Positions 1 to 40,819 of a stretch of DNA of 40,819 nucleotides are shown here, piece by piece. Position 1 is the stretch's first letter; the number at the start of each line of letters is the position of its first letter. Both the position numbers and the translations under genes were made by a program. The notes beneath the pieces are model-generated. The model was not told the DNA's origin. It saw nothing but the letters and a program-made list of their open reading frames with translations, and did not search any database. Source of the DNA: Rubrivivax sp. (lineage in GTDB: Bacteria; Pseudomonadota; Gammaproteobacteria; Burkholderiales; Burkholderiaceae_C); the NCBI GenBank assembly GCA_026125665.1, contig JAHCKS010000041.1, positions 1-40,819 on the forward strand, written 5' to 3'.

Positions 1-517
1 CGCCGGCAGGAAGGCGGCCATCGACCCCCGCCTGCAGGGCCTGCCGCCGGTGCTGGCCAGGCACACGCGCTGCCTCGTGCTCGGCAGCTTCCCCGGCGAG
101 GCCTCGCTGGCCGCGCAGCAGTACTACGGGCACCCGCGCAACCACTTCTGGCCGCTGCTCTCGGCGATCTGGGGCGTGGATCTCGGTGCGTGGCCCTACC
201 GGCGGCGGCTGGCCGAGGTGCGCCGGCGCGGCCTCGGCATCTGGGATGCCTACGCGAGCTGCCGGCGCGAAGGCAGCCTCGACACCGCCATCGAGGCGCC
301 GGTGCTGAACGACTTCGCTTCGCTGCGCGCACGCGCGCCGGCGCTGACGCTGGTGCTGCACAACGGCGGCGAGTCGGCGCGCGTGGCGAGTGCACTGCAG
401 GCCCTCGGCCTGCGAACCCGCCGCCTGCCCTCGACCAGCCCGGCCAACGCCAGCTGGTCGTTCGAGCGCAAGCTGGCCGCCTGGCGCGGCGCGCTCGAGG
501 AAGGCGGCGTGGCTTGA
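1..517 (+). CDS. DNA-deoxyinosine glycosylase (UDG superfamily), 5' partial
   Basis: Probable base-excision repair enzyme that removes deaminated bases (hypoxanthine, uracil) from DNA in the cytoplasm. The frame is open from base 2 to the left edge, and the residues ahead of the first usable start (GTG at 50), such as GLPPVLARHTR, already look like family sequence, so the true start lies outside the window. Visible motifs are LGSFPGEASLAAQQYYGHP and RNHFWP near the N-terminus (the family's nucleotide-binding and catalytic loop) and LPSTSPAN near the C-terminus, which corresponds to the DNA-intercalation loop of uracil-DNA glycosylases. About 170 residues are visible, close to the expected full length. 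The stop TGA (515-517) overlaps the ATG of the next gene, so the two are probably co-translated. Fairly sure of the family; the exact base specificity is by analogy. Confidence 0.88.
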   Translation, partial: AGRKAAIDPRLQGLPPVLARHTRCLVLGSFPGEASLAAQQYYGHPRNHFWPLLSAIWGVDLGAWPYRRRLAEVRRRGLGIWDAYASCRREGSLDTAIEAPVLNDFASLRARAPALTLVLHNGGESARVASALQALGLRTRRLPSTSPANASWSFERKLAAWRGALEEGGVA

Positions 518-1335
518 TGCAGGCGCCGCGCCCGACGATGCGCGCCGCGCCGGCCGGGCGCAGCCTGCCGGAGGTGACTGTCTCGGAAGGCGACGGCGTG
601 CGCTACCTGCACCTCGGCTCGCCGTGGGTGCAGGGGGCGATGCGCGTGCGGCGGCCGGAGTTCGTCGAGCTGGCCTACGTGCAGCGCATGCTGGCGGTGC
701 TGCTCTGGTTGCCGGGCGAAGCGGTCGGCAGCGGCCGGGCCGTGCAGCTGGGCCTGGGTGCCGGGGCGCTGACGCGTTTCACGGCGCGCACGCTGCGCAT
801 GCCCACGACGGTGGTCGAGATCAACCCCGCCGTGGTCGACGTGAACCGGCGCTGGTTCCGCCTGCCAAGCGAGGCCGAAGTGGTGGTGGGCGATGCCGCC
901 GATTGGCTGGCGCAGGCCGAGGTGGCGAGCGTGCGGCTGCTGTTCGCCGACCTCTACGACGAGGAAGCGGCGGCGCCGGTGCTCGACAGCGCCGCGTTCT
1001 ATGCCGCATGCCGGCGCGTGCTGGAGCGAAGTGGCGGCCTGTTCAGCGTCAATTTGTTCGGCCGCCATGCGAGCTTTGCGCGCAGCATCGCCCTCGTGGC
1101 TCACGCGTTCGGCGCCGATCAGGTGTGGAGCCTCGCGCCCACGCGCGAGGGCAACACCGTCGTCGTCGCCGGCCGCGGCGTCACCGTGCCCGGGCGCGAC
1201 GTGCTCGCCGATCGTGCCGCCGTGCTCGAGCGGCGCTTCGGCGGGCTCGGGCTGCCGGCGCACAAGTGGCTGCGCATGGTGCGGCCTTATTCACCACTGG
1301 AAGCGATTGCGGCGCGCAGCCAGGCGCGCCCCTGA
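517..1335 (+). CDS. Spermidine synthase-like methyltransferase-fold protein
   Basis: A 272-residue protein with the spermidine synthase (SpeE) Rossmann fold. The nucleotide-binding glycine loop GLGAGAL is at residues 79-85, the acidic ribose-binding turn VVEINP ends strand 2 (Glu101), GDAADW at 125-130 corresponds to the adenine-contact loop, and FADLYDE (143-149) sits where true polyamine synthases carry their catalytic Asp. It has no N-terminal membrane domain. Many proteobacterial proteins of this type are annotated as spermidine synthase without proof; a transferase using SAM or decarboxylated SAM is likely but the substrate is unknown. The ATG at 517 overlaps the upstream TGA (TGATG), which fixes the start and points to translational coupling with the glycosylase gene. 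Confidence 0.8.
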   Translation: MQAPRPTMRAAPAGRSLPEVTVSEGDGVRYLHLGSPWVQGAMRVRRPEFVELAYVQRMLAVLLWLPGEAVGSGRAVQLGLGAGALTRFTARTLRMPTTVVEINPAVVDVNRRWFRLPSEAEVVVGDAADWLAQAEVASVRLLFADLYDEEAAAPVLDSAAFYAACRRVLERSGGLFSVNLFGRHASFARSIALVAHAFGADQVWSLAPTREGNTVVVAGRGVTVPGRDVLADRAAVLERRFGGLGLPAHKWLRMVRPYSPLEAIAARSQARP

Positions 1336-1380
1336 ACCATCCCACGGGCACAGAATGCGGCCCGGCGAACCCGTTCTCGC

Positions 1381-3222
1381 ATGACCACCACCCACACGCG
1401 CAAGGGCGCCGATCGCGCTGCCCAGCGCACCGACGACCCGCTGGCCGCCACCGGCGCACTGCCCAAGGGCCGCCTGGACTGGCGCCAGCTGCTCGACTGG
1501 CTGCGCGACGACAGCCTCATCACCGCCGACGACGCCGAGCGCGTGGCGCGCCGCTTCGCTGCCGGCAGCTCGAGCCTGCACGCGCTGGTGCGCCTGGGCG
1601 GCGCCGGGCTCGTGCGCCGCGGCACGCAGCGGCCGCTGGATGTCGAGGCGCTGACCGAGTGGCTCGCGGCGCGCATCGGCCGGCCGTTCATGCGCATCGA
1701 CCCGCTGAAGGTCGACGTCGGCCGTGTCGCGGAGGTGATGAGCGTGCAGTACGCGCAGATGCGCTTCGCGCTGCCGCTGGCGATGTCGCCCACCGAGGTG
1801 ACCATCGCCACCGCCGAGCCCTTCGACACCGGCTGGGTGGCGGAGATCGAGGCGCACACGCGTCGCCGCGTCGTGCTCGTGCTGGCGCAGCCCGAGGAGC
1901 TGCGCCGCTACACGACCGAGTTCTACGCGCTGGCCAAGAGCGTGCGCGCCGCCGCGCGCAGCGGCGAGGTGGCCACCGCGGCGAGCTTCGAGCAGCTGGT
2001 CGAGCTCGGCCGCAGCAACAAGCAGCTCGACGCCAACGACCAGGGCGTCGTGCAGGTCGTCGATTGGCTCTGGCAGTACGCCTTCGAGCAGCGCGCCAGC
2101 GACATCCACCTCGAGCCGCGGCGCGAGATGGGGGCGATCCGCTTTCGCATCGACGGCGTGTTGCACACCGTGTACCAGGTGCCGCTGACGGTGATGAGCG
2201 CGATGACGGCGCGCATCAAGCTGCTCGGCCGCATGGACGTGGTGGAGAAGCGCCGGCCGCTGGACGGCCGCATCAAGACGGTGCGCCCGGCCATCGACGG
2301 CGAAAAGGGCGGCGAGGTCGAGATGCGGCTGTCCACGCTGCCCACCGCCTTCGGCGAGAAGATGGTGATGCGCATCTTCGATCCTGAAGCGGCGCTGAAG
2401 ACGATCGACGCGCTCGGCTTCGCCGAGCACGAGTCGAAGGCCTGGGGCGAGCTGATCCAGCGCCCGCACGGCATCGTCCTCGTCACCGGCCCCACCGGCA
2501 GCGGCAAGACGACGACGCTGTACTCGACGCTCAAGCGGCTGGCCACCGACGAGGTCAATGTCTGCACGATCGAGGACCCGATCGAGATGATCGAGCCGGC
2601 GTTCAACCAGACGCAGGTGCAGCCGGCGCTGGACATGGGCTTCGCCGAGGGGCTGCGCGCGCTGATGCGGCAGGACCCGGACATCATCATGGTCGGCGAG
2701 ATCCGCGACCTCGCCACCGCCGAGATGGCGATCCAGGCGGCGCTCACCGGCCACCTCGTCTTCAGCACGCTGCACACGAACGACGCGGTGGGCGCGGTGA
2801 CGCGCCTGTCCGACCTGGGCGTGCCCGGCTACCTGATCGCCGCCACCGTGATCGGCGTGCTCGCGCAGCGCCTGGCGCGCACGTTGTGCCCGGCCTGCAA
2901 GCAGCGCGACGACGCCACCTCGCGCGAGGCGCTGGACGAGATGGTCCGGCCCTGGCGCCTTTCCGGCGGCGTGCGGCCGTTCCGGCCGGTGGGCTGCCTG
3001 GAATGCAGGAACACCGGCTACCGCGGCCGCGCCGGGCTGTACGAGCTTCTCGTCATGAGCGAGACGCTGCGCCGGCACATCCATCCGACCCTCGACGCTC
3101 CGGCGCTGGCCAAGCAGGCCGTCAAGGAAGGCATGCGGCCGCTGCGCCTGGCCGGTGCGATGCGCGTCGCCGAGGGCGTGACGACGATCGAGGAAGTGCT
3201 GCGCGCGACGCCGATGCTCTAG
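1381..3222 (+). CDS. GspE/PilB-family secretion or pilus assembly ATPase
   Basis: A 613-residue cytoplasmic AAA+-like ATPase of the type II secretion / type IV pilus family, which powers assembly of a (pseudo)pilus. The N-terminal T2SSE-type domain (about residues 30-180) precedes the N2 domain with the conserved DIHLEPR (241-247). The Walker A is GPTGSGKT (370-377), followed by the Asp-box region TIEDPIE and the Walker B / arginine segment DPDIIMVGEIRD (432-443). A tetracysteine zinc site is present at C503, C506, C539 and C542, typical of GspE. No other secretion gene (gspF, gspG, pilins) is nearby, so it is an orphan ATPase that probably serves a machine encoded elsewhere. It begins 45 bp after the spermidine synthase-like gene, with weak ribosome-binding sequence. 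Confidence 0.93.
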   Translation: MTTTHTRKGADRAAQRTDDPLAATGALPKGRLDWRQLLDWLRDDSLITADDAERVARRFAAGSSSLHALVRLGGAGLVRRGTQRPLDVEALTEWLAARIGRPFMRIDPLKVDVGRVAEVMSVQYAQMRFALPLAMSPTEVTIATAEPFDTGWVAEIEAHTRRRVVLVLAQPEELRRYTTEFYALAKSVRAAARSGEVATAASFEQLVELGRSNKQLDANDQGVVQVVDWLWQYAFEQRASDIHLEPRREMGAIRFRIDGVLHTVYQVPLTVMSAMTARIKLLGRMDVVEKRRPLDGRIKTVRPAIDGEKGGEVEMRLSTLPTAFGEKMVMRIFDPEAALKTIDALGFAEHESKAWGELIQRPHGIVLVTGPTGSGKTTTLYSTLKRLATDEVNVCTIEDPIEMIEPAFNQTQVQPALDMGFAEGLRALMRQDPDIIMVGEIRDLATAEMAIQAALTGHLVFSTLHTNDAVGAVTRLSDLGVPGYLIAATVIGVLAQRLARTLCPACKQRDDATSREALDEMVRPWRLSGGVRPFRPVGCLECRNTGYRGRAGLYELLVMSETLRRHIHPTLDAPALAKQAVKEGMRPLRLAGAMRVAEGVTTIEEVLRATPML

Positions 3223-3267
3223 GCGGACGGCGTGCCGCGGCGGTGCACGCTTACGTGGAAACCACAG

Positions 3268-3296
3268 AGGGCATGTCCGGGGGCGATTCCTAGAAT
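3268..3296 (+). promoter_or_regulatory. Candidate sigma-70 promoter for tctBA
   Basis: AGGGCA (3268-3273), a 17-bp spacer, then TAGAAT (3291-3296, five of six matches to TATAAT). It lies in the only intergenic space ahead of tctB, about 43 bp before its GTG. The -35 matches only three of six positions, so it may depend on an activator. Confidence 0.45.
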
Positions 3297-3338
3297 CGCG
3301 CGACGATCGCTCGGCTGCGGCGGTTGGAGGAGACGCGC

Positions 3339-3803
3339 GTGAAGATCAAGAGTGAGAAGGACTTCTGGGCCGGGCTGATGTTCGTCGTCGTCGGCATCGC
3401 CTTCGCCTGGGGGGCCACGGCCTACAACTTCGGGCAGTCCGCGCGGCCCGGGCCGGGCTACTTCCCGTTCGGCCTGGGAGTCATCCTCGCGCTCATCGGT
3501 GCGCTGATCCTGTTCGAGTCGCTGACGATCGAGGTCGAAGGCGGCGAGAAGATCGGCGCTTGGCCGCTGAAGCAGGGCGCCATCATCCTCGGCTCGGTGG
3601 TGGTGTTCGGCCTGCTGCTGCCGCGGCTGGGCATGGCGGTGACGCTGCCCATCCTCATCGGCATCTCCAGTCTCGCCAGCGGCGAGTTCCACTGGAAGGA
3701 GGTGCTGTTCAACGCCGTGGTCCTGACGGTGGGCTCGTGGGCGATCTTCATCAAGGGCCTGAGCCTGGTCATCCCCCTGTGGCCCGCCTTCCTGACCGCC
3801 TGA
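3339..3803 (+). CDS. tctB: Tripartite tricarboxylate transporter small subunit TctB
   Basis: Small integral membrane subunit of a Tct (TTT) family secondary transporter. About 154 residues with four predicted membrane helices: one starting at FWAGLMFVVVGIAFAW, then GLGVILALIGALILF, GAIILGSVVVFGLLL, and a last one near the C-terminus. The loop RPGPGYFPFGLG after helix 1 is the most recognisable family signature. I chose the GTG at 3339 because GGAGGAGA (3326-3333) gives an excellent ribosome-binding site there; the in-frame TTG at 3324 is part of or before that site. It is followed 13 bp later by tctA. A tctC gene is missing next to it, which is unusual because the normal order is tctC-tctB-tctA. 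Confidence 0.9.
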   Translation: MKIKSEKDFWAGLMFVVVGIAFAWGATAYNFGQSARPGPGYFPFGLGVILALIGALILFESLTIEVEGGEKIGAWPLKQGAIILGSVVVFGLLLPRLGMAVTLPILIGISSLASGEFHWKEVLFNAVVLTVGSWAIFIKGLSLVIPLWPAFLTA

Positions 3804-3816
3804 GCCGGAGCGCACG

Positions 3817-5331
3817 ATGGACCTCCTGAACAACCTCGCGCTCGGCTTCGGCGTCGCGCTGTCGCTGCAGAACCTGCTCTATGCGCTGATGGGCGCCCTG
3901 CTCGGCACGCTGATCGGCGTGCTGCCGGGCCTGGGGCCCGTGGCCACCATCGCGATGCTGCTGCCGAGCATCTACGCGCTGGACGCGACGCCAGCGCTGA
4001 TCATGCTGGCCGGCATCTACTACGGCGCGCAGTACGGCGGCTCCACCACCGCCATCCTCATCAACGTGCCCGGCGAAAGCGCCTCGGTCGTCACCGCCAT
4101 CGACGGCTACGCGATGGCGCGCCGCGGCCGCGCCGGCCCGGCGCTCGCCGCCGCAGGCCTGGGCTCGTTCTTCGCCGGCAGCGTGGCCACGCTCATCGTC
4201 GCCGCGTTCGCGCCGCCGCTCACCGAGCTCGCCTTCAAGTTCGGCCCGGCCGAGTACTTCTCGCTGATGGTGCTCGGCCTCATCGGCGCGGTCGTGCTGG
4301 CCTCGGGCTCGCTGGTCAAGGCGATCGGCATGATCATCCTCGGCCTGCTCATCGGCCAGATCAACACCGACGTGATCTCCGGCGTGCCGCGCTACAGCTT
4401 CGACATCCCGGAGCTCACCGACGGCATCGGCTTCGTCGCCATCGCGATGGGCGTGTTCGGCTTCGGCGAGATCATCATGAACCTCGGCCGGCCGGCCGAG
4501 CACCGCGAGGTGTTCACGAAGGACGTGAAGCACCTGTGGCCGACGAAGGAGGACTTCCTGCAGGCCTATCCGGCGGTGCTGCGCGGCACGGCGCTCGGCT
4601 CGATCCTCGGCGTGCTGCCGGGGGGCGGCGCCTTGCTGTCCTCGTTCGCCGCCTACACGCTGGAGAAGAAGAGCCGCGGCCGCGCCGGCGAGTGGGAGTT
4701 CGGCAAGGGCAACATCCGCGGCATCGCCGGCCCCGAAAGCGCCAACAACGCCGGCGCGCAGACCTCGTTCATCCCGATGCTGACGCTCGGCATCCCGCCC
4801 AACGCGGTGATGGCGCTGATGGTCGGTGCGATGACGATCAAGGGCATCCAGCCTGGCCCGCAGGTGATGACGAGCAACCCGCAGCTCTTCTGGGGCCTGA
4901 TCGCCAGCATGTGGATCGGCAACCTGATGCTGATCGTGCTGAACCTGCCGCTCATCGGCATCTGGATCAAGCTGCTGACGGTGCCCTACCGCTTCCTCTA
5001 CCCGGCCATCCTCGCCTTCTGCTGCATCGGCCTGTACACGCTGAACAACAACAACTTCGATGTCTTCATGGCGGCGCTCTTCGGCGTCATCGGCGTCGTG
5101 TTCTACAAGCTCGGCTGCGAGCCGGCGCCGCTGCTGCTGGGCTTCATCCTCGGGCCGATGATGGAGGAGAACCTGCGGCGCGCGTTGCTGCTGTCGCGCG
5201 GCGACTGGACCACCTTCGTCACGCGGCCGCTGTCGGCCGGGCTGCTGCTGGGCGCCCTCGCCATGATCGTCGTTGTCACGCTGCCGTCGATCAAGCGCAA
5301 GCGCGAGGAGGCGTTCCAGGAAGCGGATTGA
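3817..5331 (+). CDS. tctA: Tripartite tricarboxylate transporter large permease TctA
   Basis: The 504-residue main permease of a TTT transporter, importing a carboxylate (citrate- or other acid-type) with a periplasmic Bug/TctC receptor. About twelve membrane helices are visible. The family's repeated half signatures are present: GVLPGLGPVATIAMLLP with GIYYGAQYGGSTTAILINVP and PGESASVVTAIDGY in the first half, and LGVLPGGGALLSSFAAY with ESANNAGAQTSFIPMLTLG in the second. The length is typical for TctA. The start has GGAG at 3806-3809 upstream. It forms a two-gene operon with tctB, and a strong hairpin terminator follows the stop. The substrate cannot be told from the sequence. Confidence 0.95.
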   Translation: MDLLNNLALGFGVALSLQNLLYALMGALLGTLIGVLPGLGPVATIAMLLPSIYALDATPALIMLAGIYYGAQYGGSTTAILINVPGESASVVTAIDGYAMARRGRAGPALAAAGLGSFFAGSVATLIVAAFAPPLTELAFKFGPAEYFSLMVLGLIGAVVLASGSLVKAIGMIILGLLIGQINTDVISGVPRYSFDIPELTDGIGFVAIAMGVFGFGEIIMNLGRPAEHREVFTKDVKHLWPTKEDFLQAYPAVLRGTALGSILGVLPGGGALLSSFAAYTLEKKSRGRAGEWEFGKGNIRGIAGPESANNAGAQTSFIPMLTLGIPPNAVMALMVGAMTIKGIQPGPQVMTSNPQLFWGLIASMWIGNLMLIVLNLPLIGIWIKLLTVPYRFLYPAILAFCCIGLYTLNNNNFDVFMAALFGVIGVVFYKLGCEPAPLLLGFILGPMMEENLRRALLLSRGDWTTFVTRPLSAGLLLGALAMIVVVTLPSIKRKREEAFQEAD

Positions 5332-5372
5332 GGGGCACGACGAGCGCGTGCCCGCGCACGCCCCAGGGCCAC

Positions 5373-5397
5373 GAGGGCTCCGCGACGCGGAGCCCTC
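5373..5397 (+). terminator. Hairpin terminator after tctA
   Basis: A perfect 11-bp stem (GAGGGCTCCGC paired with GCGGAGCCCTC) closed by the 3-nt loop GAC, followed by a short T-containing stretch (TTCGCTT). It sits 42 bp after the tctA stop and before the next gene. The U-tract is weak, as is usual at this GC content. Confidence 0.72.
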
Positions 5398-5401
5398 TTC
5401 G

Positions 5402-5429
5402 CTTGGCCAGGGCGCGCATGCGCTACGCT
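5402..5429 (+). promoter_or_regulatory. Possible promoter of the MFS gene at 5450
   Basis: CTTGGC (5402-5407), a 16-bp spacer and TACGCT (5424-5429), placed just after the terminator and 20 bp ahead of the ATG. Both boxes are partial matches to the sigma-70 consensus, so this is a weak prediction. Confidence 0.3.
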
Positions 5430-5449
5430 CGGCGCCAACAACAACGACG

Positions 5450-7060
5450 ATGAGCACGCCCGCCGCGTTCGCGCCCCTGGTCGAGAACCGTGTCTTCCGC
5501 GGCCTGTGGATCGCCTCGCTGGCGGCCAACCTGGCGATGTGGATGCACGACGTCGCCGCCGCGTGGCTGATGACGTCGCTGTCGACGAGCCCGGTGATGG
5601 TGGCGCTGGTCGCCACGGCCGCCTCGGCACCGGTGTTCCTGCTCGGCCTGCCGTTCGGCGCGCTGGCCGACATCGTCGACCGCCGGCGCTTCTTCGCCGC
5701 CACGCAGCTGTGGGTGACGATCAATGCGCTCGCGTTGCTGGCGACGCTGACCACCGGCACGCTCAGCGCGCCGCTGCTGCTGCTGCTCACCTTCGGCAAC
5801 GGCCTGGGCCTGGCGATGCGCTGGCCGGTGTTCGCCGCCGTCGTGCCGCAGATCGTCACGCGCGACCAGATGCCGCAGGCGCTGGCGCTGAACGGCATCT
5901 CGATGAACCTGTCGCGCGTCGTCGGGCCGATGGTGGCCGGCGCGCTGCTCGCCGCCACCGGCGCCGCGGCCGTGTTCGCGTGCAACGCGTTGCTCGCCAT
6001 CGCGTCGTTCGTGCTGGTGCTGCGCTGGAAGACCGAACCGCGCGCCAGCACGCTGCCCGGCGAGCGTTTCGTCGGCGCGATGCGCGTGGGCCTCAACTAC
6101 GCAGCGCAGTCGCCGCGGCTGAAGATCATCCTGCTGCGCATCTTCCTGTTCTTCGTGCAGGTGGCGGCGATGTCGTCGCTGCTGCCGCTGGTGGCCCGCG
6201 GGCTCGTCGGTGGCGGGCCCGGCACCTTCACGCTGATGATCTCGGCGCTGGGCGTTGGCGCGATCTTCGCGGCGCTGATGTTCCCGCGCTGGCGTGCGCG
6301 TTTCGACCGGGACCAGTTCGTGCGCATCGGCCTGCTCGTGCATGCGGCGGTGACGAGCCTCGTGGTCGCCGTGCCGTCGGTGTGGCTGGCGCTGCCGGCG
6401 ATGGTGGTGGTGGGCATGGCCTGGATCTCGGTGGCCAACTCGCTCACCATCTCCGCCCAGGTGGCGATGCCCGACTGGGTGCGCGCGCGCGGCATGGCCA
6501 TCTACCAGACGGCGCTGATGGGCGGCGCCACGGCCGGCTCGCTGCTGTGGGGGCAGGTGGCCTCGTGGATCGGCGTCAACGGCGCGGTATGGGCTGCGGC
6601 CGGCTTCGGCGTCGTCGTGCTGACGCTGACGCGCCGGCTCACGGTGGAAGGCGGGCGCGAGATCGACTTCTCGCCGGTGAACGTGACGGCGCCGCCCGAG
6701 CCGCAGGTGGCCGTGGCCCCGGACGACGGGCCGGTGATGGTGACGGTGGAGTACCAGATCGACCCGGCGCGCGCGGTCGAGTTTGCCGCGGTGATGCAGC
6801 GCACGCGCCGCGCGCGCCTGCGCCAGGGCGTGCTGTCGTGGGGCCTGTTCCGCGACGTGGCCGTGCCCGGCCGCTACATCGAGTACTTCGTCGACGAGAC
6901 CTGGGTCGAGCACCTGCGGCGGCTGCAGCGCTTCACGGCCTTCGACGCCGAGCTGCGTGGCGAGCGGCTCGCGTTCCACCAGGGCCCCGAGCCGCCGCTG
7001 GTGCGCCGCTACGTCGGCGACGCGCACCTGCCGGCCGCCGACCTGCCGCCGGTGCACTGA
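5450..7060 (+). CDS. MFS_3 (EntS-like) exporter with C-terminal ABM-like domain
   Basis: A 536-residue major facilitator superfamily transporter of the transmembrane secretion effector group (MFS_3), whose best known relative is the enterobactin exporter EntS. About twelve membrane helices fill residues 20-400. Early signatures are NLAMWMHDVAAAWLMTSL in helix 1 and GLPFGALADIVDRRRF in the loop between helices 2 and 3 (motif A region). The last 110 residues (from about VTVEYQIDPARAVEFAAVM to RYVGDAHLP) are soluble and resemble an antibiotic-biosynthesis-monooxygenase-like ferredoxin fold, a known add-on in this family. The ATG at 5450 gives MSTPAAFAPL, directly ahead of the first helix. The transported compound is unknown; efflux of a small organic molecule is likely. 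Confidence 0.85.
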   Translation: MSTPAAFAPLVENRVFRGLWIASLAANLAMWMHDVAAAWLMTSLSTSPVMVALVATAASAPVFLLGLPFGALADIVDRRRFFAATQLWVTINALALLATLTTGTLSAPLLLLLTFGNGLGLAMRWPVFAAVVPQIVTRDQMPQALALNGISMNLSRVVGPMVAGALLAATGAAAVFACNALLAIASFVLVLRWKTEPRASTLPGERFVGAMRVGLNYAAQSPRLKIILLRIFLFFVQVAAMSSLLPLVARGLVGGGPGTFTLMISALGVGAIFAALMFPRWRARFDRDQFVRIGLLVHAAVTSLVVAVPSVWLALPAMVVVGMAWISVANSLTISAQVAMPDWVRARGMAIYQTALMGGATAGSLLWGQVASWIGVNGAVWAAAGFGVVVLTLTRRLTVEGGREIDFSPVNVTAPPEPQVAVAPDDGPVMVTVEYQIDPARAVEFAAVMQRTRRARLRQGVLSWGLFRDVAVPGRYIEYFVDETWVEHLRRLQRFTAFDAELRGERLAFHQGPEPPLVRRYVGDAHLPAADLPPVH

Positions 7061-7252
7061 AGAGCATCGCAGGCCCGTGACTGCGCTTGGCGTTCGCGAA
7101 GAAGCTGTGGGCGGCGCACGATCGCGGCGCGCCGGGCCGATGCCCTGAGCGGCCCCCCGCGGCCTCGGACTCGCGCGCCACGCTTCCGCATGAAGCAAGG
7201 TTCAGCCTCTTGAGACCCCGGGGCGGCGGTGCTCGCGCGCCCCTGGCTTCAG

Positions 7253-7624
7253 TCAGCGCTCCGGTCGCCGCCACAGCCACGCCGCGACCGCCAGCATCAG
7301 CGCCGGCACGCCGAGCTTGAGCGCCAGCGGCGCCGGCGACAGTGCGATGAGCAACGCGCTCAGCGCCATCGTGGCGGTGGCCCACCACTTGGCGTTGCGC
7401 GGCACCGCGCGGTGGTCCCGCCAGCGCCGGATGGCCGGCCCGTGGCGCGGGTGCGTCAGCAGCCACTGCTCCAGCCGCGGCCAGCCGCGCCCGCCGGCCC
7501 AGGCAGCGACGAGGAGGAACGGCACCGTCGGCAGCCCGGGCACGAAGATGCCGATGAGCCCGAGCAGCAGCATGGCCAGCGCCAGCGTGCGCCACAGCAG
7601 GAGCGAGACGGCGCGGCGCAGCAC
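7253..7624 (-). CDS. DUF454 (YbaN-like) inner membrane protein
   Basis: A 123-residue inner membrane protein of the DUF454/YbaN family, function unknown. The N-terminal helix LALAMLLLGLIGIFVPGLPT leads into the family motif GLPTVPFLLVAAW; the central segment LLTHPRHGPAIRRWRDH is the typical polar loop, and a second hydrophobic pair lies at the C-terminus. The GTG at 7624 must be close to the start because a TGA lies in the same frame five codons upstream. No good ribosome-binding site is visible. It is transcribed against its neighbours and stands alone. Confidence 0.82.
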   Translation of the reverse strand: MLRRAVSLLLWRTLALAMLLLGLIGIFVPGLPTVPFLLVAAWAGGRGWPRLEQWLLTHPRHGPAIRRWRDHRAVPRNAKWWATATMALSALLIALSPAPLALKLGVPALMLAVAAWLWRRPER

Positions 7625-7778
7625 CCGGTGCCCCGGTCAGCGGTGGGCCTGGGGACGAGCGCCGGGGCGCCGGTGGCGAGGCGTCTCGCGAAGGCCGCGA
7701 GAATGAGGCGACCGGTGTCGGGGGTCGTCGCCGGGATCCGACAGGGCGGCGACCTCGCGACCGGGCTTCCGAACCCTC

Positions 7779-8990
7779 ATGCGCCAGCACCTCTCGTCCC
7801 GGCAAGCAAGGGCCGCGCACCCGCGGCTGCCGCGCGCCATCTGGGTGCTCGGCGGCGTCAGCATGCTGATGGACATCTCCTCCGAGCTGATCCACAGCCT
7901 GCTGCCGCTGTTCCTGGTGGGCAGCCTGGGCATCAGCGTGCTCGTGGTCGGCCTCATCGAAGGCGTGGCCGAGGCGACGGCTCTGATCGTCAAGGTGTTC
8001 TCCGGCGTGCTCAGCGACCATCTCCGGCGCCGCAAGCTGCTGGCGCTGCTCGGCTATGGCCTGGGTGCATTGTCCAAGCCCGCCTTCGCGCTCGCCCAGG
8101 GCGCCGGCGTGGTGGTGGCGGCGCGCTTCGTCGACCGCATCGGCAAGGGCATCCGCGGGGCGCCGCGCGACGCGCTGGTGGCCGACCTCGTGCGCGCCGA
8201 GCAGCGTGGCGCGGCCTACGGCCTGCGCCAGTCGCTGGACACGGCGGGCGCCTTCATCGGCCCGTTGCTCGCGACGGCGCTGATGGTGTGGTTCGTCGGC
8301 GACTTCCGTGCCGTGTTCTGGGTGGCCACGGTGCCGGCGGTGCTGGCCGTGCTGCTGCTGCTGGTCGGCGTCAGGGAACCGCCGCCCGGGCCCGGCGCGA
8401 AGGCCGCAAGCCCGATCCGGCGTGAAGCGCTCGCGCAGCTCGGTGCGTCCTTCTGGGCCGTGGTCGCGGTCGGGGCCGTGTTCACGCTGGCGCGGTTCAG
8501 CGAGGCGTTTCTCGTGCTGCGGGCCGAGCAGCTGGGCGTGGCGGCGTCCTTCGTGCCGCTGGTGATGGTGGCGATGAACGTCGTCTACGCGCTCAGCGCC
8601 TACCCGTTCGGCAGGCTGTCGGACTCGACGCGCCGGTCGACGCTGCTCGGCTGGGGCCTGCTGGTGCTGGTGGCGGCCGATGTCGTGCTGGCCTGGGCGC
8701 CCGGCTGGCCGATGCTGCTGCTCGGCGTGGCGCTGTGGGGCCTGCACATGGGCATGACGCAGGGGCTGCTCGCGGCGATGGTGGCCGACGTGGCACCGGA
8801 GGACCTGCGGGGCACGGCCTTCGGCCTGTTCAACCTGGTCAGTGGCGTGGCCATGCTGCTGGCCAGCGCCATCGCCGGCCTGCTGTGGGACCGGCTGGGC
8901 TCGCAATCGACGTTCCTGGCCGGCGCCGGTTTCGCGGTCGCGGCGCTCGTTGTCCTGGTCGCCGGCCGCAGCCTGCGCCACCGGCCGTGA
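7779..8990 (+). CDS. MFS transporter, substrate unknown
   Basis: A 403-residue major facilitator superfamily permease with about twelve helices. Recognisable parts are MLMDISSELIHSLLPLF in helix 1, the motif-A-like loop GVLSDHLRRRKLLALLG between helices 2 and 3, and DRIGKGIRGAPRDALVAD after helix 4, which is typical of a drug/metabolite exporter-like subgroup. The second half repeats the fold with FGRLSDSTRRSTLLGWG. The ATG at 7779 is preceded by a 154-bp gap shared with the divergent DUF454 gene. Substrate and direction of transport cannot be read from the sequence. Confidence 0.85.
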   Translation: MRQHLSSRQARAAHPRLPRAIWVLGGVSMLMDISSELIHSLLPLFLVGSLGISVLVVGLIEGVAEATALIVKVFSGVLSDHLRRRKLLALLGYGLGALSKPAFALAQGAGVVVAARFVDRIGKGIRGAPRDALVADLVRAEQRGAAYGLRQSLDTAGAFIGPLLATALMVWFVGDFRAVFWVATVPAVLAVLLLLVGVREPPPGPGAKAASPIRREALAQLGASFWAVVAVGAVFTLARFSEAFLVLRAEQLGVAASFVPLVMVAMNVVYALSAYPFGRLSDSTRRSTLLGWGLLVLVAADVVLAWAPGWPMLLLGVALWGLHMGMTQGLLAAMVADVAPEDLRGTAFGLFNLVSGVAMLLASAIAGLLWDRLGSQSTFLAGAGFAVAALVVLVAGRSLRHRP

Positions 8991-9071
8991 AGCCAGGGGG
9001 GACGTGCGCGGCGGCCTTAGCATCGGCACCCCGCCGTTCCCGCCGGCCCAACCCGCCACGCGAGGCCCGCC

Positions 9072-10073
9072 ATGCCCTTGTCCTCCCGCCGCCGCCTGCT
9101 CGTCTCCACCGCTGCGGCCCTGGCGGCAACCGCCGGTGCGTGGCCCGTGCGTGCCCAGTCGGCGTGGCCGGCGAAGCCCATCCGCCTCGTCGTGCCGTTC
9201 CCGCCGGGCGGCGCCACCGACCTGCTGGCCCGCGCCATCGCGCAGCGTGCGGGCACGTCGCTCGGGCAGAACATCGTCGTCGACAACCGCGCCGGCGCCG
9301 GCGGCTCGCTCGGCTCGGCCGAGGTGGCGAAGGCGGCGCCCGACGGCTACACGCTGCTCATCGCCACCAGCAGCACGCACGCCATCGGGCCGCACCTCAA
9401 CCCGAACCTGCCGTACAAGGCCACCGGCCCGGAGAGCGACTTCACGCCGATGGCGCACGTGGCCGACGCGGCCGCCATCGTGCTGGTGCCCAACACGCTG
9501 CCGGTGGCCAACCTGCGCGAGCTCATCGCCCATGCGAAGGCGCGCCCGGGCCAGCTGAACTACGCCAGCAGCGGCAACGGCACCATCGTCCAGCTGATGG
9601 CCGAGGACTTCAAGGCGCGCACGGGGCTGTTCATCACGCACATCCCCTACCGCGGCACGGCGCTCGCGATCCCCGACCTCGTCTCGGGCAAGGTGCACCT
9701 GCTGTTCGACAGCCTCGTCACCGGCCTGCCGCACGTGAAGGACGGCAAGCTGAAGGCCCTGGCCGTGACGAGCCGGGCGCGCACGCCGCTCGCGCCCGAC
9801 CTGCCGACGATGGCCGAGGCCGGCATGCCCGGCTACGAGGCGACCACCTGGTTCGGCATCTACGGCCCGAAGGGGCTGCCGGCGGACATCACGGCGAAGC
9901 TCAACGCGGAGTTCAACGCCGCGGTGCGCAGTGCCGACGTGCGCGAGCGGCTGGCGCGCCTGGGCGCCGACCCGGCACCGCCGAACACGCCGGCGCAGTT
10001 CGCTGCGATCGTCGCGGCCGACAGCGCGCGCTGGGCACAGATCATCCGGGAGCGGCGCATCACCCTCGAGTGA
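9072..10073 (+). CDS. Bug/TctC-family periplasmic substrate-binding protein
   Basis: A 333-residue tripartite tricarboxylate transporter receptor (Bug family), which binds small carboxylates in the periplasm. The N-terminus has a signal peptide with a twin-arginine-like SRRRLL followed by a hydrophobic stretch and a likely cleavage after VRA (about residue 28). The mature start WPAKPIRLVVPFPPGGATD is the family hallmark, with NRAGAGGSLGSAEVAKAAPD forming the second ligand loop. Length and architecture are standard. It is 3.7 kb from tctBA and separated by a terminator and two MFS genes, so pairing with TctBA is possible but unproven; Burkholderiales carry many orphan Bug proteins. It may instead serve the gamma-glutamyltransferase-like enzyme encoded next. 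Confidence 0.93.
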   Translation: MPLSSRRRLLVSTAAALAATAGAWPVRAQSAWPAKPIRLVVPFPPGGATDLLARAIAQRAGTSLGQNIVVDNRAGAGGSLGSAEVAKAAPDGYTLLIATSSTHAIGPHLNPNLPYKATGPESDFTPMAHVADAAAIVLVPNTLPVANLRELIAHAKARPGQLNYASSGNGTIVQLMAEDFKARTGLFITHIPYRGTALAIPDLVSGKVHLLFDSLVTGLPHVKDGKLKALAVTSRARTPLAPDLPTMAEAGMPGYEATTWFGIYGPKGLPADITAKLNAEFNAAVRSADVRERLARLGADPAPPNTPAQFAAIVAADSARWAQIIRERRITLE

Positions 10074-10134
10074 TCATCGCGACGCGCGCCTTGCCGCGCC
10101 CCGCCGGGCCCACCCTCACCTGCCAACGACCCCG

Positions 10135-11766
10135 ATGAACAACCCTTTCGACTGGAGCACCGGCTACGCCAGCCGCCGCTCGCCCGTCTTCGCGCGCAAC
10201 ATCGTTTCCACGTCGCATCCGCTCGGGGCGCAGGCCGGGCTGCGCATGCTGCTGGCCGGCGGCAACGCCGTCGACGCGGCCATCGCCGCGGCGGCGACGA
10301 TGACCATCGTCGAGCCGTGCAGCAACGGCCTGGGCTCCGACCTCTTCTGCATCCTCTGGGACGGCCGGCAGCTGCACGGCCTGAACGCCAGCGGCTGGGC
10401 GCCGGCGGCGTGGACACCCGAGTACTTCACGCGCAAGTACGGCGCCGAGGCACCGACGCCGCCCAAGCGCGGCTGGGATTCGGTGACCGTGCCCGGCGCC
10501 GTGGCCGGCTGGCGCGCGCTGCACGCGCGCTTCGGCAAGCGCCCGTTCGCCGAGCTGATGGCCCCGGCCATCGAGGCGGCCGAGCGCGGCTACGGCGTGC
10601 CGGTGGTCGTGCAGCAGAAGTGGACCAACGCCGCCGCGCTGCCCGAGATCACCACTCAGCCCGGCTTCGCCGAGGCTTTCCTGCCGCGCGGGCGGCAGCC
10701 GGCGGTCGGCGAACGTTTCGTCTTTGCCGAGGCGGCCCGCACGCTCAGGCTCGTTGCCGACACGAAGGGCGAGGCCTTCTACCGCGGCGAGGTGGCCGCG
10801 GCGATCGCCGCGCACGCCAAGGCGCACGGCGGCGCGATGACCGAGGCCGACCTCGCCGCCTACCTCGACGAAGGCCCGCAGTGGGTGGGCACGATCTCCA
10901 CGCGCTATCGCGGCCACGAGCTGCACGAGATCCCACCCAACGGCCAGGGCATCGCGGCGCTCATCGCGCTGGGCATCCTCGAGCACTTCGACCTCGGCGC
11001 GCTGCCGGTGGACGGTGTGGCCAGCCAGCACCTGCAGATCGAGGCGATGAAGCTCGCCTTCGCCGACGTCTACCGCTACGTCGGCGACGCGCGCGCGATG
11101 CGGCTGACGCCGGCGCAGATGCTCGATGCCGGGTACCTGAAGCGGCGCGCGGCGCTGATCGACCCGAAACGCGCGCAGGACTTCGGCCCCGGCCACGGGC
11201 CCGACGGCGGCACCATCTACCTCAGCGCCGCCGACGCGGGCGGCATGATGGTGAGCCTCATCCAGAGCAACTACATGGGCTTCGGCTCGGGCGTCGTGGT
11301 GCCGGGCTACGGCGTGAGCCTGCAGAACCGCGGCCACGGCTTCACGCTCGAGAAGGGGCGCAGCAACGTCGTCGCGCCGGGCAAGCGGCCGTTCCACACC
11401 ATCATCCCCGCCTTCCTGACGAAGGACGGCGCGCCGGTGATGAGCTTCGGCGTCATGGGCGGCGACATGCAGCCGCAGGGGCACCTGCAGACGCTCTCGC
11501 GCATGCTCGACCACCGGCAGCACCCGCAGGCCGCGTGCGACGCGCCGCGCTGGCGCGTCGGCGGTGGTGCCGTCAACGTCGAGCCCGGCTTCCACGAAGC
11601 CACGACGGCCGGCCTGCGCGCGCTCGGCCACCGCATCGAGGCCTTCGCCGACAGCTACATGGACTACGGCGCGGGCCAGTTCATCTGGCGCCTCGGCGAC
11701 CCGCAGGTCGAGGGTTACGCCGCGGCGAGCGACCCGCGGCGCGACGGCCAGGCGGCCGGGTTCTGA
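10135..11766 (+). CDS. Gamma-glutamyltransferase-family Ntn hydrolase
   Basis: A 543-residue gamma-glutamyltranspeptidase-like enzyme that would be cleaved autocatalytically into two chains and act on gamma-glutamyl amides. The early motif LLAGGNAVDAAIAAAATM and EPCSNGLGSDLF are standard for the family. The new N-terminus after self-cleavage would be Thr360 in GPDGGTIYLSAADAGG. Classical enzymes have Thr-Thr-His there, whereas this one has Thr-Ile-Tyr, as in the YwrD-like branch found in soil bacteria. The later segment GFGSGVVVPGYGVSLQNRG supplies the oxyanion loop. No signal peptide is seen, so a cytosolic location is likely, unlike classical Ggt. It lies between a Bug receptor and an EamA permease, which suggests a small scavenging or detoxification unit. 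Confidence 0.9.
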   Translation: MNNPFDWSTGYASRRSPVFARNIVSTSHPLGAQAGLRMLLAGGNAVDAAIAAAATMTIVEPCSNGLGSDLFCILWDGRQLHGLNASGWAPAAWTPEYFTRKYGAEAPTPPKRGWDSVTVPGAVAGWRALHARFGKRPFAELMAPAIEAAERGYGVPVVVQQKWTNAAALPEITTQPGFAEAFLPRGRQPAVGERFVFAEAARTLRLVADTKGEAFYRGEVAAAIAAHAKAHGGAMTEADLAAYLDEGPQWVGTISTRYRGHELHEIPPNGQGIAALIALGILEHFDLGALPVDGVASQHLQIEAMKLAFADVYRYVGDARAMRLTPAQMLDAGYLKRRAALIDPKRAQDFGPGHGPDGGTIYLSAADAGGMMVSLIQSNYMGFGSGVVVPGYGVSLQNRGHGFTLEKGRSNVVAPGKRPFHTIIPAFLTKDGAPVMSFGVMGGDMQPQGHLQTLSRMLDHRQHPQAACDAPRWRVGGGAVNVEPGFHEATTAGLRALGHRIEAFADSYMDYGAGQFIWRLGDPQVEGYAAASDPRRDGQAAGF

Positions 11767-11789
11767 AGGCGCCGGGCCCCGCATCGACG

Positions 11790-12710
11790 ATGGCGGGCCT
11801 CGCGCCGGCGGCCTCGGCGCGGCTGCGCACGGGGCTGGCGCTCGCCGCCTTCGGCGCCGTGGCCTTCTCCGGCAAGGCGATCATCGTCAAGCTCGCCTAC
11901 CGCCACGGCGTCGATGCGGTGACGCTGATCATGTACCGCATGCTGTTCGCGCTGCCGATGTTCGCGCTGCTGGCGTGGTGGGGCGGGCGCGGCCGCGCGC
12001 CACTGTCGACGTTCGCGCGCCGCGACTGGCTGGCCGTCGCCGGCCTCGGCTTCAGCGGCTACTACCTCGCGAGCTTCCTCGACTTCGCCGGCCTGCAGTA
12101 CGTCACCGCCAGCCTCGAGCGGCTGATGCTGTACCTCAACCCGACGCTGGTGCTGCTGCTGTCGTGGCTGCTCGTGGGCAAGCGCGTGCACCCGACGCAG
12201 GTGTGGGCGATGGCCGTCAGCTACCTCGGCATCGCGCTCGTCTTCGGGCACGAGCTCAGGCTGGAGGGCAGCAACGTGGTCCTGGGCGCGCTGCTCGTCT
12301 TCGCCAGCGCGCTGTCGTACGCCGTGTACCTGGTGTACAGCGGCCAGGTCGTGTCGCGCATCGGCTCGCTGCGGCTCACCGGGCTGGCCACGAGCGTCGC
12401 GTGCCTGTTGTGCATCGTGCAGTTCCTGCTGCTCAGGCCGCTGTCGGCGGCCGTGGTGGCCGAGCCGGTGGTCTGGCTGTCGCTGCTCAACGCCGTGGCC
12501 TGCACCTTCGTGCCGGTGCTGGCGGTGATGATGGCCATCGAGCGCATCGGCGCGGCGCTGACGGCGCAGACGGGCATGGTCGGGCCGCTGGCCACCATCG
12601 CCATGGGCGTGGTGCTGCTCGGCGAGCCGATGAACGGGTGGATCGTCGTCGGCACGGTGCTCGTGCTGGGCGGCGTGTGGCTGCTGACGCGCGTGCGGCC
12701 GAGCCGATAG
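11790..12710 (+). CDS. EamA/DMT-family permease
   Basis: A 306-residue drug/metabolite transporter with ten predicted helices arranged as two EamA repeats. The first begins GLALAAFGAVAFSGKAIIVK and the second near GALLVFASALSYAVYLVYSG; the pattern LERLMLYLNPTLVLLLSWLL is a standard repeat-1 segment. It starts 24 bp after the gamma-glutamyltransferase-like gene, probably in the same operon. Members export or import small metabolites such as amino acids; the substrate here is unknown. Confidence 0.88.
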   Translation: MAGLAPAASARLRTGLALAAFGAVAFSGKAIIVKLAYRHGVDAVTLIMYRMLFALPMFALLAWWGGRGRAPLSTFARRDWLAVAGLGFSGYYLASFLDFAGLQYVTASLERLMLYLNPTLVLLLSWLLVGKRVHPTQVWAMAVSYLGIALVFGHELRLEGSNVVLGALLVFASALSYAVYLVYSGQVVSRIGSLRLTGLATSVACLLCIVQFLLLRPLSAAVVAEPVVWLSLLNAVACTFVPVLAVMMAIERIGAALTAQTGMVGPLATIAMGVVLLGEPMNGWIVVGTVLVLGGVWLLTRVRPSR

Positions 12711-12775
12711 CATCGTGCGGCATCGCGCGGCATCGTGCGGACCGATCGACTTTCCTTCTCGAGGAGCAACAAGGC

Positions 12776-13564
12776 ATGGATCTCGGCATCGCAGGCAAGT
12801 GGGCGCTGGTGTGCGCGGCGAGCAAGGGGCTCGGCAAGGGCTGCGCGGCGGCGCTGGTGCGCGAGGGCGTGAACGTCGTCGTCACGGCGCGCGGCGCCGA
12901 GGCGCTGGAAGCGACTGCGGCCGAGCTGCGCGCGCTGAACCCGGCGGTGCAGGTGCGCACCGCGGCCGGCGACATCACCACGGACGCCGGCCGCGGCGCG
13001 GCGCTGGCCGCGGCGCCGCAGGTGGACATCCTCGTCAACAACGCCGGCGGCCCGCCTGCCGGCGACTTCCGCGAGTGGACGCGCGACATCTGGATCGCGG
13101 CGCTTGAGGCGAACATGCTCGCACCGATCGAGCTCATCAAGGCCACGGTGGACGGCATGGCCGCGCGCGGCTTCGGCCGCGTCGTCAACATCACGTCGGC
13201 CGCCGTGAAGGCGCCGTACCAGGCGTTGGGCCTGTCCAACGGGGCACGCACCGGCCTCACGGGCTTCGTCGCGGGCCTCGCCCGGCAGCCGCAGCTCGCC
13301 GCGCGCAACGTCACGCTCAACAACCTGCTGCCAGGGCCTTTCGACACCGAGCGGCTGCGCAGCAACACCGCGGCGCTGGCGAAGAAGGGCGGGCAGACCT
13401 TCGAGGCGCTGTGGGAGTCGCGCCGCATGAGCAACCCGACGCAGCGCTTCGGCCACGCCGACGAGTTCGGCGCGATGTGCGCGTTCGTCTGCAGCGTGCA
13501 CACCGGCTACATGACCGGCCAGAACGTGCTGATGGACGGCGGCTCGTACCCGGGCACGTTCTGA
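12776..13564 (+). CDS. Atypical short-chain dehydrogenase lacking the catalytic Tyr and Lys
   Basis: A 262-residue SDR-fold protein. The cofactor loop is AASKGLGKG (14-22), and NNAG (88-91) and the NIT-Ser141 strand are in place. In a classical SDR, Tyr lies 13 residues after the catalytic Ser and Lys four residues later; here those positions are Ser154 and Arg158 (in LSNGAR). This substitution defines a known uncharacterised subgroup annotated as 3-oxoacyl-ACP reductase-like, so it is probably not a decay product. The C-terminus has the usual TGQNVLMDGGSYPGTF. The start has GAGGAG at 12761-12766 and a 9-bp spacing. Reaction unknown; it may bind NAD(P) without standard proton relay. Confidence 0.88.
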   Translation: MDLGIAGKWALVCAASKGLGKGCAAALVREGVNVVVTARGAEALEATAAELRALNPAVQVRTAAGDITTDAGRGAALAAAPQVDILVNNAGGPPAGDFREWTRDIWIAALEANMLAPIELIKATVDGMAARGFGRVVNITSAAVKAPYQALGLSNGARTGLTGFVAGLARQPQLAARNVTLNNLLPGPFDTERLRSNTAALAKKGGQTFEALWESRRMSNPTQRFGHADEFGAMCAFVCSVHTGYMTGQNVLMDGGSYPGTF

Positions 13565-13565
13565 A

Positions 13566-13594
13566 GCGCACCAGCCCGCGCGGCCGGTGTGCGC
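13566..13594. terminator. Possible bidirectional hairpin between convergent genes
   Basis: GCGCAC (13566-13571) pairs with GTGCGC (13589-13594) around an inner GCC/GGC pairing in the 34-bp gap between two convergent genes. There is no T-tract on either side, so this is a weak call. Confidence 0.3.
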
Positions 13595-13598
13595 GGCC

Positions 13599-14954
13599 TC
13601 AGCGCACGATGCGCACGATGCGCCCGTTGGCGCCGTCGGTCAGCAGGTAGAGCCAGCCGTCGGGGCCCTGGCGCACGTCGCGGATGCGCTCGCCGAGCTC
13701 GGTGAAGAGCGCCTCGCGCGCGGCCACGGTGTTGCCGTCGAGCGTCAGCCGCCACAGCGCCCGCCCGGCCAGCGCGCCGACGAAGAGGTTACCCTGCCAC
13801 TCGGGGAGACGGCCGGCGGTGTAGAAGGCCATGCCGCTGGGGGCGATGGAGATCGGCACCCACCACGTGAGCGGTGGCTCGAACCCCGGTCCCTCGCTCG
13901 CACCGCCCACCGGCGGGCAGTTGCCGATCGGCGTGTCGTACTCGCAGCCGTGGCTCACGCGCGGCCAGCCGTAGTTGCGCCCGGCCAGCGTGCGGTTCAC
14001 CTCGTCGCCGCCTTGCGGCCCGTGCTCGTGCGTCCACAGCTCGCCGGTGCCGGGGTGCAGCGCCGCGCCCTGCACGTTGCGGTGGCCGAGCGACCACACC
14101 TCGGGCAACGCGCCGGCCGTGCCGACGAACGGGTTGTCGGGTGGCGCGCTGCCGTCGCCAGCGCGGATGCGCATCACCTTGCCGTGGCCGGCGCCGAGGT
14201 CCTGCGCGCGCTCGCGTTCGCTTTCGAGGTAGCGGTCGCCGAGCGTGACGAAGAGCGTGCCGTCGGGGGCGAGCACGAGGCGGCTGCCGAAGTGCCCTTC
14301 GCTGGCCACCTTCGGGCGCTGGCGGAAGATCACCGCCCACTCGGTGAGCGACGTGAAGTCCGCGTCGAGCACGCCGGTACCCACTGCGGTGCCGCTCATC
14401 CCCGCCTCGTCGTCTTCGCCAGGCTCGACGTAGCTGAGGTAGATGCGGCGCGAGGTGGCGAAGTCGGCCGCCACCGCCACGTCGAGCAGGCCGCCCTGGC
14501 CGCGCGCATCGACCACCGGCACGCCGCTGATGGGGAGGGACGACAGCCGCGCACCGTCGGCGCCGACGTGCCACAGCTGCCCGCCGCGCTCGGTGACGAG
14601 CAGCGAACCGTCGGGCAGGAAGCCGAGGCTCCAGGGGAAGGGGAAGCCGCCGGCGAAGGTCTCGGCGCGGGGCGGCGGGCCGGGTGGTGGCGCGGGCGCC
14701 GGCGGCGCCGGCTCGGGTGGCGGCGGTTCCGGCGCGGGCGGCTCGGGTGCGGGTGGATCCGGTGGCGGTGCCGGCCCGGGCGAGGGGGGGTCGGGCGGCG
14801 GTGCAGGCTCCGCCGGCGTCGGTGATGGAGCCGGCGCAGGCGAGGGCACCGCAGCGCTGTCGGGCCCTGCGTCGCCGCCGCTGCGCCCGTTGCCGCCGCC
14901 GCAGGCGGCAAGCCAGAGGAAGAGCACCGCAGCGGACAACGTCCGGGCACGCAT
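13599..14954 (-). CDS. PQQ-type sugar dehydrogenase lipoprotein (paralogue 1)
   Basis: A 451-residue predicted lipoprotein of the soluble aldose sugar dehydrogenase (YliI/Asd, GSDH) family: a six-bladed propeller that oxidises sugars with PQQ in the periplasm. The signal peptide ends in a lipobox with Cys18 (FLWLAACGGG). Residues 38-95 form a linker of Pro, Ala, Glu and Asp. The propeller starts at RAETFAGGFPFPWSLGFLPD; GQGGLLDVAV and the catalytic-His segment HFGSRLVLAPDG are present, followed by HGKVMRI and NYGWPRVSHG. The next gene downstream on the same strand side is a close paralogue (15071-16315), so this is a tandem duplication with a much longer linker in this copy. The promoter lies almost on the ATG. 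Confidence 0.9.
   Translation of the reverse strand: MRARTLSAAVLFLWLAACGGGNGRSGGDAGPDSAAVPSPAPAPSPTPAEPAPPPDPPSPGPAPPPDPPAPEPPAPEPPPPEPAPPAPAPPPGPPPRAETFAGGFPFPWSLGFLPDGSLLVTERGGQLWHVGADGARLSSLPISGVPVVDARGQGGLLDVAVAADFATSRRIYLSYVEPGEDDEAGMSGTAVGTGVLDADFTSLTEWAVIFRQRPKVASEGHFGSRLVLAPDGTLFVTLGDRYLESERERAQDLGAGHGKVMRIRAGDGSAPPDNPFVGTAGALPEVWSLGHRNVQGAALHPGTGELWTHEHGPQGGDEVNRTLAGRNYGWPRVSHGCEYDTPIGNCPPVGGASEGPGFEPPLTWWVPISIAPSGMAFYTAGRLPEWQGNLFVGALAGRALWRLTLDGNTVAAREALFTELGERIRDVRQGPDGWLYLLTDGANGRIVRIVR
14672..14850. repeat. Low-complexity Gly/Pro-codon tract in the dehydrogenase linker
   Basis: Degenerate short repeats of the type GGCGGTTCCGGC/GGCTCGGGTGCG (read on plus) encode the Pro-rich linker of the lipoprotein on the minus strand. 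It has no fixed unit length and is coding, so it is not a CRISPR or intergenic repeat. It could vary in length between strains. Confidence 0.7.
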
Positions 14955-14963
14955 GGCGCGGGC

Positions 14964-14992
14964 ACTCTAGGACCGTGTCAGGCCCCGGGCAA
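14964..14992 (-). promoter_or_regulatory. Promoter of PQQ dehydrogenase paralogue 1, probably leaderless
   Basis: Read on the minus strand: TTGCCC (14992-14987), a 17-bp spacer, TAGAGT (14969-14964), then only 9 bp to the ATG at 14954. A start site 6-9 bp after the -10 falls on or next to the ATG, so the mRNA would have little or no leader. The 10-mer CCTAGAGTGC is shared at the same distance with paralogue 2. Confidence 0.5.
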
Positions 14993-15070
14993 GCGGGCCC
15001 GTGGTTGCGAAGTAGGGGTTGCCGGCGTCGCAGCGAGAGCCCGTCGCTGTCGCGGCGCCCCGCGGCGCGC

Positions 15071-16315
15071 CTAGCGCACGATGCGAACGATGCGTCCGTT
15101 CGTGCCGTCGGTCAGCAGGTAGAGCCAGCCGTCGGGCCCTTGTCGCACGTCGCGGATGCGTTCACCCAGGCCGGTGAACAGCGCTTCGCGCGCAGCGAGC
15201 GTGTTGCCGTTGAGCTGCAACCGCCACAACGCGCGGCCGGCGAGCGCGCCCATGAAGAGGTTGCCGCGCCACTCGGGGAAGCGGTCGCCGGTGTAGAAGG
15301 CCATTCCGCTCGGCGCGATCGAGGTCGGCACCCACCAGGTCACCGGCGGCTCGAAGCCGGCCCCGGTGCTCGCGCCGCCCACCGGCGGGCAGTTGCCCTC
15401 CGGCGCGCCGTACTCGCAGCCGTAGCTCACCAGCGGCCAGCCGTAGTTGCGGCCGGCCAGCGTGCGGTTGACCTCGTCGCCGCCCTGCGGGCCGTGTTCG
15501 CTGGTCCACAGCTCGCCGGTGGCGGGATGCAGCGCCGCGCCCTGCGGGTTGCGGTGCCCGTAGGACCAGATCGTCGGCTGCGCGCCGGCGGTGCCGACGA
15601 ACGGGTTGTCCGGCGGCGCGCTGCCATCGGCACGGATGCGCATCACCTTGCCGTGGCCGGCGGAGAGGTCCTGCGCGCGGACGCGCTCGCTGGCGTTCGA
15701 ACGTTCACCGAGTGTCACGAAGAGCGTGCCGTCGGGCGCCGGCACGATGCGGCTGCCGTAGTGGTTCTGCGTGCCGGCGGCCTTCGGCGTCTGGCGGAAG
15801 ATGACGGTCCAGCCGGTGAGGGCGGTGAAGCCGGCGTTCAGCACGCCGGTGCCGACCGCGGTGCCGTTGCGCCCGGCCTCGGCGCCGGTGCCGGCCTCGG
15901 CGAAGCTGAGGAAGATGCGGCGCGACGTCGCGAAGTCGTTGGCGAGGGCCACGTCGAGCAGGCCGCCCTGGCCGCCGCTGTCCACCGCCGGCGTGCCGGT
16001 GATCGGCGCCGAGACCGACGTGCCATTGGCCGACACGCGCCTCAGGTTGCCCGCCTTCTCGGTGACGAGCATCGAGCCGTCGGGCAGGAAAGCGAGGCTC
16101 CACGGCGACGTGAGGCCGGTGGCGAACGTCTCGGCGCGCGGCGGTGCCGGTGAAGGAGAAGGACCCGGCGCGGGGGAAGGCGCCGGCGCCGGCGAAGGTG
16201 CAGGGGCGGGCGTGGGCGCCGCTGCCGTCGAGCCGTTGTTGTCGCCACCGCCGCAGGCGGCCAGCCACAGCACGAGCACGGCAAGCGGGAGGCGGGGCAA
16301 TGGCTTGGCGTTCAT
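15071..16315 (-). CDS. PQQ-type sugar dehydrogenase lipoprotein (paralogue 2)
   Basis: A 414-residue paralogue of the neighbouring dehydrogenase, nearly collinear after residue 60. The lipobox Cys is Cys21 (VLWLAAC), followed by a shorter Ala-Pro-Ser linker (about 31-58). Propeller landmarks are PWSLAFLPDGSMLVTEK (71-87), GQGGLLDVAL (115-124), the catalytic-His segment NHYGSRIVPAPDG with His185, HGKVMRIRADG and GRNYGWPLVSYGCEYG. It is expected to oxidise aldoses or similar sugars at the outer face of the inner membrane or on the outer membrane, passing electrons to a c-type cytochrome or quinone. The intergenic distance to paralogue 1 is 116 bp, and each copy has its own predicted promoter. 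Confidence 0.92.
   Translation of the reverse strand: MNAKPLPRLPLAVLVLWLAACGGGDNNGSTAAAPTPAPAPSPAPAPSPAPGPSPSPAPPRAETFATGLTSPWSLAFLPDGSMLVTEKAGNLRRVSANGTSVSAPITGTPAVDSGGQGGLLDVALANDFATSRRIFLSFAEAGTGAEAGRNGTAVGTGVLNAGFTALTGWTVIFRQTPKAAGTQNHYGSRIVPAPDGTLFVTLGERSNASERVRAQDLSAGHGKVMRIRADGSAPPDNPFVGTAGAQPTIWSYGHRNPQGAALHPATGELWTSEHGPQGGDEVNRTLAGRNYGWPLVSYGCEYGAPEGNCPPVGGASTGAGFEPPVTWWVPTSIAPSGMAFYTGDRFPEWRGNLFMGALAGRALWRLQLNGNTLAAREALFTGLGERIRDVRQGPDGWLYLLTDGTNGRIVRIVR
16143..16222. repeat. Low-complexity Ala-Pro linker tract
   Basis: Short imperfect repeats around GGCGCCGGCGAAGGT (plus strand) encode the Ala-Pro-Ser linker of paralogue 2 on the minus strand. It is shorter than the equivalent tract in paralogue 1. 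Confidence 0.6.
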
Positions 16316-16324
16316 GGCCGGCGC

Positions 16325-16355
16325 ACTCTAGGCCGGCGCGCATGCGCCGTTGCAA
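16325..16355 (-). promoter_or_regulatory. Promoter of PQQ dehydrogenase paralogue 2, probably leaderless
   Basis: TAGAGT (16330-16325, minus strand) lies 9 bp before the ATG at 16315, exactly as in paralogue 1. The best -35 is TTGCAA (16355-16350), which gives a long 19-bp spacer. A small hairpin GGGG-TGCAA-CCCC (16357-16369) lies just upstream. Confidence 0.42.
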
Positions 16356-16423
16356 CGGGGTGCAACCCCTGTGAGCTTGCCACGGTGCGCGCCGCGTACC
16401 GCGCGCGTGCCGGGCAGCGGCAG

Positions 16424-16954
16424 CTAGCGGATGAACTGGTCGATGAACGCTTCGCCCAGGCCGTTGGCGGCGTAGTGCCGCCGGCACTTGTCGATGCGCG
16501 TGAACACGTCGTCGTAGCCGGTGCAGTTGCCGTCGGGGTCGGTGTAGATCATCGCGCCGTTCACCTGGAACAGCGTGATCATCTCCTCGACGTGCGGGTC
16601 GACGACCAGCGTGTGCGTCTCGCCCGGCGCCTCGTAGACGTAGCTGCCTTCGGTGGCCACCCAGTCGTGCTCGAGGTAGCGCCACTGGCCCTTGATGACG
16701 TAGCCGTGCACCGGCTGCGGGTGGCGGTGGCGCGAGAGCACGCCGGCGCGGCGCACGCGCAGCAGGTTCATCCAGTAGCCGCGCGTGGCCGCGAGGCACA
16801 GCGGGCGGAACCAGACGTTGTCGTCCACCGGCACCCAGACGCGCTCGTCCTTCGGCAGCACGTCGGGCACGACGAGCTCGGGCGGCGACTCCTTGGGCAT
16901 CGGGTGGCGGTAGGGCTGCCACTTCTGCGAATCGGGGGGTACGGCTTGTGTCAT
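16424..16954 (-). CDS. Cupin dioxygenase of the 2,4'-dihydroxyacetophenone dioxygenase family
   Basis: A 176-residue single-domain cupin. The metal-binding motif is SRHRHPQPVHGYV with His76 and His78, and the second cupin motif has His114 in PGETHTL. As I recall, these three numbers match the iron ligands reported for Bordetella 2,4'-dihydroxyacetophenone dioxygenase, and length and flanking sequence also fit. Members cleave a carbon-carbon bond next to a carbonyl using Fe(II) and oxygen, though many relatives in sugar or aromatic-acid operons have unknown substrates. It is the last gene of the minus-strand operon, 32 bp after the SDR gene. The ATG at 16954 is chosen by family length; frame remains open further upstream inside the SDR gene. 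Confidence 0.78.
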   Translation of the reverse strand: MTQAVPPDSQKWQPYRHPMPKESPPELVVPDVLPKDERVWVPVDDNVWFRPLCLAATRGYWMNLLRVRRAGVLSRHRHPQPVHGYVIKGQWRYLEHDWVATEGSYVYEAPGETHTLVVDPHVEEMITLFQVNGAMIYTDPDGNCTGYDDVFTRIDKCRRHYAANGLGEAFIDQFIR

Positions 16955-16986
16955 CTCGTGGGCCTCGGGCGAAGGGGCGGGGTGGC

Positions 16987-17700
16987 TCAGGCGATCAGGT
17001 AGCCGCCATCCACCGGCAGCACGGCGCCGGTGACGAAACGCGCCGCCGGGCTGCACAGGAACAGCACCGGGCCGGCCACGTCCTCGGGCGTGCCCCAGCG
17101 GCGCAGCGGCGTGCGCGCGAGGATGGGCTGGCTGCGCGCCGGGTCGTCCTGCAGCGCCTGCGTCAGCGGCGTGGCGATCCAGCCCGGTGCCACCGCGTTG
17201 ACGCGGATGCCGTCGTCGGCGTAGGCGATGGCCAGGCTCTTGGTGAGCTGCGCCACGCCGCCCTTGCTGGCGCTGTAGCCGGGCACGAGCCCGCCGCCGA
17301 AGAAGGCGAGCATCGACGCGGTGTTGACGATGCAGCCGCGGCGCGCGGCCAGCGCCGGCCGCGCCGCGGCGCACACGCGCATCGTGCCGGTGAGGTTGAT
17401 GTCCACCACGCGTGCGAAGGCCTCGGGCTCGAGCTCGGCGCCGCGCTGGATGATGCCGGCGCAGTTGACGACGACGTCGAGCTTGCCGAGGCCCAGCACC
17501 AGCGCGCGCACGGCCGCGTCGTCGCGCACGTCGAGCACGCGGTAGGTGATGGCCGGGCCGCTCTTCGCCGGCGGCGCGATGTCGACCTCGCCGGCGGTGG
17601 CGCCGGTGGCGACGACCTCGTCGCCGGCGGCGGCAAAGGCCTGCGCGACGCCCTGGCCGATGCCGCTGGTGGCCCCGGTGACGAGGACGCAGCGGCTCAT
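16987..17700 (-). CDS. Short-chain dehydrogenase/reductase (classical SDR)
   Basis: A 237-residue cytosolic NAD(P)-dependent oxidoreductase. The Rossmann glycine motif is TGATSGIG (8-15), NCAG is at 79-82, and the catalytic set is Ser129, Tyr142 and Lys146 in GYSASKGG, all intact. The C-terminus PVDGGYLIA is typical for sugar or hydroxyacid SDRs of the FabG-like group. Its ATG overlaps the stop of the cytochrome gene (ATGA), so the genes are translationally coupled. Within this operon it probably oxidises or reduces a sugar-acid intermediate; the direct substrate is not visible. Confidence 0.92.
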   Translation of the reverse strand: MSRCVLVTGATSGIGQGVAQAFAAAGDEVVATGATAGEVDIAPPAKSGPAITYRVLDVRDDAAVRALVLGLGKLDVVVNCAGIIQRGAELEPEAFARVVDINLTGTMRVCAAARPALAARRGCIVNTASMLAFFGGGLVPGYSASKGGVAQLTKSLAIAYADDGIRVNAVAPGWIATPLTQALQDDPARSQPILARTPLRRWGTPEDVAGPVLFLCSPAARFVTGAVLPVDGGYLIA

Positions 17701-18368
17701 CGCCCGGCTCCGGAGGCCGGAGCGACCGACGCCGCCGCGGCGGTGGCGGGCGCGACGAAGTGCGCGAGGAAGTGCGCCAGGTCGGCGATCTCCGCTTCGC
17801 CGAGGCCAGCCAGCGCCTCGCCCATCGCGTTCGTGTAGCCCAGACGCACGCCCGAGCGGAAGCCTTTCAGCGCGATCAACAGGTAGTCCTCCCGCTGGCC
17901 GCCGACGCGCGGCACCTGCCGGCCGCCGGCGAGGTCGGCGCCGTGGCAGCCGATGCAGTGGTGCTTGCCGGCAAGCGCTCGCCCGCGCGCGAAGCGCGCC
18001 TCGTCGCGGCCTGCGCCGCCTGGGGCGGCGGGCGGCGGCAGCATCGCGATGAGGTCGGAGTAGCCGCGCAGGTCGGCATCGGACATGCCCTTGGCGAGCG
18101 CGGCCATCGCCGCGGCCATCGGGTGGTCGTTGCGCCGCCCTTCGCGGAAGAGGAAGAGCTGCGTGATCGCATAGAACGACGGCTGGCCGCCGAGGTGCGG
18201 CACGAGCGCCATCTCGCTCGTGCCGCGCGCGCCGTGGCACGAGGCGCACTGTTCGGCGTAGCGCTGCGCGTAGGCCGGTGCCGCGCCCTGCGCGATCGCG
18301 GCAGGGGCGGCGGCGGCGAGCAACAGCGCGCCGGCCAGCAGGCCGGCACCCGCAACCGCCCCGCCCAC
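17697..18368 (-). CDS. Diheme c-type cytochrome (cytochrome c4-like)
   Basis: A 223-residue periplasmic cytochrome with two CXXCH haem sites, CASCH (41-45) and CIGCH (138-142), in two similar halves, as in cytochrome c4. An N-terminal signal peptide ends near AIAQ (about residue 27). Each half carries a likely axial Met (for example PMAAAM and TNAMGEAL). The start is a GTG at 18368 that overlaps the TAG of the preceding sugar dehydrogenase, and its own stop overlaps the next ATG, so three genes are tightly coupled. The obvious role is electron acceptor for the PQQ-type dehydrogenase encoded just upstream. Confidence 0.92.
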   Translation of the reverse strand: MGGAVAGAGLLAGALLLAAAAPAAIAQGAAPAYAQRYAEQCASCHGARGTSEMALVPHLGGQPSFYAITQLFLFREGRRNDHPMAAAMAALAKGMSDADLRGYSDLIAMLPPPAAPGGAGRDEARFARGRALAGKHHCIGCHGADLAGGRQVPRVGGQREDYLLIALKGFRSGVRLGYTNAMGEALAGLGEAEIADLAHFLAHFVAPATAAAASVAPASGAGR

Positions 18369-19633
18369 TACTTCCTGCCGCCGTAGCTGATGCGGTAGAT
18401 GGCGCCGTTGTGGTCGTCGCTGACGAGCAGCGAGCCGTCCTTCATCACCATCACGTCGGCCGGGCGGCCGAGGTACTCGTTGTTCTCGACCAGGCCGGTG
18501 AGGAACGGCTCGATGCGGCTCACGCCACCCTTGCCGTCGGGGAAGGCCACGACCACGTCGGCGGCGTACTTCTTCGTGCGGTTCCACGGGCCGTGGCGGG
18601 CGATGAAGATCGCGCCCCGGTACTTCGCCGGGAACATCCTGCCGGTGTAGAAGCGCATGCCCAGCGGCGCGGCGTGCGCACCGAGCTTGGCCGCCGGCTT
18701 GACGTAGTCGGCGCAGCTCTTGCCCCAGCCGAACTCGGGGTCGGCAAAGTCGCCGGCGTGGCAGTACGGGTAGCCGAAGTGCTGCTTGCCGGGCTGGCTG
18801 ACGTGGTTCAGCTCGTCCTCGGGCAGGTCTTCGCTGAGCCAGTCGCGCTGGTTGTCGGTGAACCACAGGTTGCCGGTCTTCGGGTGGAAGTCGAAGCCCA
18901 CCGTGTTGCGCATGCCGTGCGCCACCACCTCGACACCGCTGCCGTCGAGGTTCATGCGGAAGATCTTCGTGTAGCGGTCGTCGCTCTCGCAGATGTTGCA
19001 CGGCGCGCCCACCGGCACGTAGAGCTTGCCGTCGGGGCCGACCTTGATGAACTTCCAGCCGTGCGGCACGTCGCCGGGCAGCTTGTCGTAGACCATCACC
19101 GGCGCCGGCAGCTTGTCGAGGTGGTCCTCGATGTTGTCGTAGCGCACGATGTCCTTCGGCGTGGCGAGGTAGAGCGACCCCTTGTGGAACTCTATGCCGT
19201 TGGGCAGGAAGAGCTTCTCGGCGAGTGTCTTCACCTCGCGCGTGCCGCCCTTGTCGACGACGGCGTAGAGCTTGCCGGCGACGAACAGCGAGCTGACGAA
19301 CACCGTGCCCTTGTCGCCCTGGCGCATGCCGCGGGCGTCGAGGATGCCGCTGGCCCACACCTCGGCCTTGAAGCCCGGTGGGAGCTTCATCTTCGCGATG
19401 GGCAGCTTGTCGGCGGCGGTGGGAATGGGGAACGCGGGCACCGGCGCCATGCGCATCGCCGCCTCGGTCTTCGGCCGGCCCTTGGCCCAGAACGGTTCCT
19501 CCTGCGGCTTGTCCTGCGAAAGCGCCGGCGCGGTGGCCAGAACCAGCGACGCGGCAGCGAGCAGGTGCAGGCCGCGGCGCAGCGTGGTGCTCGGCGGCGA
19601 GAGCGGCGTCAAGCGGTGACGGGGCGTGTGCAT
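18368..19633 (-). CDS. PQQ-type sugar/sorbosone dehydrogenase, periplasmic
   Basis: A 421-residue member of the glucose/sorbosone dehydrogenase propeller family, clearly different from the tandem pair at 13.6-16.3 kb. It has a signal peptide (hydrophobic AAASLVLATAPALSQ, cleavage near ALS-Q) rather than a lipobox. Propeller landmarks are LPPGFKAEVWASG, FLPNGIEFHKGSLYLAT, the probable catalytic His in DVPHGWKFIKVGPDGK, and GMRNTVGFDFHPKTGNLWFTD. Cys pairs (APCNIC, GKSC) suggest disulphides in the periplasm. A good ribosome-binding site GAGGAG precedes the ATG. It is followed immediately by a diheme cytochrome, which fits a dehydrogenase feeding electrons to the respiratory chain. The true sugar or aldehyde substrate is unknown. 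Confidence 0.88.
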   Translation of the reverse strand: MHTPRHRLTPLSPPSTTLRRGLHLLAAASLVLATAPALSQDKPQEEPFWAKGRPKTEAAMRMAPVPAFPIPTAADKLPIAKMKLPPGFKAEVWASGILDARGMRQGDKGTVFVSSLFVAGKLYAVVDKGGTREVKTLAEKLFLPNGIEFHKGSLYLATPKDIVRYDNIEDHLDKLPAPVMVYDKLPGDVPHGWKFIKVGPDGKLYVPVGAPCNICESDDRYTKIFRMNLDGSGVEVVAHGMRNTVGFDFHPKTGNLWFTDNQRDWLSEDLPEDELNHVSQPGKQHFGYPYCHAGDFADPEFGWGKSCADYVKPAAKLGAHAAPLGMRFYTGRMFPAKYRGAIFIARHGPWNRTKKYAADVVVAFPDGKGGVSRIEPFLTGLVENNEYLGRPADVMVMKDGSLLVSDDHNGAIYRISYGGRK

Positions 19634-19726
19634 CGACGGTCTCCTCGAGTGGTGTTGTCGTCCGTATGGACTCTTCGGGTTCGGCTGCGGTGCGGGCGGC
19701 GCCGGCGGGGGGGGGCGAAGGGTGCT

Positions 19727-20674
19727 TCAGCCTGCGGCCGGTGCGCGCGACCCCCGCGAGAGGCGCGACTGTACGTCCGCGGCACGCGGGATCGGCTCGA
19801 CGGCGCCATAACCCTCCGTCGATATCGCCGCGGCGGTCGCGGCGTAGAGGCCGGCGTCACGCAGCGAGTCGCCGGCGATCCAGCGCGCGACGAAGGCGCC
19901 GCCGAAGGTGTCGCCGGCGCCGGTGGCGTCCACCGGCCGGCACGGGTGCGGCGCGATGCGGTGGCGCTGGTGCGCATCGGCGACGAGCGCGCCCTGGTCG
20001 CCGAGCTTCAGCGCCACCACCTCGGCGCCGAGCGCCAGGCAGTGGTCGACGATGGCCTCGGGTTCGGTGAGGCCGGTCAGCGCGACGATGTCGTCGTAGC
20101 TCGGCAGCACGAGGTGCGCCAGGCGCATCACGTCGTTCATCACGGCGCGGGCACGCGACAGCGGCCACAGCTTCAGCCGCAGGTTGGTGTCGAACGACAC
20201 CTTCACGCCCGCGCCGCGCGCCATCTCGATGGCGGCATAACAGGTGTCGCAGGCCTGCGCACTGATCGCCAGCGAGATGCCCGACAGGTGCAGCACCTTG
20301 GCGCGTTCGATCAGCGCGCGCGGCAGGTCGGCCGGCCGCATGCGGCTGGCCGCCGAGCCGCTGCGGAAGAAGTGGAACCGGTGGCCGCGCTCGTCGTGCG
20401 TGACGAAGTAGATGGCGGTGTAGGCGCCGGCGTCGGTGGCGACGCCGGAGTGGTCCACGCCTTCGCGGTTCCACAGCTCGCGCAGCATGTGGCCGTAGGG
20501 GTCGTCGCCGAGCGCGCTGATGCAGGCCACGCGCGCCCCCTGGCGCGCCGCGGCGATGGCGAAGTTGCTGCTGTCGCCGCCGAAGCCCTGCAGGTACAGC
20601 CGCCCGCCGCCTTCGCCGGTCTGGTTGAACTCGACCATCGGCTCGCCGAGCGAGACGATGTCGAAGCCGGACAT
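19727..20674 (-). CDS. PfkB-family sugar kinase (2-keto-3-deoxygluconate or 2-ketogluconate kinase-like)
   Basis: A 315-residue ribokinase-fold kinase. The substrate-side motif GGDSSNFAIAAARQG (32-46) and the C-terminal PfkB signature DATGAGDTFGGAF (249-261) with the catalytic Asp255 are intact. FDTNLRLKLW (161-170) resembles the FDPNLR-LW element of 2-keto-3-deoxygluconate kinases; KguK-type 2-ketogluconate kinases belong to the same superfamily. I chose the ATG at 20674 because GAGG lies 7 bp upstream; an alternative ATG at 20695 would overlap the aldolase gene. The gene is 7 bp after the RraA-type aldolase gene and belongs to the catabolic operon. Confidence 0.88.
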   Translation of the reverse strand: MSGFDIVSLGEPMVEFNQTGEGGGRLYLQGFGGDSSNFAIAAARQGARVACISALGDDPYGHMLRELWNREGVDHSGVATDAGAYTAIYFVTHDERGHRFHFFRSGSAASRMRPADLPRALIERAKVLHLSGISLAISAQACDTCYAAIEMARGAGVKVSFDTNLRLKLWPLSRARAVMNDVMRLAHLVLPSYDDIVALTGLTEPEAIVDHCLALGAEVVALKLGDQGALVADAHQRHRIAPHPCRPVDATGAGDTFGGAFVARWIAGDSLRDAGLYAATAAAISTEGYGAVEPIPRAADVQSRLSRGSRAPAAG

Positions 20675-20681
20675 GCCGCCC

Positions 20682-21335
20682 TCAGATGCGCCCATACTTG
20701 GCCAGCCCCTTGCGCAGCGACTTCTCGGCCACGATGAGCTTCGCCTGCTCCAGCTCGCGCGCGTCGATCTCCTGCGCCAGCGCGAGCACCGCTTCGGCCT
20801 GCGCGCGCGGCACGACGACGACACCGTCGACGTCGCCGACGACGAGGTCGCCCGGGTGCACGACGACGCCGCCCACGTTCACCGGCACCATCGAGGCCAC
20901 CGTGCGGTAGCGTCCGAGGGTCGTGCCCGGGCTGACGCTGCGTGCGTACACCGGGAAGTCGTAGTCCCGCCGGATCTCGGTGAGGTCGCGCACGCCGCCG
21001 TCGAGCACCGCGCCGGCGTGGCCGTTGGCAAAGGCGCCGGCCGTCATCAGGCCGCCCCACACGGCCACCTCGGGTTCGCCGCCGGCGATCGAGATGACGA
21101 TCACGCTGCCGCGCGGCGCCTCGTCGATGAGGTCCAGCGCGTGCTGCGGCGGCAATACCTCGTCGGTGGCCGCCTCGAGCACGGTGGCGGCGGGGCCGCA
21201 GATGCGCTTGTCGTTGATGCGCGGCTTGATCGTGCTGTCCATGTAGCCGCGCTTGCCGCAGACCTTGTCCACGGCGTCGGCCACCGAGGCCACGGCCACC
21301 CGGTTGAAGGCGTCGACGAGGGCTTGCTGTTCCAT
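20682..21335 (-). CDS. RraA-family aldolase (4-hydroxy-4-methyl-2-oxoglutarate aldolase-like)
   Basis: A 217-residue protein of the RraA-like fold. The family core is seen in VWGGLMTAGAFANGHAGAV followed by LDGGVRDLTEIRR, with the Arg-Asp pair used for substrate and metal binding, and VVHPGDLVVGDVDGVVVVP. Real RraA is an RNase E inhibitor of about 160 residues; the longer C-terminus here fits the metabolic HMG/CHA aldolase branch, which cleaves 4-hydroxy-2-oxo acids to pyruvate. Within this operon it is the best candidate for the carbon-carbon cleaving step. It is 28 bp from the hydroxyacid dehydrogenase gene. Catalysis is assumed from the family. Confidence 0.86.
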   Translation of the reverse strand: MEQQALVDAFNRVAVASVADAVDKVCGKRGYMDSTIKPRINDKRICGPAATVLEAATDEVLPPQHALDLIDEAPRGSVIVISIAGGEPEVAVWGGLMTAGAFANGHAGAVLDGGVRDLTEIRRDYDFPVYARSVSPGTTLGRYRTVASMVPVNVGGVVVHPGDLVVGDVDGVVVVPRAQAEAVLALAQEIDARELEQAKLIVAEKSLRKGLAKYGRI

Positions 21336-21363
21336 CTCTCTGAGGTCCCTTGCAGGGGATTGT

Positions 21364-22350
21364 TCACCAGGGGTTGAGCCAGTGCCGAGGCGGCTCGCCG
21401 CCGAGCACGCGCACGACCTCCTCGGCGGCCTTGCGCTGCAGGTCGCGCATCGCCTCCTCGCTGTACCAGCCGATGTGATTGGTGACGACGATGTTGGTCA
21501 AGGCGAAGAGCGGGTGCAGCGGGTCGGGCGGCTCGGGGTCGAAGACGTCGAGGCCGGCGCCGCCCAGACGCCCGGCTGCGAGCGCGGCGTGCAGCGCGTC
21601 GAGGTCGACGAGGCCGCCGCGCGCCGTGTTGACGAGCAGCGCGTGCGGCTGCATCAGGGCCAGCCGGCGCGCGTCGATCATGCGCCGCGTCGCCTCGTTC
21701 AGCGGCGCGTGCAGCGAGATGACGTCGGCCTGGCGGCACAGCGTGTCGAGATCCACGCTCTCGGCCCCCGGCGGCAGCGCGGCGCGCGGGTCGTGCACGA
21801 GCACGCGGCCGAAGCCGAAGCCGGCGAGCTTGGCGTGCGTCATGCGCGCGATGCGGCCGTAGCCGACGAGGCCGAGCGCGCGCCCGCGCAGGCGGAACAT
21901 CGGCTGCAGCACGCCGGCGCTCCAGCGCCCGGCGCGGACCTCGCCGTCGTGCAGCAGCAGCCGCCGGTTCAGGGCCAGCAGCAACGCCACGGCCTGCGAG
22001 CTGACCTCGTCGATGCCGTAATCGGGCACGTTGGCGACGAAGATGCGGCGCTCACGTGCCGCCTGCTGGTCGATGTTGTCGACGCCGATGCCGTAGCGCA
22101 CAACGGCGCGGCCGCGCGCCATCGCCTCGATGGCGCGGCGCGGCAGCGGCGACTCGCGCACGAGGACGACGGTGGCGTCGCGCACCGCCTGCACGGCGGC
22201 GTCGGCGTCGCCGTGCACCGGCCGCAGCGCGAAGCGCGCACCGACGGCGCCGAGCAGCGCCTCCTCCTGGTCGTAGGAGGCGTAGCCGTCGTCGATGGCC
22301 ACCACCAGCGGCGAAGTTGATGGCGACGCGGGCGCGGAAGGGTCAGGCAT
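21364..22350 (-). CDS. D-2-hydroxyacid dehydrogenase
   Basis: A 328-residue NAD(P)-dependent reductase of 2-oxo acids, of the C-terminal-binding/GhrB-like branch. The nucleotide-binding loop is GYGRIA (163-168), and the catalytic triad is in place: Arg244 in NTARGG, Glu273 in DPEPPD and His292 in NHIGWYS. GIGVDNID (88-95) is the usual substrate-side loop. The N-terminus up to residue 13 is a Pro/Ser-rich extension, and the start could be a little later; the ATG at 22350 has a poor ribosome-binding site. In Pseudomonas, KguD of the 2-ketogluconate route belongs to this family, which fits the kinase and transporter encoded beside it. Confidence 0.9.
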   Translation of the reverse strand: MPDPSAPASPSTSPLVVAIDDGYASYDQEEALLGAVGARFALRPVHGDADAAVQAVRDATVVLVRESPLPRRAIEAMARGRAVVRYGIGVDNIDQQAARERRIFVANVPDYGIDEVSSQAVALLLALNRRLLLHDGEVRAGRWSAGVLQPMFRLRGRALGLVGYGRIARMTHAKLAGFGFGRVLVHDPRAALPPGAESVDLDTLCRQADVISLHAPLNEATRRMIDARRLALMQPHALLVNTARGGLVDLDALHAALAAGRLGGAGLDVFDPEPPDPLHPLFALTNIVVTNHIGWYSEEAMRDLQRKAAEEVVRVLGGEPPRHWLNPW

Positions 22351-22414
22351 CGTTCGTGCCGCTCGGTGCCACCGGCCTGCGCGCTGGCCTATGCCGCTGC
22401 CTCTCTGCCGCTAC

Positions 22415-23425
22415 CTACTTGCGCGTGGCGTCTATGGCCTTGAACAGGTCGGCGACGTAGGCCTTGCCGATCTCGGCTTCGGCCCACTGGCGCACCGGGG
22501 GTTGCGCCAGGCGGCGGAACTCGGCGAGCTGCGCCGCCGTCGGCACGTAGACCTGCATGCCGTTCTTCTCCAGGATGGCCTTGGCGTTCTTGTCCTGGTC
22601 GCTCGTCATCTTGCGGTGGATGGCCACGGCCTTGGCCACACCCTCGTCGACGGCCTTGCGCTCGGCGGCGGTGAGGCCCTGGTAGAAGCGCTCGTTGACC
22701 ATGTAGGCGTGGATGCTCCAGACGTGCCCGTCGAGCGTGGCGTACTTCTGGTGCTGGTACAGGCTGGCGGCGAGGATGTTGGTGACGCCGTTCTCCTGAC
22801 CGTCGACGACCTTCTGCTGCAGTGCCGTGGGCAGCTCGGCCCAGGGAATGGCCGAGGCCGAGGCCCCGAGCGACTCCACGAGGGTCTTGAACACTGGCGA
22901 GGGCTGGATGCGGATCTTCATGCCCTTCATGTCCGCGGGCGACTGCACCGGGCGCAGGCTGTTGGTGAAGTGGCGCACGCCGTTGTCGGCGACACCGAGC
23001 ATGCGGATACCGGCCTTCTTCACCATGTCGTCGGAGAAGCCCTTCAGCCACGCCGAGTCGTAGACGCGCCAGGCGTGCTCGTGGTTCTCGTAGAGGAACG
23101 GGATGCCGAGCACGCCGATCGGCTTGTGCACGGTGGCGATGGCGCCGTCGTGCGCCACGGCGAGCTCGAGCGTGCCGAGCTTGAGGCCTTCCATCGTCGG
23201 CTGGTCCTTGCCGAACTGGCCGGCCGGAAAGATCTCGACCTTCACCGAGCCGCCGGTGGCCTTCTCGACGTGTTCCTTGAAGGCGAGCGCCGCCACGTGC
23301 TTGGGCTGGTCGTCCCTGGCCGGCTGGAAGTGCGCGTACTTCAGCACCTTCTGCGCCTGCGCCGAGGGCAGCGCGAACAGCATCGCCGTGGCGGCCAGCG
23401 CGATGGACAGGATGCGGGGTTTCAT
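22415..23425 (-). CDS. dctP: TRAP transporter substrate-binding protein DctP
   Basis: A 336-residue periplasmic solute receptor of a TRAP transporter. The signal peptide ends near SAQA-Q (about residue 25). The mature protein opens with VLKYAHFQPARDDQPKHVAA, and the key family segment is MKGMKIRIQPSPVFKTLVES, in which the Arg of RIQ binds the ligand carboxylate; QENGVTNILA is the second ligand region. AGGAGA precedes the ATG at 10 bp. Genes for the two membrane subunits lie directly upstream, giving the order dctQ-dctM-dctP, different from the common dctP-dctQ-dctM. Ligand probably a sugar acid or keto acid. Confidence 0.95.
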   Translation of the reverse strand: MKPRILSIALAATAMLFALPSAQAQKVLKYAHFQPARDDQPKHVAALAFKEHVEKATGGSVKVEIFPAGQFGKDQPTMEGLKLGTLELAVAHDGAIATVHKPIGVLGIPFLYENHEHAWRVYDSAWLKGFSDDMVKKAGIRMLGVADNGVRHFTNSLRPVQSPADMKGMKIRIQPSPVFKTLVESLGASASAIPWAELPTALQQKVVDGQENGVTNILAASLYQHQKYATLDGHVWSIHAYMVNERFYQGLTAAERKAVDEGVAKAVAIHRKMTSDQDKNAKAILEKNGMQVYVPTAAQLAEFRRLAQPPVRQWAEAEIGKAYVADLFKAIDATRK

Positions 23426-23502
23426 GACTGCGTGTCTCCTGGTGAAGGGCCCTGGCGGCGCGCCGGGGCAGAGGGGATCGGATCCGGGTTGTCGGAGCGG
23501 CC

Positions 23503-24792
23503 TCAGCGCGCGTAGCCGAACCACGCGGGCACCGCGGTGGACAGGGGGGCGAAGAGGACGACGGCGAGCAGCACGACGAGTTCGGCGGCGAGCAGCGGCA
23601 CGATGGCGCGCGCCAGCTTCTCCAGCCGCAGCCGCGCCACCGAGGTCATCACGAACAGCACGCCGCCCACCGGCGGCGTGATGAGCCCGACGGTGAGATT
23701 CAGCACGACGGCCATCGCGAAGTGCAGCGGGTGGATGCCGAACTGCTCCGACAGTGGCGCCAGCACCGGCACGAGGATGATGACGGCCGGCAGCGTATCG
23801 ATGAAGAGGCCGCAGGCAAGCACGAAGACCATGACGATCAGCATGACGAGCACCGGCTCGGTGGTCATGCCACCGATCGTCGCGGCGATGGTCTGCGGCA
23901 CCTGCGCCAATGTCAGGAGCCAGGCGAACAGGCTCGCCATCGAGACGATGAGCAGCGCGGCGCTGGTGACGAGACCGCTTTGCAGCAGCACGCGGGTGAT
24001 GACGCGCGCGTTCAGCGTGCGCGTGACGAACAGGCCGATGACGAGGGCGTAGAACACCGCCACGGCGGAGGCCTCGGTGGGCGTGAAGAGGCCGGTGAGG
24101 ATGCCGGCGATGATGATGGCCGGCATCAGCAGCACGGGGAGTGCCTTCCACAGCGCACGTGCGCGCTCGCTCCAGGGCAGCGCGGCGTGCGCGGCGCCGT
24201 AGCCGCGCCGCACGCTGACCCAGTGGTTCATCGCCATCAGCGCCAGCCCCAGCAGCAGGCCGGGCACGACCCCGGCGAGGAAGAGCCCGGCCACGGTGAC
24301 GCGGCTGTCGGTGAGCGCGTAGATCACCATGATGATCGACGGCGGGATGATCGGCCCGATGGTCGCCGTGGCCGCCGAAAGCGCCGCGCTGTAGTAGGTG
24401 TCGTAGCCGCTCTTCTGCATCATGCGCATCTCGACCGCGCCGGGGCCGGCCGCATCGGCGAGCGCCGAGCCGCTGACGCCCGCGAACATCATCGACGTGA
24501 CGACGTTGACGTGCCCCATGCCGCCGCGGATGTGGCCGACGAGCGAGTTCGAGAAGCGCAGCAGCGCGGTGGTGATGCCGCTGGCCGTCATCAGGTCGGC
24601 GGCGAGGATGAAGAACGGCACCGCCATCAGCGGGAAGGAGTTGATGCCGTCGAAGAAGCGCTGCGGCACCGACAGCAGCGACAGCTTGCCTTCCACCGCC
24701 AGCGCCACCAGGCCCGCGGCGCCCATCGCGAAGGCGATCGGCAGGCCGACGAGCAGGCCGAGCCCGAAGACGGCGAAGAGCGCCGTCGTCAT
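23503..24792 (-). CDS. dctM: TRAP transporter large permease DctM
   Basis: A 429-residue membrane protein with about twelve or thirteen helices, the main transport subunit that uses a Na+ gradient. Family landmarks are NSFPLMAVPFFILAADLM, GHVNVVTSMMFAGVSGSALAD, TATIGPIIPPSIIMVIYA and, near the C-terminus, VVLNLTVGLITPPVGGVLFV. The ATG at 24792 overlaps the dctQ stop by four bases (ATGA), so both are made together. A 77-bp gap leads to dctP. Confidence 0.95.
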   Translation of the reverse strand: MTTALFAVFGLGLLVGLPIAFAMGAAGLVALAVEGKLSLLSVPQRFFDGINSFPLMAVPFFILAADLMTASGITTALLRFSNSLVGHIRGGMGHVNVVTSMMFAGVSGSALADAAGPGAVEMRMMQKSGYDTYYSAALSAATATIGPIIPPSIIMVIYALTDSRVTVAGLFLAGVVPGLLLGLALMAMNHWVSVRRGYGAAHAALPWSERARALWKALPVLLMPAIIIAGILTGLFTPTEASAVAVFYALVIGLFVTRTLNARVITRVLLQSGLVTSAALLIVSMASLFAWLLTLAQVPQTIAATIGGMTTEPVLVMLIVMVFVLACGLFIDTLPAVIILVPVLAPLSEQFGIHPLHFAMAVVLNLTVGLITPPVGGVLFVMTSVARLRLEKLARAIVPLLAAELVVLLAVVLFAPLSTAVPAWFGYAR

Positions 24793-25442
24793 GCGGCGGC
24801 TCCAGGCAACGCGTCGGCCTCTTGTTCGGCGCGGCCGGCCGGGTCCTCGATGGCCTCGAACTCGCGCTGCACGAAGCGGCGCCAGAACAGCACCAGGTGC
24901 AGCAGGAACGCCGCGGCGCCCACCGGCACGGCGAGGTAGGGCACGCCGGTGGGGATGTTCATCACCGGGGTCTCCTGGCCCCAGGTGAAGGCGACGATCT
25001 GGAAGCCGAGCACGGCGAGCACGGCGAGGAACACCGCCATCGCCACCGCGAGCAGGGTGCGCAGATGGCGGCGCCACGGCGCCGGCAGCAGGTCCTGCAG
25101 CGAGTCGACGGCGACATGCCGCGACTCGCGCAGCGCCAGCCCGGCACCGAGGTAGGCGACCCAGATCATCTGGTACTGCGTCAACTCCTCGACCCAGATG
25201 ATCGAGTGGTTGAACAGGTAGCGCGTGACGACGTTGAGGAACACGAGCGCGGCCATCGACGCCATCAGCGCGACGACGAGCCACTGGTTCGCGCGCACCA
25301 GGGCGGCTTCGAGGGCGGCCGCGCGGCCGCTCACACGGGCCGAGCGCGTGGCGGCGGAGGGTGTGGCGGCGGGGGGACTCACGGGCGTGGTGTGGAAGGC
25401 GCCCCACGCCCGGCCTTTCACCGTTGCGCGGATCGGCGGCAT
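24789..25442 (-). CDS. dctQ: TRAP transporter small permease DctQ
   Basis: The small membrane subunit of the TRAP transporter, with four predicted helices: the first at WLVVALMASMAALVFLNVV followed by the typical TRYLFNHSIIWVEELTQY, then GAGLALRESRHVAVDSL before helix 3. The start is uncertain. The ATG at 25442 (217 residues) lies directly behind the palindrome at 25446-25461; GTG codons at 25421 or 25382 would give 210 or 197 residues, closer to the family norm. None has a good ribosome-binding site. First gene of the ten-gene minus-strand operon, divergent from the GntR gene. Confidence 0.85.
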   Translation of the reverse strand: MPPIRATVKGRAWGAFHTTPVSPPAATPSAATRSARVSGRAAALEAALVRANQWLVVALMASMAALVFLNVVTRYLFNHSIIWVEELTQYQMIWVAYLGAGLALRESRHVAVDSLQDLLPAPWRRHLRTLLAVAMAVFLAVLAVLGFQIVAFTWGQETPVMNIPTGVPYLAVPVGAAAFLLHLVLFWRRFVQREFEAIEDPAGRAEQEADALPGAAA

Positions 25443-25445
25443 CGT

Positions 25446-25461
25446 ATCTGATATCTCAGAT
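25446..25461. promoter_or_regulatory. Palindromic operator candidate for the GntR regulator
   Basis: ATCTGA-TATC-TCAGAT: two perfect 6-bp arms around a 4-bp centre, in the short AT-rich stretch between dctQ and the divergent GntR/FCD gene. FCD-type regulators bind such short palindromes and commonly control both divergent units. It touches the possible ATG of dctQ and lies just upstream of the -35 of the regulator's own possible promoter, a position suited to repression in both directions. Confidence 0.6.
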
Positions 25462-25489
25462 CTGCCATTCATGGAAACCCCGATACACT
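25462..25489 (+). promoter_or_regulatory. Possible promoter of the GntR gene
   Basis: CTGCCA (25462-25467, four of six), a 16-bp spacer and TACACT (25484-25489). It would give a leader of about 25 bases to the ATG at 25522 and would exclude the upstream in-frame ATG at 25471 as start. Confidence 0.35.
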
Positions 25490-25521
25490 GCGCAGCGGCC
25501 GGCAACCTGGCCCCTATCGGC

Positions 25522-26172
25522 ATGAACCACCCGCTGCGCCTCGAGCGCCCGCAACTGCTCACCGAGCTGGCGTACCTGCGCATCCGCGAGGCCATCGTCA
25601 ACGGTGAGCTGAAGCTCGGCGAGCAGGTGAGCGAGGCGCAGCTCGCTGCCGGCATGGCGGTGAGCAAGACGCCGGTGCGCGAGGCGCTGCTGCGGCTGAA
25701 GGTGGAAGGGCTGGTGGAGATCAGCCCGCAGCGCGGCACCTTCGTCTTCGTGCTCGGGCCCGAGCAGGTCTCGGACCTGTGCCGCTACCGCGCGATGGTG
25801 GAGGCGGAGGCCCTGCGCGAGGCCGCCGAGGCGCAGCCGAAGGCGCTGGTGGACGCGATGGCCAGGCGGGTGGCCGAGATGCGCAAGGCCGAGCGGGCGA
25901 AAGACATGCGTGCACTGGCGCGCATCGACATGGAGTTCCACTGGCAGTTCTTCGTGCACTCGCCGAACGAGTACCTGCGCGCCGGATACGAGGTGATCCG
26001 CGGTCGGCTGGTGGCCCTCAGGCACCGCTCGCCGATCACCAACGCCGTCAGCTCGCACCAGGTGCTGGTGGACGCCGTGGGCGGCGGCGACATCGACGCG
26101 GCTTGCGCGCTGCTGCGCGAGCACGTGTTCGAGAACGAGCCGCGCTACCGCGCGGCCTGCGGCAAGGCTTGA
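25522..26172 (+). CDS. GntR-family transcriptional regulator, FCD (FadR) subfamily
   Basis: A 216-residue cytosolic regulator. The N-terminal winged helix covers residues 10-75, with LAYLRIREAIVNGELKLGE and the recognition region MAVSKTPVREALLRLKVEGL. The C-terminal FCD domain carries the metal and ligand residues: DMEFHWQFF (Asp-x3-His), SSHQVLVDAV and REHVFENE, giving the usual Asp and three His. These regulators sense organic acids, here probably the TRAP substrate or an operon intermediate, and release DNA. An in-frame ATG at 25471 would add 17 residues. Divergent from the dctQMP operon, whose operator candidate lies in the shared gap. Confidence 0.92.
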   Translation: MNHPLRLERPQLLTELAYLRIREAIVNGELKLGEQVSEAQLAAGMAVSKTPVREALLRLKVEGLVEISPQRGTFVFVLGPEQVSDLCRYRAMVEAEALREAAEAQPKALVDAMARRVAEMRKAERAKDMRALARIDMEFHWQFFVHSPNEYLRAGYEVIRGRLVALRHRSPITNAVSSHQVLVDAVGGGDIDAACALLREHVFENEPRYRAACGKA

Positions 26173-26205
26173 GCGGCTCCTGGCCGCGGCCGCCCGCCCA
26201 GCCCG

Positions 26206-26514
26206 TCAGCCCGCCGGCGCCGCCGCGCCGCAATTCCAGCAGATCTCGAACGGCCCTTCGACCACTTCGCCGCAGGCGGTGCAGGCCCAGCGGCGTTCCG
26301 GCGGGTGCATCCAGCGGTCGAACAGCCGGCGCGCCTCGTCGTGGCGCGTCTCGTCGTCGAGCCACACCTCGGGCAGCGCCTGGTCGGGCGGGATCTCGCC
26401 GGCGATGCCGCTGGCGTAGGCGCGCATCACCCGCGCCGTGAAGCCGGCAGCAGTGAGCTGGTCGGCCCACAGCGTGGCGAGCGCGAGGTTGGGGGCCTGC
26501 AGCAGGCGTTTCAT
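26206..26514 (-). CDS. DUF2007 protein with C-terminal zinc ribbon
   Basis: A 102-residue small soluble protein. The N-terminal half (LATLWADQLTAAGFTARVM and LPEVWLDDE) is the DUF2007 ferredoxin-like fold, sometimes called a putative signal-transducing protein. The C-terminus has two Cys pairs, CTAC (78-81) and CWNC (92-95), forming a zinc ribbon. Function unknown. It ends 34 bp after the convergent GntR gene. Confidence 0.82.
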   Translation of the reverse strand: MKRLLQAPNLALATLWADQLTAAGFTARVMRAYASGIAGEIPPDQALPEVWLDDETRHDEARRLFDRWMHPPERRWACTACGEVVEGPFEICWNCGAAAPAG

Positions 26515-26603
26515 CGGCGGCGGCTGGGTGGCATGCGGGCGTCGGCGGGCGCGGCGGCCGTTCGCTCCTGGCGTGCGAGGCGCCGCTGCGGCAGCATGTT
26601 GCC

Positions 26604-26984
26604 ATGCTCCACGCCTGGTTGGCCGACGCGTTGCTGGTGCTGCATGGCCTGTTCATCCTGTGGGTGATGCTGGGTGCGCTGGCGGTGTGGCGCTGGCCGC
26701 TCCTGGCGTGGCTGCACCTGCCGGCCGCCGCCTGGGGCGTGTGGATCGAGTGGTCGGGCCGCGTCTGCCCGCTGACACCGCTGGAGTGGCGGCTGCGCGA
26801 GCTGGCCGGACAGGCGGGGCACCGCGGCGGCTTCATCGAGCACTACCTCGCGGCGGCGATCTATCCCGACGGGCTGACGCGCGAGGTGCAGTTCGCACTC
26901 GGTGCGCTCGTGCTCTTCGTCAACCTGGCGCTGTACGGGATGGTCTTGTGGCGCCGGCGTGCACGGCGTTCGCGCATCGCGTAG
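26604..26984 (+). CDS. DUF2784 membrane protein
   Basis: A 126-residue inner membrane protein with three or four helices. Typical family pieces are ADALLVLHGLFILWVMLGAL, the loop WSGRVCPLTPLEWRLRELAG, and GFIEHYLAAAIYPDGLTREV, followed by the last helix GALVLFVNLALYGMVLW. Function unknown. The ATG at 26604 is in the 89-bp gap to the divergent DUF2007 gene. Confidence 0.85.
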   Translation: MLHAWLADALLVLHGLFILWVMLGALAVWRWPLLAWLHLPAAAWGVWIEWSGRVCPLTPLEWRLRELAGQAGHRGGFIEHYLAAAIYPDGLTREVQFALGALVLFVNLALYGMVLWRRRARRSRIA

Positions 26985-27085
26985 CCTCGCCCCTCCAGCC
27001 GCAGGCTTGCGGTCGCGCTATCGCTCGCGCGCCGGTTCGCACCCTTCGACCCTTCCACAACCCCAACCACAGGAGACCCACGGCC

Positions 27086-28072
27086 ATGTCCGTCAAAGCC
27101 ATCCAGATCCAGGCCATCGGCGGCCCCGAACAGCTGAAGCTCGCCGAGGTCGAGGTCGGCGCGCCCGGCCCGGGCGAGATCCGCATCCGCCACCATGCCA
27201 GCGGCCTCAACTTCATCGACGTCTACCACCGCACGGGCCTCTATCCGCTGAAGCTGCCGCACGCGCTGGGCATGGAGGGCGCCGGCGTCGTCGAGGCGGT
27301 CGGCGAAGGCGTCACGCACCTGAAGGCCGGCGACCGCGCCGCGTACGCCAGCAACCCGCCCGGCAGCTACAGCGAAGCGCGCGTGATGCCGGCGAAGAAC
27401 GTCTGCAAGCTGCCCGACGGCATCGCCTTCGACACTGCCGCGGCGATGATGCTCAAGGGCCTGACCGTGCAGTACCTGCTGAAGCGCGTGCGTCCGGTGG
27501 AGGGCCTGGAGCAGGGCGACCACGTGCTGTTCCACGCCGCGGCCGGCGGCGTCGGGCTCATCGCCTGCCAGTGGGCCAGGGCGCTCGGCCTGCAGCTCAT
27601 CGGCACCGCCGGCGGCGCCGCCAAGTGCGCGCTGGCCAAGGAGCACGGCGCCGCGCACGTCATCGACTACACGAAGGAGGACTTCGTCGCCCGCGTCAAG
27701 GAGATCACCGGCGGCAAGGGCGTGAAGGCGGTCTACGACTCGGTGGGCAAGGACACCTTCGAGAAGAGCCTGGACTGCCTGCGCCCGTTCGGCCTGCTGG
27801 CCGCCTTCGGCAACGCGAGCGGCCCGGTGGCGCCGTTCGCGCCGCAGATCCTGGCGGCCAAGGGCTCGCTGTACGTGACGCGGCAGACGCTGTTCACGCA
27901 CATCGCCACGCGCGAGGTGACGCAGGCGATGGCCGAGGACCTCTTCGCCGTCGTGCAGAGCGGCGCGGTGAAGATCCGCATCGACCAGCGCTATCCGCTC
28001 GCCGACGCGGCGCAGGCGCACCGCGACCTCGAAGGGCGGAAGACGACCGGCTCGACCGTCTTCGTGATCTGA
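27086..28072 (+). CDS. NADPH:quinone oxidoreductase (zeta-crystallin-like MDR)
   Basis: A 328-residue zinc-free MDR enzyme that transfers electrons from NADPH to quinones. Signature pieces are ASGLNFIDVYHRTGLYP, LPHALGMEGAGVVEAVGEG and the NADPH-binding HAAAGGVGLIACQWA. Length fits the QOR1 family. The start ATG has AGGAGA at 27071-27076. A detoxifying housekeeping role is likely; it is not obviously linked to its neighbours and is convergent with the PpiC gene after 19 bp. Confidence 0.92.
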   Translation: MSVKAIQIQAIGGPEQLKLAEVEVGAPGPGEIRIRHHASGLNFIDVYHRTGLYPLKLPHALGMEGAGVVEAVGEGVTHLKAGDRAAYASNPPGSYSEARVMPAKNVCKLPDGIAFDTAAAMMLKGLTVQYLLKRVRPVEGLEQGDHVLFHAAAGGVGLIACQWARALGLQLIGTAGGAAKCALAKEHGAAHVIDYTKEDFVARVKEITGGKGVKAVYDSVGKDTFEKSLDCLRPFGLLAAFGNASGPVAPFAPQILAAKGSLYVTRQTLFTHIATREVTQAMAEDLFAVVQSGAVKIRIDQRYPLADAAQAHRDLEGRKTTGSTVFVI

Positions 28073-28091
28073 ACCGCAGGCCGGCGCGGAG

Positions 28092-28919
28092 TCAGCCTCC
28101 GAACTTGTAGTCCGTCTTCGCCTTCGTGCGCAGATCTTCCTGGTACTTCTGCACCTTCTGCTGCTCCAGGCGCTGCCTGAGCTGGCCCTTCACGTCCTCG
28201 AACGCGGGGAACGGCGCCTCGCGCGTCTCTTCCAGCTTGATGATGTGGAAGCCGAACTGGCTCTTCACCGGCGTCTCGGTCATCTCGCCGGGCTTCAGCG
28301 CCGTGAGCGCCTTGCCGAACTCGGGCACGTAGCTGTCGGGCTTGGCGAAGTCGAGGTCGCCGCCCTTCTCGCCCGAGCCGGTGTCCTTGCTGTGCTTTTT
28401 CGCCAGCTCGTCGAACTTGCCGCCGGCCTTGATCTGCTTGATCAGCGCCACGGCTTCCTCTTCCTTCTCTACCAGGATGTGGCGTGCGCGGTACTCGGTG
28501 CCGGTGGCGGCGGCCTTGAACTTGTTGTACTCGAGCAGCGCGTCGTCGTCGCTGACCGGGTTCTTCTTGCGGAAGTCCTCGAAGAGCTCGCGGATGAGGA
28601 TGCTCTGGCGGGCGATCTCCATCGCCTCGCGGTAGTCGGCGCTGGCTGCCAGGCCCAGGCGCGTCGCTTCCTGCGCGAAGATCTCGCGCAGCACGACCTG
28701 GTCGCGCGCCTGCTGCATCACCTCGGGACCCACCTGCTGGCCGGCGCGCTGCGCCTGCTTGACGAGGGCGTCGACGCGGGCCTTCGGCACCGCCTTGCCG
28801 TTGACGATGGCCAGGTTCTGCGCCGAAGCCGCCAGCGGCAGCAGCGAGGCCGCGGCAACGGCAGTGGCGATGGCGGCGAGGCGCAGCGTGGCGCGCGGCG
28901 AAGACGGGGTGCGGGTCAT
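28092..28919 (-). CDS. Periplasmic PpiC/parvulin-type peptidyl-prolyl isomerase
   Basis: A 275-residue periplasmic foldase. A signal peptide ends near ASA-Q (residue 33); residues 35-130 form a SurA-like helical chaperone part (LAIVNGKAVPKARVDALV), and residues 142-230 are the parvulin domain, from YRARHILVEKEEEA through FDELAKKHSKDTGSGEKGGD to QFGFHIIKLEE. These proteins help outer-membrane proteins to fold. The gene follows bolA on the same strand by 152 bp, a gene pair common in Burkholderiales. Confidence 0.93.
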   Translation of the reverse strand: MTRTPSSPRATLRLAAIATAVAAASLLPLAASAQNLAIVNGKAVPKARVDALVKQAQRAGQQVGPEVMQQARDQVVLREIFAQEATRLGLAASADYREAMEIARQSILIRELFEDFRKKNPVSDDDALLEYNKFKAAATGTEYRARHILVEKEEEAVALIKQIKAGGKFDELAKKHSKDTGSGEKGGDLDFAKPDSYVPEFGKALTALKPGEMTETPVKSQFGFHIIKLEETREAPFPAFEDVKGQLRQRLEQQKVQKYQEDLRTKAKTDYKFGG

Positions 28920-29071
28920 GAGGGTCGCTCAGCGGTGGGTGGACCGGCGGCCACCGTGGGGCGGCGACGGCAGGAAGAGACAGCGGGTGGTGGAGGAGAC
29001 GGCTGCGACGGCGCCGGAGGGCGACGGCCGCGCGCATGTGGGCAAGACAGACTGCGCAGCGAGCCGGGCGA

Positions 29072-29344
29072 TCAACCGCCGTCGGGCCATTCATCCGGCG
29101 CCCGCGCTTCGATGGCCAGCGCATGCACGCGCTGCGGGGCCAGAGGGCCGAGGGCATCATACACGAGGCGATGCCGCGCCACCCTCGTGAGGCCGGCGAA
29201 ACGCGCGCTGGTGATGCGCACGGTGAAGTGGCCGCCCTCGCGCGCACCGGCATGGCCGGCGTGCCGCGCGCTGTCGTCCTGCACCTCCAGGCGCAAGGGG
29301 TCCAGCGCCGCGCGCAGGCGCGCGTCGATGTCCGCGGCGTTCAC
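29072..29344 (-). CDS. bolA: BolA family protein
   Basis: A 90-residue BolA/IbaG-type protein, which usually works with monothiol glutaredoxins in iron-sulphur cluster handling and stress response. The motif LEVQDDSARHAGHAGAREGG with HFTVRI contains the conserved His pair of BolA proteins, and HRLVYDAL and IEARAPDEW are standard. I chose the GTG at 29344 because family sequence begins exactly there (NAADIDARL), though no clear ribosome-binding site precedes it. Confidence 0.9.
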   Translation of the reverse strand: MNAADIDARLRAALDPLRLEVQDDSARHAGHAGAREGGHFTVRITSARFAGLTRVARHRLVYDALGPLAPQRVHALAIEARAPDEWPDGG

Positions 29345-29491
29345 GGCAACGCGAAGGGAGCCGGCTTGGTGCCCACCCGTCGAGTGTAGGACGGGCACGC
29401 GGCCGCCTTGCCGGCCGTCTTGCCGGCAGGGGCGCCGGGTGCTCGCTACCATCGTCGGCACGGGGGTGCGTCCTGCCCTCGGGAGGTATGC

Positions 29492-30631
29492 ATGCCGGTG
29501 CGCCGCATCTTCCTGGCCTCCTCCGAAGAGCTGCGCGAGGACCGCGAGGCCTTTCGCCTGCTCGTCGGACAGCTGAACGAGCAGTGGGAGCCGCGCGGCT
29601 GGACCTTCCGGGTGCGCGTCTGGGAGCACTTCCTCGACGCGATGTCGCCGCATGGCCTGCAGCACGAATACAACCAGGCGGTGCGCGACTGCGACATCTT
29701 CGTGATGCTGTTCTTCACGAAGGTGGGCCGGTTCACGCGCGAGGAGTTCGAGACCGCGGTGGCCGACGTCGCCGCAGGCACCGGGCCGCGCATCTACACG
29801 TACTTCCGCAACGACTACGTGCTGACCGGCGAGCTCGACGACAACGTGCGCTCGCTGCTCGACTTCAAGGCGCGGCTGAAGGAGCTCAAGCACTACGTCA
29901 CGCTGTACCGGAACAAGGAGGACCTGCAGTTCCAGTTCAGCCGCCAGATCGAGCTGCTGTACGGCAGCGAAGGCGCCGGCATCGGCGCCATCGACGCCTC
30001 GATGCCGCAGTTCAAGGTCGGCGAGACGGCGCTGCTGCTCGGCTACCGGCAGCTGTTCGGCGAAAGCGCGCTCGACGCGGCCGGCCTCAAGCGGTTGCAC
30101 GACGCGATCGCGCATGCCACGCGCGAGGTCCGCCAGGCGATGTTCGGCATGGCCTCGCAGCTGCGCCGCGACACGTGGTTCGCCGACAAGCGCCGCATGG
30201 AGCGCACGATCCCGGTGTTCGAGGCCCTGGCTGCCGACGAGGCGCGCTGGCATGCGCCGCACGGCCAGCTCGGCTATGCGCTCGTCGACCAGTCGGCGCC
30301 GGACTGGCAGCGTGCGCTGCAGGCCCTGGACCGCGCGGTCGAGCTGCGCGGCGACGCCGTGCGCGAGGGCCTGTACTACCACTACAACCGCGCGCGCTGC
30401 GCGGTGCGGCTCGACCCGGCCTTCGCGCCGCCCCGTCGGCCGGCGGATGCGGGCACGCGCGAGGCGGTGCTGGAGATCGTGCGGCAGGCGCGGCGGGACC
30501 TCGGCTCGCCGGCCTGGGAGGAGATGCTGCAGCAGCCCGATTCGGCCGACCTGCGCGCCTGGCTGCAGGTGAACGGCTCGACGCCGCGTCCGGCGCGGCC
30601 GCGTCGTGGCGCGGGCGGAGAGGCAGCTTGA
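29492..30631 (+). CDS. DUF4062 (TIR-like) protein with helical C-terminus
   Basis: A 379-residue soluble protein. The N-terminal 110 residues match the DUF4062 pattern: RRIFLASSEELREDREAF at 4-21 and DCDIFVMLFFTKVGRF with the acidic TREEFETA at 67-89. From memory, DUF4062 is placed with TIR/deoxyribosyltransferase-like folds in NLR-like immunity and signalling proteins. The rest has no NTPase motif; residues 195-315 are helical and TPR-like (DWQRALQALDRAVELRGDA, YYHYNRARCAVRLDP). GGGAGG at 29481-29486 selects the ATG at 29492 rather than the one at 29488. Its stop overlaps the start of the RibD-like gene, so the two are coupled. No function is known; a sensor or effector role is only a guess. 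Confidence 0.78.
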   Translation: MPVRRIFLASSEELREDREAFRLLVGQLNEQWEPRGWTFRVRVWEHFLDAMSPHGLQHEYNQAVRDCDIFVMLFFTKVGRFTREEFETAVADVAAGTGPRIYTYFRNDYVLTGELDDNVRSLLDFKARLKELKHYVTLYRNKEDLQFQFSRQIELLYGSEGAGIGAIDASMPQFKVGETALLLGYRQLFGESALDAAGLKRLHDAIAHATREVRQAMFGMASQLRRDTWFADKRRMERTIPVFEALAADEARWHAPHGQLGYALVDQSAPDWQRALQALDRAVELRGDAVREGLYYHYNRARCAVRLDPAFAPPRRPADAGTREAVLEIVRQARRDLGSPAWEEMLQQPDSADLRAWLQVNGSTPRPARPRRGAGGEAA

Positions 30632-31605
30632 ATGCCCTCGCCACGGATGGCGAATGGGCCGGGCACGGGCCCACCTGGGCCGGTGTGTGGGCCGCCGCGC
30701 TGCACGGCGTGCAGGAGCGCCGCGCCGGGCGGCGCGTGCCGCAGTGGGTGCTGCCGCAACCGCTGGACGAAGCCACGGCCCGGCTCGTCACGCTCTACGA
30801 GCCGCTCGTGCGGCGCCCGGCGCAGGCGCCGCCCTACGTGCTGGCACATCTCGGGCAGAGCCTGGACGGCTTCATCGCCACGCGCAGTGGCGACTCTCGC
30901 TTCGTCACCGGCGAGAGCAACCTCGATCACATGCACCGCCTGCGCGCCCTCTGCGACGCCGTGGTCGTCGGTGCCGGCACGGTCGCGGCCGACGACCCGC
31001 GGCTGACGACGCGCCGCGTGCCCGGGCCGCACGCCACGCGCGTGGTGCTCGACCCGATGCAGCGCGTGCCGCTCACGGCGCGTGTGCTGCAGGACACCGA
31101 GGCGCCGACGCTGTGGCTCACCGACGAGCGCTGGCACGACCCGGCCCGCGCCGCACGCGTGGCGGCGCGCACGCTGCCGCTGGCCGGGCTGTGCGGCGGC
31201 GACGGCCGCCTCGACGCGGCGGTGGCGTTGCGCGCGCTCGTCGCGCAGGGCCTGCGCGTCGTCTTCGTCGAGGGCGGCGGCGTCACCGTCTCGCGTTTCC
31301 TCGAGCAGGGCCTGCTCGACCGGCTGCACCTGGCGCTGGCGCCGGTGCTCATCGGCGAGGGCCGCCGCGGGCTGAGCCTGCCGCCGGGCGGCACGATGGC
31401 CGACTGCCCGCGCTTCAGCGGCCGCGTCGTTCGCCTGGGCGACGACATGCTCTGGGACTTCGACCTGCGGGCCACGCGCGCCACCGCGCAGCGTGGCGAC
31501 TCAGCGGCCTCACCGGTCGCTTGGCCGCCAGGCGAGCAGCTCGACGTGGCCGACACGCACGCAGCAGGGCCCGGCGGCGGCGCTGCGGCGCGCCCGCCAC
31601 GCTGA
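30628..31605 (+). CDS. RibD C-terminal-type (dihydrofolate reductase-fold) reductase
   Basis: A protein of up to 325 residues whose region 68-280 matches the reductase half of RibD, which reduces a ribosylamino-pyrimidine in riboflavin synthesis. Landmarks are HLGQSLDGFIA (74-84), VVVGAGTVAADDPRLT (112-127), and VEGGGVTVSRFLEQGLLD (214-231). The first 65 residues are not the deaminase domain: there is no HAE or PCxxC. So it is a stand-alone reductase acting on a pterin- or pyrimidine-like substrate. The TTG at 30628 overlaps the DUF4062 stop (TTGA) and has GGAG/AGG upstream. The last about 45 residues look non-conserved and overlap the convergent methyltransferase gene by 96 bp, so the true end may be near 31470. 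Confidence 0.82.
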   Translation: MNALATDGEWAGHGPTWAGVWAAALHGVQERRAGRRVPQWVLPQPLDEATARLVTLYEPLVRRPAQAPPYVLAHLGQSLDGFIATRSGDSRFVTGESNLDHMHRLRALCDAVVVGAGTVAADDPRLTTRRVPGPHATRVVLDPMQRVPLTARVLQDTEAPTLWLTDERWHDPARAARVAARTLPLAGLCGGDGRLDAAVALRALVAQGLRVVFVEGGGVTVSRFLEQGLLDRLHLALAPVLIGEGRRGLSLPPGGTMADCPRFSGRVVRLGDDMLWDFDLRATRATAQRGDSAASPVAWPPGEQLDVADTHAAGPGGGAAARPPR

Positions 31606-32400
31606 GGCGCCCGCGGTCCGCGGATCGCTGCTCGCCGGCTGCGCTCGGTCAGTGCCGGCCACGCCGGCGACGAAGGCCGCCTCCAGCGGCCCGCCGGCAG
31701 CAGCCAGTCGCTGTGGGCCGCGGCCACCTCGTAGCCGGCGCGCGCGAGCGCCCGCCGCGCGACGGCAGGCGCGCGTGCGCCGAGGGCCGGCCCGCCGAAC
31801 CCCTTGTCGCGTCGCTGGTGCCGGGCGAACGCTGCGGCCACTTCGTCGTCGCCGTCGAGTGCGGGTTGCCACTCGAGCCTGCCGTCGACGACGAGCGACA
31901 GCGAGAGCACCGCCGCGCCGCGGCGCGCCTGTCCGATCAGCGCGTCGAGCCAGCGCTCCGACACGAGGTCGAGCAATGCCGAGGCGCTGACGATCTCGGC
32001 GGCGGCCAACGGCAGATCGGCCAGGCCCTGCCGCAGGTCGAGTCGGCAGCACTGGATGGCGGCCGCGAAACCGTCGCCGGCCAGTCGCAGCGGCGCGCTC
32101 GCGCGCGCCGCGACACGATGGCCTTGCCGCCGCGCCCACCGCTCCAGCGCCGCCGGCACGGCCCGCAACAGCGCGGCGTCGTGATCGACCAGCAGCCACT
32201 GCTGCTCGCCGCCCAGTCGCGGCGCCAGCCAGCGCAGCGCGGCACCGGTGCCGCAGCCAGATCGATACCGCGTAGCGGTGCCGCGGTCGCCGCGCCGGCC
32301 GCGCAAAGGCGGCGGCCAGGCCGGCGGGCCAGGGCGGCAGCGGTCTCTGTCGCGCGCCGCGCGGTCGGCGCCTTCGCGCAGGCGCGTTTCAGTCGGCGCC
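31510..32400 (-). pseudogene. Class I SAM-dependent methyltransferase, frame-broken
   Basis: A methyltransferase read in pieces. Core in one frame: SGCGTGAALRWLAPRLGG, LLVDHDAALL, and ASALLDLVSERWLDALI through to AHSDWLLPAG. Before it, PLRGIDL lies in another frame: inserting one G in GATCTGGCTGCGG (about 32241) restores the classical GIDLGCGTG. After it, near 31690, one extra G in GGCGGGCC would join LLPAG to GPLEAAFVAGVAGTD and the C-terminal RVGHVELLAW, ending at 31510. Further shifts are needed around 32330-32395 (REGADRAARD region). The breaks could be real decay or missing bases in G runs of the assembly. If intact, it would methylate the product of this cluster. It is last in the minus-strand operon. 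Confidence 0.65.
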
Positions 32401-32459
32401 GCCGCGCCGCCGCGCGGGCAGCTGGCGCTGGCAGCCCTGCCGCCCGTTGCGCTGCCAGC

Positions 32460-33569
32460 GGCCCGCGCCGACGAGGCAAGCAACAGCTGCTCCCAGCGCG
32501 TGCAGGTGTCGCGCCAGGTCGGCAGGCGCGCCCGCGCGCGCCGGACCGCTGCCGCCATCTCGGCGCGCCGTTCGCGACTGGCAAGGAGGCCTGCCAGCAC
32601 GGCGCGCAGCCGCCCGGCGTCGCCCGGCGGCACGACGACGCCGGCGCCACCGGCCAGCAACGCCGAAGCATGGCCGGCGTCGGTGGCCACCACCGGCAGG
32701 CCGTGTGCCAGCGCCTCGGCGACGACCATGCCGTAACCCTCGAAGTGAGAGGCGAGCACGAACAGGTCCGCGGCGGCGTAGTGCGCCTCGAGCGCCGCAC
32801 CGTCGGCCGTGCCGTGCCAGAAGACGCGCGCGCCGAGGCCGGCCCGCTCCACCGCATCGAACGCCTCGCGCCGGGTGCCGGCGTCGCGGTCGAGGCTGCC
32901 GACGCAGTGCAGCTCCCACGGCAGCTCGCCCAGGCCGGCCAGCGCCCGCAGCAGGACGAGGTGGCCCTTGCGCGCCGTCAGCGAGGCCACGCACAGCAGG
33001 CGCGGCGGCCCTGCGGCCCAGTGCGCGTGCCGGCGCGCCGCGGCCCGCGGCCGCATGCAGCCCGGCTCGATGACGAGCACGCGCTCACGGGGCAGCTGCA
33101 GCTCCTGCGGCAGCAGGCGCGCCGTGGCCTCGCTCGTCACGACGACGCGGTGGGCCGCGGCGCAGGCGCGGCGTTCGCTGGTGCGCAACGCTGCCGCTTC
33201 CTTGCGCGACAGGCCCGTCTCCAGGGCCAGCGGGTGGTGCACGAGGGCGAGCCAGCACAACCTTCGCGCGTGCCGTTCGGCCAGCTCGGGCAGGTGGCCG
33301 AAGGCGAGCCCGTCGGCGATGACGGCCGTGCCGTCGGCCAGCGGCGCGACGGCGGCCTCGGCCTGGCGCCAGGCGTCCGCCTGTTGCGCTGCACTGCCCG
33401 GGGCGAACGGGCCGTCGAGCTGCAGCACCTGCACGTGCCAGCCGCGCGCGCGCAGGCCCCGGGCGACGTGGCGGTCATAGCGAAAGCCGCCGGTGGGGGT
33501 GTCGAGGTCGCCGGGCAGCAGCAGCGCGCAATGGCGCCCGGGACGCGGTGCCGTCGCCGCGGCGTTCAT
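32460..33569 (-). CDS. Glycosyltransferase family 4 (GT-B fold)
   Basis: A sugar-nucleotide-dependent glycosyltransferase of about 365 residues. The N-terminus has the acceptor-side loop LLLPGDLDTPTGGFRYDRH; the C-terminal half has LLCVASLTARKGHLVLLRAL, the donor-binding loop LFVLASHFEGYGMVVAEALA and PVVATDAGHASALL, with the catalytic E of the EX7E type in HFEGYGMVVAE. The ATG at 33569 is preferred over the GTG at 33584 on family grounds. No stop follows in this frame for over a kilobase, although homology ends near 32470, so the real C-terminus is unclear and the frame runs into the damaged methyltransferase gene. No signal or membrane segment: it probably glycosylates a small molecule in the cytosol. 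Confidence 0.85.
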
Positions 33570-33608
33570 CCCTTCACCGGTCACGGTTGTGCACGCGACC
33601 GCTCGTCA

Positions 33609-34010
33609 TCAGCCGAGCGTGCCTTCGAACGAGGCCCACGCCACGTGCGATTCGTGCATCGTCGCCTTCATGCGCAGCAACCCGCCGGCGTGCGGCCCGA
33701 GCTCGCCGGCGGCGATGCGCGCGGCCATGCGATCGAAGACCACGCGTGCGAGGAACTCGGTGGTCGTGTTGCGCCCGGCGAACTCGGGCAGCTCGTCGAG
33801 ATTGCGGAAGGCGAGCGGCTCGAGCACGGCCTTCAGCGCCTGCGCGGCGCGGCCGATGTCGACGACGACGCCATCGCCGTCGAGCTCGGCGCGAGTGAAC
33901 TCGACGTCGACGACATAGGTCGCGCCGTGCAGCCGCTGCGCCGGGCCGAAGACGGCGCCGCGGAAGCTGTGGGCGATCATCACGTGGTCGCGCACGGTGA
34001 CGCTGTACAT
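33609..34010 (-). CDS. QueD/PTPS-family pterin synthase homologue with altered active site
   Basis: A 133-residue T-fold protein of the 6-pyruvoyl/6-carboxy-tetrahydropterin synthase family. The fold markers are AHSFRG with His14, AQRLHGATY with His28, and RNTTTEFLA (cf. NPTSE). Compared with QueD's CGRLHGH, the catalytic Cys is Ala24 and the third zinc ligand His is Ala30; the catalytic Asp-His of the LDHHYLN segment is also replaced (LAFRNLD). The pterin-binding Glu is kept (Glu120 in HESHVAW, cf. ETPTAW). So it can probably bind a pterin-like ring but not carry out the classical reaction. AGGAGGA at 34021-34027 is a strong ribosome-binding site. Second gene of the minus-strand operon after the MDR dehydrogenase. 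Confidence 0.86.
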
Positions 34011-34040
34011 GTGCTCTCGGTCCTCCTGCGTCTTGGCGCC

Positions 34041-35072
34041 TCAGGCGAAGGCGGCGCCCGGGTAGTCGATGCGCTGGCACAACGTGGCCGGGGGACCCCG
34101 CGTCTCGTCTGCCAGGCGCGCCAGCACCGCCGGCAGCTCGGCGAACGGCGCCACGTCGGTGACGAGCGCGTCGAGCACCGGGTCGGCCAGCAGCTCGAGC
34201 GCCAGCGCCATGCGCCGGCGCGTGTCGAAGCGTGCACGCTGCGCCGTGGCCACGTGCCCGACCTGCGTGCTCTTCAGCGTCAGGCGCCGGGCGTGGAAGG
34301 CCTCGCCCAGCGGCACGGCCACCGGCCGCGTGCCGTGCCAGCTGGCTTCGAGCACCGTGGCCTCGAAGGCGGCCAGGCGCAGCGCCGTGGCCAGGCCCTC
34401 GGCGCTGCCGCTGGCGTGCACGACGAGGTCGGCCTCGGGCGCGGCGCCGCCCGGCTCGGCGAAGCTCGCGCCGAGCGCCTCGGCCACGGCGCGGCGCGCC
34501 GGCTGGTGGTCCACCACCTGCACGCGCACGCCCGGCAGGCGTGCCGCGAGCCACGCCACGAGCAGCCCGACCACGCCGCCGCCGACGACGGCGATGCGCT
34601 CGCCGATGCGCGGGCCGGCGTCCCACAACACGTTCACCGCCGTCTCCATGTTCGCCGCCAGCACGGCGCGCGCCGGCGGTACGCCGGGTGGCAACACGTG
34701 CACGGCGGCGGCGGGCACGACGTAGCGGTCCTGGTGCGGGTGCAGGCAGAACACGGTGCGGCCCAGCACGTCCGCCGGCCCCGCCTCGACCACCCCCACG
34801 CTCGCGTAGCCGTACTTCACCGGCGCCGGGAAGTCGCCGGCCTGGAAGGGCGCCCGCATTCGCGCGTGTTCGCCCGGGGGCACCTCGCCGCGGAACACCA
34901 GCGCCTCGGTGCCGCGGCTCACGCCGCTGTGCAGCGCGCGCACCCGCACGTCCAGCGGACCCGGCGGCGGCAGCGGCTCGCGACGGATCTCGGCGCGGCC
35001 CGGCGCGGCGAGCCAGCAGGCCAAGGCGTCGTCTGACACGTGGTCGGCGGCATGGTCGGCGGCGTCGTGCAT
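34041..35072 (-). CDS. MDR-family dehydrogenase without zinc ligands
   Basis: A 343-residue medium-chain dehydrogenase related to the BchC-like branch. The NAD(P)-binding loop is [12 protein letters not shown] (162-173). The normal zinc Cys site (C-GTD/H) reads SRGTE (52-56), and the normal GHE zinc His site reads [10 protein letters not shown] (86-95), so neither ligand is present. [10 protein letters not shown] (111-120) is preserved, as in relatives annotated as zinc-binding alcohol dehydrogenase. It should oxidise or reduce an alcohol or a carbon-carbon bond by a zinc-free mechanism. First gene of the operon with the pterin-synthase homologue, glycosyltransferase and methyltransferase; its ATG is only 31 bp from the divergent CDP-alcohol transferase gene. 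The Asp/His-rich first 14 residues look like a tail. Confidence 0.85.
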
Positions 35073-35103
35073 GGCGTGAGCCCTTGCCGCAGAATGATCG
35101 CAC

Positions 35104-35877
35104 GTGGAACCCGGCCTCCCTGCGCCAGTGCGGCGCGACCTCGCGCTGGCTTGGCTGCTGCAGCTTGCCGCGGCCGGGGCCGTCGCCGCGGCCGCGGGCT
35201 GGGGCCTGCCGTATGTCGCGGGGGCGGCGGGTGCGATGGCCGCCGCGCTGTGGGTCGTCGCACGCGCGTTCGCGCGCGCCGCGCCGCATGCGCATTTCGG
35301 CGCCGCCAACCGCGTCACGCTGCTTCGCCTGGCGCTCGGCATGCTGCTCGCGGCGGTTCTGGCCGTCGTCGCGGCGCCGGTGGCCGAGGCACGCGCCACG
35401 CTGCCGGCGGCGCTGGCCTGGGCCCTCGTCGGCGTGGCCACGGTGGCGGCCTTGCTCGACGCCGTCGACGGCCCGCTCGCCCGTCGCGCGCACATGGCCA
35501 GCGCCTTCGGGGCGCGCTTCGACATGGAGACCGACGCTTGGCTGACGCTGGTGCTGAGCGCGCTGGCCTGGCAGCTCGACCGCGCCGGGCCGTGGGTGCT
35601 GCTGTCGGGCCTGATGCGCTACGCCTTCGTCGCCGCGGCCTGGGAGTGGCCGTGGCTCGCGGCGCCGCTCGCGCCCAGCCGGCGGAGGCAGGCGGTGTGC
35701 GTGCTGCAGATCACCGTGCTCGTCGCCGCGCTGGCGCCGGTGTGGCCGCGCCCGGTGTCGTCGGCGCTGTGCGCGTTCGGGCTCGTGCTGCTCGCCGCCT
35801 CGTTCGGCAAGGACCTGCGGCAGCTCGCGCGCCGGCGCGCAGCGTCGGCGCCCGCGGCAGGGGCGCCGGGCGGCGGT
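35104..35877 (+). CDS. CDP-alcohol phosphatidyltransferase family membrane protein, 3' end unresolved
   Basis: A membrane enzyme of about 250 residues that joins a phosphatidyl or phospho-alcohol group to an alcohol. The signature is complete: Asp119-x2-Asp122-Gly-x2-Ala126-Arg127-x8-Gly136-x3-Asp140-x3-Asp144. Helices precede and follow it, ending near [12 protein letters not shown] (234-245). The GTG start at 35104 has a weak ribosome-binding site. No stop occurs in this frame before 37290, deep inside the next gene; family length predicts an end around 35850-35880, exactly where the next gene starts. Either a base is missing near the end or the two proteins are fused across a shift. The end given here is the junction, not a seen stop. 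Confidence 0.72.
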
Positions 35878-37579
35878 GGCCGAGCCCGGCGCCGGCGCGT
35901 GGCTGCTGCGCTTCGCCGCCGCCGCCTTCGTGCTCAACACCTTGCTCACCTTCGAGAGCCGGCTCGACGCCGCCGGTGTGCACTGGAGCCCGCGCCTGTC
36001 GTTCGAGCTCGTCGCGGCGGTGCTGGCGCTGCTGGCGTGGGCGGCGTGGCGGGGGCCGGCGTGGCGCCTCGGCGCACGTGCCGCCTGGGCGCTGGCAGCG
36101 GTGGGCACGGTGCTCGTCGTCGCGCGCTACGTCGACGTGACGGTGCTCGTGCTGCTCGGGCGGCCGGTGAACCTGGTCTGGGACCTGCCGCACGTGGGGC
36201 CGCTGCTCGCGTTGGCCTGGGCGGCCTGGCCGGCGTGGTGGGTGATCGGCGCGGCGCTGGCCGCGGTGGCGGCCGTGGCCGCCGTGGCACTGGTGCTGCG
36301 CTGGGCGCTCGCGGTGCTCGCCGAGTGCCTGCAGCGGCGGCCGGCGCGGCCTGCGGTCGCCGGCGGCGCGGCGCTGCTGTGCGCGAGCTTCGCCGCGCAC
36401 CCTTTCGTCGCGGCCGACACGCGCTGGTTCTTCTCGCTGCCGGTGACGCCCGTGCTGGCGCAGCAGGCCACCTTTGCAGCGAAGGCGCTTTCGCGCGAGC
36501 GCGTCGAGTCGCGCCTGACGCCGAGCCCCGACTTCGCGGCCAACGTCGGCGCACTGCGCGGCGCCGACGTGCTGCTGCTGTTCGCCGAGTCGTACGGCAT
36601 GAGCTCCTTCGAGCGTCCGGCGCTGGCCGCCGGGCTGGCAGCGCCGCGCGAGCGGCTGCGGGCGGCGATCGAGAGCGGTGGCCGGCAGGTGGTGTCGGCG
36701 CGCTGGCGCTCGCCCACCTTCGGCGGCGGTTCGTGGCTCGCGCACGCGGCGCTGCTGGCCGGCGTGGACACGCACGACCCCGACGACTACGCGCTGCTGC
36801 TGGGCACGCGCCGCCCGACGCTGGTGAGCCACTTCGCGCGCCACGGCTACCGCACCGTGGGCTGGATGCCGGGCATGCACCGGCCGTGGCCCGAAGGCAG
36901 CTTCTACGGCTTCGAGCGTTATGCCGACGTGCACGCGGTCGGCTACGCCGGCCCGGCGTTCGGCTACTGGCGCGTGCCCGACCAGGCGTCGCTGGCGCTT
37001 CTGCATGCGCAGGAACTGGCGCCGCTCCCGCCCGGGGCGGGCGCCGCCGAGGCGCCGCGGCGGCCGCGCTTCGTCGTCTTTCCGCTGCTGGACACGCACG
37101 CGCCGTTCCATCCGCTCGCGCCGTACCAGCCGGACTGGGCACGCCTGCTCACGCCCGAGGCCTGGTCGCGCGAGCAGCTTGCCCAGGCGATGTCGCCAGC
37201 GGAGCAGGTGGAAGGCGAGGCCGGCTACGTGCGCGCGATGTCGCTGACGTTCCGTTGGCTCGGCGAGTACCTCGGCGGCCCGGCCGATGACGGCGCTGCC
37301 GTCACTCAGCCGCGCGCGCCCGGCGCGCTGCTCACGATCATCGTCGGCGACCACCAGCCACATGCCGCCGTCGCGGGCAGCGGCGCGTCGTGGGAGGTGC
37401 CGGTGCACGTCGTCACGCGCGACGCGGCGCTGCTGGGGCGGCTGCGCGAGGCCGGCTTCGTCTCAGGGCTCGAGCCGGGGCCCCGTGCCCTCGGTGGCCT
37501 GCACGAGCTGACCGCGCTGCTCGTGCGCGTGTTCGACGCGCCACGCGTAGATGTCGCCGGACCCGGCGCCAGCCGGTAG
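35876..37579 (+). CDS. Membrane sulfatase/phosphoglycerol transferase-like protein (LtaS/OpgB type)
   Basis: A 567-residue protein with about five N-terminal helices and a large periplasmic alkaline-phosphatase-superfamily domain. Landmarks are ADVLLLFAESYGMSSFERP (metal and nucleophile region), SPTFGGGSWLAHAALLAG, where the Ser aligns with the nucleophile area of LtaS-like enzymes, VVFPLLDTHAPFHPL and the C-terminal metal motif IIVGDHQPH. Relatives move phosphoglycerol or phosphoethanolamine from phospholipids onto glycans or lipid A. Placed directly after a CDP-alcohol transferase, it may use that enzyme's lipid as donor. The GTG at 35876 is the first usable start. Its last 117 bp overlap the convergent FkbM gene. 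Confidence 0.8.
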   Translation: MAEPGAGAWLLRFAAAAFVLNTLLTFESRLDAAGVHWSPRLSFELVAAVLALLAWAAWRGPAWRLGARAAWALAAVGTVLVVARYVDVTVLVLLGRPVNLVWDLPHVGPLLALAWAAWPAWWVIGAALAAVAAVAAVALVLRWALAVLAECLQRRPARPAVAGGAALLCASFAAHPFVAADTRWFFSLPVTPVLAQQATFAAKALSRERVESRLTPSPDFAANVGALRGADVLLLFAESYGMSSFERPALAAGLAAPRERLRAAIESGGRQVVSARWRSPTFGGGSWLAHAALLAGVDTHDPDDYALLLGTRRPTLVSHFARHGYRTVGWMPGMHRPWPEGSFYGFERYADVHAVGYAGPAFGYWRVPDQASLALLHAQELAPLPPGAGAAEAPRRPRFVVFPLLDTHAPFHPLAPYQPDWARLLTPEAWSREQLAQAMSPAEQVEGEAGYVRAMSLTFRWLGEYLGGPADDGAAVTQPRAPGALLTIIVGDHQPHAAVAGSGASWEVPVHVVTRDAALLGRLREAGFVSGLEPGPRALGGLHELTALLVRVFDAPRVDVAGPGASR

Positions 37580-38173
37580 CGTGGCGATCCAGCGGCGCAT
37601 CGCATCGGCAGCCAGCGGCGCCGGCTGCAGCCAGCGAAAGCGCTCGCCGGCGCAGGCGCGGTAGCGGTAGGGGGCCAGCGCCTCCAGCCGCTCGATGCAG
37701 GCGAGCGCCGCGTCGGGCAGCGCGGCGAGGTACTCGAACGACAGGGCCGGCAGCGGGCGCGACAGGCCCTGCAGCACCGCCAGTTCGTGCCCCTCGACGT
37801 CGATCTTCACGAAGTCCGGCATGCCGTGCTCGTCGACGAGGGCGTCGAGCGTCGTCAGCGGCACGCGCAGCCGCGTCTCCCAGCGCACGGTGCGGAACGC
37901 CGGCGTGGCGCCCACGCGCTCGGCCCAGCCCGCCGACAGCGTGGCGACGGTGGGGTGGCGCGCGCTGAGCAGCAGCTCGGCCTGGGCGGCGCGCTCGCCC
38001 ACGGCCTCGGCGCGCAGCACGACGCCGGCATCGCGCGCGAACATCGCGCGCAGCACGCGCAGGCAGTCGGGCTGCGGCTCGAGTGCCACGACGCGCGCGC
38101 CCAGCCGCCGCCACACTCGCACGCGGCTGCCGACATGGGCGCCGATGTCGAACGCCAGCCCGCCCGCCGGCAC
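37463..38173 (-). CDS. FkbM-family methyltransferase
   Basis: A SAM-dependent O-methyltransferase of the FkbM family. GLAFDIGAHVGSRVRVWRRL is the SAM loop, VVALEPQPDCLRVL the acidic strand-2 end, VPLTTLDALVDEHGMPDFV and KIDVEGHELAVLQGL the family signature. The GTG at 38173 is the first usable start, but the codons ahead of it already read like family sequence (LLRSLAIYHGIPGRRARLQ) up to about 38300 with no ATG. An ATG at 38307 overlaps the stop of the upstream regulator (ATGA) but is in another frame, so one indel in between is likely. The C-terminal tail after GDIYAW overlaps the convergent sulfatase-like gene. Probable substrate: a sugar or small-molecule hydroxyl. Confidence 0.8.
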   Translation of the reverse strand: MPAGGLAFDIGAHVGSRVRVWRRLGARVVALEPQPDCLRVLRAMFARDAGVVLRAEAVGERAAQAELLLSARHPTVATLSAGWAERVGATPAFRTVRWETRLRVPLTTLDALVDEHGMPDFVKIDVEGHELAVLQGLSRPLPALSFEYLAALPDAALACIERLEALAPYRYRACAGERFRWLQPAPLAADAMRRWIATLPAGAGSGDIYAWRVEHAHEQRGQLVQATEGTGPRLEP

Positions 38174-38303
38174 CAGCGGCGCGTAGAACGCCTGCAGGCG
38201 CGCGCGCCGCCCGGGGATGCCGTGGTAGATGGCCAGCGAACGCAGCAGGCCGAGCGCGCGGCCGAGCCGCGGCGCCGCGGCCTGCCTGCCGGCCGGCCGC
38301 AGG

Positions 38304-38984
38304 TCATGCCTGATCGAGGGCCTCCGCGGCGTCGGCGGCGAGCACGCGGTAGAGCGCGTCGGTGCGGTTGCGGGCGCCCAGCGCCCGGTAGACCATCGAC
38401 AGGTGCACCTTCACCGTGCCTTCGGCGATGGCCAGCTGGCGTGCGATCAGCTTCGTGGGCAGGCCGCGCACGGCCAGCGCGAGCACCTGGCGCTGGCGCT
38501 GCGAGAGCTCGTTGGCGACGAAGTGCGCGAGCTGCTCGCGGGGTGCCGAGTCCGGCTCGGGTGCCGCGGCGGGCTCGGCGAGCAACAGCTCGGCCGGCAG
38601 GTAGACGCGGTGGCGCAGCACGACACGCAGCGCGGCCTCGATCTCGTCGAGCGCGTAGGTCTTCGGGATGAAGCCCGAGGCGCCCGCCTCGATCACCTCG
38701 CGCACGCGCTGCGGCGTCGTCTCGGCCGACAGCAGGCACACCGAGGCGCCTTCGAAGTGCGCCCGCACGGCGCGCAGCGCCTCGACGCCCGAGGTCCCGG
38801 GCAGGTGGTAGTCGAGCAGCACGAGCTCCACGCCGGTGGCCGGCAGGGCGAGTGCCGCAGCGACATCGCGCACGGCCGCGAAGTCGAGCGCGGTGCCCGG
38901 ATGCAGCTCGGCGGCGATGCGTTCGAGCAGCCGCTGCGTGCCGGCGCGCACGATCTCGTGGTCGTCGATCAAGAGGACTTGCAT
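38304..38984 (-). CDS. NarL/FixJ-type response regulator
   Basis: A 226-residue two-component regulator. The receiver domain has the acidic pair Asp7-Asp8, the phospho-acceptor Asp58 in LLDYHLPG, Ser/Thr in LLSAETT and Lys108 in FIPKTY. A linker of about 35 residues rich in Ala, Pro and Glu leads to the LuxR-type helix-turn-helix: LSQRQRQVLALAVRGLPTK and IAEGTVKVHLSMVYRALG. It should bind DNA on phosphorylation by the kinase encoded 23 bp upstream. Its TGA overlaps an ATG (38307) at the head of the FkbM gene, suggesting co-translation. Confidence 0.94.
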   Translation of the reverse strand: MQVLLIDDHEIVRAGTQRLLERIAAELHPGTALDFAAVRDVAAALALPATGVELVLLDYHLPGTSGVEALRAVRAHFEGASVCLLSAETTPQRVREVIEAGASGFIPKTYALDEIEAALRVVLRHRVYLPAELLLAEPAAAPEPDSAPREQLAHFVANELSQRQRQVLALAVRGLPTKLIARQLAIAEGTVKVHLSMVYRALGARNRTDALYRVLAADAAEALDQA

Positions 38985-39007
38985 GCACGCCCCCGCGCGA
39001 CGGCATG

Positions 39008-40819
39008 CTACTCGATGGACCTCCACGACAGCAGCCAGCCCGCGAGCTCGGCGGCGCGCAGCGGCTTCTGCATCACCGCCACCGCCAGGTGCGCCGGCAC
39101 GTCGATGGTGGCCGGCTCGAGCTCGCCGGTGACGATGGCCGCGGGCCGCTCGCCGTGGCGCGCCTGCACGCGCTCGATGGCCTGCAGCCCGTTCTCCGGC
39201 CCGGCCAGCCGCCAGTCGGCGAGGATGGCGTCGGGCGACCAACCCGCCGCGTCCAGCGCTGCGACGGCCAGCGCGCCGTCGGCGGCAACGACGACGCGGC
39301 AACCCCAGTCCTCGAGCAGCGTGCGCGTGGCGCCGGCGACCGCGGCGTCGTCCTCGATGACCACGACGACCACGTCGCGCAGCGTGTCGAGCAAGTCGCG
39401 TGGCGGCAGCGCCGCGGGGCCGGCCGTTTCCTTCGCCAGCGGCGGGGCGCAGCGCTGGAGCGTGACGGCGAACACGCTGCCGCGGCCCGGCGCGGATGAC
39501 ACGTCGATGCGGTGGCCGAGCAGGTCGGCGAGCCGCCTGACGATGGCGAGCCCGAGGCCCATGCCGGCCCCGCCGGCACGCCACGGCTCATGCCGCTGCG
39601 CCGCCGGCCCGGCCTGGAAGTACTCCTCGAAGATGCGACCGAGGTCGGCTTCGCCGATGCCGACCCCGCTGTCGCGCACCGTCACGCGCACGAAGTCGGG
39701 CGGCGGGCAGTCGTGGCTCCTGCCGCCGCCAGATCCTCGTCCGGTGGCGCTGCCGGCTCCGGCGGCCACGTCCGCTCGCTCGCCAGGGCCGTCGTCCACC
39801 GCGGCGTCCGCGTCGCCGTCGCCGTCGCCGGCCACCTCGAGCGCGACGAAGCCCGCGTCGGTGTACTTGATCGCGTTGTCCAGCAGGTTGCGCAGGATGC
39901 GGTCGAGCATCACCGCGTCGCTGTGCACCCACGCGTTCGAGCTCGCGCAGGTGAAGGCGAGCCCCTTGCCTTCGGCGCGCGGGCGGTAGTCGTTGGCCAG
40001 GCGATCGAGCAGCCGCCCGAGCGGCAACGGCCTGGACTCCGGCACGAGGCTGCCCGCATCGAGCCGCGAGAGGTCGAGCAGCGCACCGAACAGCTCGCGC
40101 AGCGAATCGGCCGAACGGGCCGCCTGCTCCAGCGTGCCGGCGACCTTCGGGTCCTGCGTCGAGCGCCGTGCGTGGTCCAGCAGCAGCAGCAGCGAGTGCA
40201 GCGGCTGCCGCAGGTCGTGGCTGGCGGCGGCGAGGAAGCGCGACTTGGCCCGGTTGGCTTCCTCGGCGCGCTCGCGCGCGCTGCGCGCCTCGGCCTCGCG
40301 CTGGCGCAGCTGGCGCGCCAGGTCCTCGTTCTCGAAGCCCACGCGCAGCGCGCGCGCCACGAGCTCGGCCCCGTCGCGCGCGAACAGGATCAGGTAGGCG
40401 AGGAAGAGGACGATCATGCCAGCCACGGGCACGCGCAGCGGCATCGTCGAGGCGAGCCAGCCGATCGCCAGTGGCACGAGGAAGGCGCCGACGAGGCCGT
40501 AGAACGCCGCCGGCACCGCGGCCGAGACGGCGATGCCGCCGGCGCTCCAGGCGCACAGCACCATCGTCATCAGCGCCCACTCCAGCGGCGGCGCGCCGAA
40601 GAACAGCAGCGCCGACGAGCCCGCGACGGCGCCGCTCAGCGTCGCCGCGGCCACCAGGCGGCGGATCCACCGACGCACGCGCTGCGGCGCTGGCGGCCGT
40701 GCCAGCAGGGCCCGGCACACCAGCGCCCGCACGGTCCACAGGCCGATGGCGGCCGCGGCCCAGCCCCAGGCCAGGCCGGCCCCGACATGCGGCGCCATCG
40801 TCCAGGCGATGAAGCCCGC
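39008..40819 (-). CDS. Hybrid sensor histidine kinase with C-terminal receiver, 5' partial
   Basis: A kinase open to the right edge; seven codons (AGFIAWT) lie before the first ATG at 40798, so the true start is outside. Counting from that ATG: five or six membrane helices in 10-140, a coiled coil at about 155-185, the phospho-His194 in AASHDLRQPLHS, the N box LLRNLLDNAIKYT (302-314), an unusual Gly/Asp-rich insert (324-366), G boxes VRDSGVGIG and GAGMGLGLAIV, and a receiver domain from about 474 with Asp483-Asp484 and the acceptor Asp528 (LADWRL). The signal is unknown; no periplasmic sensor domain is obvious, so sensing may be in the membrane. Forms a pair with the NarL-type regulator 23 bp downstream. 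Confidence 0.93.
   Translation of the reverse strand, partial: AGFIAWTMAPHVGAGLAWGWAAAAIGLWTVRALVCRALLARPPAPQRVRRWIRRLVAAATLSGAVAGSSALLFFGAPPLEWALMTMVLCAWSAGGIAVSAAVPAAFYGLVGAFLVPLAIGWLASTMPLRVPVAGMIVLFLAYLILFARDGAELVARALRVGFENEDLARQLRQREAEARSARERAEEANRAKSRFLAAASHDLRQPLHSLLLLLDHARRSTQDPKVAGTLEQAARSADSLRELFGALLDLSRLDAGSLVPESRPLPLGRLLDRLANDYRPRAEGKGLAFTCASSNAWVHSDAVMLDRILRNLLDNAIKYTDAGFVALEVAGDGDGDADAAVDDGPGERADVAAGAGSATGRGSGGGRSHDCPPPDFVRVTVRDSGVGIGEADLGRIFEEYFQAGPAAQRHEPWRAGGAGMGLGLAIVRRLADLLGHRIDVSSAPGRGSVFAVTLQRCAPPLAKETAGPAALPPRDLLDTLRDVVVVVIEDDAAVAGATRTLLEDWGCRVVVAADGALAVAALDAAGWSPDAILADWRLAGPENGLQAIERVQARHGERPAAIVTGELEPATIDVPAHLAVAVMQKPLRAAELAGWLLSWRSIE

What the first reader, a model, noticed from the sequence alone, without database searches (positions are those of the whole stretch)
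30628..38307. Uncharacterised pterin/pyrimidine-type biosynthetic cluster with lipid and glycan enzymes
Seen: a stand-alone RibD-type reductase, a methyltransferase, a GT4 glycosyltransferase, a PTPS/QueD homologue, an MDR dehydrogenase, a CDP-alcohol phosphatidyltransferase, an LtaS/OpgB-like membrane enzyme and an FkbM methyltransferase lie together in tightly packed, overlapping units. Known: RibD reductases and PTPS enzymes work on ring systems derived from GTP. Inference: the cluster makes a methylated, glycosylated pteridine- or pyrimidine-like compound, perhaps joined to or exported with a lipid carrier. I know of no described pathway with this combination, though I recall similar gene neighbourhoods of unknown function in other proteobacteria.
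Basis: partly seen in the sequence, partly recalled or inferred. Interest (0 to 1): 0.8.

Follow-up and report, generated by a model that had tools for sequence, protein, structure and literature searches.

The report
Widespread uncharacterised PTPS-IV biosynthetic gene cluster
This stretch carries a set of genes, kept together in the same order in many distantly related bacteria, that probably builds an unknown small molecule from a GTP-derived ring, decorates it with methyl groups and sugar and may tie it to the cell membrane; I found no report of what the product is.

Summary
The group is not chance. In 86 loci (window included; L010 and L024 are one contig) MDR lies directly upstream of PTPS in 81, GT4 directly downstream in 83, then the methyltransferase in 77, in Pseudomonadota, Actinomycetota and Acidobacteriota. 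In 300 genomes of the order, PTPS and the strongest MDR matches fall in the same 9, side by side. The PTPS-like protein is not QueD: it carries the FGPAQ signature of subfamily PTPS-IV (PMC5445326), lacks HGH, and matches uncharacterised SCO6650 (PDB 3D7J). That PTPS-IV neighbours GTP cyclohydrolase II and RibD_C is in print; the wider gene set I did not find in ten searches of a partial library. My reading: a GTP-derived ribityl-aminopyrimidine is reshaped, methylated, glycosylated and joined to a membrane lipid. The cluster is solid, the first steps likely, the lipid link plausible, the product unknown. F420 is unlikely: 11 of 17 cluster genomes, the window's included, have neither CofE nor a CofH over cut-off.

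The parts
30628..31605 (+). Stand-alone RibD_C-type reductase without deaminase domain. Start uncertain: similarity to the G012 copy reaches back to 30496.
   Evidence: Pfam RibD_C E 1.6e-41; PDB 6p8c E 2.8e-30, 2azn E 5.8e-27; start; a second RibD_C match and GCH II lie together on contig C90
31510..32400 (-). Class I SAM methyltransferase whose reading frame is broken in this contig: core and C-terminal part lie in different frames; by my reading there is a further frame switch near motif I
   Evidence: tblastn with the intact L010/L024 copy: residues 10-247 at 32384-31689 frame -3, residues 204-301 at 31848-31519 frame -2; fold of the L024 copy
32440..33584 (-). GT4 glycosyltransferase
   Evidence: Pfam Glyco_trans_1_4 E 3.3e-25; 60% identity to the L010 GT4; one ORF with the methyltransferase in 10 loci
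33609..34010 (-). PTPS-IV (T-fold) protein with FGPAQ signature, not QueD
   Evidence: 3D7J/SCO6650 E 2.3e-59 by family profile; FGPAQ present; HGH in 0 of 85, HGA in 85 of 85 relatives
34041..35072 (-). MDR (medium-chain dehydrogenase superfamily) oxidoreductase, weakly BchC-like
   Evidence: PDB profile 4cpd E 1.3e-12; NCBIfam bchC E 4.6e-13, 49 bits against a cut-off of 291; adjacent to PTPS-IV in 9 of 9 genomes of the order
35104..35890 (+). CDP-alcohol phosphatidyltransferase; its frame stays open to 37290
   Evidence: Pfam CDP-OH_P_transf E 3.4e-10; ORF; motif D-x2-D-G-x2-A-R-x8-G-x3-D-x3-D at 35458
35876..37579 (+). LtaS/OpgB/EptA-like enzyme: an N-terminal bundle of about six helices (membrane placement inferred) and an alkaline-phosphatase-type domain
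   Evidence: AlphaFold model pLDDT 88.9; Foldseek LtaP 4uop E 1.1e-6, GacH 6dgm E 8.9e-6, PbgA 6xlp E 4e-5, EptC 6a82 E 3.4e-4; E238, D492, H493 invariant in 19 rows; fused to CDP-AP in L010
37463..38269 (-). FkbM-family methyltransferase; start unclear
   Evidence: Pfam Methyltransf_21 E 8.8e-15; 71% identity to the L010/L024 copy; in 27 of 86 loci

Best explanation
The stretch is one member of a conserved biosynthetic gene cluster built round a PTPS-IV protein (core MDR - PTPS-IV - GT4 - methyltransferase, with RibD_C-type reductase and CDP-alcohol phosphatidyltransferase). Proposed mechanism. (1) GTP is opened to 2,5-diamino-6-ribosylamino-pyrimidinone 5'-phosphate by a GTP cyclohydrolase II: a cluster-linked one in 34 of 86 loci, presumably the housekeeping enzyme in the window's genome. 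(2) The stand-alone RibD_C enzyme reduces the ribosyl to a ribityl chain, probably without prior deamination, as in archaeal and fungal riboflavin synthesis. (3) PTPS-IV, which has lost catalytic residues and a zinc-site histidine of QueD but keeps the glutamate that anchors pterin, binds the ring and shapes or closes it, and MDR oxidises or reduces a carbon of it or of the side chain. (4) Methyltransferase and GT4, in some loci one ORF, methylate and glycosylate it. (5) The CDP-alcohol phosphatidyltransferase joins the polyol to a phosphatidyl group, and the LtaS-like enzyme (fused to it in one genome) and FkbM modify the head, the former on the outer side of the membrane; in relatives a flippase-like protein and YceI would help export. 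Shown: gene set, co-conservation, folds, motifs, fused ORFs. Inferred from families: steps 1, 2, 4. Conjecture: the chemistry of step 3 and the lipid link of step 5.
For: Order kept: MDR directly upstream 81/86, GT4 directly downstream 83/86, GT4 then methyltransferase 77/86, CDP-AP divergent directly beside MDR 52/86. Among 57 loci with at least 8 kb on both sides, duplicate and window left out: GT4 57, methyltransferase 57, MDR 56, RibD_C 52, CDP-AP 49. Genome-wide test independent of how the loci were picked: 9 of 300 have PTPS-IV, and the 9 MDR matches under E 1e-100 are in the same genomes, adjacent. Long-form GCH II and creatininase-family gene go together: both 20, GCH II alone 1, creatininase alone 7, neither 58. 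RibD_C best PDB match is 6p8c, named 2,5-diamino-6-ribosylamino-4(3H)-pyrimidinone 5'-phosphate reductase; HAE deaminase motif in 0 of 57; another RibD_C and GCH II lie together on C90, so this one is a paralogue. Glu110 of QueD kept 85/85. CDP-AP motif 55/55. GT4-methyltransferase one ORF in 10 loci, CDP-AP-LtaS one ORF in L010. LtaS-like fold.
Against: No product, ligand or mutant is known to me. The window lacks a linked GCH II and creatininase-family gene, and the genome's one creatininase is at best 38% identical to the linked kind, so supply rests on the housekeeping enzyme (assembly 88.6% complete). The substrate form of RibD_C is open: the second PDB match, 2azn, is deposited as a uracil-type reductase, and the NCBIfam bacterial RibD C-terminal model outscores the archaeal one, 138 against 105 bits, both under cut-off. 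No NCBIfam equivalog cut-off is reached by any cluster protein scanned. The lipid arm is not universal: CDP-AP 67/86, LtaS 28/86. The LtaS-like fold match has low TM-scores and sulfatases also appear. The creatininase-family enzyme has no clear job where the GCH II keeps Tyr. A strong MDR homologue (G199, E 3.7e-60) stands without PTPS-IV. The methyltransferase frame is broken in this contig.
Confidence: 0.48

Rival explanations
1. A soluble, glycosylated and methylated pterin or pyrimidine (like the pterin glycosides of cyanobacteria and green sulphur bacteria, recalled), with the CDP-AP, LtaS-like and FkbM genes belonging to a separate envelope function that merely sits beside it.
For: The core MDR-PTPS-GT4-MT is far more constant than LtaS (28/86) and FkbM (27/86); in L014 RibD_C and the core lie on one strand in a row and no CDP-AP was found in the locus.
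Against: CDP-AP is in 67/86 loci and directly beside MDR in 52/86, which is much for a bystander; flippase-like (23/86) and YceI (17/86) genes also recur.
Confidence: 0.25
2. FAPy route: the linked GCH II stops at the formylated pyrimidine, the creatininase-family protein deformylates it as archaeal ArfB does, and RibD_C acts as ArfC: an archaeal-type start in bacteria.
For: Both Streptomyces GCH IIs (L070, L088) carry Met where E. coli has Tyr105, the change that I recall as the switch in SCO6655; the L070 creatininase shows weak ArfB likeness, E 1.9e-8, far under cut-off.
Against: 33 of 35 GCH II ORFs in these loci keep Tyr (34 in the two linked families, of which 32 Tyr, plus one more in L065); the two other creatininases scanned, L015 and L053, show no ArfB match; the window has neither gene.
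Confidence: 0.1
3. The PTPS-IV cluster serves synthesis of cofactor F420, as PMC5041015 says of PTPS-IV from unpublished work.
For: The precursor would be related (recalled); of 17 cluster genomes CofE is in 5 and CofH over cut-off in 5.
Against: 11 of 17 have neither, among them the window genome, G012 (99% complete), G044, G026, G054 and the genomes of the Variovorax, Vreelandella, Tistlia and Thiorhodococcus loci; some of these show only weak, sub-cut-off CofH-like matches.
Confidence: 0.03
4. A canonical queuosine, folate or biopterin gene (QueD, PTPS-III, PTPS-II) next to unrelated envelope genes.
For: Sub-cut-off hits to QueD and PTPS models.
Against: Motifs CxxxHGH, CxxxxxHGH and ExxHGH are each in 0 of 85 relatives, HGA in 85; catalytic His71 in 0 of 85; the recurrent neighbours are the cluster families, not Que or Fol genes.
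Confidence: 0.03

Closest known systems
PTPS-IV subfamily of COG0720 (FGPAQ signature; PMC5445326 cluster-node 62, 561 sequences; named also in PMC5041015)
   Same: FGPAQ signature; neighbourhood with PF00925 and PF01872 (RibD_C), as that paper's passages report (the paper labels PF00925 FolE2, Pfam calls it GTP cyclohydrolase II)
   Different: The passages seen do not mention the MDR, GT4, methyltransferase, CDP-AP, LtaS-like, FkbM, creatininase, flippase-like and YceI partners, nor a product; the supplement could not be opened
SCO6650 of Streptomyces coelicolor, PDB 3D7J, and SCO6655 (papers recalled, not seen)
   Same: PTPS-like protein matches at E 2.3e-59; Streptomyces loci L070 and L088 have the same core plus a Met-type GCH II
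   Different: The window lacks linked GCH II and creatininase-family genes and has LtaS-like and FkbM genes; the S. coelicolor neighbourhood itself was not examined
Archaeal and fungal start of riboflavin synthesis (ArfB, ArfC/Rib7; pathway recalled)
   Same: Stand-alone reductase, best PDB match 6p8c
   Different: Joined to glycosyl-, methyl- and phosphatidyltransferase genes; the genome has a separate RibD_C and GCH II
LtaS / GacH / PbgA / EptC / BcsG membrane phospho-alcohol transferases
   Same: Overall fold class and metal-site type residues
   Different: 10-14% identity and low TM-scores; donor and acceptor unknown; one ORF with a CDP-AP in G012

Membership tests
PTPS-IV (COG0720) | FGPAQ signature | tested here: met
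   Present in the window protein and in 83 of 85 relatives; definition from passages of PMC5445326
PTPS-IV (COG0720) | Neighbourhood with RibD_C and GTP cyclohydrolase II | tested here: inconclusive
   RibD_C present in the window; GCH II not linked in the window, linked in 34 of 86 loci
QueD / PTPS-I, PTPS-II, PTPS-III | CxxxHGH, CxxxxxHGH or ExxHGH motif | tested here: not met
   0 of 85 each; HGA in 85 of 85; motif definitions from PMC5041015 section 7
QueD / PTPS-I | Catalytic Cys, His and the zinc histidines | tested here: not met
   Cys27 position not Cys, His33 Ala in 85 of 85, His71 in 0 of 85; His31 kept; His16 not judged because the aligner left a gap (typed residues 28-97 agree with the chain printed)
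ArfC / 2,5-diamino-6-ribosylaminopyrimidinone reductase | Stand-alone RibD_C, nearest to ArfC-type enzymes | tested here: inconclusive
   Best PDB match 6p8c by name, second 2azn named a uracil-type reductase; bacterial RibD C-terminal model scores higher than archaeal
ArfC / 2,5-diamino-6-ribosylaminopyrimidinone reductase | Equivalog cut-off (TIGR01508) | tested here: not met
   105 bits against 186
CDP-alcohol phosphatidyltransferase | D-x2-D-G-x2-A-R-x8-G-x3-D-x3-D motif (recalled) | tested here: met
   Window at 35458 and 55 of 55 relatives
LtaS-type transferase superfamily | Membrane helices plus alkaline-phosphatase-type domain with conserved E and DH ligands | tested here: met
   Helical N-terminus and fold class from the model, invariant E238, D492, H493; membrane placement inferred
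LtaS-type transferase superfamily | Transfer of a phospho-alcohol from a phospholipid | not testable with these tools
   needs an assay
F420 pathway | Co-occurrence with CofH and CofE | tested here: not met
   Window genome none; CofE 5 of 17, CofH over cut-off 5 of 17, neither in 11 of 17

The most novel reading that the evidence does not exclude
The cluster makes a new class of membrane lipid whose head group is a methylated, glycosylated pteridine or ribityl-aminopyrimidine: the phosphatidyltransferase adds the GTP-derived polyol to a phosphatidyl group, the lipid is turned to the outer face and finished by the LtaS-like and FkbM enzymes. It would be a ring-bearing, possibly redox-active or light-absorbing lipid shared by Gram-negative and Gram-positive bacteria.
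Probability: 0.25. Interest if true: 0.88.

Novelty: new member of a known kind. Interest (0 to 1): 0.56.

Why it matters
A gene set kept in order across several phyla points to a product with a real job, yet neither the product nor the reaction of PTPS-IV turned up in anything I could search. The fuller gene list, with fused ORFs and a testable first step, turns an orphan crystal structure (SCO6650) and an orphan COG0720 subfamily into a pathway that can be tested by isotope labelling and gene deletion. The window copy suggests that the core can exist without its own GTP cyclohydrolase II.

Tried and rejected
F420 lead tested and set aside for this lineage. QueD, folate and biopterin readings set aside on motifs. 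A general FAPy/ArfB start, my own first idea (note), set aside after the Tyr/Met count. The genome's own creatininase as a distant partner set aside: at best 38% identity to the linked kind. The methyltransferase fold search gives generic class I enzymes, ToxA of toxoflavin among many at rank 39: not used. The profile of the LtaS-like family found nothing in the PDB by sequence. Papers: PMC5041015, passages and section 7; PMC5445326, passages; PMC13118837, one passage, unrelated; PMC2853524 and all others, search listing only; the SCO6650/SCO6655 papers and Phillips 2012 not seen, recalled. Ten paper searches in an open-licence library found no description of the whole cluster; one search covered an author name and returned unrelated papers; most subscription papers are outside the library.

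Weak points. L010 and L024 are the same contig, so 86 loci are 85 distinct places. My simple gene caller missed the window's own minus-strand genes and gave long antisense frames instead, so the window is absent from the 85-row PTPS counts, and starred entries come from tblastn. The MDR query was read in the wrong frame; it supplies the starred MDR entries in five loci (window, L010, L018, L024, L067). MDR itself is supported there by the ORF comparison (hit in 84 of the 85 other loci) and, for the window. Rows dropped before counts: the tree uses 77 of 86 (duplicate L024 and loci without a called MDR of 250-420 residues left out); one search uses 57 loci.

Full report
What is there. The window is contig C204 of an unnamed 6.28 Mb assembly, 268 contigs, 88.6% complete, 73% G+C in the window. 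Between 30.6 and 38.3 kb lie, left to right: a stand-alone RibD_C-type reductase (+), a class I methyltransferase (-), a GT4 glycosyltransferase (-), a PTPS-like T-fold protein (-), an MDR dehydrogenase (-), a CDP-alcohol phosphatidyltransferase (+), an LtaS-like enzyme (+) and an FkbM methyltransferase (-). MDR to methyltransferase is one likely operon, CDP-AP and LtaS diverge from it, RibD_C and FkbM converge on the ends.

Is it more than chance. A scan of named genomes with the PTPS profile confirmed 577 relatives and kept 80; with five loci from genomes of the same order and the window this gives 86 loci, of which L010 and L024 are one contig. Counts within 9 kb: PTPS 86, GT4 84, MDR 84, methyltransferase 79, CDP-AP 67, RibD_C 66, LtaS 28, FkbM 27, creatininase family 27, flippase-like 23, GCH II 21 long and 13 short, YceI 17, a GT2 11. 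Beyond the first 14 gene families the next reaches 9 loci. Order and strand are mostly as in the window. Since these loci were chosen through PTPS, the reverse was tested on 300 genomes of the order: PTPS-IV in 9; the MDR profile in 13, of which the 9 with E below 1e-100 are the same genomes at adjoining positions; the other 4, one of them at E 3.7e-60, have no PTPS-IV match. In the window's own genus 5 of 59 relatives have any match to the window's PTPS, 4 of them strong, so the cluster is accessory. A tree of MDR plus PTPS (77 of 86 loci) puts the window with a Rubrivivax MAG (100/97) in a supported group of 19 Burkholderiales rows; the three same-genus copies in the tree group with a Rhizobacter MAG instead (94/93), which may mean transfer or loss. 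The 13 Actinomycetota rows form one side of a branch.

Which subfamily. The family profile matches the solved but uncharacterised SCO6650 (3D7J) at E 2.3e-59, QueD and PTPS structures only at 1e-4 to 1e-3. In 85 of 85 relatives HGH is HGA and the catalytic Cys and His of QueD are missing, while Glu110 and His31 are kept. The window protein carries FGPAQ, as do 83 of 85 relatives; PMC5445326 gives this as the PTPS-IV signature, with PF00925 and RibD_C as neighbours (passages). PMC5041015 (section 7) links PTPS-IV to F420 from unpublished work; of 17 cluster-bearing genomes tested, CofE is in 5 and CofH over cut-off in 5, and 11 have neither, among them the window genome and its four same-genus cluster carriers. 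So F420 is unlikely to be its general role.

How it may work. The best PDB match of RibD_C is 6p8c, a 2,5-diamino-6-ribosylamino-pyrimidinone phosphate reductase; the next, 2azn, is deposited as a putative uracil-type reductase (that it is the archaeal MJ0671, later assigned to the undeaminated substrate, is recalled). NCBIfam's bacterial RibD C-terminal model scores above its archaeal one, both under cut-off, so the order of deamination and reduction is open. A second RibD_C and a GCH II lie together on C90, so the cluster reductase is a paralogue. Where a long-form GCH II is linked it goes with a creatininase-family gene (both 20, GCH II alone 1, creatininase alone 7, neither 58). The E. coli Tyr105 position is Tyr in 33 of 35 GCH II ORFs of these loci and Met in 2, both Streptomyces; I recall that Met in SCO6655 yields FAPy, so most linked enzymes should give the deformylated pyrimidine. 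GT4 and methyltransferase are one ORF in 10 loci; CDP-AP and the LtaS-like enzyme are one ORF in G012. The CDP-AP motif is complete in the window and in 55 of 55 relatives. The LtaS-like model, pLDDT 88.9, is nearest to LtaP, LtaS and GacH, with PbgA, EptC and BcsG further down, but at low TM-scores and with sulfatases among the hits. Together these favour a GTP-derived ribityl-pyrimidine or pteridine that is methylated, glycosylated and tied to a membrane lipid. The ring chemistry of PTPS-IV and the lipid bond are conjecture.

State of the window copy. Against an intact relative the methyltransferase reads in more than one frame, and CDP-AP and LtaS lie in different frames while the CDP-AP frame has no stop before 37290. 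This may be assembly error in G+C-rich DNA or real decay. No GCH II or creatininase of the linked kind was found in the window genome, which is 88.6% complete, nor in G012.

Verdict. Real, conserved and interesting; a member of a neighbourhood already glimpsed in print (PTPS-IV with PF00925 and RibD_C) but, as far as ten searches of a partial library show, not worked out. Confidence that it is one functional unit is very high; that it starts from the GTP-derived pyrimidine about 0.65; that the product is lipid-linked about 0.4.

Noticed in passing
window 29492-30631 (+): ORF just before RibD_C whose start resembles DUF4062-type proteins (recalled); no Pfam hit; tblastn found it in 1 of 86 cluster loci, the window itself
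   Followed up: partly
window 38304-40798 (-): LuxR-type response regulator and hybrid histidine kinase beside the cluster; relatives of both also lie near the cluster in G012
   Followed up: partly
window 31510-32400 and 35837-37290: Apparent frame breaks in the methyltransferase and at the CDP-AP/LtaS junction
   Followed up: partly
L010:11509-14007: CDP-alcohol phosphatidyltransferase and LtaS-like enzyme in one open frame of 833 residues
   Followed up: partly
L070:7205-7861 and L088:15140-15739: Streptomyces linked GCH II with Met at the E. coli Tyr105 position, as recalled for SCO6655
   Followed up: yes
window 22418-26169: TRAP transporter set (DctP, DctQ, DctM) and a GntR/FCD regulator; RraA-like protein at 20685-21335
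   Followed up: no
window 13602-14954 and 18371-19633: Two glucose/sorbosone dehydrogenase-like proteins on the minus strand
   Followed up: no
L089:15541-16410, L093:10556-11401, L030:12375-13289: A further gene family (f52) inside three Acidobacteriota clusters, by its start perhaps a second methyltransferase; not scanned
   Followed up: no
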